Position numbers and translations under genes: made by a program
Assembly (NCBI GenBank): GCA_947453625.1
Contig: CANGHK010000004.1
Location: 62,001 to 126,000 of the forward strand
Reading direction: 5' to 3'
DNA length: 64,000 nt
Source: Burkholderiales bacterium
GTDB taxonomy: Bacteria; Pseudomonadota; Gammaproteobacteria; Burkholderiales; Burkholderiaceae_C
The notes under the pieces: model-generated
The model's database searches: none
Told to the model about the DNA's origin: nothing
Seen by the model: only the letters and a program-made list of their open reading frames with translations
Part shown: in pieces, positions 1 through 64,000 of the stretch
Numbering within the stretch: position 1 is the first letter of the stretch
Layout: each line of letters opens with the position of its first letter

Positions 1-1428
1 ATGGGCACCGAGGGCATGAAGTACAGCCTGGTCTCGCGCGAGGTGATCAGCGACTGCGTCGAGACCTGCGTCGGCGGCCAGTGGATGGACGGCGTGCTCG
101 TCATCGGCGGCTGCGACAAGAACATGCCCGGCGGGATGATGGGCATGCTGCGCGCCAACGTGCCGGCGATCTACGTCTACGGCGGCACCATCCTGCCCGG
201 CAAGTACAAGGGCCAGGACCTGAACATCGTCAGCGTGTTCGAGGCGGTGGGGCAGTTCTCGGCCGGCAACATGTCGGAAGAGGACTTCTGCCAGATCGAA
301 CGCCGCGCGATTCCCGGGTCTGGCAGTTGCGGCGGCATGTACACCGCGAACACCATGAGTTCGGCCTTCGAGGCGCTGGGCATGAGCCTGCCCTACGCCA
401 GCACCCAGGCCAATGTGGAGGACGAGATCGTCGAGACCACCCGCCACGCCGCCGCGGTGCTGGTCGAGGCGGTGAAGAAGGACTTGAAGCCGCGCGACAT
501 CGTCACCAAGAAGGCTATCGAGAACGCGGTGGCGGTGATCATGGCCACCGGCGGATCGACCAACGCAGTGCTGCACTTCCTGGCCATCGCCCATGCGGCC
601 GAGGTCGAGTGGACGATCGACGACTTCGAGCGCATCCGCAAGACCGTGCCGGTGCTGTGCGACCTGAAACCCAGCGGCCAGTACCTGGCGATCGACCTGC
701 ACCATGCCGGCGGCATCCCGCAGGTGATGAAGGTGCTGCTCAAGGCCGGCCTGCTGCACGGCGACTGCATGACCATCACCGGCAAGACGGTGGCCGAGAA
801 CCTGGCCGACGTGCCCGATTCGCCGCGCGCCGACCAGCAGGTGATCCGCACGATAGACAAGCCGATGTACGCCCAGGGCCACCTGGCGATCCTGCGCGGC
901 AACCTGTCGCCCGAGGGCTGCGTGGCCAAGATCACCGGCCTGAAGAGCCCTGTGATGACCGGCCCGGCACGGGTGTTCGAGGATGAGCAGTCGGCGCTGG
1001 CCGCGATCATGGCCAAGCAAATCGTCGCCGGCGACGTGATGGTGTTGCGCTACCTCGGCCCCAAGGGCGGCCCGGGCATGCCCGAGATGCTGGCGCCCAC
1101 CGGCGCGCTGATCGGCCAGGGCCTGGGCGAGAGCGTGGGCCTGGTCACCGACGGGCGCTTCTCGGGTGGCACCTGGGGCATGGTGGTCGGCCATGTGGCG
1201 CCCGAAGCCTATGCCGGCGGCAACATCGCGCTGGTGCGCGATGGTGATTCGATCACCATCGATGCCCACCGCCTGCTGCTGCAGCTCAACGTGGACGACG
1301 CCGAACTGGCGCGCCGGCGCTTGACCTGGGTCCAGCCCGCGCCGCGCTACACCCGGGGCGTGCTGGCCAAGTTTGCCCACAACGCGTCGAGCGCCAGCTT
1401 TGGCGCCGTGCTGGACAAGTTCGACTGA
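1..1428 (+). CDS. ilvD: Dihydroxy-acid dehydratase, 5' end outside the window
   Basis: IlvD dehydrates 2,3-dihydroxy-isovalerate and 2,3-dihydroxy-3-methylvalerate to the 2-oxo acids that precede valine and isoleucine. It is a cytosolic Fe-S enzyme. The visible 475 residues carry the family motif GGCDKNMPG with Cys38 and GSGSCGGMY with Cys110, two of the cluster ligands. The C-terminal half has the TDGRFSGG motif. Family members have about 560 residues and [14 protein letters not shown] lies inside the family alignment. The ATG at position 1 is therefore an internal methionine, and roughly 80-90 N-terminal residues lie outside the window. The gene ends with TGA at 1426-1428 and converges on the small minus-strand gene that follows. 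Confidence 0.95.
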
Positions 1429-1465
1429 GCCCGCTCGAGTGCCCTTGCCCGAGCGGCCACCGGCA

Positions 1466-1831
1466 TCACTGCCGGCGCTGACCGCCTGGCTCGTCTTCGG
1501 GCGGTTTGGCGCCGGCGGGGCCGGCTACGCTCGGTGGCGCCACACCGTCCCGGCCGGCACGGGCAGTGCCTGAACCCGACTTGCCCGGCCGCAGGCCCAG
1601 CGCGGCCAGGCGCTCCTCGCGCCGCCGCGCCACGCGTCGGCCCTCGCGCTCTGCGGCCGCCCGCTGGGTGATGCCCACGCTGTCGGCGAATTGCCACCAG
1701 ATCGCCGCGGCGGCAAACGGTGCCAGCACGACCCACCACGACCAGTTCGCGACCGGGCCTGTCGCCACCAGTTTGAGCAGCAGCAGCAGTACCCCCACGA
1801 GCACAAAGCCAATCGCATTGCTCCCTGTCAT
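1466..1831 (-). CDS. Small Trp-rich membrane protein
   Basis: This 121-residue protein opens with two hydrophobic segments (about residues 5-24 and 30-48, the second containing WSWWVVL and WWQF). A basic, arginine-rich stretch and a low-complexity Gly/Pro/Ala tail follow. The tryptophan cluster between two membrane segments, followed by RRREERLAALGLRPG, matches the small Trp-rich protein family I know from Burkholderiales. No function is established for that family. The ATG at 1831 has no clear Shine-Dalgarno sequence. The gene lies tail to tail with ilvD and back to back with the cytochrome gene. Codon use is like its neighbours. Confidence 0.7.
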   Translation of the reverse strand: MTGSNAIGFVLVGVLLLLLKLVATGPVANWSWWVVLAPFAAAAIWWQFADSVGITQRAAAEREGRRVARRREERLAALGLRPGKSGSGTARAGRDGVAPPSVAGPAGAKPPEDEPGGQRRQ

Positions 1832-1934
1832 CGACAGCCGATTGGCAATATCGCGTCAACCCGCCTGGCTAAAATTCGTTGTAGGGACTGTAGACCCGCC
1901 CATGCACGCTGTTTCACCTGTCGAAAGCAACACC

Positions 1935-2240
1935 ATGAAGAAAATCGCCTTGATCGCTGCCCTGGCCGCCGTGGTGGTCACTCCTGTCTTCGCCAATGCC
2001 GATCTGGCGCAAAAGAAGAACTGCCTGGCCTGCCATGCCACCGACAAGAAGCTCGTCGGCCCGGCTTACAAGGACGTGGCCGCCAAGTACGCCGGCCAGA
2101 AGGACGCCGCCGCCAAGCTCGCCGACAAGATCCAGAAGGGTGGCGCCGGCGTTTGGGGCCAGGTGCCGATGCCGGCCAACCCGCAGGTCAACCCCGCCGA
2201 GGCCAAGCAGTTGGCGGACTGGGTGCTGACGATCAAGTGA
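1935..2240 (+). CDS. Class I c-type cytochrome, periplasmic (c551/c552 type)
   Basis: The 101-residue product has a signal peptide (residues 1-20, cleavage after VFA), one heme-binding motif CLACH at residues 30-34 and a probable axial methionine in VPMPAN at Met79. Size and spacing fit a small monoheme class I cytochrome c that carries electrons in the periplasm, for example to a terminal oxidase. The ATG at 1935 was chosen because it is the only start that gives a proper signal peptide. A longer in-frame reading upstream has no coding character. The gene is followed within 20 bases by a strong terminator, so it is probably monocistronic. The exact electron-transfer partner cannot be told from sequence. 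Confidence 0.92.
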   Translation: MKKIALIAALAAVVVTPVFANADLAQKKNCLACHATDKKLVGPAYKDVAAKYAGQKDAAAKLADKIQKGGAGVWGQVPMPANPQVNPAEAKQLADWVLTIK

Positions 2241-2260
2241 TCTGAGCCTGTCGCATCAAA

Positions 2261-2287
2261 AAAAGGCCCCGCACGGCGGGGCCTTTT
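2261..2287. terminator. Bidirectional intrinsic terminator between the cytochrome and acsA
   Basis: A perfect 12-bp stem (2261-2272 with 2276-2287) closes on a 3-base loop ACG. The arms start and end with AAAA/TTTT, so a U tract follows the GC-rich hairpin on either strand. It sits between two convergent genes and should stop transcription from both sides. Confidence 0.92.
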
Positions 2288-2348
2288 CGCTGGATAAGGG
2301 CGCCTTGCGGCACCCCAGTCGCTGGCGCGCCACCTGGATCAGCAGGGC

Positions 2349-4328
2349 TCAGTAGTTCTCGCCCAACTGATCCAGGATCGCCGGGTTCTCCAGCGTCGAG
2401 GTGTCCTGGGTGATGGCTTCGTTCTTGGCCACCGAGCGCAACAGACGGCGCATGATCTTGCCGCTGCGGGTCTTGGGCAGGTTGTCGCCAAAACGGATGT
2501 CCTTGGGTTTGGCGATCGGGCCGATCTCCTTGCCCACCCAGTCGCGCAACTGCTTGGCGATGGCCTTGGCTTCGTCGCCCACCGGGCGCGAGCGCTTGAG
2601 CACCACGAAGGCGCAGATCGCCTCGCCGGTGGTGTCGTCCGGGCGGCCCACCACCGCGGCCTCGGCCACCAGTTCGGTGCAGCTGACCAGCGCGGACTCG
2701 ATCTCCATCGTGCCCATGCGGTGGCCGCTGACGTTCAGCACGTCATCGATGCGGCCGGTGATCGTGAAGTAGCCGGTCTTCGGGTCGCGGATCGCGCCGT
2801 CGCCCGCCAGGTAGTACTTGCCCTGGAAGTCGTCCGGGTAATAGCTCTTCTTGAAGCGCTCCGGGTCGCCCCAGATGGTGCGGATCATGCTGGGCCAGGG
2901 ACGCTTGACGACCAGGATGCCACCCTGGCCCCAGGGTACGTCCTTGCCGGTCTCGTCGACCACCGCGGCCATGATGCCCGGGAAGGGCAGCGTGCACGAG
3001 CCCGGGATCAGCGGCGTGGCGCCCGGCAGCGGCGTGATCATGTGGCCGCCGGTCTCCGTCTGCCAGAAGGTGTCGACGATGGGGCAGCGGCCGCCGCCCA
3101 CGTTCAGGTGGTACCACTCCCAGGCGGCGGGGTTGATCGGCTCGCCGACCGAGCCCAGGATGCGCAAGGACGTCAGGTCGTAGCTCTTCGGGTGCACGGC
3201 GGCATTGGCTTCCGCGGCCTTGATCAGCGAGCGGATCGCGGTGGGCGCGGTGTAGAAGATCGAGACCTTGTGGTCCTGGATCATCTTCCAGAAGCGGCCA
3301 GCGTCCGGGAAGGTGGGCACGCCCTCGAACACCACCTCGGTGCCGCCCAGGGCCAGCGGGCCGTAGGTGATGTAGGTGTGGCCGGTGACCCAGCCAATGT
3401 CGGCGGTGCACCAGAACACATCGTCGGGCTTCAGGTCGAAGGTCAGCTTGGTCGTCAGCGCGGCGTGCAGCAGGTAGCCGCCGGTCGAATGCTGCACGCC
3501 CTTGGGCTTGCCGGTCGAGCCGCTGGTGTAGAGCAGGAACAGAGGGTGCTCGGCGCCCACCCACTCCGGCTCGCAGACCTGGGGCAAGCCCTCGACCAGG
3601 TCGGACATCCACAGATCGCGCCCGGCCGTCATCGCGATCGCCGAGCCCGAGCGCTTGACCACCAGCACCTTGCCGACCGACTCGCAGCCGCCGAGTGCCA
3701 GCGCCTCGTCGACGATGCTCTTGAGCGGCAACTGCTTGCCGCCACGGATCTGGTGGTCGGCGGTGATCACCAGTTTGGCGCCGGTGTCCTGGATGCGGTC
3801 GCGCACGCTTTGCGCCGAGAAGCCGCCGAACACCACCGAATGGATGGCGCCGATGCGGGCGCAGGCCTGCATCGCGGCCACGCCGTCGACCGACATCGAG
3901 ATGTAGATGATGACCCGGTCGCCCTTGGCGATGCCCAGGCTTTTCAGTCCATTCGCGATCTGGCAGGTCTTGGCCAGCAGTTCGCTGTAACTGGTGCGGG
4001 TGACTTCGCCGCCGTCGGCCTCGAAGATGATCGCGGTCTTGTCGCCCAGGCCGCGCTCGACGTTGCGGTCCAGGCAGTTGTAGGAAGCGTTGAGCGTGCC
4101 GTCCTCGAACCACTTGAAGAACGGTGCGTCGCTCTCGTCGAGCACCTGGGTGAACGGTGTCTTCCAGGAGATCAGCTCGCGCGCATGGCGGGCCCAGAAA
4201 CCGGCGTAATCCTCATGTGCTTCCTGGACCAGGGCCTCGTAGGCGGCCATGCCCTGCACATGGGCACCGGCGACCGATGTGGCCGAGGGAAGGTAGGTTT
4301 TCAGCTCGGTGGGGGCGTCTGTGCTCAT
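2349..4328 (-). CDS. acsA: Acetyl-CoA synthetase
   Basis: This 659-residue AMP-forming ligase converts acetate, ATP and CoA to acetyl-CoA through an acetyl-adenylate. The length matches bacterial Acs (about 650). The nucleotide-binding loop [11 protein letters not shown], the adenylate motif [10 protein letters not shown], the hinge [13 protein letters not shown] and the C-terminal [11 protein letters not shown] are all present. The lysine of that last motif is the catalytic residue that protein acetylation inactivates in other bacteria. The ATG at 4328 is preceded by GGAGA at a good distance. The gene stands alone, converging on the cytochrome gene across the terminator at 2261-2287. A deacetylase-family gene at 32.1 kb is not of the sirtuin type and need not be linked. 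Confidence 0.97.
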
Positions 4329-4653
4329 GTAGGTCTCCTGGATTGCGAATGGGAAAACGGTGAATCTCGGTCAATACCCCGCACCTTAGGCAGAGGCTCT
4401 TACGAACCGCTTACTCGACAGGCCACATCAGGCAGCGACAGACCGCGATGCGGACAATCACCGCCAGTCTGTCCTCGATGTGCTCCCGCGCCCAGGGGCC
4501 CCGCAGATGGGGGCTTGACCCCCACAGCCTCTACACTCCGGGCCCGCCAGCGGACTGTGCGGACGAGCGGGCATGCCGCCGCGGCAACCCGCTGCTGCTA
4601 TCCGCCGACCACCCTGAGCCCTGCGCTGGCGCCTGCGCATCCACGACGAGACC
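4329..4653. promoter_or_regulatory. Divergent intergenic region between acsA and the chemosensory operon
   Basis: These 325 bases separate two divergent transcription units and must hold both promoters. I see no convincing -35/-10 pair, no flagellar sigma-28 type element and no sigma-54 element. A small hairpin of five G and five C around TTGA lies near 4509-4524. The only clear signal is the acsA Shine-Dalgarno sequence next to 4328. Confidence 0.5.
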
Positions 4654-6024
4654 ATGCCCGAAGTCCCAGCCCTGCCGGCCACCAGCGCCGCCTATTCGGT
4701 CAGCACCGAGGATGGCGCCTGGCTGTTGAGCGGCGGCGAACTGCTCGGCGTGGAGCATCTGGGCGCGATCTGGCCGCTGCCTGGCTGTGCCCACCCGGTG
4801 CGCGGCCTGGTGGCCAGCGAACAAGGGCCGCTGGCCTTGCTGAGCTTGGCCGAGGCCGACCCGCAGGCCAACGCCGCGGCCACCCAACCCGCCCGCCTGC
4901 TGGCGCTGCGCACGCCACTGGGACCGATAGGCCTGGCCGCGCAGGGCGTGGCCGCCGGTGCGTCGGCGGGCGCTTGCGCGGGCCTGCAGACCCCGCTGCA
5001 AGGCGCGCTGCGCGGCTTCGGCCCGGCCGCAACAGGCCCGGCCGCACGCCAGGCGGGCGGGCCGCGGCCAGCCAAGCTGCATTTCCTGCGGGTGGGCAGC
5101 GGCGGCGCCGAGTGGGTGGTGCCGGCCGCGCGCGTGCGGCGCGTGGGCAAGCACAGCGGCGCGCGGGCCTGGCAAACGCCAGGCCACGGCAGGCAGTGGC
5201 TGGTTCAGCTCGACGGTGAGTTGCTCGCCGCCGAGTCGCTGGTCAGCCGCCTGGCGGCCTACCCGCAGGCGGTCGACGCGGCGCCGGCCGACGAACCCTG
5301 GTGCCTGTGCCTGGACGAGGCCGGCAGCAGCCGGGGCCTGCTGGTGCAGCAGGTGCTGGGCCTGGTCGAAGCCGAGGCCGGCCAGCTCAAGACCCTGGAC
5401 ACGGCCGGACAACCCAGCCGCTGGCTGTTGCTGCCCGACTGGCCGCCGATCGAGGTGCTGGACCGGCCCGGCGCCGGAACGCCTGGCGCAAGCGCCAGCG
5501 CCAGCGCGGCGACGCTCCCCTGGCCGCCGGACGCGCGCGGTGCGCTGAGCCTGCACGCCGGCGGCTGGCGCCTGGCCCTGCCGGCCGCTGCGGTGACGAC
5601 GGTGCTTGGCCCGCTGGACTCCGGCCGCCTGGCCGCCCGGCGCAGCCCGTGCGCCTGGCCGGCCGTGGACCTGAGCCGCCTGCTGCCGGCCGACGCTGCC
5701 AGCGCCAGCGCCACGCCGACCCGGCGCTACGCCGTGCTGGCAAGGCTGGGCCGCGGCGCACCGGGGCGCCGCGGCGTGGTGCTGCTGTGCACGCGCGTCG
5801 AGGCCGTCCGCCCCGCCGACGCGGCCGCGCCCTGGACGCCACTGCCGACGCTGCCCGCCGCCCTGCACAGCCTGCTGCAGGCGCTGCGCCTGGGCCCGGA
5901 TGGCGCCGAACTGCTGCTGCGCAGCGACGCCGCCGGCACCGCGCGCCGCGCTGCGCTCGACGACTGCCGGCGCCTGGCCTTCGCCGGCTGGCTGTCGCCC
6001 CTTGACCTGCAAGACCCCTGCTGA
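4654..6024 (+). CDS. CheW-like chemosensory coupling protein, multi-module
   Basis: This 456-residue soluble protein opens the chemosensory operon. Three stretches look like degenerate CheW-type folds: about residues 10-95 (ending PVRGLVASEQGPLALLSLA, like the CheW 'G-(I/L)-NLRG-LPVIDL' region), about 145-270 (AEWVVPAARVRRV and later SRGLLVQQVLGLVEA), and about 290-440 (WRLALPAAAVTTVLGPL, then the RRYAVLARLGRG and RRGVVLLCTRVEAV strands). CheW links receptors to the kinase CheA. A protein with repeated CheW-like modules could bridge several receptors. The assignment rests on weak similarity plus position 13 bases ahead of a receptor gene. The start ATG at 4654 has a weak purine stretch (GACGAG) upstream. 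The sequence is very Ala/Gly/Leu-rich, which lowers certainty. Confidence 0.6.
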   Translation: MPEVPALPATSAAYSVSTEDGAWLLSGGELLGVEHLGAIWPLPGCAHPVRGLVASEQGPLALLSLAEADPQANAAATQPARLLALRTPLGPIGLAAQGVAAGASAGACAGLQTPLQGALRGFGPAATGPAARQAGGPRPAKLHFLRVGSGGAEWVVPAARVRRVGKHSGARAWQTPGHGRQWLVQLDGELLAAESLVSRLAAYPQAVDAAPADEPWCLCLDEAGSSRGLLVQQVLGLVEAEAGQLKTLDTAGQPSRWLLLPDWPPIEVLDRPGAGTPGASASASAATLPWPPDARGALSLHAGGWRLALPAAAVTTVLGPLDSGRLAARRSPCAWPAVDLSRLLPADAASASATPTRRYAVLARLGRGAPGRRGVVLLCTRVEAVRPADAAAPWTPLPTLPAALHSLLQALRLGPDGAELLLRSDAAGTARRAALDDCRRLAFAGWLSPLDLQDPC

Positions 6025-6037
6025 CCCGAGAATTCCC

Positions 6038-7987
6038 ATGCTCAATAACCTGAAAATCCGCGCCAAGCTGATCCTGCTGGTCGGCCCGCTGATCCTGTTC
6101 CTCGCCGCCGCCGGCGGCATCGCCGACAAGGCCTTCCGCACCGGCCAGACCGCACTGTCGACGGTCTACGAGGACCGCGTCGTGCCTTTGCGCGACCTCA
6201 AGGTCATCGCCGACATGTACGCAGTCAACGTCGTCGACACTGCCCACAAGACAAGGTCCGGCGCACTGACGCGCGCAGCGGCGCTGAAGAAAATCCAGCA
6301 GGCGCGCACGACGATAGAGAAGAGCTGGAAAGGCTACCTGGCCACCTACCTGGTCGAGCGCGAGCGACAGCTGGTCGACGAACTCAAGCCGCGGCTGGCG
6401 ACGGCCGACAAGACCATAGACCGGCTGGTCGCGCTGCTGCAGGCCGGCGGCGACGCCGAACTGGCCGACTTCGTCGCGCAGAGCCTGTACCCGGCGATAG
6501 ACCCGGTCTCCGAGCGCCTGTCCGGCCTGATCGACCTGCAGATCGAGGTGGCACAACAGGATACCGGGTCGGCCAAGCAGCAGTTCGAGGTCTCGCGCCG
6601 GCAGCTGATCGTCGTCATCGTCGCCGCGGTGCTGCTGGGCCTGCTGCTGAGCTGGCTGGTGATCCGGTCGATCACCCAGCCGATCGCCCAGGTGCTGGCC
6701 GCGATCACCCGCATGGCCGGCGGCGACCTGTCGGTGCAGGTCGTCGACCAGGGCCACCGCGACGAGCCCGGCCAGATGATCCGCGCCACCGCCGAGATCG
6801 CCAAGACGCTGCAGGCGGTATCGCACGATCTGGGCGAACTGATCGATGCCGCCCGCGCCGGCACGCTGTCGGTGCGCGTCGATGCCAGTCGCCACCAGGG
6901 CGAATTCGCCAAGCTGGTGGACGGCGCCAACGCCCTGCTCGGCACCTTGGCCGAACCGCTCAACGAGGTCGCCGCGGTGATGGCCAGGCTGGCCGCGGGC
7001 GACGTGCGCGGCCGCATGAGTGGCGACTACGCTGGCGAGTTGCGGGCGCTCAAGGGCAACGTCAACCGCAGCCTGGACATCCTGGTGACGCTGCTCGACG
7101 CGGTCTCGGCCTGTGCCAGCGCGCTGGCCGATGGCAACCTGACCCACAGCATCGAGGGCAGCTTCCAGGGCGAATTCGTCGGCATGAAGCTGAACCTGAA
7201 CAAGGCGGTGGCGCAGCTGCGCGGCGTGATGCGCGAGGTCGGCCAGGCCACCGAGCAGGTCAACCTGTCCTCGCAGGAGACGACGGCCGCCGCGCTGGAG
7301 GTCTCGCGCCATGCCGCCGGCCAGATGACGACGCTGGTCGACATCTCCGGTGCGATAGAGCAGACGGCCGCAGCCATCGGCGAGATCGCCCGCAGCGCCG
7401 ACCGTGCCCGGTTGCTGGCGCGCCAGGCCGTCGAGGCGGCCCAGGGCGGGCATTCGACGCTGACCGCGCTGAGCAGCGCGGTACACGGCATCGCCGAGAA
7501 GAACGCCCGCATCACCCAGATCAGCGAGCGCATCGCCAGCATCGCCGACAAGACCGACGTGCTGGCGCTGAACGCCGGGCTGGAGGCCGTGCGCGCCGGC
7601 GAGAACGGCAGCGGCTTCGTGCTGATCGCGCACAAGATCAGCGCGCTGGCCGAGGACGTGGCCGGTGCCACGCGCGAGATCCGCAGCTTGGCGCGCGAGG
7701 CCACCGCCACCGTCGACCAGGGCGTCAGCACCGCCACCGAGGCGCGCGCCTCGATGGGCCAGATCGTAGGCCTGTCGCAGCAAAGCGGCGAGATCGTCCA
7801 GTCGATCGCCGCTGCGATCGAGGAGCAGAGCTCGATGATGCAGTTGCTGAAAGACCGCTGCCTGCGGCTGCAGACGGTGGCCCAGACCACCGCCAGTGCG
7901 TCGGAGGAAATTTCGGCAACGATGCAGTCACTGACCCAGTTGTCGCAGCAACTGCGGGCCGAGACGGCGCGCATCCGCACGGCGTGA
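6038..7987 (+). CDS. Methyl-accepting chemotaxis protein with a HAMP array
   Basis: The 649-residue receptor has a first membrane helix at about 10-29, a periplasmic four-helix-type sensor to about 188, a second helix at about 189-209 and a HAMP domain at about 210-262. Two or three further HAMP-like units follow (around 265, 305 and 350, each with a (L/A)xAGD/ADGN-type turn). The cytoplasmic signalling hairpin covers about 450-640. The tip reads LALNAGLEAVRAGENGSGF, a variant of the usual LALNAAIEAARAGE-GRGF. ATG 6038 was chosen because it places the membrane helix at the N terminus. A longer reading frame upstream runs through the preceding gene. It lies between the CheW-like and MscS genes, and its ligand is unknown. 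Confidence 0.9.
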   Translation: MLNNLKIRAKLILLVGPLILFLAAAGGIADKAFRTGQTALSTVYEDRVVPLRDLKVIADMYAVNVVDTAHKTRSGALTRAAALKKIQQARTTIEKSWKGYLATYLVERERQLVDELKPRLATADKTIDRLVALLQAGGDAELADFVAQSLYPAIDPVSERLSGLIDLQIEVAQQDTGSAKQQFEVSRRQLIVVIVAAVLLGLLLSWLVIRSITQPIAQVLAAITRMAGGDLSVQVVDQGHRDEPGQMIRATAEIAKTLQAVSHDLGELIDAARAGTLSVRVDASRHQGEFAKLVDGANALLGTLAEPLNEVAAVMARLAAGDVRGRMSGDYAGELRALKGNVNRSLDILVTLLDAVSACASALADGNLTHSIEGSFQGEFVGMKLNLNKAVAQLRGVMREVGQATEQVNLSSQETTAAALEVSRHAAGQMTTLVDISGAIEQTAAAIGEIARSADRARLLARQAVEAAQGGHSTLTALSSAVHGIAEKNARITQISERIASIADKTDVLALNAGLEAVRAGENGSGFVLIAHKISALAEDVAGATREIRSLAREATATVDQGVSTATEARASMGQIVGLSQQSGEIVQSIAAAIEEQSSMMQLLKDRCLRLQTVAQTTASASEEISATMQSLTQLSQQLRAETARIRTA

Positions 7988-7993
7988 TCTGAC

Positions 7994-9484
7994 ATGGCCA
8001 TGCTCGACCCAACGCGGCAGGTGCTGGCCAAGATCGTCGGCCCGCTGCTGATCTCGCTCAGCATCCTGGTGGTGTTCTTCTTCGGCGGTGACGCCTACCA
8101 GCGCTTCGGCATCGAGGCTATGGACAGCACCACCACGGTGATGAAGAACATGCTGGGCGTGGTGGGCTTCATCTCGCTGGCGGTGCTGGCCAACCGGATC
8201 ATCCGCTATGTGATCTTCGAGGGCCTGATCGCCTCGGCCACCGGCACCCCGGTGCCACGGCTGCTGCTGCAGATCTCCAGCCTGATCATCTACGCGATCG
8301 CGGTCTCGGCCTGTGCCCGCATCGTCTTCAACCAGGACTTGACCTTTCTGTGGGCGGCCTCGGGCGTGGCCGGCCTGGTGCTGGGCATGGCCTTGCGCGA
8401 GCTGCTGCAGGACGTGTTCGCCGGCATCGCGCTGAACATCGACCGCGCCACCCGCATCGGCGACTGGATCCAGATCCACCGCTCGGGCGACGAGCGCACG
8501 ATCGGCCAGTTGATGGAGATCAGCTGGCGCACGACCCGGGTCAAGGACATGCTGGGCGACATGATCAGCTTCCCGAACAGCAAGTTCAGCGCCTTCACGA
8601 TCAGCAACTTCAGCCTGCCCGAAGCGGTCAGCGCGCGGCGGGTGCAGGTTACGCTGGACTGCGCCGTGCCGGCCGAACAGGCCTTCCGCATCCTGCAGGC
8701 CGCGGCGCTGGACGCGCTGATCGAGCTGATCGGCCCCGAGGTCGGCACGCCGACGGTGGCGGTCAACGGCATCAAGATCGAGGGCGTCGAGTACATGATC
8801 ACCTTCCGCGCCCAGTGGCCGCAACTGATGCCGGCCACCCGCGCCATCCTCAAGTCCATCCTGCTGCACTTGAACCGCGCCGGGCTGCGTCCGGCCGGCC
8901 ACTCGATCGCGCTGACAGAACGCCCGGCCGCGCCGTCGGCCGCCAGCGACGCGCAGCGCCTGTTCGGGCTGCTCGAGCGCACGCCAGTGTTCGACGGCCT
9001 GCCCGAGGCCGGGCTGCGCCTGCTGCTGGAGCAGGGTCGCAAGGCCCGCTACGCCGCCGGCCGCGTCGTGATCCAGGCTGGCGAGGCCGGCAGCGAGCTC
9101 TACCTGCTGCAGGAAGGCCTGCTCGACGCCCAGGAGGCGCAGCAGTTCACCGGCCAGTCTGGCAACCCCACGGTGATGCGCCCGGGCGACCAGTTCGGCG
9201 CGCCGACCGCCCTGCTCGGCCTGCCGCACCGGCGCACCGTCCGCAGCCGTACCGAGGTGCTGCTGCTGGAGATAGGCGGCGACGCGCTGCAGCAGCTATT
9301 CGTCCGGCAAGCGGGCAGCCTGGACACCGTGGCGCGCAACTTGGTGGCCATGGGCGTGCTGGGCCATTCGCTGGACGGCGAAGACCGCCAGCAGGCCGTC
9401 ACGCGCCAGCTGCGCAACATGTTCCCGGACGCCAGGGCGGCCGACGGCCTACCGGCCGAGGCGCTGGAGCGCACTGCCCATTAG
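7994..9484 (+). CDS. MscS-family channel with C-terminal cyclic-nucleotide-binding-like domain
   Basis: The 496-residue protein has three to four membrane helices in residues 10-140. The pore-lining MscS region (AASGVAGLVLGMALRELLQDVFAGIAL, given in parts here: residues about 118-144) is followed by the beta domain (RIGDWIQI, WRTTRVKDMLGDMISFPNS). From about residue 320 a cyclic-nucleotide-binding fold follows, with FxxLPEAGLRLLLEQGRKARYAAGRVVIQAGEAGSELYLLQEG-type strands and a PGDQFGAPTALLG segment. MscS proteins open on membrane tension, and the added domain suggests control by a nucleotide or a related small ligand. The start ATG lies 6 bases after the receptor stop codon, so it belongs to the chemosensory operon. 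Whether the domain still binds cyclic nucleotide cannot be told by eye. Confidence 0.88.
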   Translation: MAMLDPTRQVLAKIVGPLLISLSILVVFFFGGDAYQRFGIEAMDSTTTVMKNMLGVVGFISLAVLANRIIRYVIFEGLIASATGTPVPRLLLQISSLIIYAIAVSACARIVFNQDLTFLWAASGVAGLVLGMALRELLQDVFAGIALNIDRATRIGDWIQIHRSGDERTIGQLMEISWRTTRVKDMLGDMISFPNSKFSAFTISNFSLPEAVSARRVQVTLDCAVPAEQAFRILQAAALDALIELIGPEVGTPTVAVNGIKIEGVEYMITFRAQWPQLMPATRAILKSILLHLNRAGLRPAGHSIALTERPAAPSAASDAQRLFGLLERTPVFDGLPEAGLRLLLEQGRKARYAAGRVVIQAGEAGSELYLLQEGLLDAQEAQQFTGQSGNPTVMRPGDQFGAPTALLGLPHRRTVRSRTEVLLLEIGGDALQQLFVRQAGSLDTVARNLVAMGVLGHSLDGEDRQQAVTRQLRNMFPDARAADGLPAEALERTAH

Positions 9485-9533
9485 CCCGCCCGGCCGGCCC
9501 ACCAACCCGAGCATCAGCGCCGCGGCAACCCGC

Positions 9534-10502
9534 GTGCTGCTGGCCCAGCTGCCTACGGCGCTACGGCTGCAACTGCGCCGGCTGCTGCGCGAAGCGGCTG
9601 GTGTGAGCATCGTCCACGAGCCCGCCGGCAGCTGGCTGCTGCTGGACGCCGGCCAGACACTGGGCGCAGCCCAAGCCGCCGCGCTGCGCGAGCCCGGTCT
9701 GCGCGGCGGCCTGCTGCTGCTGCCGCCTGGGGCCCGCACGCCGGTTGGCCTGCCCGCCGGCTTGCGCTGCCTGCCGCGGCCGGCCGACCTGGAGCAACAG
9801 GCCAGCGACGGCGAGTTCGCCCGCGCGCTGCTGCAGCGCCTGGGTGTCGCCAGGCCGGGCGAACCTGGCAGCGCGGCCGAACCGACCCGGCTGCTGCCGA
9901 GCGCCACCGGCCCGGTGCCCGGCGGCTTCGAGTTGCTGGCCATAGGCGCGTCCACCGGCGGCCCGCAGGCGCTGGCGCTGCTGCTGGCCGGGCTGCGCGG
10001 GCGGCTCACCCTGCCGGTGCTGATCACTCAGCACCTGGGCGCCGGCTTCACCGCGGCGCTGGCACGCAGCCTGAGCGACAGCGGCGCGCTGCCCACCGTC
10101 GAGGCGACGGACGGCCTGCCGCTGCTGCCCGGCCGCGCCCATCTGGCGCCAGCCGGCCGTCACCTGCGCGTCGAGCGCCAGGGCCGGCAGGGCATCTGCC
10201 GGCTCGACGACGGACCGCCCGAGCAGTTCTGCAAGCCGGCGGTCGACGTGATGCTGCGCTCGCTGGCGCAGGCGCCGGCCTGGCGGACGCTGGTGGTGAT
10301 GCTCAGCGGCATGGGCCAGGATGGACTGCAGGGCTGCCGCGAGCTGGCGCGTTGCGGCGGGGTCGTGCTGGCGCAGGACCAGGCCAGCTCGGTGGTCTGG
10401 GGCATGCCGGGGGCGGTGGCCAAGGCCGGCCTGTGCCGGGCGGTGCTGCCGCTGCAGCAGTTGCCGGCGGCGGTGCTCGAACTGCTGACGGCCGGTCGAT
10501 GA
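9534..10502 (+). CDS. cheB: CheB-type receptor methylesterase with degenerate receiver
   Basis: CheB removes methyl groups from receptor glutamates. The C-terminal catalytic domain of this 322-residue protein is intact. It has the Ser nucleophile in GASTGGPQAL (Ser140), His167 in ITQHLGAGF and the Asp263 of the GMGQDG motif. The N-terminal 100 residues look like a receiver remnant. Where a receiver has the acidic pair (VDDS) this one reads LLAQLPTALR, and there is no phospho-acceptor Asp after the third strand. Activity is thus probably not controlled by CheA phosphorylation. The start is a GTG at 9534; no ATG is available upstream before the previous gene. The stop overlaps the cheR start (ATGA). 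Confidence 0.85.
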   Translation: MLLAQLPTALRLQLRRLLREAAGVSIVHEPAGSWLLLDAGQTLGAAQAAALREPGLRGGLLLLPPGARTPVGLPAGLRCLPRPADLEQQASDGEFARALLQRLGVARPGEPGSAAEPTRLLPSATGPVPGGFELLAIGASTGGPQALALLLAGLRGRLTLPVLITQHLGAGFTAALARSLSDSGALPTVEATDGLPLLPGRAHLAPAGRHLRVERQGRQGICRLDDGPPEQFCKPAVDVMLRSLAQAPAWRTLVVMLSGMGQDGLQGCRELARCGGVVLAQDQASSVVWGMPGAVAKAGLCRAVLPLQQLPAAVLELLTAGR

Positions 10503-11302
10503 GCGCGGCGGCCGACCGCCTGCGCCAGTTCCTGCGCGAGCAGGTCGGCGTCAGCCTGGGCCCGGAGAAGGACTACCTGATCGACTCGCGGCTGCGAGAC
10601 CTGCTGCGGCGCTGGCAACTGGGCGATCTGTCGGCGTTGGCCGAGCGCCTGGCGCAGCAGCCGGTCGGCGCGCTGGCCAGCGCAGTGACCTCGGCGCTGA
10701 CCACCCACGAAACATCCTGGTTTCGCGACCGCCGGCCCTTCGAGCGCCTGCGCGACGAAGTGCTGCCGTTGCTGCGCCAACACCCATTGCGACCGCTGTC
10801 CCTGTGGTCGGCGGCCTGCTCGACCGGCCAGGAGGCCTATTCGCTGGCCATGCTGCTGCGCGAGCAAGGCCTGCACCCACCGCAATGGCAGGTCTCGCTG
10901 CTGGCCTCGGACATCTGCGAGCCGGCGCTGGCCCAGGCGGCCCTTGGCGTCTACAGCGCCTTCGAACTGGGCCGCGGCCTGCCCGACGGCTACCTGGGGC
11001 GTTACTTCCAGCCGGCCGGCGCCGACTGGCAGGTGCTGCCTGCGCTGCGCGCGGCGATCCGCTTCGAGGCGCTGAACCTGATCCGCCTGCCGCCCGGACT
11101 GGGGCGCTTCAACGTCATCTTCTGCCGCAACGTGCTGATCTACTTCGAGCCGGCGCTGCAGCAAAGCGTACTGCGCCAGTTGCAGGACCGGCTGCAGCCC
11201 GGCGGTTTCCTGTTCCTCGGCGCCGCCGAGAGCCCGCTGGGCCTGGGCAATGCGCTGCAGCCCTGGGGCGGCCACAGCGGCCTGTACCGCCTGCCGCCGT
11301 GA
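10499..11302 (+). CDS. cheR: CheR-type chemoreceptor methyltransferase
   Basis: This 267-residue SAM-dependent enzyme methylates glutamates in the receptor signalling hairpin. It has the N-terminal helical domain, the motif TTHETSWFRD, the SAM-binding WSAACSTGQEAYSLAM, the acidic DICEPALAQA and FNVIFCRNVLIYF. All of these are family hallmarks at the expected spacing. The start ATG overlaps the cheB stop by four bases, so translation is coupled. It is the last gene of the operon that starts at 4654. Receptor modification genes without a kinase gene suggest that the receptor couples to a CheA encoded elsewhere. Confidence 0.95.
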   Translation: MSAAADRLRQFLREQVGVSLGPEKDYLIDSRLRDLLRRWQLGDLSALAERLAQQPVGALASAVTSALTTHETSWFRDRRPFERLRDEVLPLLRQHPLRPLSLWSAACSTGQEAYSLAMLLREQGLHPPQWQVSLLASDICEPALAQAALGVYSAFELGRGLPDGYLGRYFQPAGADWQVLPALRAAIRFEALNLIRLPPGLGRFNVIFCRNVLIYFEPALQQSVLRQLQDRLQPGGFLFLGAAESPLGLGNALQPWGGHSGLYRLPP

Positions 11303-11356
11303 CGCGGCGGGCTGCGGGCTGGCCATCAGGCCGGTACCGCGCCAGATCGACCCGGG

Positions 11357-12580
11357 TCAGGCTGGCCGATTTACCCTGCGGGTTGGACGACGGGCCAGCA
11401 CCAGGATGGCGGCGCCCAGCAGACCCGACAGCAGCGAGCCTGCGATCACGCCCAGTTTGACGCGCAGTTCGTAGCCCGGGGCCTGCCCCTCGAAAGCCAG
11501 GCCGCCGATGAACAAGCTCATCGTGAAACCGATGCCGCACAGCACGGACACGCCGAAGCACTGCAGCCAGCTCGCGCCCGCGGGCCGGGCCGCCCAGCCC
11601 AGCCGCACCATCAGCGCCAGGCTGCCAAATACGCCCACCGCCTTGCCCAGCACTAGGCCGGCGGCAATGCCCAGCGGGATACCCTCGGCCAGCGTGGCGA
11701 GTTGGACACCGGCCAGCACCACGCCGGCATTGGTGAAAGCGAACACCGGCAACACCCCGAAAGCCACCCAGGGGTGCAGGCTGTGCTCCAGCGTCTGCGC
11801 CGGCGAGTGACCAAAGTGGCCCCCACCTCGCACCCGCATCGGTATCGCCAGCGCCGTGACCACACCGGCCAGCGTGGCATGCACGCCCGACTTCAGCACG
11901 CAAAGCCAGACCACCAGGCCCACCGCCAGATAGACATCGACCCGCACCACGCCGGCCCGGTTCAGCAACACCAGCACGACGATGCCCGCCGCCGCGCAGG
12001 CCAGCATCAGCGGCGACAGGTGGTCGGTGTAGAACAGCGCGATCACGACGATCGCCCCCAGGTCGTCGATGATGGCCACGGCGGTGAGGAAGATCTTCAG
12101 CGAGGCCGGCACACGGTTGCCCAGCAGCGTCACGATGCCGATCGCGAACGCGATGTCGGTGGCCGCGGGAATGGCCCAACCCTGCAGCGCCACCGCATCA
12201 GTCAGGTTGAACAGGCTGTAGATCAGCGCGGGCGCGGCCATGCCGCCCAACGCCGCCACGGCCGGCAGCATGGCCTGGCGACGGTCGGTCAGTTCGCCCT
12301 CGGTGAATTCACGCTTGATCTCGAGGCCGACCAGCAGGAAGAAGACGGCCATCCACAAGTCGTTGACCCACACCACCAGCGGCTTGGCCAGCACCAGCCA
12401 GTTGCCGACGCGAAAGACGACCGGCATCTGCACCAAACCCTCGTAAGCCGGCTGCCAGACCGAGTTGCTGACGATCAGCGCGGCCAGCGCGGCGATCGCC
12501 AGCACGGTGGCGCCGGCGGATTCGTGGGCGAAGAAACGCAGCAGGGCCGGCGTGGCAGAGGCATTCAGATCAGGTTTCAA
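11357..12580 (-). CDS. nhaA: Na+/H+ antiporter NhaA
   Basis: NhaA is a membrane protein that exchanges two H+ for one Na+ (or Li+) and supports pH and sodium homeostasis. The 407 residues contain about 12 hydrophobic helices and the hallmark segments LLVGLEIKREF, PAATDIAFAIG, AIIDDLGAIVVIALFY (the two Asp of the ion site) and SGVHATLAGV. The start is a TTG at 12580 with GGAAG close upstream. No ATG occurs until about residue 50, so a TTG start is the best fit and agrees with the family N terminus. The gene stands alone, convergent with cheR. Confidence 0.93.
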   Translation of the reverse strand: MKPDLNASATPALLRFFAHESAGATVLAIAALAALIVSNSVWQPAYEGLVQMPVVFRVGNWLVLAKPLVVWVNDLWMAVFFLLVGLEIKREFTEGELTDRRQAMLPAVAALGGMAAPALIYSLFNLTDAVALQGWAIPAATDIAFAIGIVTLLGNRVPASLKIFLTAVAIIDDLGAIVVIALFYTDHLSPLMLACAAAGIVVLVLLNRAGVVRVDVYLAVGLVVWLCVLKSGVHATLAGVVTALAIPMRVRGGGHFGHSPAQTLEHSLHPWVAFGVLPVFAFTNAGVVLAGVQLATLAEGIPLGIAAGLVLGKAVGVFGSLALMVRLGWAARPAGASWLQCFGVSVLCGIGFTMSLFIGGLAFEGQAPGYELRVKLGVIAGSLLSGLLGAAILVLARRPTRRVNRPA

Positions 12581-12713
12581 GCGACTTCCGTTCGGTAAAC
12601 TGGCCGGCTGACCCGCCGACGCCCCAGGCTGCGGCGGGCAGATGGCCAGCGATCGCTGTCAATCCGGCGGCGATCACTGCCCCAGTCCGTCACAGACCGC
12701 GAGCCCCCCTGCC

Positions 12714-14240
12714 ATGACCACCACGATCCGCCAGGCCGACCTGATCGACAGCGTTGCCGCCGCGCTGCAGTACATCAGTTATTACCACCCGGCAGACTAT
12801 ATCGCCCACCTGGCGCGGGCTTACGAGCGCGAACAGGGGCCGGCAGCGAAGGACGCGATCGCGCAGATCCTGACCAACTCGAAGATGTGTGCCGAAGGCC
12901 ACCGCCCGATTTGCCAGGACACCGGCATCGTCAACGTCTTCCTCAAGATCGGCATGGACGTGCGCTGGGAAGGCTTTGCCGGGTCGATCGCCGACGCGGT
13001 GAATCTGGGCGTGCGACAGGGCTACCTCAACCCCGACAACGTGCTGCGCGCCAGCGTGCTGGCCGACCCGATCTTCGAGCGCAAGAACACCCGCGACAAC
13101 ACCCCGGCGGTGATCCACATGGAACTGGTGCCCGGCGACCGGGTCGACGTGATCGTCGCCGCCAAAGGCGGCGGCAGCGAGAACAAGAGCAAGATGCAGA
13201 TGCTCAACCCGAACGACGACATCGTCGAATGGGTGCTCAAGACGGTGCCCACGATGGGCGCGGGCTGGTGCCCGCCGGGCATGCTGGGCATAGGCGTGGG
13301 CGGCACGGCCGAAAAGGCAGTGCTGATGGCCAAGGAAGTGTTGATGGAAGACATCGACATGTACGACCTGCTGGCGCGCGGCCCGAGCAACAAGCTCGAG
13401 GAACTGCGCATCGAGCTCTACGAAAAGGTCAACGCGCTGGGCATAGGCGCGCAAGGCCTGGGCGGGCTGACCACCGTGCTGGACGTCAAGATCAAGACCT
13501 TCCCCACCCATGCCGCGAGCAAGCCCATCGCGATGATCCCCAACTGCGCCGCCACCCGGCATGCACATTTCGTGCTCGACGGCTCGGGCCCGGCCTTCCT
13601 CGAACCGCCCAGCCTGGACTTGTGGCCCGACGTGACCTGGGCGCCCGACTACAACAAGAGCCGGCGGGTCGACCTCAACACCCTGACCCCGGCCGAGGTG
13701 GCGGCCTGGAAGCCGGGCGACACCCTGCTGCTCAACGGCAAGATGCTGACTGGCCGCGACGCCGCGCACAAGCGCATCCAGGACATGCTGGCCCGCGGCG
13801 AGACGCTGCCGGTGGACTTCACCAACCGCGTCATCTACTACGTCGGCCCGGTCGACCCGGTGCGTGACGAGGTGATGGGCCCGGCCGGCCCGACCACCGC
13901 CACCCGGATGGACAAGTTCACCGAGATGATGCTGGCACAGACGGGGCTGATCTCGATGGTCGGCAAGGCCGAGCGCGGGCCAGTGGCCATCGAAGCCATC
14001 AAGAAGCACAAGAGCGCCTACCTGATGGCCGTGGGCGGCGCCGCCTACCTGGTGGCCAAGGCGATCAAGGGGGCCCAGGTGGTGGGCTTCGACGACCTCG
14101 GGATGGAAGCCATCTACGAGTTCGACGTCAAGGACATGCCGGTGACGGTGGCAGTCGACAGCCTGGGCACCAGCGTGCACAACACCGGTCCGGCGGAATG
14201 GCAGGCACGCATAGGCAAGATCCCGGTCAAAGTGGTCTGA
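12714..14240 (+). CDS. Class I fumarate hydratase (4Fe-4S)
   Basis: Class I fumarase interconverts fumarate and L-malate in the TCA cycle with an oxygen-sensitive 4Fe-4S cluster. The 508-residue product has the alpha-like N-terminal domain with the Cys-containing motifs SKMCAEGHRPICQDTG (Cys59, Cys67), GWCPPGMLGIG (Cys186) and IPNCAATRHAHF (Cys278), the cluster region of this family. The beta-like C-terminal domain contains GPTTATRMDKF and KAERGP. The length fits single-chain FumA/FumB-type enzymes. ATG 12714 gives the usual N terminus; an in-frame extension to 12642 lacks similarity. It is divergent from nhaA. I leave the symbol blank because fumA, fumB and related genes cannot be separated by eye. 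Confidence 0.95.
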   Translation: MTTTIRQADLIDSVAAALQYISYYHPADYIAHLARAYEREQGPAAKDAIAQILTNSKMCAEGHRPICQDTGIVNVFLKIGMDVRWEGFAGSIADAVNLGVRQGYLNPDNVLRASVLADPIFERKNTRDNTPAVIHMELVPGDRVDVIVAAKGGGSENKSKMQMLNPNDDIVEWVLKTVPTMGAGWCPPGMLGIGVGGTAEKAVLMAKEVLMEDIDMYDLLARGPSNKLEELRIELYEKVNALGIGAQGLGGLTTVLDVKIKTFPTHAASKPIAMIPNCAATRHAHFVLDGSGPAFLEPPSLDLWPDVTWAPDYNKSRRVDLNTLTPAEVAAWKPGDTLLLNGKMLTGRDAAHKRIQDMLARGETLPVDFTNRVIYYVGPVDPVRDEVMGPAGPTTATRMDKFTEMMLAQTGLISMVGKAERGPVAIEAIKKHKSAYLMAVGGAAYLVAKAIKGAQVVGFDDLGMEAIYEFDVKDMPVTVAVDSLGTSVHNTGPAEWQARIGKIPVKVV

Positions 14241-14272
14241 CGCCGCGGTTGGCCGCGCTGGGCCCTGCTTCA

Positions 14273-14291
14273 GCCGCGCTTAAGGCGCGGC
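14273..14291. terminator. Possible hairpin terminator after the fumarase gene
   Basis: A perfect 7-bp GC-only stem (14273-14279 with 14285-14291) encloses the loop TTAAG, 32 bases after the fumarase stop codon. There is no U tract, so it may only slow transcription or protect the message end. Confidence 0.4.
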
Positions 14292-14335
14292 CCCGATGCT
14301 GGGGGTATCCGAACAAGCCCAGCCAGGAGCCCTCC

Positions 14336-14503
14336 ATGCACCGCGAACTTCATCACTTCCTCGCCCGCCTCATCGGGGTGATCGCCTTCACGCTGATACC
14401 GGTCGTCCTGACGGCCTTCGTCGCGCTGCCGATGAGCCTGGGCCGCCATCCTGGCGAACCAGCGGCCACCACGCCGATCGTGATGCCGCGGCACATGACC
14501 TGA
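14336..14503 (+). CDS. Small single-pass membrane protein, unknown
   Basis: This 55-residue ORF has a GGAG motif 5 bases before its ATG. It encodes a basic and polar N terminus (MHRELHHFLARL), one strongly hydrophobic helix (about residues 12-33) and a short polar tail. It lies after the hairpin that follows fumarase and converges on the cation-efflux gene. I do not recognise a family. The Shine-Dalgarno sequence and a sensible membrane topology support it as a real gene, but its length leaves doubt. Confidence 0.5.
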   Translation: MHRELHHFLARLIGVIAFTLIPVVLTAFVALPMSLGRHPGEPAATTPIVMPRHMT

Positions 14504-14549
14504 AGCGGATACCGGGGCAGCCGAGTCAGCCCCGGGGACGCCGCACCGG

Positions 14550-15509
14550 TCATTGTGGCGCTGGGATAACCAGCACCGCGTGGTCCAGGTCGGGCCGCCG
14601 CCACGGATCGATATGGGTCATCAGGTTGAGCACCCGGTGGCGCTGCAACACCCGCTGGCGCGCCATCACCGCGATATCGTGGCCGGCCTCGACGCTGATC
14701 AAGGCATCGACCTCCAGATGCGCATCGACCACGATCATGTCGCCCATCTTGCGGGTGCGCACATCGTGCACATCGGCCACGCCCGGGGTCTCGATCAGGG
14801 TACGGCGGATCGCCTCGACCTCGGCCTCGTCGACCGCCCGGTCCATCAAATCGTGCAGCGCATCCCAGCCGAAGGACCAACCCATACGGGCCACCATGAA
14901 GCCGACGATCAGCGCGGCGATCGGGTCCAGCATAGGGTAGCCGGCCAGGTTGCCGGCAATGCCGATACCCACCACCAGCGACGAGGCAGCGTCCGATCGC
15001 GCATGCCAGGCGTTGGCCACCAGCATGCTGGACTTGACCCGCTTGGCCACCGCCAGCATGTAGCGGAACAGCGCTTCCTTGGCGATCAGCGCGCCGCCGG
15101 CCACCCACAGCGCGACGGTATGCACCTGCGGCACCAGGTCAGGCTCCTCGAGCTTGCGGACTGCTGACCACAGCATACCCACTCCCACTGCCAGCAGCAG
15201 CGCGCCCAGCACCAGCGAGGCGGCGGTCTCGAAGCGCTGGTGGCCGTACGGGTGGTCGAGATCGGCGTCCTTCTTGCTGTGGTGACCGGCCAACAGCACG
15301 ACGAAATCGGCCACCAGGTCGGACAGCGAGTGGATGCCGTCGGCCACCAGGCCCTGCGACTTGGCCAGCAGGCCGACGCCGATCTGGGTCAGCGTCAACA
15401 CCAAATTGACGCCCACGCTGACCCAGGTGCTGCGCGAAGCCGCCGCGGCGCGCTCAGCCGGACTGTGCTGGGCGTCTTCGTCATGGTCGGGAAAGTCGGT
15501 GAGGTTCAT
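14550..15509 (-). CDS. Cation diffusion facilitator (divalent metal efflux)
   Basis: CDF proteins export Zn2+, Fe2+ or related ions from the cytoplasm using the proton gradient. The 319-residue protein has six predicted membrane helices, the metal-site motif DGIHSLSDLVADF in helix 2 and HARSDAASS in helix 5, then a C-terminal cytoplasmic domain (GVADVHDVRTRKMGDMIVVDAHLEV) typical of the family. The helix 2 Asp pair and the helix 5 His/Asp pair form the transport site, a DxxxD/HxxxD arrangement seen in FieF-like zinc/iron exporters. ATG 15509 (MNLTDFPDHDED) is preferred over an in-frame GTG 48 bases upstream. Substrate specificity is not certain. Confidence 0.88.
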   Translation of the reverse strand: MNLTDFPDHDEDAQHSPAERAAAASRSTWVSVGVNLVLTLTQIGVGLLAKSQGLVADGIHSLSDLVADFVVLLAGHHSKKDADLDHPYGHQRFETAASLVLGALLLAVGVGMLWSAVRKLEEPDLVPQVHTVALWVAGGALIAKEALFRYMLAVAKRVKSSMLVANAWHARSDAASSLVVGIGIAGNLAGYPMLDPIAALIVGFMVARMGWSFGWDALHDLMDRAVDEAEVEAIRRTLIETPGVADVHDVRTRKMGDMIVVDAHLEVDALISVEAGHDIAVMARQRVLQRHRVLNLMTHIDPWRRPDLDHAVLVIPAPQ

Positions 15510-15720
15510 CGGGGTCGGGTGCGGGGCAGGCAGCGAGGTTGTGGCAGCGCCGGCCACGATCGACCGACGCCGTTCAGCCTACACCGCCAGCATGATCAGA
15601 GTGTTAACCCGCATCAGTAACCGTCATAAAACGCCGAAACGCGGCCAGGGCGGTCTTTGTAGCCTGCCCCTGGCGCCATTCCCGATTGACCCGCGGCCCG
15701 TATCCGGCGAGCATGCCCCC

Positions 15721-16812
15721 ATGAAAGCCGCCATCCTCCGCCAAGCCGGTCAGCCCCTCGTCATCGAAGAGCTGTCCATCGACAAACCCCGTTCACGCGA
15801 GGTGCTGATCCGCACAGCCGCCGTCGGCGTCTGCCACTCCGATCTGCACTTCATCGACGGCACCTACCCTTACCCGGCACCCTTCGTCCCCGGCCACGAG
15901 GCCGCCGGCATCGTCGAGGCCGTCGGCCCCGAGGTGCGGACCGTCAAGCCGGGGGATCATGTCATCACCTGTCTGTCGATCTTCTGCGGCCACTGCGAGC
16001 ACTGTGTCACCGGCCACCTGTCGCGCTGCGTCAGCCCCGAGACCAAGCGCGACAAGGGCGAATCACCGCGCCTGGGCCGCGACGACGCGCCGGTGCAACA
16101 GCTTGTCGGCCTGGGCGCCTTCGCCGAGCAGATGCTGGTGCACGAGCATGCCTGCGTGACCATACGCCGCGACATGCCGCTCGACCGCGCGGCGCTGATA
16201 GGCTGCGCCGTGATGACAGGCTATGGCGCGGTCACCCACACGTCCAACGTGCGACCGGGCGACACCGTGGCAGTGATAGGCTGCGGTGGCATCGGGCTGT
16301 CGGTGGTCAACGCGGCCTTCGTGGCCGGGGCCGGCCGCATCATCGCGATCGACCGCGTGGCGTCCAAGCTGGCGCTGGCCAGCAGCTTCGGCGCCACCGA
16401 CGTGGTCGACGCCAGTGCGGTCGACCCGGTAGCGGCCGTGCTGGAGTTGACCAACGGCGGCGTGCACCACAGCTTCGAGGCGATCGGCCTCAAAGCCACC
16501 ACCGAGCAGGCCTGGCGCATGCTGCGCCGCGGCGGCACCGCCAACGTCATCGGCATGATCCCGCCCGGCGTCAACATCGAGTTGCGGGGCAGCGATTTCC
16601 TCGGCGAGAAGCGGATCCAGGGCTCGCTGATGGGATCGAACCGCTTCCCGGTGGACATGCCGCGCCTGGTCGACCTGTACCTGCAGGGCCGGCTCAATCT
16701 CGACGCGCTGATATCGCAGCGGGTGGCGCTGACCCAGGTCAACGAGGCCCTGGCCGAGTTGAAGCGCGGCGAATTGGCCCGCTCGGTGATCGTCTTCGAC
16801 GCGGCGGCCTGA
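15721..16812 (+). CDS. Zinc-dependent alcohol dehydrogenase (MDR family)
   Basis: This 363-residue medium-chain dehydrogenase oxidises an alcohol with NAD(P)+. The catalytic zinc ligands are in GVCHSDLHF and PGHEAAGIVE. The structural zinc site is the four-cysteine group IFCGHCEHC...SRC. The cofactor loop is VIGCGGIGLS and the end is RGELARSVIVFD. An insertion around residues 115-135 (RDKGESPRLGRDDAPVQ) follows the structural zinc loop and resembles the class III-like branch that includes thiol-dependent formaldehyde dehydrogenases. Substrate cannot be assigned from this alone. The ATG at 15721 gives the usual MKAAILRQ start. The gene is upstream of, and convergent with, the gas vesicle island. 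Confidence 0.9.
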   Translation: MKAAILRQAGQPLVIEELSIDKPRSREVLIRTAAVGVCHSDLHFIDGTYPYPAPFVPGHEAAGIVEAVGPEVRTVKPGDHVITCLSIFCGHCEHCVTGHLSRCVSPETKRDKGESPRLGRDDAPVQQLVGLGAFAEQMLVHEHACVTIRRDMPLDRAALIGCAVMTGYGAVTHTSNVRPGDTVAVIGCGGIGLSVVNAAFVAGAGRIIAIDRVASKLALASSFGATDVVDASAVDPVAAVLELTNGGVHHSFEAIGLKATTEQAWRMLRRGGTANVIGMIPPGVNIELRGSDFLGEKRIQGSLMGSNRFPVDMPRLVDLYLQGRLNLDALISQRVALTQVNEALAELKRGELARSVIVFDAAA

Positions 16813-16870
16813 GTGCCGCAGCCCGCGCCTGGGTGGGCAACTCACCCGCGCCGGCGAAACACACCCGGCC

Positions 16871-17284
16871 TTACAAGCCCGGCCACATCGGCGCGGCAGG
16901 CAGCGGCTGTTGGGCCGCGCTGCCCACCGCCGTAGCCACCACCGCAGCGGCTACCGGGACGGACAAGGGGACGGCCGGCGGCAAGCCGGCTTCCAGCCTG
17001 GCGATGCGGGCCGCCAGGGCCTCGGTCTGCGGATCTGCGCCGGCGAGCTTGCCGTTCAGGTAGGGGCTGGTGCTCCACCAGTCGATGCCGATTTCCCTGG
17101 CCTTGTCGACCGAGCAGACCAACAGCCGAATCTGGATCGTCAGCAACTCGATATCGACGATCTTGATCTTGATGTCGCCGGCAATCACCAAGCCCTTGTC
17201 GAGAATCCGTTCCAGGACATCGGCCAGGGTCGCGGATTCCACCGCATGGGTCATGCTCTTTCTGGTCTTGATCGGGGTGTTCAT
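16871..17284 (-). CDS. gvpJ: GvpA-family minor gas vesicle protein (GvpJ-like) with C-terminal extension
   Basis: Residues about 11-70 (LADVLERILDKGLVIAGDIKIK and IVDIELLTIQIRLLVCSVDKA, split here) form the two-helix, two-strand core shared with GvpA, with the DWW ending common in GvpJ-type proteins. Such minor GvpA paralogues help nucleate or cap the vesicle shell. The product has 137 residues. After the core comes a 65-residue tail rich in Ala, Pro and Val (PPAVPLSVPVAAAVVATAV), longer than I expect for GvpJ. The start is ATG 17284; Met11 (17254) is an alternative that fits GvpJ family N termini. It is the last gene of the structural block. Gene order from gvpA to here parallels the gvpA1-C-N-V-F1-G-W-A2-K-X-A3 order that I recall for Serratia sp. 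ATCC 39006. Confidence 0.85.
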   Translation of the reverse strand: MNTPIKTRKSMTHAVESATLADVLERILDKGLVIAGDIKIKIVDIELLTIQIRLLVCSVDKAREIGIDWWSTSPYLNGKLAGADPQTEALAARIARLEAGLPPAVPLSVPVAAAVVATAVGSAAQQPLPAAPMWPGL

Positions 17285-17342
17285 TCTCTTCGGTCCGGTT
17301 GCATCAGCCGCCCTGCGTTACTAGACGGTTCGGGATGGCTGG

Positions 17343-17669
17343 TCACAGCAGTTTGCCCAGCGGCCCCAGGTCCAGGTTCAAGTCCTTGTCGGTCAGGTCG
17401 AACTCCTTCTTCAACCACTGCATCTGCTGGTCCAGTTCGAGGAAGGTCAGGCCCAGGCGTTCGACCTCGTCGTCGGTCAACGAACCGCCCTCGATCCGAC
17501 GCATCGCCTGCTTTTCCAGCAACTGCCGGACCAGCTCGACCAGCGTCAGGACCAGCTGCCCCAAGCCCTTCTTGACGCTCTCCGGATTGAGCGCGATGCG
17601 CGGCGACGCGGGGACTGACCCGGGCCGCTCGGGCTCGTCCGGAAACAGCAGGGACAGGGTGTCGTTCAA
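17343..17669 (-). CDS. gvpK: Gas vesicle protein GvpK
   Basis: GvpK is a small, mostly helical protein needed for vesicle assembly; its molecular task is not settled. The 108-residue product carries the family core, with NPESVKKGLGQLVLTLVEL, RQLLEKQAMRRIEGGSLTD and ERLGLTFLEL, and ends in DLNLDLGPLGKLL, a near-diagnostic GvpK terminus. The start ATG overlaps the stop of the preceding GvpA-family gene (ATGA), so the two are coupled. Fifty-eight bases separate it from gvpJ. Confidence 0.95.
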   Translation of the reverse strand: MNDTLSLLFPDEPERPGSVPASPRIALNPESVKKGLGQLVLTLVELVRQLLEKQAMRRIEGGSLTDDEVERLGLTFLELDQQMQWLKKEFDLTDKDLNLDLGPLGKLL

Positions 17670-17872
17670 ACGACCGCCTGCGTCAGACTGGCCTTGCCCC
17701 GGGCGGTCTCGACCGAGGTCAACAGCAGGTTCACGTTCAGGTAGATCAGATCGATGCCCGCAACCGAGATCACGATCTCACCCATCGCCACCACGCCGGT
17801 GTTGAGCACGCGGTCCAGCAGTTCGCACAAGGACGTTCGCTTGTCGTCAACAGGCCTCAGTCCGTTGTCCAC
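17666..17872 (-). CDS. GvpA-family minor gas vesicle protein (second paralogue, GvpS/GvpA2-like)
   Basis: The 68-residue product contains SLCELLDRVLNTGVVAMGEI and then VISVAGIDLIYLNVNLLLTS, a GvpA-type core in which the conserved D(R/K)xLxxGVV helix-strand unit is clear. Such paralogues are minor shell or accessory components. The start is a GTG at 17872, 5 bases after the stop of the upstream TPR-like gene. A longer reading (to 17944) would overlap that gene and has no GvpA similarity. The stop overlaps gvpK by four bases. In the Serratia order this position holds gvpA2. Confidence 0.85.
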   Translation of the reverse strand: MDNGLRPVDDKRTSLCELLDRVLNTGVVAMGEIVISVAGIDLIYLNVNLLLTSVETARGKASLTQAVV

Positions 17873-17876
17873 GTCT

Positions 17877-18224
17877 TCAGTCTTCCAGGGCCAGCAACCG
17901 CTCGTAGATGCTGCGCGCCATGTGTTGGTTGTTGAGGCGGCCACAGTCTTCGGCCATCGCCATCAATGCCTGCTTGGCGGCTTCTGCTTGCGGCGTGTCG
18001 GGATGGTCCTCGGCCAGCGTCCAGAACAACTCGGTGGCCTGCCGGGAACTGCCCTCGACACGGTAGCGCTGCGCCATCGCCAGCAGCCTGCCCAACAGCG
18101 CGGAAGCACCGGTCGGCTTGGGCTTGACGACCTCAGCGACTGAGGTCGGCGCAGCCATCGTCATGGCCTCGGCGGCCACCGGCGGCGTTGAGGGGTCTGA
18201 TTCAGATTCCAGGGCTGTGTTCAT
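17877..18224 (-). CDS. Small TPR-like protein in the gas vesicle operon
   Basis: I recognise no named family for this 115-residue protein. Residues 1-40 are polar and Ala/Pro/Thr-rich. Residues about 44-112 look like two helical hairpins of TPR type: AMAQRYRVEGSSRQATELFW, then LAEDHPDTPQAEAAKQALM and NNQHMARSIYERLLAL. The start has AAAGG six bases upstream. It lies between gvpG and the second GvpA paralogue, where Serratia has gvpW, and the next gene starts 5 bases later, so co-translation is likely. A scaffold or chaperone-adaptor role is plausible from the TPR-like helices but is inference. Confidence 0.75.
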   Translation of the reverse strand: MNTALESESDPSTPPVAAEAMTMAAPTSVAEVVKPKPTGASALLGRLLAMAQRYRVEGSSRQATELFWTLAEDHPDTPQAEAAKQALMAMAEDCGRLNNQHMARSIYERLLALED

Positions 18225-18350
18225 GGCAAACCTTTATTCAAATTTCAAACGCCGCCGCAGGATGGACGGGGCGCGTTCCAACACGCTGAAGCGGCACATC
18301 CCACAGGAACTGACCGAATGAAGACCCGTTGGGATGCGCCGCCCGGGTGG

Positions 18351-18686
18351 TCAGGGTGAACCCTTGGGCCCTGCATCGGGCGATCGCCCGTCTCCGTCTT
18401 CGTCTTCGTCTTCGTCTTCGTCTTCGTCTTCGTCTTCGTCTTCGTCTTCGTCTTCGCCATTCGCTTCGTTGCGCTCCCGGATCGCGTCCAGGCGGTCTAG
18501 CAGTTTGGTTTCTTCAAGCGTGAAAGCTTCCTCGGTCAGCGCCCCCGAATCCAGCTTCATGTAGAGTTCACTGAGCATGCGCGTGACGGCTTCGCCCTCA
18601 CCGGCCTGCTCCTTCTGAACCGCTTCGTTGATTTCCCTGAAAATCCACATCAACGGCGTGACGAACAGATCATCCAGCAGGAACAT
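18351..18686 (-). CDS. gvpG: Gas vesicle protein GvpG with acidic (Glu-Asp)n tail
   Basis: GvpG is a small helical accessory protein required for vesicle formation. The N-terminal 78 residues match the family: FLLDDLFVTPLMWIFREI at the start, then a helical segment with LSELYMKLDSGALTEEAF and EETKLLDRLDAIRER. The remaining part is unusual: ten consecutive Glu-Asp pairs encoded by a perfect hexanucleotide repeat, then GDGRSPDAGPKGSP. GvpG proteins normally end soon after the helix. The 111-residue reading frame is intact. GAGG lies 7 bases before the ATG and overlaps the stop region of the preceding gvpF/L gene. Confidence 0.92.
   Translation of the reverse strand: MFLLDDLFVTPLMWIFREINEAVQKEQAGEGEAVTRMLSELYMKLDSGALTEEAFTLEETKLLDRLDAIRERNEANGEDEDEDEDEDEDEDEDEDEDGDGRSPDAGPKGSP
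18397..18456. repeat. Hexanucleotide microsatellite (TCTTCG)10 inside gvpG
   Basis: Ten exact head-to-tail copies of TCTTCG on the plus strand (GAAGAC-phase on the coding strand) run over 60 bases. One imperfect copy, TCTCCG, lies directly before at 18391. Unit length is a multiple of three, so changes in copy number keep the frame and only lengthen or shorten the Glu-Asp tail. Confidence 0.97.
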
Positions 18687-18695
18687 CGAAAAGCC

Positions 18696-19454
18696 TCAAG
18701 CTGACAATGAAATACTGACGAAATTGTGCGGTGCCCACGGCCCGTTGAAATCGAACGAGAAGTTGTTGTCGAACTTGTTGGCCACCTCGAAAACCCCATC
18801 CTCGAATTCCTTCTGCGCCCCGCGGTCGACCAGGCAGGCCAGGTGCATGACCTCCCGCTCTTCATGGACAGGATTCTGTTTTATCTCGGCGCAGTGCGGT
18901 CCCAAAACGGCAAGCACCGTTTCAGTGTGGCGCTCACGGTCCTGCGTCAACAACTGGTCGAAGCGGCGGCCGAGTTCTATCTTGTCGTTCTGGGTCGGGC
19001 CGTGCGGCTTGCCCCGCATCTCGTCGCGCAGATCGGCAAGTTCCTGATGTCGGCTCACCAGATACTCAAATATATTGGGCACATCGAGCATGACGCGTAA
19101 ACCCATTTCCACCTTGCCGCGCACCCGATCGAGTTGCTCGGCAAAGGTTTTGCGGTTTTCCTTGAGAATCCCGTTCAGCGCCTTGGCGCTGTCGGCAATC
19201 GTACCGAAAGACACTGGCAAGACCGTCGTGTCCTCCATCATCCGCTTGGTCACGGCGTGGTGCACGGAAAGGTGCTTGCGCTCAGGCCGGATCCGCTTGT
19301 CGGCAATGTCACTGACCACCGCCGCGATCGCGCCGAAGGCGATGGTATAGATAGTGGCGCCGTTGATCCCGAGCCCGGGATAGTTGATGGGCGCGGTCGC
19401 GTCGGCAATCGCGTACAAATAAAATCCGGTGTCGGCCGTCGGCTCAGTTGTCAT
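18696..19454 (-). CDS. gvpF: Gas vesicle protein GvpF/GvpL (first copy)
   Basis: GvpF/L proteins bind GvpA and other Gvp proteins and are thought to act as chaperones or in nucleation of the shell. The 252-residue product starts with the typical GFYLYAIAD strand. It has the central LSVHHAVTKRMMEDTTVLPV and SFGTIAD segment, a helical middle (LKENRKTFAEQLDRVRGKVEMGLRV in parts) and ends with FDFNGPWAPHNFVSISL, the hallmark 'GPWPPYxF' end of the family. ATG 19454 lies two bases after the stop of the small gene upstream; an in-frame GTG at 19463 is the alternative. A second family member is at 24573-25418. Confidence 0.93.
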   Translation of the reverse strand: MTTEPTADTGFYLYAIADATAPINYPGLGINGATIYTIAFGAIAAVVSDIADKRIRPERKHLSVHHAVTKRMMEDTTVLPVSFGTIADSAKALNGILKENRKTFAEQLDRVRGKVEMGLRVMLDVPNIFEYLVSRHQELADLRDEMRGKPHGPTQNDKIELGRRFDQLLTQDRERHTETVLAVLGPHCAEIKQNPVHEEREVMHLACLVDRGAQKEFEDGVFEVANKFDNNFSFDFNGPWAPHNFVSISLSA

Positions 19455-19456
19455 GG

Positions 19457-19687
19457 CTACCACATCAAGGATTTGGTTTTTCGGGACTGCGCACTGCGGC
19501 TGGTGCGCAAGCGCCCGGCCGGGTCGATCAGGAATACCGCTGGCATAGGATCAGCCTGCAGCCGCCGCAAGGTCATGATATCGCGGCGGAATCGGTACAC
19601 CGAGCCGTGCGCATCACGAGCCAGCATGATTCGAAAGGCCGCTGCGCGCAGCGAGGATGTCACACTGGAAGAAGTCTTAATTTTCAT
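19457..19687 (-). CDS. Small basic protein in the gas vesicle operon, unknown
   Basis: This 76-residue, strongly basic product has no family I recognise. It contains SLRAAAFRIMLARDAHGSVYRF and PMPAVFLIDPAGRLRTSRSA in split form, so a short strand-turn-strand region sits between two Arg-rich stretches. It lies between gvpV-like and gvpF/L, on the same strand, with its stop two bases before the gvpF/L ATG. This spacing argues for a real, co-translated gene. A TTG at 19756 that overlaps the upstream stop would give 99 residues; I prefer the ATG because the extra part (GTPCPAGCQLPW) looks non-coding. Confidence 0.55.
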   Translation of the reverse strand: MKIKTSSSVTSSLRAAAFRIMLARDAHGSVYRFRRDIMTLRRLQADPMPAVFLIDPAGRLRTSRSAQSRKTKSLMW

Positions 19688-19752
19688 GACCTCGTACTCA
19701 ACAAGTTGCCAGGGTAATTGACAGCCGGCGGGACAGGGTGTCCCGCTCGCCT

Positions 19753-20121
19753 TCAATACGCCAACTGCCGGCGCTTGAGCCGGTCGGTGGGTGCCGAGTG
19801 AATCGGCAGCGGTGAGGCCGCCGCCAGTGCCGTGCCCGACCAGCCTGAACTGTTAGCCATCGGCTGAGTTTGCAGGATTTCACCCACCGAACGATCGACG
19901 AAACGCTGCAGCCATTGCTGCTTGGTCTCGATCTCGGCCATGCGGTTGCGGATCTCGAGACAACGTTGTTCGGCGCGCCGCATTTCCTTGGACAAGCGCT
20001 GCTTTTCCATTTCCAGCATCGACAATTCGAGCAAGGCACCGGAGGACGTGCGGATGCGCCGCGCATCGACCAGTCTGGCCATCGTCTTGATTTGCTGCAC
20101 GCCACGTTTTTCAGTTGCCAT
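19753..20121 (-). CDS. Coiled-coil gas vesicle accessory protein (GvpV-like by position)
   Basis: The 122-residue protein is highly charged. Residues about 28-80 (LELSMLEMEKQRLSKEMRRA, then CLEIRNRMAEIETKQQWLQR) form a long amphipathic coiled coil. The tail, about residues 88-122, is flexible. It directly follows gvpN, where proteobacterial clusters such as that of Serratia carry gvpV, and the size is right. GGAGAG lies 5 bases before the ATG. The name is based on position and general character rather than a recognised motif. It could equally be another coiled-coil accessory. Confidence 0.7.
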   Translation of the reverse strand: MATEKRGVQQIKTMARLVDARRIRTSSGALLELSMLEMEKQRLSKEMRRAEQRCLEIRNRMAEIETKQQWLQRFVDRSVGEILQTQPMANSSGWSGTALAAASPLPIHSAPTDRLKRRQLAY

Positions 20122-20154
20122 GAAGACTCTCCGACCGGTTGAAGTTCACGCGCA

Positions 20155-21099
20155 TCAAGACGCCGCCGGTACCAGCGCTGGCAACGCCGGGCAGCAGCGC
20201 TCGATGATCTCGTCCAGGCGCTCGAGGCCGGCCATCGCGCCGTCATGGGTCACCTTCAGGCAGTCCGCATTCAGCACATCGTGGCAGAGTTCGCGGAAAT
20301 CGGGGTCGCTGGCCGATACCGTGCCTTTGCGATTGGCGACGATGCGACCGAGCATGATGCAGGCGCGAATCGTCGGCCGCGCATTCTTTACCCCCAACTC
20401 GCGGAACTGTCGGACGATATCGACGATGGACTTGGCCTGCCGCCACGGCAGGCCGGACTTGGCCTGGGTGATGGCCACTTCGGTCTCATAGTCGTGGTGA
20501 CCGACCTTGATCGTGATCATCCGGTCCATCAGGGCGTCCTGTGTCTTGTGGACCCCCGCATACTCTTCCGGGTTGCTCGTGAAGAGCGCGCTGAATTGCG
20601 GATGAACCTGGATATAGCCATCGCCATTGCGCGCGTCGGGCAACTCGAGCAAACGCTCCTCAAGAATCGACAGCAGCACGTTGTTGGCCTCTGGACGCGA
20701 CCTTGTGAACTCGTCGTAAATCAAGGTGAAACCGTACTTGCAAGCCGTCGTCAGGCGGTTGTCGCCCCACTGTTTCGAGACGCTTTCTTCCTGCTTCAGG
20801 ACCGAGTGAATGTAGTTGTCAACCACCTTGACCGAACGGTAGCCGGTCTGGCCGCCGATCAGGTCGGAGCTGCCGAACTCGTCATCGCCGTGAATCAGGA
20901 CCACCTGCCGGCCGAGCTGCGCCGCCACATGCATCGCCAGCGCGGTCTTGCCGGTGCCGGCAGGGCCGCTGAAATGAACCGGATAGCCGGCGGTGATGTA
21001 ATCCAGGGCGCGCTCGGTGACGCCCTGAATGTAGGAAGTTTCGACGAAACTGGACTTTTTCTCCAGGGTCAGCACGGTTAACTCGTCAGCTTGGCTCAT
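20155..21099 (-). CDS. gvpN: Gas vesicle AAA+ ATPase GvpN
   Basis: GvpN is a MoxR-type AAA+ ATPase that supports vesicle growth, probably by remodelling GvpC or the shell. The 314-residue protein has Walker A GPAGTGKT (residues 45-52), the family segment IHGDDEFGSSDLIGGQTGY, Walker B TLIYDEFTRSRPEANN with the acidic pair at 129-130, and sensor 1 in FSALFTSNPEEYAGVHKTQD. These match GvpN closely in length and order. It follows the gvpC-like gene, as in most clusters, with GAGG about 10 bases before the ATG. It is distinct from the double-AAA protein at 25415. Confidence 0.95.
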   Translation of the reverse strand: MSQADELTVLTLEKKSSFVETSYIQGVTERALDYITAGYPVHFSGPAGTGKTALAMHVAAQLGRQVVLIHGDDEFGSSDLIGGQTGYRSVKVVDNYIHSVLKQEESVSKQWGDNRLTTACKYGFTLIYDEFTRSRPEANNVLLSILEERLLELPDARNGDGYIQVHPQFSALFTSNPEEYAGVHKTQDALMDRMITIKVGHHDYETEVAITQAKSGLPWRQAKSIVDIVRQFRELGVKNARPTIRACIMLGRIVANRKGTVSASDPDFRELCHDVLNADCLKVTHDGAMAGLERLDEIIERCCPALPALVPAAS

Positions 21100-21156
21100 T
21101 GCAGGGTTTCCTCATCCATTAAAACTGTGGCGCAACAACTGGGGCAGCTGCCGACA

Positions 21157-21930
21157 TTACTTCTTCTTGGCTTTCCAGACCGTCTTCGGAAAATGCGGCA
21201 GCACCTCGGGCTCGGTCGTATGGGCAGCGCTGGGGCTGCTTTGCTCCGAGGCCTCGGGCGGCGCGCTGACTTCGGCCGGCGCGACAGCCACCAGGGCTTC
21301 TGGCGCCACTTCTGGCGCCACTTCTGGCGCCACTTCTGGCGCCACTTCTGGCGCCACTTCTGGCGCGGCGACCGGCGCACTGTCGGGAAGCGCCGATTCT
21401 TCTACCGGCAGCGGGTCAGGCAGGGCGCTCGGCGCCAGCGGGGCGGGCGCAGCGGCGGGTCTGGCCGCGTGGAATTGCCGCAGCAGATCGGTAGCGGCCT
21501 GGACACGCTCGATCCGGTGGCTTGACAACTCCGCTTGCTGATCTCTGGCCTGGCGGCGCCTTGACAGCGCCACCTCGGCATACTTACGGTCGGTTTCGGT
21601 CCGAATCGAGTTGACGGCGTCGATCACCGACGCACGCGACTCGAGCAGACTCAGGCGGAGTTCTTGTCCCATCTGGACATGGCTGACGCGGAAGTCCTCG
21701 CAGATCTTGATCGCCTCATCACGCAGCGCCATCACCTCGGCCGAGCGGTTCAATCGGTCCGCGGCCAACCTGGCGTGAAGTGTCTTGGCCACGGCGCGGC
21801 GTTCACGGCCAAAACCGCGCAGCATCTGGCCGGTCTGAACCTTGATATCACCGACGAGTCGCGTCCGCGCGGATGTCGACGAGGCGATGTCCTGAAGCAG
21901 GACGGCCATTTGACTTCTCCAGCTATGCAT
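21157..21930 (-). CDS. gvpC: GvpC-like gas vesicle reinforcement protein
   Basis: GvpC coats and stiffens the vesicle surface with helical repeats. Residues about 1-150 of this 257-residue protein are long, charged helices. RRRQARDQQAELSSHRIERV, followed by QAATDLLRQFHAAR, recalls the QAxxQAxELxxFxxxL pattern of cyanobacterial GvpC, though clear 33-residue repeats are not visible. Residues about 155-240 are Pro/Ala-rich and include six APE units in tandem, five of them encoded by perfect 12-bp repeats. The end is a basic KTVWKAKKK. It sits between gvpA and gvpN, the usual gvpC position. AGAGGA lies upstream of the ATG at 21930. The name is by position and helical pattern. Confidence 0.75.
   Translation of the reverse strand: MHSWRSQMAVLLQDIASSTSARTRLVGDIKVQTGQMLRGFGRERRAVAKTLHARLAADRLNRSAEVMALRDEAIKICEDFRVSHVQMGQELRLSLLESRASVIDAVNSIRTETDRKYAEVALSRRRQARDQQAELSSHRIERVQAATDLLRQFHAARPAAAPAPLAPSALPDPLPVEESALPDSAPVAAPEVAPEVAPEVAPEVAPEVAPEALVAVAPAEVSAPPEASEQSSPSAAHTTEPEVLPHFPKTVWKAKKK
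21301..21360. repeat. Five perfect 12-bp tandem repeats in the gvpC-like gene
   Basis: Five exact copies of TGGCGCCACTTC (plus strand) run without gaps. On the coding strand they specify Ala-Pro-Glu-Val units in frame. The flanking sequence continues as one degenerate copy on the 3' side (TGGCGCGGCGAC). Copy-number change would preserve the reading frame. Confidence 0.97.
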
Positions 21931-22087
21931 TTTAATTTCCTCTTTCTGGGCGGGGCATGCCGCCTATTTCCACCACAGCGCGAAAATCAACTTGGACTGG
22001 TTATCGTGCCGCCGGTTCAAATCTCGTGGCAAAGACCCCGCCGGGAGAATAACCTCCCGGCAGGGGAACACTAGAGCAACTGGCTTA

Positions 22088-22306
22088 TCAGGCCGGCGCA
22101 GCAGCGCTCGACGTGAGGCCAATCGCCTCAGCGTACTTGAGGTAGGTCTCAACCGAAGCGATCACGATACGCGCCTCGATCGACAGCAGCTCAATGCCGA
22201 CCAGCGACACCTTGACCCAGGCGTCGATGACGATGCCCTTGTCAAGGATGCGGTCGACGACTTCGGCCAGGCTCGACGAGTCGGTGGACTTTTGGACTTT
22301 TGCCAT
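22088..22306 (-). CDS. gvpA: Major gas vesicle shell protein GvpA
   Basis: GvpA is the small hydrophobic protein that makes up the gas vesicle wall. The 72-residue product is almost canonical: [40 protein letters not shown] and [15 protein letters not shown] follow one another with no gap, then a short Thr/Ser/Ala tail. The start is ATG 22306 with GGAG 7 bases upstream; a TTG six bases earlier would add two residues and is less likely. It is the first gene of the structural block, directly behind a consensus sigma-54 promoter. Its own operon continues through gvpC, gvpN and on to gvpJ. High expression is expected, since the wall needs many copies. Confidence 0.98.
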
Positions 22307-22389
22307 TTTCAATCTCCAATTGTTGCTTACCCCTATTTACGGATACCAGGTACGGAGTGCGGGGTTAGGCCCTTCGTACAAAAAGGATT

Positions 22390-22406
22390 AGCAACAAGCG
22401 TGCCAA
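22390..22406 (-). promoter_or_regulatory. Sigma-54 (RpoN) promoter of gvpA
   Basis: Read on the minus strand the sequence is TTGGCACGCTTGTTGCT, which matches the -24/-12 consensus TGGCAC-N5-TTGCW at every conserved position, including GG and GC ten bases apart. The expected start of transcription is near 22379, leaving an untranslated leader of about 73 bases before the gvpA ATG. A sigma-54 promoter needs an ATP-driven activator; one is encoded at 28217-29761 in the same island. Confidence 0.9.
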
Positions 22407-22459
22407 ATTGCAGGAAATTGGTGGAGAAGAATTTTCTTCAATGCCATCAAGGACTTGCG

Positions 22460-22514
22460 CTGAAATACCGGATCGGGTCCCGGCGAAGAATCAGCAGCGC
22501 ATCTGAAATACCGG
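22460..22514. promoter_or_regulatory. Paired direct repeats upstream of the gvpA promoter, candidate activator sites
   Basis: CTGAAATACCGG occurs at 22460-22471 and again at 22503-22514, exactly 43 bases apart (about four helical turns, so on the same face). They lie about 85 and 130 bases upstream of the predicted gvpA start, the usual place for enhancer sites of NtrC-type activators. That they bind the island's own activator is inference. A short inverted repeat (GTCCG/CGGAC) at 22584-22598 is a further candidate. Apart from these and the sigma-54 promoter, the 338 bases between gvpA and the response regulator hold no gene. Confidence 0.6.
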
Positions 22515-22644
22515 GGCTCGCCCGCCGCAGCTATGGTGTGGATTCCCTAGTCCCAGGGTGCTCCAGCCGCATTTCCGGTCGCAGTCCGGCGCACGGACCG
22601 ATCCCTTTGCCGAACTGGCGCAGCCCAGACGGGCCGTTTTGCTG

Positions 22645-23049
22645 CTAGACAACGGGCGGCGCCGTGGCGGCCAGCGCCGACCGGATCGAGTTGAGGATCT
22701 CGGCGTGCCGAAAGGGTTTTGTCACAAACGCCGAAATCAGACCGGTTCGCAAACTTTGCTGGACCAGGTTGTCATCCTTGTAGAAAAAGCCGGACACCAG
22801 GATCACCGGCGCGAGACAGCATCGCTGGCGCCGTATCAACTGGGCCAGTTCAACCCCATCGACATCCGACAGTTTGGCGTCGAGCAGGATCAGGTCGCAG
22901 GCCTGCCCCGGCTGAGCCAACCATTGCAGCGCCGCGTCCCCGCTGACCGCCGTGGCCACCGCAAAGCCGTTGCGCAGCAGGATCATTTCCAGCGACCAGC
23001 GAACGTCGGCTTCGTCGTCGATCACCAGCACCGTCTTGACATGGGTCAT
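22645..23049 (-). CDS. Single-domain response regulator
   Basis: This 134-residue protein is a receiver domain and nothing else. It has the acidic pair in VLVIDDEADVR, the phospho-acceptor Asp in LILLDAKLSDVDG, the switch Ser in ILVSGFF and the conserved Lys in VTKPFRHAE. With no output domain it must act by protein contact, as CheY or Spo0F do, or as a phosphate sink. Its ATG overlaps the stop of the histidine kinase gene (ATGA), so the pair is co-translated and probably cognate. It closes the distal gas vesicle block. Confidence 0.92.
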   Translation of the reverse strand: MTHVKTVLVIDDEADVRWSLEMILLRNGFAVATAVSGDAALQWLAQPGQACDLILLDAKLSDVDGVELAQLIRRQRCCLAPVILVSGFFYKDDNLVQQSLRTGLISAFVTKPFRHAEILNSIRSALAATAPPVV

Positions 23050-24569
23050 TCGGCCTCCATCGCCAACGGCAGGCGCAAGACAAAGGTCGTGCCAACGCCC
23101 TCGACGCTGCTTTCAACCGCGATCACCCCACCATGCTGCTTGACCAGGGTATGGCAGATCGACAGGCCCAGACCCGTGCCCTGGCCGGCTGGTCGGGTGG
23201 TGAAAAAGGGGTCGAATATCCGGCCCAACAACTGTGGCGACATCCCGCTGCCGGTATCGCTGACGCGCAGCACGGCGCTGGCGGCCTCGCGGCTGATGGA
23301 AACCGTGACCCGGCCCTCGGCCGGCGTCGCCTGGTAGGCATTCAGGATCAGATTCATCAATACCTGCTGCAGCAGGTTGGGATTGCCCGAGATCGGCACC
23401 ACGGCTTGCGGGAAATCCTCGATCAAGCTGATTCGCTGCAGTTTGGCCTGCGGTGTCAGCACGGTGACGGTGTCATGCGCCAGTGCGACCAGATTCAGCG
23501 GCTCGGTGTCGCTGCTCGAGGACGGCCGGGCGAAACGCAGCAGGTTCTCGATGATGATCGATGAGCGCTCGATACCTTCGATGATCTTTTGGACGCATTC
23601 CTTCTGAAAGGCCGGATCGGTCGGTTCCTCGAGCAGGAACTGCGCCGCCGAATAACTCACCGACAGCGGGTTTCTCAACTCATGCGCGATGCCGCCCGCC
23701 ATCACCCCCAGCGCGGCGAGTTTCTCGCTTTGCTGGACATGGCGCTCGAGTGCCCGACGCTCGGACAAGTCGCGGCCGACCGCCACCACGCCACTGACCA
23801 TGCCCGAGTCGTCGCGGATGGTCGAGAACGACCAATCGACCGGCACCAGACTGCCCGACTTGTTCAACAGGTTGATTTCCCGAAAATCGACCCGTTCACC
23901 GTCAATCAGTTGGGCGATGACACCGACCATCTCGGGACGTCGAGAAATTTCGCACAAGTCGGCCAGTGGCTGGCCGTGGACCTCGCCGGCATGGAATCCC
24001 GATATCCTATTGGCGGCCGCGTTCCAACTCGTGATGGCGCCGTCCGCATCGGTCGATATCACCAGATCCTGCGCACTTTCGATCACGCTCGCCAGGTGGC
24101 GTTCGGCCACGCGCGCCTTCTCGATCAACTGCACTTTCTCGGTGATGTCGTCCATCACCAGAATGGCATGCTGCACCCCACGGCCGGAGGTGATCGGGAT
24201 CACGGTGTAGTAGAAGATGCGGCTCGGAAAGCCCGGCGCCCGGTAGGTGATCTGGGCCCCGCTCACGGTCGATCCGGTATCGAACAGACGGTTTATCTTG
24301 GCTTCGAGCTGGGTGGTTTCCAGTATCGAATCCGGAAATATGTCGCGAATTCGCAGACCAACCGTATTGGCTTCGGTGCGCCGGGATTTTTCGATGAAAT
24401 TGCGGTTGGCCAGCACCACCCGTTGCGCCGGGTCGATCAGCACGATCGAGTACGGGATGTGGCGAAGCAGCATCTCGCAGAGCTTTTGATACCAGCCATC
24501 GGAAAGTATGGCCGACACCGGCAAGCCAAGGGCTTGCGCGAGGCCAATATCCGCTCTGTTGGGGGGCAT
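23046..24569 (-). CDS. PAS-domain sensor histidine kinase in the gas vesicle island
   Basis: The 507-residue kinase has no membrane helix, so it is cytosolic. PAS-like domains cover about residues 30-150 and 160-280. The HisKA dimerisation domain has the phosphorylated His in GIAHELRNPLSV. The ATPase domain has the N box NLLQQVLMNLILNAYQA, G1 DTGSGM and G2 GTGLGLSI. The soluble PAS layout suggests it senses an internal cue such as redox state, oxygen, energy or a small ligand. The start follows the gvpF/L stop by a 3-base gap. The likely partner is the co-translated receiver at 22645; the NtrC-type receiver at 28217 is a second candidate target. Confidence 0.93.
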   Translation of the reverse strand: MPPNRADIGLAQALGLPVSAILSDGWYQKLCEMLLRHIPYSIVLIDPAQRVVLANRNFIEKSRRTEANTVGLRIRDIFPDSILETTQLEAKINRLFDTGSTVSGAQITYRAPGFPSRIFYYTVIPITSGRGVQHAILVMDDITEKVQLIEKARVAERHLASVIESAQDLVISTDADGAITSWNAAANRISGFHAGEVHGQPLADLCEISRRPEMVGVIAQLIDGERVDFREINLLNKSGSLVPVDWSFSTIRDDSGMVSGVVAVGRDLSERRALERHVQQSEKLAALGVMAGGIAHELRNPLSVSYSAAQFLLEEPTDPAFQKECVQKIIEGIERSSIIIENLLRFARPSSSSDTEPLNLVALAHDTVTVLTPQAKLQRISLIEDFPQAVVPISGNPNLLQQVLMNLILNAYQATPAEGRVTVSISREAASAVLRVSDTGSGMSPQLLGRIFDPFFTTRPAGQGTGLGLSICHTLVKQHGGVIAVESSVEGVGTTFVLRLPLAMEAE

Positions 24570-24572
24570 GGC

Positions 24573-25418
24573 TCAGCCCTGCGGCAGCGGCGGACAAAAG
24601 TTGTAGGGCGGCCAGGGCCCTTTCAACTCGAAGGCCAGACCGATCGCTTCGCCTTCTTGCTGCTGCTCGGCCAGTGCCGCCTGGAACTCGGCCAGGTTCT
24701 CGGGCGCGAGCAGGAAACTGGCGTTGAACATCATGCGCTGCACCCGCCCGGTGACGGCGCTGCTGTGGCGGCGCAAGCCCGCGCTGGCCTCGGCGTGCAC
24801 GGCCAGAGCTTGCCCGATCGCTGCGCTGGCAACTTCCAGCCCGGCCTCCAGCGCCGCATCCATCATCGTTTCGATCCGTTTCTGCAGCAGGTAGCGGGCA
24901 CCCGGTGAAGCCGGCAAGGCGGCCAGGCGGGCTTGAATCTCGGGGTCGCGCGCGGCGAAACCGGTACGGGCCTGTTGTTCGTCCAGATAGCCCTTGACGC
25001 TCCACTCGGCCATGCCACGCAGGCGGTCCAGCGCCTGCGCGATGTCCAGACGGTGCCGCGCCAGGAAAGCGATCAAACTCTCGCGCGAGCTGAAGATCGT
25101 GCCGAACTTGACCGGCAAGACCGGCGAAGCCGCCATGGTCCAGGCCACCACGCCCTCATGCCGACTGGCCCTGGCCCCCAGCCAGGACAGGTCTTGCAGG
25201 TTGTGCTCGGAAAACTCGGCGATCACCACCTGCCCGACCACCGCGCTGACGCCGCCCACGCTGAGCCGGGTGACCGGGTAGCGCTGATCCACACCCTCCG
25301 GGGCCTGTTCCAGCACCCCGTTGACCGCCGGAAGCGCCGCGGATTCGGCGATGCAGTACAGGTACAGACCGAGCGGGTCGGCATCGGCCTCGGATGGGCC
25401 GGTCGGCACCGGGTTCAT
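24573..25418 (-). CDS. Gas vesicle protein GvpF/GvpL (second copy)
   Basis: The 281-residue protein belongs to the same family as that at 18696. It has GLYLYCIAE near the N terminus, HEGVVAWTMAASPVLPVKFG in the middle, long charged helices and the diagnostic end ELKGPWPPYNFCPPLPQG. In other species several GvpF/L members act together in shell nucleation, so a second gene in the regulator block is not redundant by default. It overlaps the AAA ATPase stop by four bases and leads into the kinase gene 3 bases later, so it is embedded in a tightly coupled operon. Exact F versus L identity is not decidable here. Confidence 0.93.
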   Translation of the reverse strand: MNPVPTGPSEADADPLGLYLYCIAESAALPAVNGVLEQAPEGVDQRYPVTRLSVGGVSAVVGQVVIAEFSEHNLQDLSWLGARASRHEGVVAWTMAASPVLPVKFGTIFSSRESLIAFLARHRLDIAQALDRLRGMAEWSVKGYLDEQQARTGFAARDPEIQARLAALPASPGARYLLQKRIETMMDAALEAGLEVASAAIGQALAVHAEASAGLRRHSSAVTGRVQRMMFNASFLLAPENLAEFQAALAEQQQEGEAIGLAFELKGPWPPYNFCPPLPQG

Positions 25419-27565
25419 GGCCTGATCTCGCTGAGCGCAGCATGAAAATGCCGGGCATGGACCCGCAGCGTGGACGCCTTTGCCTGCTTCTTGTCGCCCG
25501 CCTGCGCGATCCGCTCGCGGATCGCCGCCAATGCCGCCTGGTTGCAGACCGCCCCCAGATCGGCGCCGCTCAGGCCTTCGGTCTGGCCGGCCAGCTCAGC
25601 CAGGTCGACGTCGGCGGCCACCGGCTTGCCGCGAACCTGGACTTGCAGAATGGCCAGGCGCTCGGTCGCGTCGGGCAGTCCTATCTGCACCACCACATCG
25701 AAACGGCCGGGCCGCAGCAGGGCAGGATCGACCATGTCGGGCCGGTTGGTGGCGGCCAGCACCATCACACCAGTCAGTTTCTCGACGCCGTCGAGTTCGG
25801 CCAGGAACTGGCCGACCACCCGCTCGCTGACCCCGCCATCCGAGCCGCCACTGCCGCGGCGCGGCACCAGCGCATCGATCTCGTCGAAGAACACCAGGCA
25901 GGGTGCGGCCTGCTTGGCCTTGCGAAAGACTTCGCGCACGGCCTTCTCGGACTCACCGATGTACTTGGACAACAGCGCCGGACCCTTGACCGAGATGAAG
26001 TTGACCTGGGTCGAACTGGCCGCTGCCTGAGCAAGCAAGGTCTTGCCGCAACCGGGCGGGCCGCACAGCAGCACGCCCTTGAGCGGCTTGACGCCGGCCA
26101 CCGCAAACAACTCGGCGTACTTCTGCGGCCATTCCAGCAGTTCGCGCAGCAGGCGCTTGGGTTGTTCCAGCCCGCCCACATCGTCCCAGGACGTGGTGGG
26201 CACCTCGACGAACACCTCGCGCAGCGCCGAAGGCTCGACTTCGCGCAGGGCGGCCAGGAAGTCATCCCGGCAGAGCTCGAGCTTGAGCAGCGCGTCATAG
26301 GGCAAGCTGGCCTGGGCAAAGTCGATGTCGGGCAGGATACGGCGCACGCAGACCATCGCCGCTTCGCGGCAAAGCGCCTCGATGTCGGCGCCGACGAAAC
26401 CGTGGGTGATGTCGGCCAGCCGCGCCAGGTCGACATCCTGTGCCAGGGGCATGCCGCGGGTATAGATCTCGAAGATGGCCAAGCGGCCGTGGCGGTCGGG
26501 GATGGGGATCGCGATCTCGCGGTCGAAGCGACCCGGACGGCGCAGCGCGGGGTCGAGCGCATTGGGAATGTTGGTCGCCGCGATGACGATGACCTGACCG
26601 CGTGCCTTGAGCCCGTCCATCAGGCTCAGCAACTGGGCCACCACCCGGCGCTCGACCTGGTGCTCGGCACCCAGGTCTTCGCGCTTCGGGGCGATCGAAT
26701 CGATCTCGTCGATGAAGATGATGCTGGGCGCGTTCTTGGTCGCGTCCTCGAACAGCTTGCGCAGATAGCCCTCGGACTCGCCGTAAAACTTCTGCATGAT
26801 CTCGGGGCCGCTGATCGAGAAGAAGCGGACGTCGGTTTCGTGCGCGACGGCGCGCGCAATCAGGGTCTTGCCGCAGCCCGGCGGCCCGTAGAGCAGCACG
26901 CCCTTGGGCGCGGCGATGCCCAGGCGGGTGAAGACCTCCGGGTAGCGCAGCGGCAGCTCGATGATCTCGCGCACGCGCTGCACTTCGCGCTTCAGCCCGC
27001 CGATGTCCTCGTAGGAGAAGGCGGCACGGCCGGCAGGCGCTGTCTTGGCCTCGGTCTGCGCGGGGCCGACACTCAGCACGGTGCTCGGCGCGATCAGCAC
27101 CGGCCCCTTGGGCGCGGTATCGAGCACCAGGAAGTCGAGGAAGCGGCTGCCGAACAGGGTGCCGCGTATCTGGTCGCCCTCGACCACCGGCAAGCCGTCG
27201 AGCCTGGCGCCGATGTAGGCCAGGTCGCGGTCGGACAGCCCGGCCGCCGTGGGCGAGAGCACGATGCGCTGCGCCGGCTTTGCCAGCACCTTGCGCACCG
27301 TCACGCTGTCGTCGAGCGCGACTCCCGCGTTGCCCCTCGACAGTCCGTCGAGCTGGACCCGGGCCGCGCCGCGCATGTCCTTGTAGGCCGGCAACAGCTT
27401 GCACACCGTGCGGCGTTTGCCGACGACTTCGACGATGTCGCCAATCTCCGCGCCCAGGACCTGGATGTCGGCGGGGTCCATGCGCGCCAGCGCCCGCCCC
27501 ACGTCCTTGCCCAGCGCCTCGGTCACCTTCAGGCGCAAGCCACCTTCTGCGGGCTTCTTCATCAT
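25415..27565 (-). CDS. CDC48/p97-like AAA ATPase with two AAA domains
   Basis: The 716-residue protein has a CDC48-type N domain (residues about 1-160, with the double-psi barrel strand [20 protein letters not shown]), a first AAA module with Walker A GPPGCGKT (227-234) and Walker B IIFIDE (282-287), and a second with Walker A GPPGCGKT (502-509) and Walker B LVFFDE (557-562). Both have arginine-finger-type RRPGRFD/LRPGRFD segments. CDC48 hexamers use ATP to pull apart protein complexes. In this island it may dismantle or quality-control shell proteins, or load GvpA. The true start is ATG 27565, overlapping the gvpH stop (TGATG). An in-frame extension to 27616 is not coding-like. I recall similar genes in other proteobacterial gas vesicle clusters. 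Confidence 0.93.
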
Positions 27566-28167
27566 CAGACCCCGGCCGACTTCTTCAGCACGATCTCGAG
27601 CATGCCGTTGCGGCATTGAAAGCTCATCTGACCCGCGCTGAAGCTGGCGGGCAGCAGCATCTCCTTGCGGTACTTGAGTTCGCCGGCTTCGGCCACGATC
27701 AGCAGGATGTCGTCCTGCAGATCGAGCTGGATCTGCTGCGCTTCGACGCCCGGCAGCTCGGCGACGATCAGCAAGCGGCCGGGCTCGTCGAACAAGTCGA
27801 CCAGCGGCTCGCGGATCTCGTGCACCACCACCAGCTTGCCGGCGTCGTCGCGCCGGATGTTGCCGAAGGGCTCGACCTTGACCGAAGGCTGGCCCGGCCC
27901 GGACTTGATCGAGAAGCCGTAGACGCCCTTGACCCGCGAGTCCGAGGCGCGCCCGAATTCACCGGTCCTGGTGACGGCGCCACCGTTCTGGTCGGCTTGC
28001 TCGGCGAGTTTTCCCAACTGCCCGAGCAGTCCGCCCAAGCCACCCAGCAAACCGCCGCCGGCGGGCGGCACCTGGGTTTGACCAAACATCGAACCCAGGC
28101 GGCGGCCGATTTCATCGAGCCGCTCCTTGGCGGTCGAAAAATCATCGGAATGGTTGTTTTCAGCCAT
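27565..28167 (-). CDS. gvpH: Gas vesicle protein GvpH, Hsp20-type
   Basis: The 200-residue protein has a polar N terminus, a Gly/Leu-rich stretch (GGGLLGGLGGLLGQLGKLAE) and a C-terminal alpha-crystallin-like domain (about residues 105-198). That domain has PLVDLFDEPGRLLIVAELPG, the ELPGV motif, and ends with CRNGMLEIVLKK, the family's last strands. Small heat-shock-type GvpH proteins are thought to keep GvpA or GvpL soluble or to regulate the system. Its stop overlaps the start of the AAA ATPase by one base (TGATG), so the two probably work in one step. It starts about 50 bases after the activator gene ends. Confidence 0.9.
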   Translation of the reverse strand: MAENNHSDDFSTAKERLDEIGRRLGSMFGQTQVPPAGGGLLGGLGGLLGQLGKLAEQADQNGGAVTRTGEFGRASDSRVKGVYGFSIKSGPGQPSVKVEPFGNIRRDDAGKLVVVHEIREPLVDLFDEPGRLLIVAELPGVEAQQIQLDLQDDILLIVAEAGELKYRKEMLLPASFSAGQMSFQCRNGMLEIVLKKSAGV

Positions 28168-28216
28168 CGGTGCATCTCCAATATTCCAGCGGGTGAGCGG
28201 GCCGGCAGCGCCGCTT

Positions 28217-29761
28217 TCAAACTATCTCAGGCAGACGCAATTCAGCGGCTACCTGGGTCGTGCAGATCTCATACAATTTGATTTTGGTATGGATAGTCTT
28301 GTAATCGATTTGCAGTATCCGGGCGGCCAGCGCCTTGTTGCCATGGCTGATGCGCAACGCGCGCAGCAGGATCTCGCGCTCTATGCGTGCGTTGCACTGG
28401 CCGGTCATCTCCTTGAACGACAAGCCCAGCCCTGGCGTCAACAGATCCTGCGAACCGCAGACGTCGCAGGTGGACGGGCCGGCGCAAGGCGCTGCGGCGG
28501 CAGGGCCGGGAGCGGTGGGCAGCGCCTTGCCAACGCGCTCATCGAGCGCGCCCAGGTGCTCGGGCAGGATCAGGCCGTCGGCCTCGTCGCACAGCAGCAC
28601 CGCGCGGCGCAGCTGGTTTCTCAGTTCGCGCACATTGCCGGGCCAGCTGTAGCGATCGATAAGCCCCCAGGCGGCGGTCGACAGCGCTTGCACACGCTTG
28701 CCCAGTTCCATGTTGGTCTGGTTCAGGATCCGGTCCACCAGGAAGCGGAGATCCTCCCGACGCTCACGCAGGGGCGGGATGCGGATCGTGTACTCGGCCA
28801 GCCGGTGGTAGAGGTCGCCGCGAAAAGTCTGCTCCTCGACCATCGCCAGCAAGTCGGCGTTGGTCGCCGCGACGACCCGGAAATCGACGTCCACTTCCCT
28901 GGCGCTGCCAACCCGCTGGATGCGACGGGTCTCGAGCACCCGCAGCAGCTTGCCCTGCATCACGAGCGGCAGGTTGCCGATCTCGTCGAGGAAGATGGTC
29001 CCGCCCGCGGCCAGTTCGAAAGCGCCGGTCTTGGCCTGGTAGGCGCCGGTGAAAGCGCCCTTGTCATGACCGAACAATTCGCTCTCGATCAGCGACCCGG
29101 GAATCGCGCCGCAGTCCACCGCCACCAGCGGCTTGCCACCGGCGCGCAGGCTGCAGGCATGGATGGCTTGCGACACCAATTCCTTGCCGGTTCCCGATTC
29201 ACCGGTCACCAGCACCGAGAAGTTGGTCCTCGCAACCCGCTCCACCTCGTTCTGGACCCGGCGCACCGCGGCGCTGTCGCCCATGCAGGTCAGCAGGAGT
29301 CCTGGCTGCGGGCCACCCATCTGCCGGTAATGCCGCCTCGAGCCGATGTCCTCCAACGCATGGCGCACCGTCAACGTGACATCGGCGTTGTTGAAGGGCT
29401 TGGTCAGGTATTCATAGGCGCCCGCGCGGATCGCCCTGACGGCGTCATGGGTCTTGCCGTTGGCGGTGACCATGATCACATGCATCGCCTTGTCGGGCAC
29501 CCTTGCCCGCGCCAGCACCTCGAAACCGTCGATATCGGGCAAGCCGATGTCGAGCAAGACCACATCGGGTTCGTCCTGCTCGATGCAGATCAGCGCCTGG
29601 GCGCCTGTCGCGGCCACCAGGGGTGTCCATCCGGCCTGCCGGATCAAGGCCGAGAGCACCCAGCGGGCGTCATCCAGGTCATCGACGATCAGCACCTTGG
29701 GCGATCCAGTTGGCCGCGAGCCGGATTTGCAGACCGCCCACCGTGGGTCGGTGCTGCTCAT
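28217..29761 (-). CDS. NtrC-family sigma-54-dependent activator of the gas vesicle genes (GvrA-like)
   Basis: The 514-residue protein has a receiver (residues about 22-138; acidic pair Asp27-Asp28, phospho-acceptor Asp71 in VVLLDIGLPD, Lys121). The central AAA+ domain has Walker A GESGTGKE (187-194), the sigma-54 contact loop GAFTGA (235-240) and Walker B FLDE (257-260). The C terminus has a factor-for-inversion-type helix-turn-helix (NKALAARILQIDYKTIHTKI). GAFTGA is required to drive sigma-54 promoters, and a consensus one lies before gvpA. A four-cysteine-rich insert (CAGPSTCDVCGSQ, near 445) precedes the DNA-binding part and could bind metal. It overlaps the unknown gene upstream by four bases. 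Confidence 0.93.
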   Translation of the reverse strand: MSSTDPRWAVCKSGSRPTGSPKVLIVDDLDDARWVLSALIRQAGWTPLVAATGAQALICIEQDEPDVVLLDIGLPDIDGFEVLARARVPDKAMHVIMVTANGKTHDAVRAIRAGAYEYLTKPFNNADVTLTVRHALEDIGSRRHYRQMGGPQPGLLLTCMGDSAAVRRVQNEVERVARTNFSVLVTGESGTGKELVSQAIHACSLRAGGKPLVAVDCGAIPGSLIESELFGHDKGAFTGAYQAKTGAFELAAGGTIFLDEIGNLPLVMQGKLLRVLETRRIQRVGSAREVDVDFRVVAATNADLLAMVEEQTFRGDLYHRLAEYTIRIPPLRERREDLRFLVDRILNQTNMELGKRVQALSTAAWGLIDRYSWPGNVRELRNQLRRAVLLCDEADGLILPEHLGALDERVGKALPTAPGPAAAAPCAGPSTCDVCGSQDLLTPGLGLSFKEMTGQCNARIEREILLRALRISHGNKALAARILQIDYKTIHTKIKLYEICTTQVAAELRLPEIV

Positions 29762-30354
29762 GGCGTCGCGCCCGGGGTAGGCTTGAGCGATGGCAGCAGG
29801 TTCCTGACCAGGATGTCGTCAGGCAGCAAAGGCGACACGTTGTGGGCCAGACCCAGGAACAACAGGCCGATCTCGCCTGCCGCAAGCGTGGCATCGATGC
29901 GCGCGGCGATGAAGCGGTCGCGCTCGGCCAGCAGGCGCAGGCTCTGGTCCTCGCGTGCGCTGTCCTGCCCGCCGGCACGCAGCGCGCCCTGGTGAAACTG
30001 GTATTCCTGCAGCAGCAGGCGAGGATCTTCGGTGCCCATCAAGCGGCAACCCTGCTGAATCAGTTGCAACAGCAACTGGTGGTTCTTGCTGCCTTGGGCG
30101 GCGACATCCTTGACGATCTCGACTTCCTTGCCGCAGATCGGCAAACCGTCCTGGTACAGGCGCACCGAAGTGCAGGGCAGTTCGAGCGCGGTGATGACGG
30201 CATGGATGCCGTCCCAGAACCCGTCGATGGCGTCCAGGTGTTGCGCCCACTTGGCCAGACCAAAGCGCGCAACATATTCATGCTTTGTCCGATCGAGCAA
30301 TGACCCGAGGTCATGCTTGGTATGAATGATGGGAACCAGGATAAGCGTACGCAT
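29758..30354 (-). CDS. Conserved unknown protein heading the gas vesicle regulator operon
   Basis: The 198-residue protein has no signal peptide or membrane helix and no family I can name with confidence. It starts with a hydrophobic strand MRTLILVPIIHTKHDLGSLL and contains GLPICGKEVEIVKDVAAQGS, NHQLLLQLIQQGCRLMGTED and a C-terminal DDILVRNLLPSLKP. The IVPIIHT start and the KNHQLL segment look like conserved elements and could hold a ligand site. It is first in the distal block, about 180 bases downstream of the predicted promoter, and its stop overlaps the NtrC-type activator by four bases. This coupling suggests a regulatory or signal-modifying job. No clear Shine-Dalgarno sequence is seen. 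Confidence 0.75.
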   Translation of the reverse strand: MRTLILVPIIHTKHDLGSLLDRTKHEYVARFGLAKWAQHLDAIDGFWDGIHAVITALELPCTSVRLYQDGLPICGKEVEIVKDVAAQGSKNHQLLLQLIQQGCRLMGTEDPRLLLQEYQFHQGALRAGGQDSAREDQSLRLLAERDRFIAARIDATLAAGEIGLLFLGLAHNVSPLLPDDILVRNLLPSLKPTPGATP

Positions 30355-30522
30355 TGATCAAACGATGCCAATGGTTGAATCCGAACCCTGAGCGATAATA
30401 TCTCCCGGAAAATACAATCCCGCCCCATCAGCGCCGCATACAGATCACCCGAAGATCCACTGCACGAGGCGGCACTGTCGATTGACCGACCTTGAAGCGC
30501 TACGACGGCGCGCGCGACGGTC

Positions 30523-30611
30523 AGCAACAAAAACATTTTTTGATTTTACACCGGAATTATCATTTGGGTCAAAATCACCACCACAACTTGATCTGGAGCA
30601 ACAAAAACATT
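30523..30611. repeat. 15-bp direct repeat pair flanking the regulator promoter
   Basis: AGCAACAAAAACATT occurs at 30523-30537 and 30597-30611, 74 bases apart (about seven helical turns). One copy overlaps the predicted transcription start and the other lies upstream of the -35 box. This arrangement would suit a repressor that loops DNA or an autoregulatory site. The role is inferred. Confidence 0.7.
30543..30572 (-). promoter_or_regulatory. Sigma-70-like promoter of the gas vesicle regulator operon
   Basis: On the minus strand TTGACC (30567-30572) and TAAAAT (30543-30548) are separated by 18 bases, with A/T-rich DNA directly upstream that could act as an UP element. The start would be near 30536, leaving about 180 untranslated bases before the first gene at 30354. 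The match is good but the AT-rich context makes chance matches more likely. Confidence 0.55.
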
Positions 30612-30782
30612 GTTTGTTTACATAATAATATTATTTTTAATGTAATTTAATAAAATTATTTTTATTTATTTTAAATAAAAATGCTTTTTTGATATTTTAT
30701 GTAATCTGTCCGGTCATCGAGTCGTCGGTGCGCGCCACAGGTCGGGGCGCAGAGCCAGGCGCGCCGCGGCCTGTGAATCAGG

Positions 30783-32066
30783 TCAGCCGGGTCTTGCGGT
30801 CAGGGCCTGAGGAGGCTGGGAGCCGGGCAGCGCGCGCAGCACCCGCTGCGGGAAGGGGATCTCCACCCCGGCCTGGTTGATCGCCTGCAGCACCGCCAGA
30901 TTGACAGCGCTGCGCACGTTGCCCTGGCCATTGGCGATGTCGGCGATCCAGAACACCAGGGTCAACTCCAGGCCGTCGGCGGCAAAGCTGGACAACTGCA
31001 CTGCCGGCCCCGGATCGGCCAGCACCCGCGGCACGGCCAGCATCGCAGCCACCAACTGCGGCATCAGGTCGGCCAGATCGGTGCCATAGGCCACTTGCAC
31101 TGTGCTGGTCAGCGCGACATGGGGGTCGGCGAACGAGCAATTCTCGACCCGCTGGGTGATCATCATCTCGTTGGGAACGATCGATTCACGGCCGTTGGCG
31201 GCGCGGATCACGGTGTAGCGGGTGCTGATGTCGGTGATGCAGCCCTCGAAGTTGTCGACCTTGACCACGTCTCCGATGCGCAGCGAGCGCTCGGCCAGGA
31301 TCACGAAGCCCGAGACATAGTTGGCCGCCAGCTTCTGCAGGCCCAGGCCTATGCCCACGCCCACGGCGCCGCCCAACACACCCAGCGCACCGATGGGGAT
31401 GCCGGCGGCCGACATCGCCACCAGCAAGCCCACCAGCAACAGGATCGCACGGGTGGTGTTGGCCGCCATCTTGCGCACGCTGAGGTTGACGCTGGACGCA
31501 CGCAGCAGCCGGGCCTCCAGGGTGGCCGACAGCCACAACATCACCAGCATCACCGCCACCGCGCTCAAGCCGCCCTCGACCAGGCTTCGCAGCGACACCG
31601 GGGCACCGCCTATCTTCCAACTGACGGCCTCCATCTCGGACAGTACCACCGGCAGCAAACCGGTGATCCACAGCACGGCACCCAACCACACCGTCCAGCT
31701 CAGCGAGCGCTCGAGCGCCCGCACCAGGGGCGAGGCCGGAAATGCCGCATGCAGCACGCGCACCGAGACCCGGATCAGCGCCAGGCTGGCCAGCACCGGC
31801 ACCGCCAGCTGGAACAAGGCCACCGGCAGGCGGCCGCGCAGCGCCAGCTTGGCCAGCAGCGCCAGCGCCAGCGCCAGCAAGGGGAACAGCACGCCGTCGA
31901 AACCGCGCTGGCCAAACCACAGGCCGGCCTCGCCGGTCTTGGGCCGAAGCACCGCCGCCACCGCCCAGGCCACGCCCAGGCAGACGGCCAGCAGCGCCAG
32001 TTCGAGCAGCGCGGCGGGGCGGGCCAGCTCGGAAAAAAGCCCGGACAAGGAGTCAACGTCGTTCAT
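30783..32066 (-). CDS. MscS-family mechanosensitive ion channel
   Basis: The 427-residue protein has about seven hydrophobic helices in residues 10-260, more than the three of small MscS. The pore helix is GALGVLGGAVGVGIGLGLQK, continuing into LAANYVSGFVIL, the glycine/alanine pattern of the family. The beta domain has LRIGDVVKVDNFEGCITDIS, and STRYTVIRAANGRESIVPNEM matches MscS/MscK-type proteins. Such channels release solutes when membrane tension rises. The gene reads toward the gas vesicle island but ends in the AT-rich region, and is probably separate from it. It follows the deacetylase-family gene's stop, on the same strand. Confidence 0.92.
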   Translation of the reverse strand: MNDVDSLSGLFSELARPAALLELALLAVCLGVAWAVAAVLRPKTGEAGLWFGQRGFDGVLFPLLALALALLAKLALRGRLPVALFQLAVPVLASLALIRVSVRVLHAAFPASPLVRALERSLSWTVWLGAVLWITGLLPVVLSEMEAVSWKIGGAPVSLRSLVEGGLSAVAVMLVMLWLSATLEARLLRASSVNLSVRKMAANTTRAILLLVGLLVAMSAAGIPIGALGVLGGAVGVGIGLGLQKLAANYVSGFVILAERSLRIGDVVKVDNFEGCITDISTRYTVIRAANGRESIVPNEMMITQRVENCSFADPHVALTSTVQVAYGTDLADLMPQLVAAMLAVPRVLADPGPAVQLSSFAADGLELTLVFWIADIANGQGNVRSAVNLAVLQAINQAGVEIPFPQRVLRALPGSQPPQALTARPG

Positions 32067-32104
32067 CGTGGCCGGATTGTCTCAGTCCGGTCATGACAGG
32101 CAGG

Positions 32105-33040
32105 CTACACGTCGGCCAGCACCCGCAGATGGGTCACCACGCTGCGGCCCAGCGCCGACAACGCATAACCGCCCTCCAGGCAGGAGACGATGCGCCCGCC
32201 GGCGTGGCGGTCAGCCACGTCCTTGACACGGCGCGTGATCCACTCGTAGTCGGACTCGACCAGGCCGAGTTGGCCCAGGTCGTCCTCGCGGTGGGCGTCG
32301 AAGCCGGCGCTGATGAACACCATCTGCGGGCGGAACTCCTCGAGCCGGGGCAGCCACATCGCGTCGATCATCTCGCGCACCTCCATGCCCCGGGTGTAGG
32401 GCGGGATGGGTACGTTGACCATGTTGGTGCCCATGGGCACCGCCCCGCTGTTGGGGTAGAGCGGGTGCTGGAAGAAGCTGGCCATCAGCACCCGCTCGTC
32501 GCCGGCGATGATGTCCTCGGTGCCATTGCCGTGGTGGACGTCGAAATCGATGATCGCCACCCGCTTCAGGCCCAGCACGTCGAGCGCATGGCGGGCCGCG
32601 ATCGCCACGTTGTTGAAGAAGCAGAAGCCCATGGTCTCGTTGCGCGTGGCGTGGTGGCCGGGCGGTCGCGTCGAGCAGAAGGCATTCTCGACCTCGCCAC
32701 GGAACACCGCCTCGGTGGCTGCCACCGCCGCGCCCGCCGAGCGCAGCGCGGCGCGCCAGGTGCCGGCGCAGACGACGGTGTCGGGGTCGAGGTGGCGTGG
32801 CTCGCCGCTGGCCTGCACCTGCTCCATGAACTCGCGCAACTGGGTCACATAGTTCACGCTGTGCGCCCGCTCGATCTGCTCGAGCGTGGCGAGCGGCGCC
32901 TCGCGGTGGTCGAGCGCGATGTCCAGCCCGGAGGCCCGCAATTGATCGGCGATGGCGTCCAGTCGTTGCGGGCACTCGGGATGACCCGGTCCCATATCGT
33001 GCAAACGGCACTCGGCGTGGCTGTAGAAGGCAGTGGACAT
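32105..33040 (-). CDS. Histone-deacetylase-family zinc amidohydrolase
   Basis: The 311-residue enzyme carries the full active-site set of the arginase/deacetylase fold: RPPGHHATRNETMGFC with the tandem His pair, the metal-site DFDVHHGNGTED and SAGFDAHREDDLGQL. Bacterial members remove acetyl groups from polyamines, proteins or other amides, and a specific substrate cannot be assigned here. ATG 33040 (MSTAFYSHAECRLHD) is the right start; the open frame continues far upstream on this strand but only as a shadow of the moxR gene. It is divergent from moxR, 36 bases apart, so both promoters share that small gap. Confidence 0.9.
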   Translation of the reverse strand: MSTAFYSHAECRLHDMGPGHPECPQRLDAIADQLRASGLDIALDHREAPLATLEQIERAHSVNYVTQLREFMEQVQASGEPRHLDPDTVVCAGTWRAALRSAGAAVAATEAVFRGEVENAFCSTRPPGHHATRNETMGFCFFNNVAIAARHALDVLGLKRVAIIDFDVHHGNGTEDIIAGDERVLMASFFQHPLYPNSGAVPMGTNMVNVPIPPYTRGMEVREMIDAMWLPRLEEFRPQMVFISAGFDAHREDDLGQLGLVESDYEWITRRVKDVADRHAGGRIVSCLEGGYALSALGRSVVTHLRVLADV

Positions 33041-33076
33041 GCTCGTCTCTGGTGGTTTTCCGGTATCGTGACACGG

Positions 33077-34006
<930 letters not shown>

Positions 34007-34052
34007 CGACCTGTTCAGGCTTTCTGACTCCACGATAGGCGAGGCCTCAGCC

Positions 34053-35057
34053 ATGATCCGCCAGCGCGTCCGCGCCTGGTTCGAGAACCGGCTGCCGCGC
34101 AGCGACAGCCAGACCCTGACCCAGCGCAAGCTCTACATCCTGCCGACCCAGGCCGGCTGGGGTTTCGGCCTGACGCTGGCACTGATGCTGCTGGCCTCGG
34201 TGAACTACCAGCTCAACCTGGGCTATGCGCTGACCTTCCTTCTCGGCGGCGCGGCGCTGGTGGCGATGCACCAGACCCATGCCAACCTGTGCCGGCTGGA
34301 ACTGCATGTCAAGGCACCAGCGCCGGTGTTCGCCGGCCATCCGGCGACGATAGAGGTCGTGCTGGACAACCCCGGGCCAGAACGCCATGGCGTGGGCATG
34401 GGCTTGTACGGCGCGCGCCGCCCCGACATGACCTTCTGCGACGTGCCGGCCCAGGGCAGCAGCCCGCTGCGGCTGCGCTTCACGCCGCAGGCGCGCGGCC
34501 GCCATGCCCTGCCCACGCTGCTGGTCGAGACGCACTTTCCGCTCGGCCTGTTCCGGGCCTGGACGGTATGGCGTCCTGCGGCCCGGGTGCTGGTCTACCC
34601 GGCACCCGAGCAGCCGCCCCAGCCGCTGCCGCCGCCCCAGCCCAGCGGCAGCGGCGCGCAGCCGACCCGGAGAGGTAGCTGCAGCGGCGGCGGCGGCGAG
34701 TTCGAGGGCGTGCGCGCCTACCGGCGCGGCGATGCGATGCGCCAGGTGGCGTGGAAGAAGATGGCGCGGTCGGGCGAGATGGTCAGCCGCGACACCAGCG
34801 CCAGCGCCGCGCTGACCCTGCTGCTGGACGCCGCGGCAGCCGGCAACGTGTCGGGCGAGGCGCGCCTGTCGCGGCTGGCGGCCTGGGTGCTGGCCGCCGA
34901 GCAGCAGGGACTGGATTTCGGCCTGAAGCTGCCGGGGCTGGACCTGCCGCCGGCGGGCGGACAGGCCCAGCGCCGCGCCGCGCTCGAGGCGCTGGCGCTG
35001 TGGCCGACCCCGGACCAGGCGGGCGCGGCGGCCGACCCCGCAAGAAGGCGCGCCTGA
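34053..35057 (+). CDS. DUF58 protein, MoxR partner
   Basis: The 334-residue protein has two membrane helices near the N terminus (about residues 33-75, WGFGLTLALMLLASVNYQLN then a second). A beta-rich middle and the family motif EFEGVRAYRRGDAMRQVAWKKMARSGE follow, which identify DUF58. A proline-rich, glycine-rich linker separates the halves (PPPQPSGSGAQ). Proteins of this family occur with MoxR ATPases in envelope or stress-related operons; the biochemistry is not known. The next gene begins 2 bases after its stop codon, so translation is coupled. Confidence 0.9.
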   Translation: MIRQRVRAWFENRLPRSDSQTLTQRKLYILPTQAGWGFGLTLALMLLASVNYQLNLGYALTFLLGGAALVAMHQTHANLCRLELHVKAPAPVFAGHPATIEVVLDNPGPERHGVGMGLYGARRPDMTFCDVPAQGSSPLRLRFTPQARGRHALPTLLVETHFPLGLFRAWTVWRPAARVLVYPAPEQPPQPLPPPQPSGSGAQPTRRGSCSGGGGEFEGVRAYRRGDAMRQVAWKKMARSGEMVSRDTSASAALTLLLDAAAAGNVSGEARLSRLAAWVLAAEQQGLDFGLKLPGLDLPPAGGQAQRRAALEALALWPTPDQAGAAADPARRRA

Positions 35058-35059
35058 CC

Positions 35060-37123
35060 GTGACCCCCGCCCCCTCCCCCGCCAGCGTCGTCCGCATCAC
35101 GCGCATCCTGGCCTGGCGGCTGTGGCCGCGCGAGACCCGCGACACGTTGTTCCAGCTGGCGGTGATCGGCTGGACGCTGACGCCGCACCTGTTGCGCCTG
35201 CCGGGTTGGTGCGGGGCGCTCGCCGCGCTCGTGCTGTGCTGGCGCGCCCAGCTGGCGCTGAGCGGCGGCGCGCTGCCCCGCCGCTGGAAAGTGCTGGCGC
35301 TGCTGGCGGTGGCGGTCGGCCTGACAGCCTGGAGCGAGCGCACGCTGTTCGGCCGCGATGCCGGCGTGATGATGCTGGTGGTGCTGATGGCGCTCAAGAT
35401 GCTGGAGCTGCGCGCCCGGCGGGATGCGATGGTGGTGTTCTTCCTCGGTTTCTTCCTGGTGCTGACGCACTGCCTGTACTCGCAGTCGCTGCTGACCGCG
35501 CTGGCGATGGGGGTGTCGACCTGGGGCCTGCTGACCGCGCTGGTGCTGGCCAACATGCCGGTGGGCCGACCGGCGCTGGCGCGCGCCGGGGCTTACGCCG
35601 CGCGCTCGGCGCTGCTCGGGCTGCCGCTGATGGCCGCGCTGTTCCTGCTGTTCCCGCGCTTCGGCCCACTGTGGGGGCTGCCGCCCGACGGCGCGGGCCG
35701 CACCGGCCTGTCGGGATCGCTGCGGCTGGGCGGCGTGGCCGAACTGGCCAACGACGACAGCATTGCCTTCAGCATCCGTTTCGACGGCACCGAGCCGGCC
35801 CCCGAGGCACTGTACTTCCGCGGGCCGGTGCTGTCGCGCTTCGACGGCTTGGAGTGGCTGCCCTCGGTCCTTGCGGGCACACGCGGCGCGACGCGGCCTG
35901 TCGACCTGCGGGTGTCGGGCCGGCCGCTGCGTTACGAGATGATGATCGAGCCGATACGCCTGGCGCTGCTGCCCCTGCTGGAGGCCACGCCGCCCAGCGC
36001 GGACGGCCTGGCCTGGCTGGCCGACTGGACGCCGTGGATGGGCCATGACCTGCAGTGGCACACCGACCGGCTTGTGGCCGAGCGACTGCGGTTGCGCGCC
36101 GAGGCCTGGACGCATTTCGCCCATGGCCAGCACATCGATGGTTCTGAGCTCGAGGCGATGCGCGCGCTGCCCGCCGGCTTCAACCCGCGCACCCTGGCCT
36201 GGGCCGCGCGCCTGCGCAGTCGGCTCGGCGACGCCGACGCCCGCACCCTGGCCGACGCGCTGATGGCCTACATCGGCCAGGCCGACTATGTCTACACCCT
36301 GCAACCTGGCCGATATGGCCGCGACGCGGTGGACGAGTTCTGGCTAGACCGGCGCGAGGGGTTTTGCGAGCATTTCGCCACCAGCTTCGTAGTGGTGATG
36401 CGCGCCATGGGCGTGCCGGCGCGGGTGGTCACCGGCTACCAGGGGGCTGAGCCGGCGGACGCCGACGGCTTCCGGGTGGTGCGCCAGCGCCACGCCCATG
36501 CCTGGGCCGAATACTGGCGCGCCGGTGCCGGCTGGGTGCGCGCCGACCCCACCGCAGCGGTGGCGCCCGAGCGGGTGCGGGCCAGCCGGCCGCTGCCGCC
36601 GCGGCCCGGACTGGTGGCCGGCGCGCTCAACACCATGAGCCCGGCGCTGGCGGCCCAGTTGCGCCGGACCTGGGAGCTGATGGACCGCCGCTGGAACCAG
36701 TGGGTGATGGGCCATTCGCGCAGCCGGCAATTCAATCTGCTGAAAAGCCTGGGCGTGCAGCGCCCTGACTGGACCGATCTGGCTCGCGCGCTGGCCGGGC
36801 TGCTGGCGGCGGGAGCGGCTGGCGGCGCACTGTGGGTCTGGCACGACCGGCGCCGGCAAGACCCCTGGCAGCGCCTGCACGGCCGGCTGTGCCGCTGCCT
36901 GCAGGCCGTCGGTGTGGCGGCACAGCCGCACCAGCCGCCACGCACGCTGGCGGCCCAGGTCAGGGCGCGCCACGGCGCGGCCGGCGAGGCGCTGGCGCAG
37001 TGCCTGGACGCGCTGGACCGCAGTCGCTACGGCCAGGGTGGCACCCGCCTGCCTGCCCGCGGCTGGTGGACCCGGACCGCACGCGAGGCCGCCCGCCTGC
37101 GGGAAGCGGTGGTGCCGGGATAA
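35060..37123 (+). CDS. Membrane transglutaminase-like protein (DUF3488/TgpA type)
   Basis: The 687-residue protein has about six membrane helices in residues 25-190, a periplasmic transglutaminase-like domain and a final membrane helix around residue 575. The active-site triad is visible: Cys in RREGFCEHFATSF, His in RHAHAWAEYW and Asp in GWVRADPTAAV. Members of this family include TgpA, an essential periplasmic-domain protein of unclear reaction in Pseudomonas. The start is a GTG at 35060, two bases after the DUF58 stop; the long open frame upstream is a shadow of that gene. It ends the moxR operon. Confidence 0.92.
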   Translation: MTPAPSPASVVRITRILAWRLWPRETRDTLFQLAVIGWTLTPHLLRLPGWCGALAALVLCWRAQLALSGGALPRRWKVLALLAVAVGLTAWSERTLFGRDAGVMMLVVLMALKMLELRARRDAMVVFFLGFFLVLTHCLYSQSLLTALAMGVSTWGLLTALVLANMPVGRPALARAGAYAARSALLGLPLMAALFLLFPRFGPLWGLPPDGAGRTGLSGSLRLGGVAELANDDSIAFSIRFDGTEPAPEALYFRGPVLSRFDGLEWLPSVLAGTRGATRPVDLRVSGRPLRYEMMIEPIRLALLPLLEATPPSADGLAWLADWTPWMGHDLQWHTDRLVAERLRLRAEAWTHFAHGQHIDGSELEAMRALPAGFNPRTLAWAARLRSRLGDADARTLADALMAYIGQADYVYTLQPGRYGRDAVDEFWLDRREGFCEHFATSFVVVMRAMGVPARVVTGYQGAEPADADGFRVVRQRHAHAWAEYWRAGAGWVRADPTAAVAPERVRASRPLPPRPGLVAGALNTMSPALAAQLRRTWELMDRRWNQWVMGHSRSRQFNLLKSLGVQRPDWTDLARALAGLLAAGAAGGALWVWHDRRRQDPWQRLHGRLCRCLQAVGVAAQPHQPPRTLAAQVRARHGAAGEALAQCLDALDRSRYGQGGTRLPARGWWTRTAREAARLREAVVPG

Positions 37124-37131
37124 TCCCGGCC

Positions 37132-38373
37132 ATGCCCTTGCTCCGATCTCCGACCGCGCGCCGCGCGGCCTCAAGCCGGCCGCTGCCCCTGACGAGGCGG
37201 GGACTGGCGCTGGTCGTCGCGCTGATCGCCGCGCTGGCCGTCACGCCGGACCGGCTGCGCGCGGCCGAGCAGCCGGCACCCCTGGCCCAAGCCGGGCCGC
37301 ACACCGGAAAGCCCGCCGGCAAGCACGCTGGCAAGTCGCACCGCGGCAAGAAACCGGCGTCCGGCAGGCGCCAGACGCCGGTGCGCGACGACCAGGAAGC
37401 CGACCCGGTGATCTATGGCCAGCGCACCGACGCGATGGCGCTGGCCGACCTGCTGGCCGAGCGCCATGGCCTGGACCCGGCCTGGGCCAGAGCCCAGCTG
37501 GCGCAGGCCCGCTACCTGCCGTCGGTAGCCCGCCTGATCATGCCGCCGCCGGCGGGCAAGGCCAAGAACTGGGCCGCCTACCGCGCCCGCTTCATCGAAC
37601 CCGAGCGGCTGCGCGCCGGCGCCGCCTTCTGGGACGCCAACGCCGCCTGGCTGGACGCCGCCGAGCAGCGCTGGGGCGTGCCGGCGGCCATCGTGGTGGG
37701 CATCCTCGGCGTCGAGACCTTCTACGGCCGGGTCACCGGCAACACCCGGGTGCTGGACGCGCTGGCCACGCTGAGCCTGGACTTCCCCACCGGCCGCTCC
37801 GACCGCAGCGCCTTCTTCCGCGACGAACTGGGCCAGTTCCTGCGGCTGGCGCAGACCGAGCAATGGGTGACGACCGCGGTCAAGGGTTCGTTTGCCGGGG
37901 CCATGGGCCTGGGCCAGTTCATGCCCGGCAGCATCAACCGTTTCGCGCTGGATTTCGACGGCGATGGCCATGTCGACATGAGCGGCCAAGCGAACGGTTC
38001 ACCCGCCGACGTGATCGGCAGCGTGGCGCATTACCTGGCCGAGCATGGCTGGCAGCGCGGCCAGCCCACCCATTTCGCCGTCAAGCCGCCGGTCGACAGC
38101 GCTGCGCGCGCCATGCTGCTGGTGCCCGACATCCTACCCAGTTTCACGCCGACGCAGATGGCCGACCAGGGCGCGCTGCTGGGCGAGGCGGCGCTGGCGC
38201 ACCCGGGTCTGCTGGCACTGGTCGAGTTGCAGAATGGCGACGCTGCGCCCAGCTTCGTGGCCGGCAGCGCGAACTTCTACGCCGTGACGCGCTACAACCA
38301 CTCGAGCTATTACGCCTTGGCGGTGATCGAACTGGGGCAGGCGGTGGCGGCGCTGCGGACTGCGCCGCGCTGA
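37132..38373 (+). CDS. mltB: Lytic murein transglycosylase (MltB type)
   Basis: The 413-residue protein cuts peptidoglycan glycan chains, forming 1,6-anhydro-MurNAc ends. After a basic N terminus and a signal/anchor helix (about residues 22-44) comes a Lys/Gly-rich linker. The MltB core has GVPAAIVVGILGVETFYGR with the catalytic Glu, FFRDELGQFLRLA, SFAGAMGLGQFMPGS and DFDGDGHVDMSGQ. These are diagnostic of the family. No lipobox is seen, so it is probably inner-membrane anchored or periplasmic rather than a lipoprotein. It starts only 8 bases after the transglutaminase gene and may be co-transcribed with it. Confidence 0.93.
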   Translation: MPLLRSPTARRAASSRPLPLTRRGLALVVALIAALAVTPDRLRAAEQPAPLAQAGPHTGKPAGKHAGKSHRGKKPASGRRQTPVRDDQEADPVIYGQRTDAMALADLLAERHGLDPAWARAQLAQARYLPSVARLIMPPPAGKAKNWAAYRARFIEPERLRAGAAFWDANAAWLDAAEQRWGVPAAIVVGILGVETFYGRVTGNTRVLDALATLSLDFPTGRSDRSAFFRDELGQFLRLAQTEQWVTTAVKGSFAGAMGLGQFMPGSINRFALDFDGDGHVDMSGQANGSPADVIGSVAHYLAEHGWQRGQPTHFAVKPPVDSAARAMLLVPDILPSFTPTQMADQGALLGEAALAHPGLLALVELQNGDAAPSFVAGSANFYAVTRYNHSSYYALAVIELGQAVAALRTAPR

Positions 38374-38426
38374 GCCCGGCCACCGAGCCCGGCCACTGAA
38401 CCAGCGCTCGATGCGGCCCCGCCCGG

Positions 38427-38768
38427 TCAGGGTTTGCCGCTGATCTGCTGGTTGATCTCGACCAGCTTGTCGTTGTAGTCCTTGATCGCCTGCTGGCAGG
38501 CCTGGAGCACGCCAGTCAGATAGCGGTCATGCCGGGCACAGGCTCGCAAGGCGTTGCGGTCGTCGATGCCGATGGCGATCAGGTCGGCATAGCTGATGCC
38601 GTCAGCCACCACGCGCGGCTCGTCGCAGCGCCGGGCCAGCGCCTCGGTCGGCAGCGGACAGTCGACAGGCTGGACGACCACCGGCAGCGTCGGCGCGCAG
38701 CCGACCAGCAGGCCGGCGAGCAGCAGCGGCAGCAGGGCGGCCGGCCGCCGAAACGTCAAGGGGATCAT
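38427..38768 (-). CDS. Small lipoprotein, outer-membrane spanin-like
   Basis: The 113-residue protein has a lipoprotein signal peptide with lipobox LLVGC (Cys at residue 24). A short Pro/Val-rich start (PTLPVVVQPVDCPLP) and a soluble helical part with four more Cys follow. A small lipoprotein after a membrane-anchored coiled-coil protein, in overlapping genes, is the classical layout of phage Rz/Rz1 spanins, which fuse inner and outer membranes during lysis. Similarity is structural rather than by motif. It overlaps the upstream coiled-coil gene by four bases and converges on mltB. Alternatives are an ordinary envelope lipoprotein or a domesticated relic. Confidence 0.7.
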   Translation of the reverse strand: MIPLTFRRPAALLPLLLAGLLVGCAPTLPVVVQPVDCPLPTEALARRCDEPRVVADGISYADLIAIGIDDRNALRACARHDRYLTGVLQACQQAIKDYNDKLVEINQQISGKP

Positions 38769-39274
38769 GGCGGGCTCCCGACACGCAACGGGGCCAGCAA
38801 CTCGGCGGGCACCTGGACCTTGGAACATTCGAGCCCGGCGATCAGCGTCTGCTGGTCGGCCACCTGCTGCTGCAGACGGGTGATCTCGGCCTGCAGGCGC
38901 AGCCGCTCCTCGGGGCTGACGCTGGCACTGCTGGCGGCCTGGCGCAGCGCGGCGATCTGCGATTGCGCGCCACCGCGGGTGCGAACCAGATCGGCAATGC
39001 GCTGGTCGCGGTTGGCCAGCGCGGCGCTCAACTCTGCCTGGGCGCTGGCGTGATCGTCGGCCAGCTTCTTGCTGTCCCGCTCGAAATCGGCCGTCATGCT
39101 GGCGATGCGCTGGTTCAAGGCCTTGACCGCCTTGTCATGCTCGGTCTGTGCCTGTTCGCCCAAGTCCTTGGCCTTGGCCAAGGCCTGCCGCGCATCGCGC
39201 CCGGACCAGGAGCCGACCGTCCAGCCGGTGACGCCGGCCAGCACCATCACGACCAGCAACAGCAGTTTTCCCAT
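38765..39274 (-). CDS. Membrane-anchored coiled-coil protein, inner-membrane spanin-like
   Basis: The 169-residue protein has one N-terminal membrane anchor (residues about 3-22). A long charged coiled coil follows (about 30-155, with Gln/Glu/Ala/Leu heptads). The end is GLECSKVQVPAELLAPLR with one Cys and a proline, a terminus reminiscent of phage Rz-type proteins. GGCGAGGG precedes the ATG at 39274. An upstream in-frame extension is not supported. It pairs with the lipoprotein gene that overlaps its 3' end. No other phage genes are near, so the pair is either domesticated or an unrelated envelope-bridging system. Confidence 0.7.
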   Translation of the reverse strand: MGKLLLLVVMVLAGVTGWTVGSWSGRDARQALAKAKDLGEQAQTEHDKAVKALNQRIASMTADFERDSKKLADDHASAQAELSAALANRDQRIADLVRTRGGAQSQIAALRQAASSASVSPEERLRLQAEITRLQQQVADQQTLIAGLECSKVQVPAELLAPLRVGSPP

Positions 39275-39376
39275 GCCCTCGCCCCCCGCTTGCTTTGCGG
39301 ACCATGCTGGCACGAAAAACGCACTGCGCCTAGGCGCTCCGGCGCGGCACCCCCCCAAGTCGGGCGGGGGCAGACC

Positions 39377-39991
39377 TTACCTGGACAGTGCCAGCCGCAG
39401 CCCGAAACCCAGCAGCAGGGTGCCGGCCGCCCGATTCAACCAGCGCACCAGGCGCGGGTTGGCGCGCAGCCGGTCGGCAAAATGGCGCGTCAACGCCACC
39501 ACCAGCGCGCCATACAGAAAGGTCAGCACAGCGATGGTGGTGGCCATGAAACCGAAGGTGGCCAGGCCCTGGTGGCGCGCCGGATCGACGAACAGCGGGA
39601 AGAAGGCCATGTAGAAGACGATGGCCTTGGGGTTGAGCAGCGTGATCGCCAGCGCTTGCCGGAAATACTGCCCGGCGCGGATGTGCAGCACCGGCGCGTC
39701 ACCCGGCTTGGCGACGATCATGCGCCAGCCCAGCCAGGCCAGGTAGCCCGCGCCCAGCCACTGCACCCCGGCAAACAACATCGGCGAGGCCGCCAGCAGC
39801 GCGGCCACGCCGGCCACGGCCAGCCACATCAGCACCTGGTCGCCGGCGATCACGCCCAGCGTGGCAGCCAGCCCGCCCACCACGCCGCCTTTGCCGGTGG
39901 AGGTGATCAGCGCCAGGTTGCCCGGCCCGGGGATGGCCAGGAAGACAATCACCGCCACCACGAAGGCGCCGTAATCCGAAACACCGAACAT
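39377..39991 (-). CDS. LysE/RhtB-family amino acid exporter
   Basis: The 204-residue membrane protein has five to six hydrophobic helices and the family segments FLAIPGPGNLALITST near the N terminus and GYLAWLGWRMI in the middle, then LLNPKAIVFYMAFFPLFVD. LysE/RhtB proteins export amino acids such as lysine, threonine, homoserine or leucine. The substrate is unknown here. ATG 39991 was chosen over a GTG 9 bases upstream because AGGAG lies 8 bases before it. It is divergent from arfB with a 39-base gap. Confidence 0.92.
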   Translation of the reverse strand: MFGVSDYGAFVVAVIVFLAIPGPGNLALITSTGKGGVVGGLAATLGVIAGDQVLMWLAVAGVAALLAASPMLFAGVQWLGAGYLAWLGWRMIVAKPGDAPVLHIRAGQYFRQALAITLLNPKAIVFYMAFFPLFVDPARHQGLATFGFMATTIAVLTFLYGALVVALTRHFADRLRANPRLVRWLNRAAGTLLLGFGLRLALSR

Positions 39992-40030
39992 GCCCAACAC
40001 TCCTGAAATCCAACATTACCGAGAGGGCCG

Positions 40031-40456
40031 ATGATGCCAGTGCCCGCTGGCCTGACCGGACACCCGCGCGAGGACGAGATCGAGTTCAGCGCCATCCGCG
40101 CGCAGGGCGCTGGCGGCCAGAACGTCAACAAGGTCAGCAATGCCGTCCACCTGCGCTACGCCGTCGCCGCGTCAAGCCTGCCCGACGCGGTGAAGGCCAG
40201 GCTGCTGGCCTGGCGCGACCAGCGCATCAGCGGCGACGGCGTGGTGGTGATCAAGGCGCAGGACCACCGCAGCCTGGAGCGCAATCGCCAGGACGCAGTG
40301 GACCGGCTGCGCGAACTGATCCTGGAAGCCGCGCATGTGCCCAAGGTCAGGCGCGCCACACGACCCACCAAGGGCTCGCAGCGCCGGCGGGTCGAGGGCA
40401 AGGTCAGCCGCGGCCAGATCAAGGCGCTGCGCGGCAAGGTGGGCGGCGGCGACTGA
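40031..40456 (+). CDS. arfB: Alternative ribosome-rescue factor ArfB (YaeJ)
   Basis: ArfB rescues ribosomes stalled on messages without a stop codon by hydrolysing the peptidyl-tRNA. The 141-residue protein has the release-factor GGQ motif (residues 28-30 in GAGGQNVNKVSNAVHLRY), the small catalytic domain and a basic C-terminal tail rich in Arg/Lys (RPTKGSQRRRVEGKVSRGQ) that enters the mRNA channel. Length and layout are typical. Two consecutive ATG codons start the gene (40031 and 40034). Confidence 0.95.
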   Translation: MMPVPAGLTGHPREDEIEFSAIRAQGAGGQNVNKVSNAVHLRYAVAASSLPDAVKARLLAWRDQRISGDGVVVIKAQDHRSLERNRQDAVDRLRELILEAAHVPKVRRATRPTKGSQRRRVEGKVSRGQIKALRGKVGGGD

Positions 40457-40487
40457 GTCGGACGCCAGGGCCTGGCTCAGTCCGCGC

Positions 40488-41291
40488 TCAGCCCGCAGGC
40501 TGCCAGGGCCGAACCATGCGCAACCACTTGCGCGCCGGCAGGTCGAAGCGGGCCTCGATCGCCTCGGCGCGGGCGGTCAGCGTCTCGCGGTCGGGCACGG
40601 CCACACCGCGCGCGGCCACCAGCACGGTATTGCCTTCTTTGGTCGGCACCAGTTGCCAGACCTGGTCGGCGCCGAACACCGCGGCGATGCGCGCGGCGCT
40701 GCGCTCGAAACTGGCGTCGCGGCCGAACAGGTTGACCGTCATCAGCCCGCCCGGCGCCAGCACGCCGTGGCAGGCGGCGTAGAAGGCGTCGTCGTCGAGC
40801 ACCGGCGCGGCGGCGTCATGGTCGTAGAGGTCGACGCACAGCGCGTCCACCGTCTGCAGCTGCTCGTCGCGCTGCACCCAGCGGCCGGCATCGTCCTCGA
40901 TCACCCGCAGGCGCTCGTCGTCGTTGGGCAGGTGGAACCAGATCCGGCAAGCCGTCACCACCGTCGGGTTGATCTCGACGACGGTGGTGTGCCAGCGCAG
41001 CGCCTGGTGTGTGAAGCGGGTGATCGCGCCCGCGCCCAGGCCGAGTTGCAGCGCGCGGCGCGCCTCGGGGCCGGCAGCGGGAAACTCGCCCAGCGACTCG
41101 GTCGGCAGCCACAGCAGCCAGACCATCATGCGCTGGATGTATTCGAGTTCGAGCTGGCGCGGCTTGCGGATGCGCATCGCGCCCTGCACCCAGTCGCTGC
41201 CCAGGTGCAGGTAGCGAACGCCGTCGAACTCGCTGATCGTCGCCCCCGCCAGGGTGGTTTGTTGCCGTTGCTTGGTTGTGGGCTTGCTCAT
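40488..41291 (-). CDS. Spermidine-synthase-like methyltransferase-fold protein
   Basis: The 267-residue protein has a SAM-binding-type fold: glycine motif LQLGLGAGAITRF, the acidic motif VVEINPTVV and the DALCVDLYDHDA core with PVLDDDAFYAACHGVLAPGG. This pattern fits the polyamine-synthase (aminopropyltransferase) family. The key active-site set is not complete enough to name a polyamine product, and many bacterial members have unknown function. The start ATG 41291 overlaps the stop of the DNA glycosylase gene upstream, so they form one operon with tatD. Confidence 0.8.
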   Translation of the reverse strand: MSKPTTKQRQQTTLAGATISEFDGVRYLHLGSDWVQGAMRIRKPRQLELEYIQRMMVWLLWLPTESLGEFPAAGPEARRALQLGLGAGAITRFTHQALRWHTTVVEINPTVVTACRIWFHLPNDDERLRVIEDDAGRWVQRDEQLQTVDALCVDLYDHDAAAPVLDDDAFYAACHGVLAPGGLMTVNLFGRDASFERSAARIAAVFGADQVWQLVPTKEGNTVLVAARGVAVPDRETLTARAEAIEARFDLPARKWLRMVRPWQPAG

Positions 41292-41833
41292 GGGGTGGGC
41301 ATCATGCCCTGCGCGGCGAAGACCTCGGCCCAGACCGCGCGTTTGCGCTCGAACGACCAGCTCGCGTGGGCCGGGCTGGTCGACGGCAAGCGGTAGACCG
41401 GCAGGCCCAGCGCCCGCGTCAGGCCCATCGTCCGCGCCGATTCGCCGCCGTTGTGGGCCACCGCCGCCAGCCGCGGCAGCGTGGCGACCAGCGCAGCCAG
41501 CGGGTTCAGCTCGGCCTCGGTGATCGCGGCGTCCAGGCTGCCGGGGCGACGGCAGCGGGCGTAGACATCCCAGATCCCCAGGCCGCGGTCGCGCACCTGC
41601 TCCAGCCGCTGCGCGTAGGGCATGGCCCGCAGGTCGACGCCCCACAACGCCGACAACATCGGCCAGAACTGGTTGCGCGGATGGGCGTAATACTGCTGCG
41701 CGGCCAGCGAGGCCACGCTGGGGAAGCTGCCCAGCAGCAGCAGCCGGGTGCCCGGCCCCACCACCGGGGCCAGGCCTTGCAGCAAGGCGTCGGGGGCGGT
41801 GGGCGCAATCGGCGCAGCGGGCGAGGGACTCAC
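41288..41833 (-). CDS. DNA glycosylase of the uracil/hypoxanthine family
   Basis: The 181-residue protein has the uracil-DNA-glycosylase fold of the hypoxanthine (deoxyinosine) branch. It has LLLLGSFPSVASL, where the motif LGSxPS replaces the usual GQDPY, then YYAHPRNQFWPML, ending in LPSTSPAHASWSF with the conserved SPAxAS. These excise deaminated bases from DNA. The start is a GTG at 41833 that overlaps the tatD stop (GTGA); an ORF extension to 42052 runs through tatD. The gene lies between tatD and the spermidine-synthase-like gene. Confidence 0.87.
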   Translation of the reverse strand: MSPSPAAPIAPTAPDALLQGLAPVVGPGTRLLLLGSFPSVASLAAQQYYAHPRNQFWPMLSALWGVDLRAMPYAQRLEQVRDRGLGIWDVYARCRRPGSLDAAITEAELNPLAALVATLPRLAAVAHNGGESARTMGLTRALGLPVYRLPSTSPAHASWSFERKRAVWAEVFAAQGMMPTP

Positions 41834-42687
41834 GGCGCTTGCGCCCCTGGCGGCGGCAGCGCGGCGTCGGCGGCCACCAGCGCCGCCAACCGGGGCAAGG
41901 CGCTCAGCGCATTGGCGCGGGTGACGGCAGCGGTCTGGTCCAGCGTCCAGCCGCGCAGCGCTGCCAGGCTGGCCGCGATGCGCGGCAGTTCGGCCGGCTC
42001 GTTGCGGTGGGTCAGTCCGGCAGCGCGGTCGGCGGCGCTGCGGTACAGCCACTGCGGCGGGATGTCGGGGGCGTCGGTCTCGAGCACCAGCGCGCTGGCC
42101 GGCAACTCGGCCGCCAATTTGCGGATCTGCAGCGCGCGCTCGAAGGTCAGCGTGCCGCCAAAGCCCAACCTGAATCCCAGCCCGGTGAAAAGGTCGGCCT
42201 GGACCCGGCTGCCGTTGAACGCATGGGCGATGCCGCCGGCCACGACTATGCGGCGCAGCCCCTGCAGCAAGGCATCTGCCGAGCGCCGCACATGCAGGAT
42301 CACCGGCAGGCCGGCGTCGCGCGCCAGCTTGAGCTGCGCGGTGTAGAAACGCGCTTGCCGCGCCAGGTCCAGCCCGGGCACGAAATGATCGAGGCCGATC
42401 TCGCCCACCGCCACCAGGCGCGGGTCGCCGCGGTGGCGGTGCAGCTCGTCGGCCAGGCGGTCGAGGTCGGCGTCGGCCGAGCGGTCGACGAACAGCGGAT
42501 GGATGCCCAACGCGTAGGCCAGGCCCTGCTGATGCGCCAACGCCCGCACCGCGTCGAAATGCCCGGCCAGCACCGCCGGCAGCACCAGCATCGCCACGCC
42601 GGCAGCCCGGGCGCGGGCCAGCACGGCGGCGCGGTCGGCGTCGAACTCGGGGGCGTCGAGGTGGCAGTGGGTGTCTATCCAGGTCAC
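41830..42687 (-). CDS. TatD-family metal-dependent hydrolase
   Basis: The 285-residue protein has the TIM-barrel metal site: WIDTHCHLDAPEFD at the N terminus, GEIGLDHF, ILHVRRSADAL, IAHAFNGS and LVLETDAPDIPP, with the last Asp completing the site. TatD enzymes are DNases that act in DNA repair or degradation; some related YcfH/YjjV proteins share the fold, so function is only family-level. It starts the three-gene operon tatD, DNA glycosylase, spermidine-synthase-like. Its partner gene order hints at nucleic-acid maintenance. Confidence 0.92.
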   Translation of the reverse strand: MTWIDTHCHLDAPEFDADRAAVLARARAAGVAMLVLPAVLAGHFDAVRALAHQQGLAYALGIHPLFVDRSADADLDRLADELHRHRGDPRLVAVGEIGLDHFVPGLDLARQARFYTAQLKLARDAGLPVILHVRRSADALLQGLRRIVVAGGIAHAFNGSRVQADLFTGLGFRLGFGGTLTFERALQIRKLAAELPASALVLETDAPDIPPQWLYRSAADRAAGLTHRNEPAELPRIAASLAALRGWTLDQTAAVTRANALSALPRLAALVAADAALPPPGAQAP

Positions 42688-42716
42688 GCCCGCATGATGC
42701 CCGCTGGGCCGCCGGT

Positions 42717-44012
42717 TCAGAGCAGTTGCAGCCGCCGCGCCTGTGCGCTCAGCTCGGCGCGGAAATCCGGGTGCGCGATGGCGATCAATGCCTGCGCCCG
42801 CTGCTTGGCGGACTTGCCACGCAACTGCGCGACGCCGAACTCGGTGACGACATGGTTGACGTCGTTCTTGCTGGTGCTGACATGGGTGCCGGGCGAGAGC
42901 ACCGGCACGATGCGCGACAGGGTGTCATTCTTGGCCGTGGACGGCAGCACGATGAAGGCCTTGCCGCCGCGCGAGCGGTTGGCCGCGCGCACGAAATCGC
43001 CCTGCCCGCCAGTGCCCGAGAACGGCACCGAGCCCAGGCTCTCCGAGCCGCACTGGCCCAGCAAGTCGATCTGCAGCGTGGCGTTGATCGCCACCAGGTT
43101 GTCGTTGCGCCCGGCCAGCGCCGGGTCGTTGGTGAAGTCCACCGGATGCATCTCCAGCGCCGGGTTGCGGTCGAGGAAGCGGTAGAGCTTGTTGGACCCC
43201 AGCGCGAAGGTGGCCACCATCTTGCCGGGCAGGTAGTTCTTGCGCCGGTTGGTGACGGCACCGCACTCGACCAGCGACAGGATGCCGTCGCCGATCATCT
43301 CGGTGTGTATGCCCAGGTCATGCTTGTGGGTGAGCTGCATCACCACCGCGTCGGGGATGCCGCCGTAGCCGATCTGCAGCGTGGCGCCGTCGTCAATCAA
43401 ATCGGCCACATATTTGCCGATGGCCTGCTGCACCGGGCCTATCCTGGGCAGCCCGACCTCGAGCACCGGCTCGCTGCTCTCGACCAGCGCGCTGACCTGC
43501 GAGACATGCACATGGCAGTTGCCACCGGCGAACGGCACGTTGGGGTTGACCTCGAGCACCACCGCGCGGGCGCGGGCGATCGCTGCCATCGTGTAGTCGG
43601 CCGCCAGGCTGAGCGCGAAGTAGCCATGGGCGTCCATGGGTGAGGCCAGGCTGACGACGACGTCGGCGGGGATCTGGCCGCGGTCGATCTGGCCCGGAAT
43701 CTCGGAAAAGTGGTTCGGCAGGAAGTCGATCCAGCCGGCCTGGCCGCCGGCCCGGGTGGCCGCGCCGTAGAAGAACGCGACATGGCGCACATGCTCGACG
43801 GTGGACGGGTCGAGATAGTCGTATTTGCGCATCGCCAGGATCTGCGCCACCTTGACGTCGCGGAAGCTGCGGCGCTGCTCCGACAGTGCGGTCAGCAGCG
43901 CCGGCGGCTCACCCACGCCGGTGGGCACGATGATGAAATCGCCATCACGCAGCAGGCGCAAGGCCTCGTCGGCACTGCACTTCTTCTGGGCATACAGATC
44001 GCGGTGGGTCAT
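42717..44012 (-). CDS. Acetyl-CoA hydrolase/CoA-transferase
   Basis: The 431-residue enzyme belongs to the family I CoA-transferase/hydrolase group (4-hydroxybutyrate or acetate CoA-transferase type). It has a two-domain layout: an N-terminal domain with IIVPTGVGEPPALLTAL, and a C-terminal domain with LQIGYGGIPDAV, HTEMIGDGILSLVE (Glu of the active site) and SFSGTGGQGDFVR-like SVPFSGTGGQGDFVR. It would swap or release CoA from short acyl-CoAs. ATG 44012 is preceded by AGGA. The divergent VOC-family gene starts 147 bases away. Confidence 0.92.
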   Translation of the reverse strand: MTHRDLYAQKKCSADEALRLLRDGDFIIVPTGVGEPPALLTALSEQRRSFRDVKVAQILAMRKYDYLDPSTVEHVRHVAFFYGAATRAGGQAGWIDFLPNHFSEIPGQIDRGQIPADVVVSLASPMDAHGYFALSLAADYTMAAIARARAVVLEVNPNVPFAGGNCHVHVSQVSALVESSEPVLEVGLPRIGPVQQAIGKYVADLIDDGATLQIGYGGIPDAVVMQLTHKHDLGIHTEMIGDGILSLVECGAVTNRRKNYLPGKMVATFALGSNKLYRFLDRNPALEMHPVDFTNDPALAGRNDNLVAINATLQIDLLGQCGSESLGSVPFSGTGGQGDFVRAANRSRGGKAFIVLPSTAKNDTLSRIVPVLSPGTHVSTSKNDVNHVVTEFGVAQLRGKSAKQRAQALIAIAHPDFRAELSAQARRLQLL

Positions 44013-44159
44013 GCGGGGTTCCTGGTGCGGGGGGCTGCCGGCCGGTCCGGCGGATGGGGCGCCATGGTAGCGTCGGGCTTGGGCGCCACGGAGGGATGGG
44101 CCGGTCCGACGCAAGGAAAGACGCGACAAGACCCGCGCCTTGGGGTGAAATGCCAGCCC

Positions 44160-44968
44160 ATGACACCCTACCTGCGACTGCGCCAGATCTGCCTGGCCAC
44201 CGACGACCTGCCGCGCGCGGTGGCCGACATCCCACGATCTTCGGCGTCAACCTGGCGCATGTGGACCCGCATGTCGCGGTCTACGGCGTGCGCAACGCGC
44301 TGTTCGCCTTCGGCCTGTCCTTCATCGAGGTGGTCGCCCCCATCACCGAGAACAACGCCGCCGACAACGCCGCGGCCCGCTTCGTTCGCCGCGGCCCCGG
44401 CCGGGGTGCCTACATGGCGATCTTCAACTGCGACGACCCGATGGCGCGCCGCCCCGGCCTGCTGGCGCTGGGCCTGCGCATTGCCGCCGAGATCGACGCC
44501 GAGGGCTTCCGCGCCCTGCAACTGCACCCGCGCGACTGCCGGGCGACGATGATCGAACTCGACCACACCCCGGGCGAGCAGGACCTGCGCGGCCCCTACT
44601 ACCCGGCCGGCGGCACCGGCTGGACCGCCACCCTGCGCAGCGACGTCACGCAAGGCCTGCGCGAGGTGGTGATCGAGAGCCCGACACCTGGCGCGCTGGC
44701 CGAGCACTGGGCCCGCATCCTCGACCGTCCGCTGGCGTCCGACGCCGGGCCGCCGTTGATCACGGTCGAGCTGTGCCGAATGCGCTTCGAGGCCGGCGCG
44801 GTCGAGGCGCTGACCACGCTGGTGGTCGAGGTGACTGATCCCGCCGGCGTGCTGGCGCGCGCCGCGGCGCTCGGTTACGGCGTCAGTGGGCAGCGGGTGC
44901 TGGGGCTGTGCGGGGTCGACTTCGAGCTGCGCCAGGGCCGAGAGGCCGGCAGGGCCGGCGCTGTGTAA
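44160..44968 (+). pseudogene. VOC-family protein (glyoxalase-like), apparently frameshifted near residue 24
   Basis: The sequence from ATG 44160 reads MTPYLRLRQICLATDDLPRA, then VADI, and the frame then turns into nonsense. In the next frame the remaining protein is intact from TIFGVNLAHVDPHVAVYGVR through to the stop at 44968, about 245 residues. The missing base falls around 44231-44234 (ATCCCACG). This looks like a one-base deletion in the C run. The family forms metal-binding barrels such as in glyoxalases and ring-cleavage enzymes. Either a true pseudogene or a sequencing error is possible. If real, the functional start would have to be downstream. Confidence 0.75.
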
Positions 44969-45011
44969 GCGTCCGGCATTCGGCGTCGGGTCCTTAGGCG
45001 GCCAACTGGGC

Positions 45012-45230
45012 TCAGCGCGCCACCTCGACGCGGGCCGTTTGCGCACCCAGCCCCTCATCGTCGCTCGAAGGCGTGGGCATCACATGCTCGAGCACGCCGT
45101 TGCGCCTGACCACCAGCGCCGTGCCGGTCTGCTGCGCCAAATCACGCGCCCGCTGTGCCGCGCGTCGCAATGCAACACGGGTAGACCGCAGGTCGGGATC
45201 CTGGGCCTGCTCGATAGGCAAGTCGTTCAT
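45012..45230 (-). CDS. Small antitoxin-like partner of the zeta-type kinase
   Basis: This 72-residue, charged protein starts at ATG 45230, which overlaps the stop of the zeta-like gene by four bases. It has DPDLRSTRVALRRAAQRARD followed by TGTALVVRRNGVLEHV, a helix and a beta-turn layout like small antitoxins of this kind of pair. I know no family name. The coupled order toxin first, small partner second, differs from the epsilon/zeta order but is seen next to chromosomal zeta-like genes. The antitoxin call is inferred from context. Confidence 0.65.
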   Translation of the reverse strand: MNDLPIEQAQDPDLRSTRVALRRAAQRARDLAQQTGTALVVRRNGVLEHVMPTPSSDDEGLGAQTARVEVAR

Positions 45231-45748
45231 GACCGTTCGCTCCAATTCAGCAGCACCGCCTCGGCGCCACCGTTGTCATACAGCGCCCACGAGTCCACCC
45301 GGGGCACGTACAGGTTTTCAAAGTTGTCGCGTCCGGCGAAGAAGCGACGCCGGATCACGTCTTCGGGAATGTGGTGGCCACCCTGTCGGACACGCTGGGC
45401 GACGCGGGCGATAGCGTCTTCCGGGCTGGCCAACTGCAGAAACACCAGTTTCACCCGGTAGCCCGCCGCCTGCCATTGATCGATCTGGCGCAGGTAGCCG
45501 CGGCCTGACAGGGTGGTCTCGAACGCAAAACTCACGCGCGCCGCCGTGTGCAATGCCAGTTGCTGCAGCATCACCCGCCCGGCTTGCAAGGCGGCGGTCT
45601 CGGGTGCAAAAGGCGCCAGGCCAGCAGCGATCAGGTCGGCGTTGACAAACACCGGGCAACCCGCTTCGTTAGGCAGGAATTCACGCGCAAAAGTTGTTTT
45701 TCCGGCGCCGTTGGGCCCGGCGATGATGATCACGCGTGGCGCTGGCAT
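45227..45748 (-). CDS. Zeta-toxin-like P-loop kinase
   Basis: The 173-residue protein has Walker A GPNGAGKT (residues 11-18) followed by TFAREFLPNEAGCPVFVNADL, an acidic strand with NADLIAAGL, then FAFETTLSGRGYLRQID and the RVQ/RxxxGGHHIPEDVIRRRF segment with basic residues. This fits zeta-toxin-like UDP-N-acetylglucosamine kinases, which block cell-wall synthesis when free of antitoxin. It is shorter than plasmid zeta toxins (about 280 residues) but matches the short chromosomal relatives. The partner gene overlaps its stop. Confidence 0.8.
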   Translation of the reverse strand: MPAPRVIIIAGPNGAGKTTFAREFLPNEAGCPVFVNADLIAAGLAPFAPETAALQAGRVMLQQLALHTAARVSFAFETTLSGRGYLRQIDQWQAAGYRVKLVFLQLASPEDAIARVAQRVRQGGHHIPEDVIRRRFFAGRDNFENLYVPRVDSWALYDNGGAEAVLLNWSERS

Positions 45749-46141
45749 GGGCTGGATTCAGCGCCTGGCAAGGCGTGCGCCAGGGACATGGCGCCGCCAG
45801 CAGCAGCCCGCCTTCTGCTCGGCGGTCATCGCGCACGCCCAGCCTGACCGAGGCCGAGACGCGCCGCAGTCCACAGGGGCCGGGCTTGACGGTCGAGGTA
45901 TCGGCACATATCGATGTCGGTCAGGAAATCGAACCTGTCCTCAGCGTGCCCGGCCCTCGGCGCTTCGAGCTGGCACGACGCAGTGGTGATCAACTTCATT
46001 CCAGTCAGTGTAGGGGTGCGGCGAGGTTCACGGTGGCGGCAGGGCACAGGCCATTGGGCAACCGCCTGTCATCGCCGCCCTTTTTCACACGCCCATTCAC
46101 AGGTCACCGGGACTGTTCTGGACACGCCGCCAAGTGCTGCT
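45749..46141. other. Gene-poor stretch between the zeta-like pair and lolD
   Basis: About 390 bases hold no convincing gene. A minus-strand reading of 45826-45999 contains FDFLTDIDMCRYLDRQARP, which faintly resembles the start of VapC-type PIN toxins (LLDTxxCxYL), but there is no full domain. No strong promoter or terminator is evident. The region may hold degraded accessory DNA. Confidence 0.5.
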
Positions 46142-46837
<696 letters not shown>

Positions 46838-46843
46838 GACAAC

Positions 46844-48100
46844 TCATTCATAGCGCAGCGCCTCGGCTGGCTTGACCCGGCTGGCGCGCCAGCTCGGGTA
46901 AAGCGTGGCGACAAAGGCCAACAGCAGCGAGATCAGCGCGATCGGCAGCACGTCGGCGGCGCGCGGGTCGCTGGGCATGCGGCTGATCAGGTAGACACTG
47001 GACGGCAGGAAGACCGTGCCCAGCAGACGCTCCAGCGCCGGCACCAGGGTGCCGATGTTGACCGCCACCCCCAGCCCGAACACCACCCCGCCCAGCGTGC
47101 CGATGATGCCGCTGGCCGCGCCCTGGACGACGAAGATGCCCATCACCGAGCGCGGGCTGGCGCCCAGCGTGCGCAGGATGGCGATGTCGGCGCGCTTGTC
47201 GGTCACCGTCATCACCAGCGTGCTGACCAGGTTGAAGGCCGCCACCGCGACGATCAGCGTCAGGATGATGAACATCAGCCGCTTTTCCAGTTGCACCGCG
47301 TCGAACCAGTTGCGGTTGGTGCGGGTCCAGTCGCGCACCATCAGCCCGGCGGGCAGTTGCTGCATCAGCTGCTGGGCGACGGCGCGGGCCTGGTGCAGGT
47401 CGGCCAGCTTGAGCTGGATGCCGGTGGCGCCCTCCAGCCGGTAGAGCCGGGCCGCGTCGGCCAGGTGGATCAGCGCCAGCCCGCTGTCGTATTCGTAATG
47501 CCCGGCCTCGAACAGGCCCGCCACCGTGAAGCTCTTGAGCCGCGGCACGGTGCCGGCCGGCGTCACCTGCCCGCCCGGCGCGACCAGCGTGACGGTGTCG
47601 CCCACCCGCACCCGCAGGCTGCGCGCCAGCTCGACGCCCAGCACGATGTTCCAGGCGCCGGGCTGCAGCTTGGCCAGCACGCCGTCGCGCAGCTGCGCGG
47701 CCAGCGGCGTGACGCCGGCTTCCTCGGCCGGGTCTATGCCGCGCACCACCGCGCCGCGCATCTCGTCACCGCGGGCGATCAGCGACTGCATGGCGATGAA
47801 GGGCGCGGCCGCCAGCACCGCGGGGTTCTCGCGCGCCCGGGCGGCCAGGGCGCGCCAGTCGGCCAGCGCCTCGCCCTGGGCGTCCAGCACCTCGACATGC
47901 GCCACCACGCTGAGCATGCGGTCGGTGACTTCCTTCTGGAAGCCGTTCATCACGCTGAGCACGATGATCAGCGCCGCGACGCCCAGCGCGATGCCCAGCA
48001 TCGACACGAAGGAGATGAAGGAGATGAAGCCGTTGCGACGGCCGGCGCGCCCGGCCCGGGTGTAGCGCCAGCCGATCTGCCATTCATAAGGCCAATTCAT
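46844..48100 (-). CDS. lolC: Lipoprotein-release permease LolC/LolE
   Basis: The 418-residue permease has four membrane helices (one at about 25-55 after NGFISFISFVSMLGIALGVA, three at the C end) and a large periplasmic domain between them. The family segments ISFVSMLGIALGVAALIIVL and SVMNGFQKEVTDRML are typical of LolC/LolE. It interacts with LolD (next gene) to hand lipoproteins to LolA. Only one such gene is seen in the window, and its closest subtype (C or E) cannot be fixed by eye. It is divergent from the unknown gene at 48165. Confidence 0.95.
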   Translation of the reverse strand: MNWPYEWQIGWRYTRAGRAGRRNGFISFISFVSMLGIALGVAALIIVLSVMNGFQKEVTDRMLSVVAHVEVLDAQGEALADWRALAARARENPAVLAAAPFIAMQSLIARGDEMRGAVVRGIDPAEEAGVTPLAAQLRDGVLAKLQPGAWNIVLGVELARSLRVRVGDTVTLVAPGGQVTPAGTVPRLKSFTVAGLFEAGHYEYDSGLALIHLADAARLYRLEGATGIQLKLADLHQARAVAQQLMQQLPAGLMVRDWTRTNRNWFDAVQLEKRLMFIILTLIVAVAAFNLVSTLVMTVTDKRADIAILRTLGASPRSVMGIFVVQGAASGIIGTLGGVVFGLGVAVNIGTLVPALERLLGTVFLPSSVYLISRMPSDPRAADVLPIALISLLLAFVATLYPSWRASRVKPAEALRYE

Positions 48101-48164
48101 GTAGATGCGATGCTAACAGTGGCCCGCCAGACCGGTCGGCCGCGACCGGCCGGGATAATGACCC

Positions 48165-49127
48165 ATGCACCTGATCGTCCCTTTCGCCGGCACCGTCTCC
48201 GAGGCCGGCCGGCATGCGCTGCAATCGCTGGCGCTACCCAACCTCGAGCAACTGCTGGCCAGGCTGAGCCCCGGTCCGGCGCTGGGCAGCGACGAGTTCA
48301 GCCCCAACACGCCGCACGAGCTGGCCCTGGCCAGCGCCTGGGGCTGGCTTGACGCCACAGCAAACACCACCGAGACAGCCGCCGAAAACACCGCCGCCTT
48401 GCCCTTCGCCGCCGATCAGGCCGCCGCGCTCGGTCTGCCCGGCGCCGACTTGGCCTGGGGCCTGTTGACGCCGGTCCACCTGCTGGTGGGCAGCGAGGGC
48501 ATCAGCCTGACCGACCCGGCGGCGCTGCAGCTCGACGAAGCCGGCTCGCGCGAGTTGCTGGAGATCGTTCGCCCGCTGTTCGAGAGCGAAGGCTTCGCGC
48601 TGCACTGGGCCGCGCCGCTGCAGTGGCTGGCCCGCCATCCGCAGTTCGACGCCCTGCCCGCGGCGTCGATAGACCGCGTCATCGGCCGCAACCTGCTGCC
48701 CTGGCTGCCCGAGCAGCGCAGCGCCAGGCTGATCCGCCGGCTGCAGAACGAGGTCCAGATGACGCTCTACACCCATGCCGTGAACGACAGGCGCGAGGCC
48801 GCCGGACTGCCCAGCGTCAACTCGTTCTGGCTCAGCGGCTGCGGCCGGCTGCCCGTCGACACAGCGCCTGCCCGGCGCGACACCGTCGTCGACGACCGCC
48901 TGCGCGGCCCGGCGCTGAGCGAGGACTGGGCCGCCTGGTGCGAGGCCTGGCGGGCGCTGGACGCCGGGCCGCTGGCGTCCTTGCTGCGCGGCGGCATGCC
49001 GGCCCGGATCACTTTGTGCGGCGAGCGCCTGGCGTTGCCGTTCACGCCCCAGCCGCGCGGCTGGTGGCACCGGCTGTCGGCCAACTGGCGCAGGCCGGCA
49101 CTGCACAGCGTGCTGGAAAGTCTGTGA
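48165..49127 (+). CDS. Conserved unknown protein upstream of recJ
   Basis: The 320-residue cytosolic protein has no signal peptide or membrane helix. It starts MHLIVPFAGTVSEAGRHALQ, has Leu-rich and acidic helices, and a conserved-looking core HAVNDRREAAGLPSVNSFWL, then SGCGRLP. It resembles a proteobacterial family sometimes listed with phosphoglycerate mutases (RpfE-type), but I see no mutase catalytic motif, so I do not assign a function. It starts 11 bases before recJ ends its upstream gap (stop at 49127, recJ ATG 49138), so the two are co-transcribed. Confidence 0.8.
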   Translation: MHLIVPFAGTVSEAGRHALQSLALPNLEQLLARLSPGPALGSDEFSPNTPHELALASAWGWLDATANTTETAAENTAALPFAADQAAALGLPGADLAWGLLTPVHLLVGSEGISLTDPAALQLDEAGSRELLEIVRPLFESEGFALHWAAPLQWLARHPQFDALPAASIDRVIGRNLLPWLPEQRSARLIRRLQNEVQMTLYTHAVNDRREAAGLPSVNSFWLSGCGRLPVDTAPARRDTVVDDRLRGPALSEDWAAWCEAWRALDAGPLASLLRGGMPARITLCGERLALPFTPQPRGWWHRLSANWRRPALHSVLESL

Positions 49128-49137
49128 GAAAGCTCCC

Positions 49138-50895
49138 ATGAACGCTGCCACCCTGTTTACCCGCGACGTGCCGCCGCGCCTGGCCTTCGCGCTCGAGCAG
49201 GCCGGCGTGCACCCGCTGCTGGCGCGCCTGTTCGCCGCGCGCGGCGTGCGCTCGGCCGACGAGCTCGACGACGGCCTGGCCAGGCTGCTGGCGCCGGCCA
49301 CGCTCAAGGGCACGGCCCAGGCCGCCGTGCTGCTGGCCGACGCGATTGCCGCCGGCGCGCGCATCTGTGTCGTCGCCGACTACGACTGCGACGGCGCCAC
49401 CGCCTGCGCCGTGGCACTGCGCGGGCTGGTGATGCTGGGCGCCGCGCCGGCCAGCGTCGGCTATGTCGTGCCCGACCGCGCGGTGCATGGCTACGGCCTG
49501 ACGCCGGCGATCGTCGACCTGGCGCTCGCGCAAATGAACCCGGCGGCGGCCGACCCGCCAGCCTTGCTGGTGACCGTGGACAACGGCATCGCCAGCATCG
49601 CCGGCGTGGCCCATGCCCGGGCGCTGGGCCTGCAGGTGCTGGTCACCGACCACCACCTGCCGGCGCTGGGCGCCGACGGCGCGATCGAGCTGCCGGACGC
49701 CAACGTGATCGTCAACCCCTCGCAACCCGGCTGCGGCTTCGAGAGCAAGTCGCTGGCCGGTGTCGGCGTGATGTTCTACGTGCTGCTGGCGCTGCGCGCC
49801 GAGCAGCGCGCGCGCGGGCTGTTCGACGCGGCGTCGCAGCCCAAGCTCGATGCCCTGCTCGACCTGGTCGCGCTCGGCACGGTGGCCGACGTGGTCAAGC
49901 TCGACGGCAACAACCGGCGCCTGGTGGCGCAAGGCCTGAAGCGGGTGCGGGCCGGCCGGATGCAGGCCGGCGTGGCCGCGTTGTTCGCCGCCGCCGGCCG
50001 CGCGCCCGAACGCGCCGCGGGCTTCGACTTCGGCTTTGCGCTGGGCCCGCGCATCAACGCCGCCGGCCGGCTGGCCGACATGACGCTGGGCATCGAATGC
50101 CTGACCACCGACGACCCGGCGCGCGCCGCCGAGTTGGCCGGCCAGCTCGACGCGATCAACCGCGAGCGCCGAGTCGTCGAGGCCGACATGCGCGAGCAGG
50201 CCGAGTTGCTGCTGGCGCAGTTGCTGGCGGTCCAGGCCGACGCGCAGGCCACGCCGCCGGCGCTGGTGCTGTTCGACCCCGAGTTCCACGAAGGCGTGGT
50301 CGGCATCGTCGCCGGCCGGCTCAAGGACCAGTTGCACCGGCCGACCTTCGTGCTGGCGCGCGGCCAGGACGGGCTGCTCAAGGGCTCGGGCCGTTCCATC
50401 CCCGGCTTCCACCTGCGCGACGCGCTCGACCTGATCAGCAAGCGCCACCCTGGCGTGCTGCGCCGTTTCGGCGGCCACGCGATGGCGGCGGGCTGCACGC
50501 TGGCCGAGGCCGACCTGCCGACCTTCGCCGACGCGCTGCGCCGGGTGGCCCAGGAGTGGCTGCAACCCGAGGCGCTGAACCGCCGCCTGGCCACCGACGG
50601 CCCGCTGGCGCTGGAGTACTTCAACATCGCCACCGTGTCCGCCCTCGACGCGCAGGTCTGGGGCCAGGGCTTCGAGGCGCCGGTGTTCTGCGACGAGGTC
50701 GACGTGCTGGCGCAACGCCTGGTGGGCGAGAAACACCTGAAATTGCGGGTGCGCCACGCCGGCCAACTGCGCGACGCGATATGGTTCGGCCATGCCGAGC
50801 CGGTGGCCGCGCGGGTACGGCTGGCCTACCGGCTCAACGTCGACGAGTTCCAGGGCCAGCAACGCCTGCAGATGGTGGTCGAGGGCACGGCATGA
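49138..50895 (+). CDS. recJ: Single-strand-DNA 5'-3' exonuclease RecJ
   Basis: RecJ degrades single-stranded DNA in recombination and mismatch repair. The 585-residue protein has the DHH-family motifs [37 protein letters not shown] with the tandem His pair, then a second phosphoesterase domain. It ends with the DHHA1-type motif [17 protein letters not shown] and a C-terminal barrel. It follows the unknown gene by 10 bases with AAAGCTCCC in between. The stop overlaps a tiny ORF that leads into the nitrile hydratase genes. Confidence 0.96.
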
Positions 50896-51002
50896 TGCTG
50901 GCGCTGAACCAACGCAACCGCGCCCTGCGGCCAAGCCCGGGCGGCGGCCTCTGCCTGCTGACCGACAACGCCGACGGGCGAATCCTGAAAGTGCTGCCAT
51001 GA
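50892..51002 (+). CDS. Possible 36-residue leader ORF between recJ and nthA
   Basis: An ATG-ATG pair at 50892 overlaps the recJ stop (ATGA), and the ORF ends at a TGA that overlaps the nitrile hydratase alpha ATG (ATGA at 50999-51002). The product, [20 protein letters not shown] and on to ILKVLP, has no known family. The exact overlaps on both sides suggest translational coupling through this reading frame. It may only be a coupling device and not a protein with a job. Confidence 0.4.
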
Positions 51003-51649
51003 CCCATGATCACGACCACGACCACGCCGACGACCACAGCGAGCTCGGCGAGATGGACTTGCGGGTGCGCGCGCTCGAGACCGTGCTGACCGAGAAGGGC
51101 TACATCGACCCGGCCGCGCTCGACGTCCTGATCGACACCTACCAGACCCGGATCGGCCCGCGCAACGGCGCCCGGGTGGTGGCCCGGGCCTGGGCCGACA
51201 CCGCCTTCAGGGACTGGCTGCTGCGCGACGCCACGGCGGCCATCGCCTCGCTGGGCTATACCGGCCGCCAGGGCGAGCACATGGTGGCGCTGTTCAACAG
51301 CCCCGAGCAGCACAACCTGGTGGTCTGCACGCTGTGCAGTTGCTACCCCTGGCCGGTGCTGGGCCTGCCGCCCAGCTGGTACAAGAGCGCGCCCTACCGC
51401 GCCCGGGCGGTGCGCGATCCGCGCGGCGTGCTGGCCGATTTCGGCGTCACGCTGCCCGAGGGCATGGCGATCCGGGTCTGGGATTCGACCGCCGAGGTGC
51501 GTTACCTGGTGATCCCGCAGCGCCCGCCCGGCAGCGAGGGTCTGGACCAAGCCGCGCTGGCCGAACTGGTGAGCCGCGACTCGATGATAGGCACCGGCCT
51601 GGCCAGTTCACCGGCGGGGCAGGCTGAAATGGCGGGGTCGGCAGCATGA
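50999..51649 (+). CDS. nthA: Nitrile hydratase alpha subunit, cobalt type
   Basis: Nitrile hydratase adds water to a nitrile, giving an amide. The alpha subunit holds the metal. The 216-residue protein has the metal-binding motif [12 protein letters not shown] with Cys110, Cys113 and Cys115; the Thr in CTLCSC, where iron enzymes have Ser, marks the cobalt type. Two of the cysteines are normally oxidised to sulfinic and sulfenic acid. The N terminus is unusual: [15 protein letters not shown], a His/Asp run that could bind metal ions. The start overlaps the small ORF upstream and the stop overlaps nthB by four bases. Confidence 0.95.
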
Positions 51650-52335
51650 CTTACACCAGCCATGCCGATCTGGGCGGCCGGCAAGTCGAGGGCGCCGTGC
51701 TGCCCGAGGCCGAGGGCGAGTTGTGGCACGCCAGTTGGGAACCGCGCGCCTTGGCGCTGACGCTGGCGATGGGCGCTGCCGGGGCCTGGAACATCGACCA
51801 GAGCCGCGCCGCGCGCGAGACCCTGCCCGACTACGCCGGGCTGGGCTATTACCGCGTCTGGCTGGCCGGCCTGCAGCGGCTGCTGGAAGAGCGCGGGCTG
51901 GTGAGCGCGGACGAGCTGGCCGCCGGCCATGCGCTGCACCCGGCGCTGCCGGTGCCGCGGGTGCTGGCAGCCGACCAGGTGGCCGCCGCACTGGCCAAGG
52001 GCTCGCCCACCGAGCGGGTGCCCAGCGCGCCGGCGCGCTTCGCAACGGGCGACCGGGTGATCACCTCGGCGCGGCAGCCCGACCACCACAGCCGGCTGCC
52101 CGGCTATGCCCGCGGCAAGCCCGGCACCATCGAGCGGGTGCACGGTGTCCATGTGTTCGCCGACCGCAACGCCCAAGGCCTGGGCGAGCAGCCGCAGTGG
52201 CTGTACGGCGTGGTGTTCGAGGGCCGGGACCTGTGGGGCCCGGACGCCGATCCCGGCCTGCGCGTGGCGCTGGACGCCTGGGAAAGCACGCTGGACGCTG
52301 TCGTCGACGAGACGGCAACGCGGAGCCCCGCATGA
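51646..52335 (+). CDS. nthB: Nitrile hydratase beta subunit
   Basis: The 229-residue beta subunit closes the active-site entrance. It has the N-terminal [14 protein letters not shown], the helical region [20 protein letters not shown], the linker and the C-terminal barrel with [35 protein letters not shown] and [14 protein letters not shown], all family features. Gene order alpha, beta, accessory is that of cobalt enzymes in Proteobacteria. It overlaps the alpha gene at its start and the accessory gene at its end, both by four bases. Confidence 0.94.
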
Positions 52336-52709
52336 CCGAAAGTTCAAGCTGCCCCGGCCTGCCCGCGGGCGAGTTCGCCGGCCCGGACAGCGCGCCGGTG
52401 TTCGCCGAGCCCTGGCAGGCCCAGGCCTTCGCGATCACGCTGCAACTGCACCAGCGTGGCCTGTTCAGCTGGCCCGAATGGGCCGCGGCGCTGTCGGCCC
52501 GCATCGCGGCGGCACAGGCCGCGGGCGATGCCGACCTGGGCGACACCTATTACCGGCACTGGCTGGCGGCGCTGGAAGACCTGGTGGCCGCCAAGGGCGC
52601 CACCGACGCGGCCGAACTGGCGCGCTGCGCCCAGGCCTGGGACCATGCCGCCGACCGCACGCCGCATGGCCAGCCCATCGTGCTGCAGGCGGCCGACTTC
52701 AAGCCCTGA
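52332..52709 (+). CDS. Nitrile hydratase accessory protein
   Basis: The 125-residue protein is the beta-like activator (P14K/NhlE type) that carries cobalt to the alpha subunit or swaps subunits during maturation. It has PVFAEPWQAQAFAITLQLHQ, then SWPEWAAALSARI and YYRHWLAALEDLVAAKG, and ends TPHGQPIVLQAADFKP, close to family members. It overlaps nthB by four bases. Its stop is close to the convergent pcp gene (52725), so the operon ends here. No amidase or nitrilase gene is nearby. Confidence 0.88.
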   Translation: MTESSSCPGLPAGEFAGPDSAPVFAEPWQAQAFAITLQLHQRGLFSWPEWAAALSARIAAAQAAGDADLGDTYYRHWLAALEDLVAAKGATDAAELARCAQAWDHAADRTPHGQPIVLQAADFKP

Positions 52710-52724
52710 GCCGGCTGTTCGACC

Positions 52725-53381
52725 TCAGTCCACCCGCCCGCCGACGGTGTGCAGCTCGGCGACGCCGGCGGCCACCGCCTCGACCGCCAGCCGCAGTGCC
52801 GCCACCTGGTCGGCCAGCGCCATGCTCGCGGCCTGCGGATAACGCGCCGCCTGCTCGGGCAACGGTGGCAGGTGGATGAAGCCCCCAGTGGCTGATGCTG
52901 CCGACCCGGGCGGCGCCGCCAGCGCGTGCATCAGACCGTAGAACACCTGGTTGCAGACAAAGCTGCCGGCCGAATGAGACAGCTCGGCGCGGTGGCCGGC
53001 CTGCTGCAGGCGCGCGACGATGGCCTTGGCCGGCAAGCCGGTGAAATAGGCCGCCGGGCCACCGGCCAGCACCGGCTGGTCGATAGGCTGCGCGCCGGCG
53101 TTGTCGGGGATGCGGGCGTCGACCAGGTTGACCGCCACCCGCTCGACGCTGATCGCCGACCGGCTGCCGGCCAGGCCCAGCGCCAGCACCCAGCGCGGCC
53201 GGTGGGCGGCCAAGGCGGCTTGCAACGCCGGCAGCGCGGTGGCAAACACGCAGGGCAGTTGCACCGCCACGACGCGGGCCCCGCCTATCCGCTGGCCATC
53301 GAGTGCCAGCGCCACGGCCCAGGACGGGTTGAAGGCATCGCCATCGAAGGGCTCGAATCCCGTCAGCAGCAGCGTGTTCAT
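52725..53381 (-). CDS. pcp: Pyrrolidone-carboxylate peptidase
   Basis: Pcp removes N-terminal pyroglutamate from peptides. The 218-residue cysteine peptidase has [15 protein letters not shown] at the N terminus, Glu80 in ISVERVAVN, the nucleophile Cys143 in [14 protein letters not shown] and His170 in [11 protein letters not shown]. The catalytic triad is complete and the length is typical. It follows the 5-oxoprolinase gene with a four-base overlap (ATG 53381, upstream stop 53378). The two enzymes form a short route that releases pyroglutamate and opens it to glutamate. Confidence 0.94.
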
Positions 53382-56300
53382 GCGCCCTCCCCTGGCGCCT
53401 GGCCCCAGCCGCCGCCGCCCGGGGTCTCGATCACGAACACATCGCCGGGCTGCATCAGCACCTCGCCGATATAGGCCAGCGGCTCGACGCTGCCGTCGGC
53501 GCGCTCGACGCGGTTGATGCCGGGCGCACCCGCCTGGCCGCCGGCGCCACCGAAAGCGCCGTGCAGGCGGCCGTTGCTGAGGATGGCCGCGGTCATGGGT
53601 TGCAGAAAGCGCAGTTTGCGCACCCCGCCGTCGCCGCCACGCCAGCGGCCGGCGCCGCCCGATCCGGCCCGGATCTCGTAGCTGTCCAGCCGCACCGGAA
53701 AGCGGAACTCGAGCACCTCGGGGTCGGTCAGGCGCGAGTTGGTCATGTGGGTCTGCACCACACTCGTGCCGTCGAAACCCGGCCCGGCGCCCGACCCGCC
53801 CGAGATCGTCTCGTAGTACTGGTGGGTGGCGTCGCCGAAGGTGAAGTTGTTCATCGTCTGCTGGCTGGACGCCAGCACGCCCAGCGCGCCGTAGAGCGCG
53901 TTGGTGACGCAGGACGAGGTCTCGACATTGCCCGCCACCACCGCGGCCGGCGGTCGCGGGTTGAGCAGGCAGCCTTCGGGGACGATCACCCGCAGCGGCT
54001 TCAGACAACCGGCGTTGAGCGGGATGTCGTCGTCGACCAGGGTGCGGAAGACATAGAGCACCGCGGCCATCGTCACCGCCTTGGGGGCGTTGAAGTTGTC
54101 GGGCAGTTGCGCGCTGGTGCCGCTGAAGTCGATCACCGCCTCGCGCCTGGCGGCGTCCACCGTGACCTTGACCTGGATCTGCGCGCCGTTGTCCATGGGC
54201 AGGGTGAACTGGCCATCCGACCCGAGCGCCGGGCCGCCCCAAGCCGGGTCACCCCCCTCGGGGGGCGGTGCGCCGCCAGGCGCGCCTGGCGGCCGGGCCG
54301 CCAACGCGGTGATCACCCGCCGCACCGACTCCTCGGCGTTGTCCTGCACATGGCCCATATAGGCCGCCACCGTCGGCTGGCCCCAATGCGCGACCATCGC
54401 GTGCAGTTCCTGCACGCCTTTCTCGTTGGCGGCGATCTGGGCCCGCAGGTCGGCGATGGTCTGGTCGGGGTTGCGCGCCGGCCAGCGGCCGCTGCCGAGC
54501 TTGTCGCGCAACTCGGCCTCGCGCAGCGCACCGCCGCGCACCAGCAGCAGGTTGTCGAGCAGCACGCCTTCTTCCTCGATGCTGCGCGAGAACGGCGGCA
54601 CCGAGCCCGGCGTGATGCCGCCGATGTCGGCATGGTGGCCTCGGGACGCGACGTAAAAACCCGGTGCCGCCGCGCCGCCCAGGTACACCGGTGTGACCAC
54701 GGTCACGTCAGGCAGGTGGGTGCCGCCGTGGTAGGGGTCGTTGAGCACGTAGACATCACCAGCCTGCATCGCCGGGTTGCGCGCGATCACGGTCTTGATC
54801 GACTCGCTCATCGACCCCAGGTGCACCGGCATGTGCGGCGCGTTGGCGATCAGCGCGCCCTGGGCGTCGAACAGCGCGCACGAAAAATCCAGCCGCTCCT
54901 TGATGTTGACCGAGTGCGCGGTGTTCTGCAGCCGCAAGCCCATCTGCTCGGCGATGTTCATGAACAGGTTGTTGAACACCTCGAGCATCACCGGGTCGGC
55001 CACGCTGCCGACGGCTTGCGCGGCGGGGCGCGGGCGGACGCGGCGCAGCGTCAGCGTGCCGTCGCCATCGACCCGCGCCTGCCAGCCGGGCTCGACCACC
55101 GTGGTCGCGTTGCGCTCGGCAATCACCGCCGGGCCGCTGACCCGCGTGCCGGCCGGCAAGGCCTCGCGCTGGTGCAGCGCAGCTTCGCGCCACGACGCGT
55201 CGGCGCTGTCGTCGCCCGCGCAGTGCATCGCGACCCAGGCCAGCGGCTCGGGCTGCGCCGCCGTCGCTGCGGCGTCGGCCGCGCAGCCCGCAGCCGCCCC
55301 GTCGCCCACCGCCTGCGCCGCCCCTATCGCCTCGACCGACGCGGCCTCGATCACCAGGCCGCGCCCCGGCATGCCGAAGGCGAAGCGCTGGCGGTAGGCG
55401 GCCTCGAAGGCCGAGGCCATGGTCGCCAGTTCGGCCGGCGCCACCGGCAGCGCGGTGTCGGTGCCCTGGTAGCGCAGCAGCAGGCGCTCGACGCGGCGGA
55501 TGCGGTCTGCCGGCACGCCCTGCGCGGCCACCTCGGCCTGCGCCGCGTCGCCCAGCGCGGCGAGTCGACCACGCGCGACCGACAGACCGGCGGCGTCCAG
55601 CGCCAGCTCGATCGAGGCCTCGCGCATCGCGGTCTGGTCGGCCAGGCCCATGCCATAGGCCGACAACACCCCGGCCAGCGGGTGGATCAGCACCGTCGAC
55701 ATGCCCAGCGCATCGGCCACCGCGCAGGCATGCTGGCCCCCGGCGCCACCAAAGCACTGCAGCGTGTAGCCGGTGACGTCGTAACCGCGCGCCACCGAGA
55801 TGCGCTTGATCGCGTTGGCCATGCTCGCCACGGTGATCTGCAGCGCGCCGGCGGCCACCGCCTCGGCGCTGGTGGGCCGGCCGGTGGCCGCGGTGATGCG
55901 CAGTGCCAGCGCGGCAAATTGCTGGCGCACCACCTCGCCGTCCAGCGGCTGGTCGGCGGCTGGGCCGAACAGCGCCGGGAAATGCGCCGGCTGTATCCGC
56001 CCCAGCATCACGTTGGCATCGGTCACCGCCAGCGGCCCGCCGCGCCGGTAAGCCGCCGGCCCCGGGTTGGCGCCGGCCGACTCGGGCCCGACGCGCAGCC
56101 GCGCGCCGTCGAAGCGGATCAGCGAGCCGCCGCCGGCGGCCACGGTGTGGATGCTCATCATCGGCGCGCGCATCCGCACCCCCGCCACCTGGGTGTCGAA
56201 GGCGCGCTCGAACTCGCCCGGCGCGCCGTCCGGGCCCACCGTGTAGTGCGACACGTCGGTGGACGTGCCGCCCATGTCGAAGCCGATCAACTTGCCATGG

Positions 56301-57163
56301 CCCGCGCTCAAGGCGGTTCTGACCATGCCGACGATGCCGCCGGCCGGCCCGGACAGGATCGCGTCCTTGCCCTGGAAGCGAGCGGCCGAGGTCAGCCCGC
56401 CCGAGCTCTGCATGAAGTACAGCGGCACGCCCGGCATCTGCGCCGCCACCTGGGCCACGTAGCGGCCCAGGATGGGCGAGAGGTAGGCATCGACCACGGT
56501 GGTGTCGCCGCGCGGGATCAGCTTGATCAGCGGGCTGACCTGGTGCGAGACGCTGATCTGGCCAAAGCCGATCTGGCGCGCGACCTCCAGCGCCGCCAAC
56601 TCATGCGCCGGGCTGCGCCAGCCGTGCAGAAAGACGATCGCGCAGGCCCGGATGCCGGCGTCGAAGGCCGGCTGCAGGTCGCGCCGCAGCGCGGCAAGGT
56701 CCAGCGCGCGCAACACCGCGCCCTGGGCATCGAGCCGCTCGTCGGCCTCGACCACGCGCTCGTAGAGCATTTCGGGCAGCACGATGTGGCGGTCGAACAA
56801 GCGCGGCCTGGCCTGGGTGGCGATGCGCAGCGCATCGCGGAATCCGCGCGTGATCACCAGCACGGTGCGGTCGCCCTTGCGCTCGAGCAGCGCGTTGGTG
56901 GCCACCGTGGTGCCCATCTTGACGCAGTCCACCCGGTCGGGCGTGATCAGCGCGCCGGCGGGCAGGCCGAGCAAGCGGCGCATGCCCTCGACTGCGGCAT
57001 CCGGGTACTGCTCGGCGTTCTCGCTCAGCAGCTTGGCGGTGGCCAGCGTGCCGTCGGGGCGGCGCGCCACGATGTCGGTGAAGGTGCCGCCACGGTCTAT
57101 CCAGAACTGCCATTTATCGGCACGCAAGTCCCGCGCCTCACCCGATGTCGCCGATGTCACCAT
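53378..57163 (-). CDS. 5-oxoprolinase (HyuA-HyuB fusion type)
   Basis: The 1261-residue protein hydrolyses 5-oxo-L-proline (pyroglutamate) to glutamate using ATP. The N-terminal half (about residues 1-690) has the HyuA start [18 protein letters not shown] and the ATP-binding [14 protein letters not shown]. From about 700 the HyuB domain follows with [50 protein letters not shown] and the end GGGGWGQAP. The two domains are fused, as in eukaryotic and many bacterial oxoprolinases. ATG 57163 is preferred over a GTG at 57184. Hydantoinases look alike, but the overlapping pcp gene favours oxoprolinase. Very high GC over its length. Confidence 0.9.
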
Positions 57164-57317
57164 GTCGTTCAATCCCTGCTGCACAGGCCGGCAGTATCGG
57201 CCAGCGCGCCAGACCGGCGCAGGCCCAGGGCTTGCTTTATCTTCGGATCAACACCCATGGATGCCCGCCACTATGCCGTTATTCTGTTCGGGTCATTCAC
57301 AGCCGAAGAAAGCGCTC

Positions 57318-58316
57318 ATGACCTCATCGCCCCTCCCCCGTCGCCGCGTTGCCGCGCGCGCCCTGGCCGCTGCCCTGATCACCACGCTGGCGGCGTCCGC
57401 CGCCTGGGCCCAGACCAAATGGGATCTGCCCGCGGCCTACGCCGCCAGCAACTTCCACACCGAGAATCTGGTGCAGTTCGCCGCCGATGTCGACAAGGCC
57501 AGCGCCGGCAAGCTCAAGATCACCGTGCATGCCAACGCCGCGCTGTTCAAGGCCACCGAGATCAAGCGCGCGGTGCAGGGCGGACAGGCGCAGATCGGCG
57601 AGATCCTGCTGGCCAACTTCAGCAACGAGTGGCCGGTCTACGCCGCCGACGGCCTGCCCTTCCTGGCCGACAGCTACGACGAGGCGGCCAAGCTCTACAA
57701 GGTGCAGCGCCCGCTGCTCGAGAAGAAGCTGGCCGAGCAGGGCATGCTGCTGCTGTACGCGGTGGCTTGGCCGCCGCAGGGCATCTTCGCCAAGAAGCCG
57801 ATCAACGCGGCGGCCGACCTGAAGGGCGTGAAGTGGCGCGCCTACAGCCCCAGCACCTCGCGCATCGCCGAACTGGTGGGCGCACAGCCCGTCACGGTGC
57901 AGGCCGCCGAGCTGAGCCAGGCCATGGCCACCGGCGTGATCGAGAGCTATATGTCGTCGGGCTCGACCGGCTACGACACCAAGACCTTCGAGCACCTGAA
58001 GTTCTTCGTCGACACCCAGGCCTGGTTGCCGAAGAACGCGGTGCTGGTCAACAAGGCCGCCTTCGACGCGCTGGACAAGCCGACCCAGGCCGCGCTGCTC
58101 AAGGCCGGCGCCGAGGCCGAGACCCGGGGCTGGGCCGTCTCCAAGGTCAAGAACACCGAGTACCTCGACCTGCTGAAGAAGAACGGCATGACCATCCTGC
58201 CGCCCTCGCCGGCCTTGAAGGCCGACATGAAGAAGGTCGGCGACACGATGCTCAAGGAATGGCTGGACAAGGCCGGACCCGAGGGCAAGACCTTGGTCGA
58301 CGCCTTCCTGAAGTGA
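57318..58316 (+). CDS. TRAP transporter substrate-binding protein (DctP type)
   Basis: The 332-residue periplasmic protein binds an organic acid and hands it to the TRAP permease. It has a signal peptide (about residues 1-31, cut after AWA), then the DctP fold with ENLVQFAADVDKASAGKLKI, ATEIKRAVQGGQAQIGEILL and MATGVIESYMSSG, where the conserved Arg region lies in VKWRAYSPS. Many such proteins carry malate-like dicarboxylates; specificity is not visible. The start is ATG 57318. The next gene's GTG overlaps its stop by four bases. The operon is divergent from 5-oxoprolinase, so pyroglutamate or a similar acid is a reasonable guess for the substrate. Confidence 0.92.
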   Translation: MTSSPLPRRRVAARALAAALITTLAASAAWAQTKWDLPAAYAASNFHTENLVQFAADVDKASAGKLKITVHANAALFKATEIKRAVQGGQAQIGEILLANFSNEWPVYAADGLPFLADSYDEAAKLYKVQRPLLEKKLAEQGMLLLYAVAWPPQGIFAKKPINAAADLKGVKWRAYSPSTSRIAELVGAQPVTVQAAELSQAMATGVIESYMSSGSTGYDTKTFEHLKFFVDTQAWLPKNAVLVNKAAFDALDKPTQAALLKAGAEAETRGWAVSKVKNTEYLDLLKKNGMTILPPSPALKADMKKVGDTMLKEWLDKAGPEGKTLVDAFLK

Positions 58317-58837
58317 CTGCCCCATCTGCCCGGCGTGCCCTAGACGCCTTGTTCGACGGCGCGGCGGCGCTGGCCGCAGCCTGCATGGTCGCGCTGCTGG
58401 TGATGGTGATGCTGTCGATCAGCGGCCGGCTGCTGCACTTCCACCTGCCCGGCACCGACGCCTACGCCGGCTACCTGATGGCCGGCGCGGGCTTTCTGGC
58501 GCTGGCCCACACCCTCAAGCGCGGCGAGCATATCCGCGTCACGCTGCTGCTCGGCGCGCTGTCGGGCCGGGCCAAGCATGTGCTGGAGCTGTGGGCGCTG
58601 GGCGCGTCGGCCGCGCTGGCCGGGCTGCTGGCGTTCTACAGCGTGCGGCTGGCCTGGCAATCGCACGCCTTCAACGACATCTCCACCGGCAACGACGCCA
58701 CGCCGCTGTGGCTGCCGCAGCTGGCGATGGCCGCCGGCACGCTGATCCTGCTGCTGGCGCTGATCGATGAATGGCTGCTGGAGTGGCGCGGCCTGCGCGT
58801 GGGCCTGGTCAGCGACGAGATGCTGCACAACGAATGA
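58313..58837 (+). CDS. TRAP transporter small permease (DctQ type)
   Basis: The 174-residue protein has four membrane helices, as DctQ proteins do: about 17-37, 50-68, 90-112 and 133-155. Family-like segments are LMAGAGFLALAHTLKRGEHI and RVTLLLGAL. The start is a GTG at 58313 that overlaps the DctP stop (GTGA), so translation is coupled. It works with the large subunit next door. I see nothing unusual in it. Confidence 0.9.
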   Translation: MTAPSARRALDALFDGAAALAAACMVALLVMVMLSISGRLLHFHLPGTDAYAGYLMAGAGFLALAHTLKRGEHIRVTLLLGALSGRAKHVLELWALGASAALAGLLAFYSVRLAWQSHAFNDISTGNDATPLWLPQLAMAAGTLILLLALIDEWLLEWRGLRVGLVSDEMLHNE

Positions 58838-58865
58838 CGAGACCTGAAAAGCGCATGAACACCCC

Positions 58866-60164
58866 ATGAACGACCTGCTGATCACCAGCCTGCTGATCGT
58901 CACGCTGTTCGCCATCCTGGGCAGCGGGGTCTGGATCGGCCTGGCGCTGTCGGGCGTGGCCTGGATAGGCATGGAGTTGTTCTCCAGCCGGCCGGCCGGC
59001 GACGCGATGGCCGTCACCATCTGGGGCTCGAGCTCGAGTTGGACCCTGACCGCGCTGCCGCTGTTCATCTGGATGGGCGAGATCCTGTTCCGCACCCGCT
59101 TGTCCAACGACATGTTCCGCGGCCTCGCGCCCTGGGTTCAGGCGCTGCCCGGCCGGCTGCTGCACACCAACGTGATCGGCTGCACCATCTTCGCCGCGGT
59201 CTCGGGGTCGAGCGCGGCCACTTGCGCGACCATAGGCAAGATGACGCTGCCCGAGTTGAAGCGCCGCGGCTACCCCGACGACATCGCGATAGGCTCGCTG
59301 GCCGGCGCCGGCACGCTCGGGCTGCTGATCCCGCCCTCGATCATCATGATCGTCTACGGCGTCAGCGCCGACGTCTCGATCGCCAAGCTGTTCATGGCCG
59401 GGGTGCTGCCCGGCGTGATGCTGGCCTCGCTGTTCTCGGGCTACCTGGTGGTCTGGGCGCTGCTCAACCCGGGCCGGGTGCCACTGGCCGACCCGCCGAT
59501 GAGCTTCAGGCAGAAGCTGTTCGAGTCGCGCCACCTGATCCCGGTGGTGTTGCTGATAGGCGCGGTGCTGGGATCGATCTACAGCGGCGTGGCCACTGCC
59601 ACCGAGGCCGCTGGCGTCGGCGTGCTGGGCTCGCTGGTGCTGTCGGCCTTGCAGGGCTCGATGAGCTGGACCACCTTCAAGGAATCCTTGATGGGCGGCA
59701 CGCGGCTGTACTGCATGATCGCGCTGATCCTGGCCGGCGCGTCCTTCCTGACGCTGGCGATGGGCTACATCGGCCTGCCGCGCCATCTGGCCGAGTGGAT
59801 AGGCGGCCTGCAGCTGAGCCCGGTGGCGCTGCTGACCGCGCTGATGGGCTTCTACATCGTGCTGGGCTGTTTTCTCGACGGCATCTCGATGGTGGTGCTG
59901 ACGATGGGCGTGATCCTGCCGACGGTGCAGAAGGCCGGCATCGACTTGCTGTGGTTCGGCATCTTCATCGTGCTGGTGGTCGAGATGGCGCAGATCACGC
60001 CGCCAGTGGGCTTCAACCTGTTCGTGCTGCAGGGCATGACGAAGCGCGAAATCGGCTGGATTGCCCGCGTGACGCTGCCCTTCTTCTTCCTGATGGTGGC
60101 CGCAGTGGCGCTGATCTGGCTGTTTCCGGGCATCGTCACGCTGCTGCCGACGCAGATGGGCTGA
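58866..60164 (+). CDS. TRAP transporter large permease (DctM type)
   Basis: The 432-residue protein has about twelve membrane helices and forms the ion-driven transport channel. Family segments present are LPLFIWMGEILFRTRLSNDM, VIGCTIFAAVSGSSAATCAT and LGLLIPPSIIMIVYGVSADV, with the SGSSAATC and PPS(I/V) motifs. It completes the DctP-DctQ-DctM set. It converges on the multiheme gene with only 17 bases between, and no strong terminator is seen there. Confidence 0.95.
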   Translation: MNDLLITSLLIVTLFAILGSGVWIGLALSGVAWIGMELFSSRPAGDAMAVTIWGSSSSWTLTALPLFIWMGEILFRTRLSNDMFRGLAPWVQALPGRLLHTNVIGCTIFAAVSGSSAATCATIGKMTLPELKRRGYPDDIAIGSLAGAGTLGLLIPPSIIMIVYGVSADVSIAKLFMAGVLPGVMLASLFSGYLVVWALLNPGRVPLADPPMSFRQKLFESRHLIPVVLLIGAVLGSIYSGVATATEAAGVGVLGSLVLSALQGSMSWTTFKESLMGGTRLYCMIALILAGASFLTLAMGYIGLPRHLAEWIGGLQLSPVALLTALMGFYIVLGCFLDGISMVVLTMGVILPTVQKAGIDLLWFGIFIVLVVEMAQITPPVGFNLFVLQGMTKREIGWIARVTLPFFFLMVAAVALIWLFPGIVTLLPTQMG

Positions 60165-60181
60165 GCCGACTCAGCGCCTGC

Positions 60182-62623
60182 TCAGCGCGCGCCGCGCAAG
60201 CCGTCGACGAACTGGTGCACCTGGGCATCAGCGGGAGCCAGCGCCTGCAATTTTTCGCCCCAGGCCAGCGCCTGCGCGCGCCGGCCGGCCTGGGCATGGA
60301 GCACCGCCAGCGCGTAGGCCATGGCCGGGTCGGCCGGGGCCAGCCGCTGGGCCTGCAGCAGCGCGGCTTCGGCCGGCTGGCGCCGCCCCAGTTGCTGCAG
60401 CGCCAGGCCCAGGTTGTAGTGCACCTTGGCGCGCCCGGGCAGCAGCCGCGCCGCCTGGGTCAAGGCCTGGGCGGCCTCGGGCAGGCGTTTCTCCTCGGCC
60501 AGCAGCAGGCCCAGCGAATACTGCAGATCACCCTGCGCGGGCAGGCGCCTGACGCCCTCGCTCAGCACCCGTTCGGCATCGGCGTTGCGCGCGCCGGCGT
60601 TGTAGAGCCGAGCCAGGTTGGCCCGGGCCGGGGTGAAGTCGGGGTCTATCCGCAGCGCGGCCAGGTAATGCTGCTCGGCCAGATCGGCCTGGCCCAGGTT
60701 CTCGAACACCACCGCCAGATTGAGCTGTGCGCCGGGCATGTCGAGCGCGAGCCGCTGCACCGCGAGGTACTCGGCCAGCGCGGACTCGAAAGCCGGGCGC
60801 GCCTGGGGCTCGATCAGCGTGTCCTTCAGCGTGGGCGGCAGCGCCGACAGGCTGCGAGCGGCGGCGATGCGCACCGCGCGCACCGCATCGGTCAGCAAGG
60901 GCGTCAGCGCCTGCGCGCGCAGGTTTGCCGGCAGGGCGTCCAGGCTGTCGGCGGCGGCGGCGCGCACTTCCGGGTCGGCGTCACGGGTGGCGGCGATGCG
61001 CTGGAGGTGGCCGGCAGACGGGTCGTCGCGCAACGCGGCCAGCGCGCTGGCGCGCACGATGGGCGGGCGGGCGGGGTCGGCAGACAACTGGGCCAGGCCA
61101 TCGCCGGCGCCCGACTGGCCGGCAATGGCGGCGGCAAAGACCTCGCCATAGTGCGGAGCCTGGCGCCGCTGCGGGCCGTACCAGGCGGCCACGCGGTCGG
61201 CCGCCCATTGCGCGGACCGGTCACCATGACAGGCGTTGCAGGCATTGGGCGTGCCTATCTTGACCGACAGGTCGGGCCGGGGAATGCGCAGGCTGTGGTC
61301 GGGCCGCTGCTGGACCTGCATATAGGTCTTGGACGGCATGTGGCAGTTGACGCATTGCGCACCCGCCGACCCCGCCGGGTGGAAATGGTGCGACGGCGCA
61401 TCGAACAGCCCGGCCGCCTTGGGGAAAGCCGGGTTGGCCTGCGGCGAATGGCATTGCAGGCACAGCGCGTTGCCGGCGAGCTTGAGTTGCCCGCTGTGCG
61501 GGTTGTGGCAGGCACTGCAACCTACGCCCTGCTGGTGCATCTTGCTCTGGCGGAACGAGCCGTCGACAAACACCTCGTCGAGCTGCTGGCCGTCGGCATG
61601 GTAGAGCCCGGGCTGCAGCAGGCTGGGCAACTGGCTGTCGAACTGGGGCGGGCCGGGCAGCGCGGTGGCCACCAGTTCGGTGCGGCGGGCGTGGCAGGCG
61701 GCACAGACTTCGGTCTGGCGCGACGCCGACAGGGTCTTGAAGCTCAGGGTCAGGCCGAAATTCGGCTCGGCCAGGGCGGCGGCGTCCGGCCCGGCGCCCA
61801 CCGTCCTGGCTTCGGCCTTGGCCCGGGCCCAGCGCAGATGCCGGTCGCCCGGGCCGTGGCAGGACTGGCACGAGACGTTGGGCTCGCGCCAGGTCGATGC
61901 AAAGCGGTCGCTGGCCGGGTCGTAGCGCTTTTCGAAGCCGGTGGTGTGGCAGGCCAGGCACTGGGTGTTGGCGGTCTGGTAGCGGCCGGTCCAGTGCAGC
62001 ACGTCGCCCGCCGGCGCGCGCTCGTCAGGCCGCAGGTGAAACCAGCGCCTGGCGCGGGTGTCCCAGGCGATCTGCAGCGGCTGCAGGCGTCCGCCGGGCA
62101 TCGCGATCAGGTATTGCTGCAAGGGGTCGACGCCGAAGGTGTGGCTGATCTCGAAATCGGCCAGCCGGCCGTCCGGCCCGTCGGTGTGCACCATGAACTT
62201 GTCGCCGCGCCGGAAGAACCGGCTGGTGACGCCACGGTGGGTAAAGCGGGCGTCGTTGAAGTCGCCGCGCACCGCTGTGGGCGTGGCGGCGGCCATCGCC
62301 CGGGCGTGGTGCGAGGCCTGCCACTGCCTGGCCTGTTCGGCATGGCAGGCCAGGCACTGCACGTTGTCGACCAGGACCGCCGCCGGCGGTGCGGCGCCGG
62401 GTGCTGAGGCCGACGCGGGGATAAGGGCCGCCGGCGCGCTTTTGGCTATCCACAGGGCCGCACCCAGCGTCAGCGTCAGCAGCAGCACCAGGGCCACGGC
62501 CAGCCAAGGCCCCTCGCCGCGCCACGACCGCATCGAGGGCGGGGGTGGCGCGCCAGCGGCAGCGGCCGAGCCAACCGGGACGGAAGCGGAGCTGCGGAGG
62601 TGGGCGGGCGGAACTTTGGCCAT
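60182..62623 (-). CDS. Octaheme c-type cytochrome with HEAT-like and TPR domains
   Basis: The 813-residue protein has an N-terminal membrane anchor or signal (about residues 40-60) and eight CxxCH heme motifs: VQCLACH, TQCLACH, VSCQSCH, EVCAACH, VGCSACH, ALCLQCH, AQCVNCH and NACNACH, all within about residues 88-460. Residues about 490-600 look like HEAT-type helical repeats (short Ala-rich helices) and about 620-800 are TPR repeats (ARANLARLYNAGARNADAER and similar). It would carry electrons in the periplasm and bind a partner through the repeats. No known enzyme motif is obvious, so the reaction is unknown. The next gene downstream of the operon start lies at 62757. Confidence 0.9.
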   Translation of the reverse strand: MAKVPPAHLRSSASVPVGSAAAAGAPPPPSMRSWRGEGPWLAVALVLLLTLTLGAALWIAKSAPAALIPASASAPGAAPPAAVLVDNVQCLACHAEQARQWQASHHARAMAAATPTAVRGDFNDARFTHRGVTSRFFRRGDKFMVHTDGPDGRLADFEISHTFGVDPLQQYLIAMPGGRLQPLQIAWDTRARRWFHLRPDERAPAGDVLHWTGRYQTANTQCLACHTTGFEKRYDPASDRFASTWREPNVSCQSCHGPGDRHLRWARAKAEARTVGAGPDAAALAEPNFGLTLSFKTLSASRQTEVCAACHARRTELVATALPGPPQFDSQLPSLLQPGLYHADGQQLDEVFVDGSFRQSKMHQQGVGCSACHNPHSGQLKLAGNALCLQCHSPQANPAFPKAAGLFDAPSHHFHPAGSAGAQCVNCHMPSKTYMQVQQRPDHSLRIPRPDLSVKIGTPNACNACHGDRSAQWAADRVAAWYGPQRRQAPHYGEVFAAAIAGQSGAGDGLAQLSADPARPPIVRASALAALRDDPSAGHLQRIAATRDADPEVRAAAADSLDALPANLRAQALTPLLTDAVRAVRIAAARSLSALPPTLKDTLIEPQARPAFESALAEYLAVQRLALDMPGAQLNLAVVFENLGQADLAEQHYLAALRIDPDFTPARANLARLYNAGARNADAERVLSEGVRRLPAQGDLQYSLGLLLAEEKRLPEAAQALTQAARLLPGRAKVHYNLGLALQQLGRRQPAEAALLQAQRLAPADPAMAYALAVLHAQAGRRAQALAWGEKLQALAPADAQVHQFVDGLRGAR

Positions 62624-62756
62624 GGCGTTGGCACCGGCGGCTCGGGTCGCCTCGGTTCAGGTCGGGCCGCGATCTTGCCATGCCGAGGCCCTGGGCGATG
62701 CGTGCCCGCCCACACCGGTCACGCCCGATCAAGCCAGCGGGCCCAGCGGCCCGCGA

Positions 62757-63980
62757 TCAGGGCGTCTTCAGCGCGCGCTTCCAATCGCGGTACAGGTCGA
62801 GGTCGACACCGTCGGGGTAGTTCAGGTAGCCCGGCGCATGGCCCTTGACGCCCAGCACGCCGTACTGCCAGAGGATGGCCCGGGTCTGGCGGTCGACCAC
62901 GATGACGCGGTCATGCAGGTCGTCGACGATCAGCACATCGCCGGTGTCGGGCAGTTCGCGGGCGATCGACGGGTGGTCGAGCATGCCCGCGCCCTCGGCG
63001 ACAAAGTATTCCCAGGTCGGCTTGCCGGTGGCCGGGTCGAAGATCACCACCCGGCCCGGCTTGACGAAATCGGCCACGATCAACTGCTTGCCGTCCACCG
63101 TCGGGAAGGTGTCGGACGGGTAACGGACATGCGGCGCGCGCACGCTGTACAGCACCTTGCCGGCGCGGGTGATGCGCGAGACCCAGGCGCCGCTGATCTC
63201 GGTGACCAGGATGTCGCCGTTCTCGAGCGGAGTGGCGCCGTTGGGGTAGTCGAGTTGCTGCGGCGGCTTGTGGTGGCACTGGCCGGGCTCGCCCCACTGG
63301 GTGACGATGCGGCTGTCCTTGGGGTCGATGATCATCACCCGGCAGTTGCGGATGTCAGCTGTCAGGAACAGCCCGTCGGCCAGCAGGTGGGCGTCGTCGG
63401 GGTAGTTCAGCAGCGTGCCGGTCTTGCCCCGCGTGTCAGGCACGCCGTAGGTCCAGGTGATGACGCGCCGCTCGTAATCGACGATGTGGACGTCGAAGTT
63501 GTCTTCTTCGCTGACCGCCAACTGGCGGCCATCGGCCGAGAAGTTCACATCCTCGTTGCCGCGGTAGAGCGTCAAGCTGGGCGACGGGAACTCCCAGAGG
63601 ATGCGTTTATCGGGCGCCACCTCGATCAGTCGGTTGTTGCGACGGTCGGCGATCACGATCGGGTAGGGCAAGGGCTTGCCCCAGGACGGCACCGGCTGCT
63701 GGCGCGTGCCGGTGGCCGGCGGGATGGGCGGCAGCACCACGCCGCTCGAGACGATGCCGGCGCCGGTCATCTCTGGCGTGACGGTCACCGCCACCCCCGG
63801 CGGCTTGCTCACCTTGGCCACTTTGGCCGAACTCGCCGGCGGCGCGGGCATGGGGCTGCTGGCCGCTGCGTCGGCCGCCGCGGCCGGGCCCGCCAGCGAC
63901 CATACCGCCAGCGCGCCCAGCATGGCGGCCCAGGGCCGCGCCTGGCGCGTGGGTGCGGTCGAAGCCTGAAGTTCTTGCAT
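62757..63980 (-). CDS. Secreted beta-propeller protein (NHL/PQQ-like)
   Basis: The 407-residue protein has a signal peptide (about residues 15-36), a Pro/Ala/Ser-rich linker and a repeated four-stranded pattern from about residue 100 to 395. Typical blades are RRNNRLIEVAPDKRILWEFP, ADIRNCRVMIIDPKDSRIV and DDLHDRVIVVDRQTRAILWQ, giving about six blades of NHL or PQQ-like type. No catalytic motif is visible. Its position upstream of the octaheme gene on the same strand suggests an operon, perhaps a periplasmic electron-transfer or sensing complex. Another gene upstream beyond the window may belong to the same operon. Confidence 0.82.
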   Translation of the reverse strand: MQELQASTAPTRQARPWAAMLGALAVWSLAGPAAAADAAASSPMPAPPASSAKVAKVSKPPGVAVTVTPEMTGAGIVSSGVVLPPIPPATGTRQQPVPSWGKPLPYPIVIADRRNNRLIEVAPDKRILWEFPSPSLTLYRGNEDVNFSADGRQLAVSEEDNFDVHIVDYERRVITWTYGVPDTRGKTGTLLNYPDDAHLLADGLFLTADIRNCRVMIIDPKDSRIVTQWGEPGQCHHKPPQQLDYPNGATPLENGDILVTEISGAWVSRITRAGKVLYSVRAPHVRYPSDTFPTVDGKQLIVADFVKPGRVVIFDPATGKPTWEYFVAEGAGMLDHPSIARELPDTGDVLIVDDLHDRVIVVDRQTRAILWQYGVLGVKGHAPGYLNYPDGVDLDLYRDWKRALKTP

Positions 63981-64000
63981 GCGCTGGATCCGATGGGCTG

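Follow-up and report, generated by a model that had tools for sequence, protein, structure and literature searches.

Does the island of genes on the minus strand of this DNA amount to an intact gas vesicle system, and how did it come to stand in one member of its genus? The stretch analysed (the window) comprises 64,000 nt of a Burkholderiales genome; positions 16871-30354 hold an intact cluster of 17 genes, identified by Pfam and NCBIfam matches and by place (Table 1). We favour, with a probability of roughly 0.87, an account in which this is an intact two-operon cluster under GvrA/sigma-54 control, with the unnamed gene u198 as an accessory, gained or lost as a block.

Gene content and predicted control

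A preliminary description of the locus had named most of these genes, and Pfam and NCBIfam place all of them on the minus strand where it had put them. A gvpV-like gene, a gvpW-like gene and u198 were added to its list, bringing the total to 17. The frame check of the window found no broken frame among the island genes. A whole-genome profile search gave exactly three matches to PF00741, all inside the island (E values 2.9e-17, 1.7e-16 and 1.3e-14): the GvpA shell protein and two further GvpA-type proteins. The Serratia-type core set also includes gvpF/L, gvpG, gvpK and gvpN, which are likewise present. The island had been called complete; this holds by core set only, because gvpF3, which is required in Serratia according to the available text of PMC4982088, was not found in the window. 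Pfam recognises two GvpL/F genes there, and tblastn found two, and no gvpF3, in the near betaproteobacterial clusters; gvpX and gvpY are also absent from the window's cluster.

Table 1. Features of the gas vesicle island, in window coordinates
Feature	Position	Strand	Description
u198	29758..30354	-	198 aa, unnamed family, first gene of predicted gvrA operon; no Pfam or NCBIfam match for the window's protein
gvrA	28217..29761	-	NtrC-type sigma-54 activator with receiver domain; PF00158 1.3e-64, PF00072, Fis-type HTH
gvpH	27565..28167	-	Hsp20-like; NCBIfam archaeal Hsp20 113.1 bits, below its cut-off of 140
gvpZ	25415..27616	-	CDC48-type AAA ATPase; TIGR01243 874.7 bits (cut-off 802.65)
gvpF2	24573..25418	-	GvpL/F family; PF06386 2.3e-54
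gvrB	23046..24569	-	PAS-PAS-HisKA-HATPase sensor kinase
gvrC	22645..23049	-	stand-alone receiver; PF00072 4.5e-19
predicted sigma-54 site TGGCAC-N5-TTGCT	22390..22405	-	83 nt upstream of gvpA1 ATG; exact match
gvpA1	22088..22306	-	main shell protein, 72 aa; NF006874 134.6 bits, above cut-off; PDB 8gbs 1.9e-32
gvpC-like	21157..21930	-	divergent, C-terminal APEV repeats; between gvpA1 and gvpN
gvpN	20155..21099	-	AAA ATPase; TIGR02640 357.9 bits (cut-off 266.8)
gvpV-like	19753..20121	-	by position; tblastn matches at same place in relatives
gvpF1	18696..19463	-	GvpL/F family; PF06386 1.1e-66
gvpG	18351..18686	-	PF05120 5.4e-11; Glu-Asp tail
gvpW-like	17877..18224	-	TPR-like; PF13428 8.1e-4, below cut-off; same position in relatives
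gvpA2	17666..17944	-	GvpM type in review's scheme; PF00741 1.3e-14
gvpK	17343..17669	-	PF05121 6.3e-33
gvpA3	16871..17284	-	GvpJ type in review's scheme; PF00741 1.7e-16
stretch missing in congener G015	16807..30810		68 nt in its place (blastn, L115 vs window)

Some gene calls carry qualifications. The GvpC-like call is supported by position, by 25-42% tblastn matches in relatives and by an N-terminal pattern common to relatives (by eye); no match was found in the family libraries searched. The name gvpZ was assigned by position in the Serratia order, and translation of this gene probably begins where gvpH stops, about 17 codons downstream of the annotated start. The true start of gvpA2 is internal to its annotated frame. 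The Glu-Asp tail of gvpG is encoded by a 6-nt tandem repeat (18389-18469). The window contains no tRNA and no Rfam family at gathering score.

By analogy with Serratia, the genes would form two operons that together lead to vesicle formation. The first, u198-gvrA-gvpH-gvpZ-gvpF2-gvrB-gvrC, would supply a sensor kinase, a receiver, a sigma-54 activator and chaperone-like proteins. GvrA would activate the sigma-54 promoter of the second operon, gvpA1-C-N-V-F1-G-W-A2-K-A3, with GvrB and GvrC sharing in the control of gvpA1; this operon would provide the shell (GvpA1 and the GvpC-like protein), minor GvpA-type proteins and assembly factors. The outcome for the cell would be buoyancy.

A predicted sigma-54 promoter precedes gvpA1, as in Serratia-type clusters, and is the only exact sigma-54 match in the window. 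Sites with up to two mismatches are not above chance across the window (30 seen, 38.6 expected); support for the gvpA1 site therefore comes from its exactness, its place and its conserved spacing. Near loci were defined as the 19 whose GvpN shows 79% identity or more (L004-L020, L024, L025), 16 of which contain gvpA1 (L005, L016 and L018 do not). In 14 of these 16, a site scoring 9 to 11 out of 11 lies 83-86 nt before gvpA1; in the deviants, L017 and L019, the site scores 9/11, has altered first bases and stands 82 and 90 nt upstream. Several of the 9/11 sites are individually not significant against shuffles (p 0.06-0.12). Scores of at least 10/11 occur in 24 of 73 upstream regions, the window included and some of them before paralogues, and in none of 42 regions before gvrA, which are largely u198 coding sequence. 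Ahead of u198, the single sigma-70-like site (30572-30543) is no more than chance would give (1 seen, 1.9 expected).

Gain or loss of the island

The island has been gained or lost as a single block between two convergent genes, adh and mscS. This is visible in the congener G015, where the two genes are adjacent and 68 nt stand in place of the 14,004 in the window. The empty junction was read in G015 only; in the other congeners examined, the two flanking genes are widely separated or split between contigs, or only one of them is present. PF00741 was found in one of 21 genomes of the genus, that of the window (one of 12 when genomes below 90% completeness are set aside), and in 3 of 399 genomes of the order. 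Lower G+C had been noted for gvpA, gvpN and the promoter regions; it is real and is not confined to them, since the whole island has 63.5% against a flank mean of 70.5% (sd 3.1%, n = 97 overlapping 1-kb windows). This suggests transfer.

Acquisition of the block from a lower-G+C betaproteobacterium, with regulation as in Serratia, has a slightly better than even chance of being correct. The empty site, the patchy presence and the lower G+C all argue for it, as does the occurrence of gvp clusters on plasmids in other bacteria; against this, no mobile gene was met in the island and the gvp tree does not nest the window inside another host group.

Vertical inheritance within this part of the betaproteobacteria, with loss in most congeners, is somewhat less probable than an even chance; G015 would then show a clean loss and not a pre-insertion state. 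In the concatenated gvp tree as in the RpoB tree, the sister of the window is a Rhodoferax-like set (SH-aLRT of that set 85 and 100), and a Pfam/NCBIfam scan of the 17 island genes and the two flanking genes met neither an integrase nor a transposase. The presence of the cluster in a single genome of the genus, its G+C and the exact empty site speak against vertical descent, as do conflicts between the trees just outside the window's set: the nearer hosts are L015/L016 by RpoB and L052 (Nitrosomonadaceae) by gvp, and L017 with L018, and L024, are also placed differently. Such conflicts mean that transfers or mis-binning do occur. The RpoB trees are without L042 and L057 (dropped) and L009 and L019 (no usable RpoB). 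The preliminary description had judged the locus to be in line with transfer and had proposed comparing gas vesicle and species trees; the empty site and the G+C agree with that judgement, but the trees place the window alike and disagree just beyond its set. As a cluster, the island extends a known organelle to one more host; thanks to the clear empty site, gain or loss can be tested inside a single genus.

The unnamed gene u198

The new element here is u198, which is unnamed in the databases searched and is met repeatedly next to gas vesicle genes across many bacterial groups. Its stop end shares 4 nt with the start of gvrA. Of 89 loci examined, 35 carry u198, and in 30 of these it adjoins gvrA. 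An alignment of homologues has 25 rows and 29 invariant columns; its numbering, the structure model and the plasmid search are based on a 197-aa form without the start Met. u198 occurs in 67 of 78 genomes with window-like gvpN (44/48 plus 23/30), a sample biased to this cluster type because it was found with the window's own GvpN. The sample giving 44/48 also included G057, with u198, and G042, without it; L062 and L083 were excluded from the genome counts, since another locus already represents each of their genomes. Eleven loci genomes are without u198: L067 and L071 are long loci that also lack gvpH and gvpZ; in L005, L013, L030, L045 and L061 the contig begins inside the cluster; and the loci L068, L076, L079 and L080 are short or incomplete.

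On plasmids, u198 was found in 4 of 72,556 records, all four with gvpN; among the matches listed, only 4 of 25 plasmid records annotated gvpN carry it. A draw of 397 other genomes of the same phylum, with at most eight candidates scored per genome, contained no u198. Five other genomes in this draw match PF00741 (four above cut-off), none with u198. Two of these five, G532 and G717, have gvpH and gvpZ; they rule out the rule, suggested by the loci, that u198 always accompanies these two genes. In Octadecabacter, u198 lies about 25 kb from gvpN. Searches of PHROGs and of PDB sequences each gave one chance-level match (E 0.029 and 1.3, respectively). A literature search over running text, with few subscription papers, found no gene named at this place.

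The AlphaFold2 model of u198 has a pLDDT of 89.1 and a pTM of 0.84. Its best Foldseek match is ChaN (2g5g; E 0.061, probability 0.84, TMq 0.45); nothing was found at E<=0.001, nor was anything at that level found among viral structures. PF01963 gives weak matches (E up to 1; best 0.0023) in 11 of 25 family members and none for the window's own protein. The hhalign scores of u198 are 28.8 with TraB, 22.2 with ChaN, 23.7 with the unrelated GvpN and 12-19 with five others, while TraB against ChaN scores 26.6; the probabilities are 10% (TraB) and 1.5% (ChaN). An RD...GxxH stretch of u198 aligns with TraB/PrgY/GumN, although no match of u198 to that family or to ChaN is above any cut-off. A TraB/ChaN-like fold is possible.

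In the most likely reading, u198 is one more accessory protein without a name and would work alongside the gvrA-gvpH-gvpZ set, either in quality control during assembly or in signalling; it is the linkage that points to this role. A more specific version is tentative: u198 may be an undescribed accessory family, TraB/ChaN-like and perhaps metal-dependent, that removes or edits misassembled vesicle proteins together with Hsp20-like GvpH and CDC48-type GvpZ, or signals to GvrA, and that has travelled with gas vesicle clusters over about eleven phyla. It is unlikely that u198 is a passenger or regulator-linked gene without a vesicle role: its absence from the named Serratia genes in the available text of PMC4982088 and PMC9501494, the two genomes that have gvpH and gvpZ but not u198, and the distant Octadecabacter copy would fit, but the invariant columns, the adjacency to gvrA and the absence from the other genomes of the phylum would not.

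Acoustic reporters are built by transferring gas vesicle clusters from one organism to another, and deletion of accessory genes alters the reporter signal (PMC10344784, available text). A conserved gene that has no name and comes first in the predicted regulatory operon is therefore worth deliberate inclusion or deletion.

Comparison with published gas vesicle sets

The island is a Serratia-type gas vesicle cluster, atypical in G+C. The structural genes follow the order A1 C N V F1 G W A2 K A3 given for Serratia sp. ATCC 39006 in the available text of PMC4982088 and PMC9501494; this parallel, already drawn in the preliminary description, is one of order and not of compared sequence. The regulator block had been thought to differ. 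In fact, gvrA (NtrC type), gvrB (kinase) and gvrC (receiver) stand in one block with gvpH, gvpZ and gvpF2, and gvrA-gvpH-gvpZ-gvpF2-gvrB-gvrC is the Serratia order from the same sources minus gvpF3. A sigma-54 site ahead of gvpA1 is also common to both (PMC4982088, available text). The window differs from Serratia in lacking gvpF3, gvpX and gvpY and in having u198 before gvrA; the Serratia list available in print has no u198, in a comparison by names only that left Ser39006_001280 (PMC10344784, available text) aside.

Gas vesicles had been called rare in betaproteobacteria. The counts in the genus and the order bear this out; the published Burkholderiales sets and the recurrent betaproteobacterial MAGs do not. 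They are patchy here, yet already in print for the Burkholderiales, the order to which Polaromonas vacuolata belongs. The gvp set published for P. vacuolata KCTC 22033 has GvpA1-3, C, F1, F2, G, H, N, V, W and Z in common with the window, by list and not by sequence, and lists GvpF3 and GvpX as well (PMC11267810, available text). Rhodoferax antarcticus Fryx1 has vesicles (PMC5374385), and a Burkholderia gas vesicle cluster was drawn in 2016 (PMC4982088), again from the text available of each; the literature search found no paper on Accumulibacter gas vesicles.

A GvpN scan found betaproteobacterial MAGs with GvpN 85-92% identical to that of the window. The assignment to Burkholderiales has indirect support from RpoB, which in the window's genome shares 84-88% identity with betaproteobacterial records, one of them from Rhodoferax. 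Seven clusters from Rhodoferax and other betaproteobacterial MAGs (L004, L007, L009, L010, L012, L024, L025) have the same gene order from u198 to gvpA3. Their GvpA1 is 99% and their GvpN 88-92% identical to the window's, their other cluster proteins are 29-83% identical, and their hosts differ from that of the window (RpoB 84-85% in the six where RpoB was found).

Gene content and origin of the island

The island is an ordinary but clean representative of a known kind of gas vesicle cluster, with one unnamed conserved gene. Its 17 genes are closely spaced. The upstream part comprises u198, gvrA, gvpH, gvpZ, gvpF2, gvrB and gvrC; the downstream part comprises gvpA1, a gvpC-like gene, gvpN, a gvpV-like gene, gvpF1, gvpG, a gvpW-like gene, gvpA2, gvpK and gvpA3. 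Genes were identified by Pfam and NCBIfam profile searches; gvpV, gvpW, gvpC and gvpZ were named from their place in the Serratia order. These identities, and intact reading frames in all 17 genes, bear out the gas vesicle island proposed in the preliminary description. All three PF00741 matches in a genome-wide search lie inside it. Acidic GvpG tails are also found in 15 relatives listed; their length and composition vary.

Features of the island and its flanks (window positions)
Feature	Position	Strand	Remarks
adh	15334-16812	+	zinc alcohol dehydrogenase gene, island flank
Island	16871-30354	-	17 genes
gvpG tail repeat	18389-18469		6-nt tandem, 13.5 copies, encodes Glu-Asp
Sigma-54 site TGGCACGCTTGTTGCT	22405-22390		exact match, 83 nt upstream of gvpA1 ATG
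u198	29758-30354	-	first gene, 198-aa protein
AT-rich repeat	30623-30680		25-nt, within region upstream of u198
mscS	30783-32066	-	MscS-type channel gene, island flank

PF00741 occurs in one of 21 genomes of the genus (the window's own), in 3/399 of the order and in 6/398 of a phylum draw, five of these over the cut-off. Within the order, the cluster of G057 is largely of the window's type; that of G042 (locus L205) is of a different type, in which gvpN, gvpH, gvpZ and u198 were not detectable. In the congener G015, the flanking genes adh and mscS are adjacent. Window positions 15718-16806 and 30811-33250 match its locus L115 at 338-1426 (86.4%) and 1495-3944 (82.6%), leaving a junction of 68 nt versus 14,004 nt in the window. 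None of the other congeners compared shows adh next to mscS. As previously claimed for some genes, G+C is low: 63.5% for the whole island versus a mean of 70.5% in flanking 1-kb windows (sd 3.1%, n=97, overlapping).

Quick trees were built from seven concatenated Gvp proteins (20 rows, three less than half filled) and from RpoB (18 rows). The window's place agrees: in both it is sister to the Rhodoferax-like set (SH-aLRT of the set itself 85 for gvp and 100 for RpoB). Branches outside this group conflict. By RpoB, loci L015 and L016 come next, with L052 and L018 outside those; in the gvp tree L052 comes next, and L015 and L016 group with L017, L018 and gammaproteobacterial L020. The island was thus gained or lost as a block; the evidence fits either direction.

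L017 and L018, a record titled Nitrospirae and a betaproteobacterial record, stand together in the gvp tree and apart by RpoB; this reflects either transfer or mis-binning.

The unnamed gene u198

The Pfam and NCBIfam libraries searched gave no family name for u198. An alignment of 25 homologues has 29 invariant columns, including H10, D14, Y66, Q67, D68, G69, E76, E108, E116, R144, D145 and H170 (numbered without the start Met). The predicted structure is confident (pLDDT 89.1, pTM 0.84). Weak evidence points to a TraB/ChaN-like fold: PF01963 matches 11 of the 25 homologues weakly (E up to 1, best 0.0023), the best Foldseek match is ChaN (weak, E 0.061), and TraB scores highest of eight profiles in hhalign (probability 10%).

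Linkage to gvp genes is strong but biased. Of 89 loci examined, 35 hold u198, and gvrA adjoins it in 30 (at most 170 nt between match ends); on two methanotroph plasmids it sits between gvpH and gvpZ. It occurs in 67 of 78 genomes with window-like gvpN (44/48 and 23/30 in two sets); going by the titles given to MAG records, these represent about eleven phyla. Four of 72,556 plasmid records match, all with gvpN; just 4 of 25 gvpN-annotated plasmid records listed have u198. On Octadecabacter plasmid pOA238_160 (L157 20001-20567; L208) it is ~25 kb from gvpN and separate from the gvp operon; several transposase genes lie in the interval. In the phylum draw, u198 was found in none of the 397 other genomes (at most eight candidates scored per genome). 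Five of these carry a PF00741 match: G532 and G717, with gvpH and gvpZ; G636 and G651, with neither; and G752. From these counts, therefore, u198 was met only in genomes and plasmids with gas vesicle genes in the samples examined, and is not universal there.

In Serratia, deletion of the unannotated cluster gene Ser39006_001280 is reported to increase acoustic signal (PMC10344784). Unnamed yet conserved, u198 merits testing.

Regulation

Sixteen near loci (GvpN at least 79% identical) hold gvpA1. In 14 (L004, L006-L015, L020, L024, L025) a sigma-54 site with 9-11 of 11 matches lies 83-86 nt upstream of its ATG; L017 and L019 have 9/11 sites at 82 and 90 nt. By contrast, scores of at least 10/11 occur in 0/42 regions upstream of gvrA and 4/23 upstream of u198. 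In L008, L012 and L025, a sequence 69 nt before u198 resembles a sigma-54 site at 10 or 11 of 11 positions, so their regulator operon may be self-controlled; the same scoring finds no such site upstream of u198 in the window. Here the region before u198, 30355-30782, has 44% G+C versus ~70% in the flanks and may be a silenced promoter region.

Comparison with known clusters

The upstream block encodes an NtrC-type activator, a PAS kinase and a receiver. Together with the predicted sigma-54 site this is, by sequence, the Serratia arrangement; the earlier view that the regulator block differs does not hold. Full gvpA1 expression in Serratia requires GvrA, GvrB and GvrC (PMC4982088). The Serratia clusters are given as gvpA1CNVF1GWA2KXA3Y and gvrA-gvpHZF2F3-gvrB-gvrC (PMC9501494); unlike these, the window has no gvpF3, gvpX or gvpY. 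Although gvpF3 is described as essential in Serratia (PMC4982088), its absence does not by itself imply a dead cluster, since near betaproteobacterial clusters likewise show just two GvpL/F genes. Among 80 loci found by GvpN search, whole near betaproteobacterial clusters share the window's gene order, with GvpA1 97-99% and GvpN 85-92% identical. The patchy occurrence of PF00741 in genus and order agrees with the description of gas vesicles as rare in betaproteobacteria, but Burkholderiales cases are already in print: Polaromonas vacuolata (PMC11267810), Rhodoferax antarcticus Fryx1 (PMC5374385) and a Burkholderia cluster (PMC4982088).
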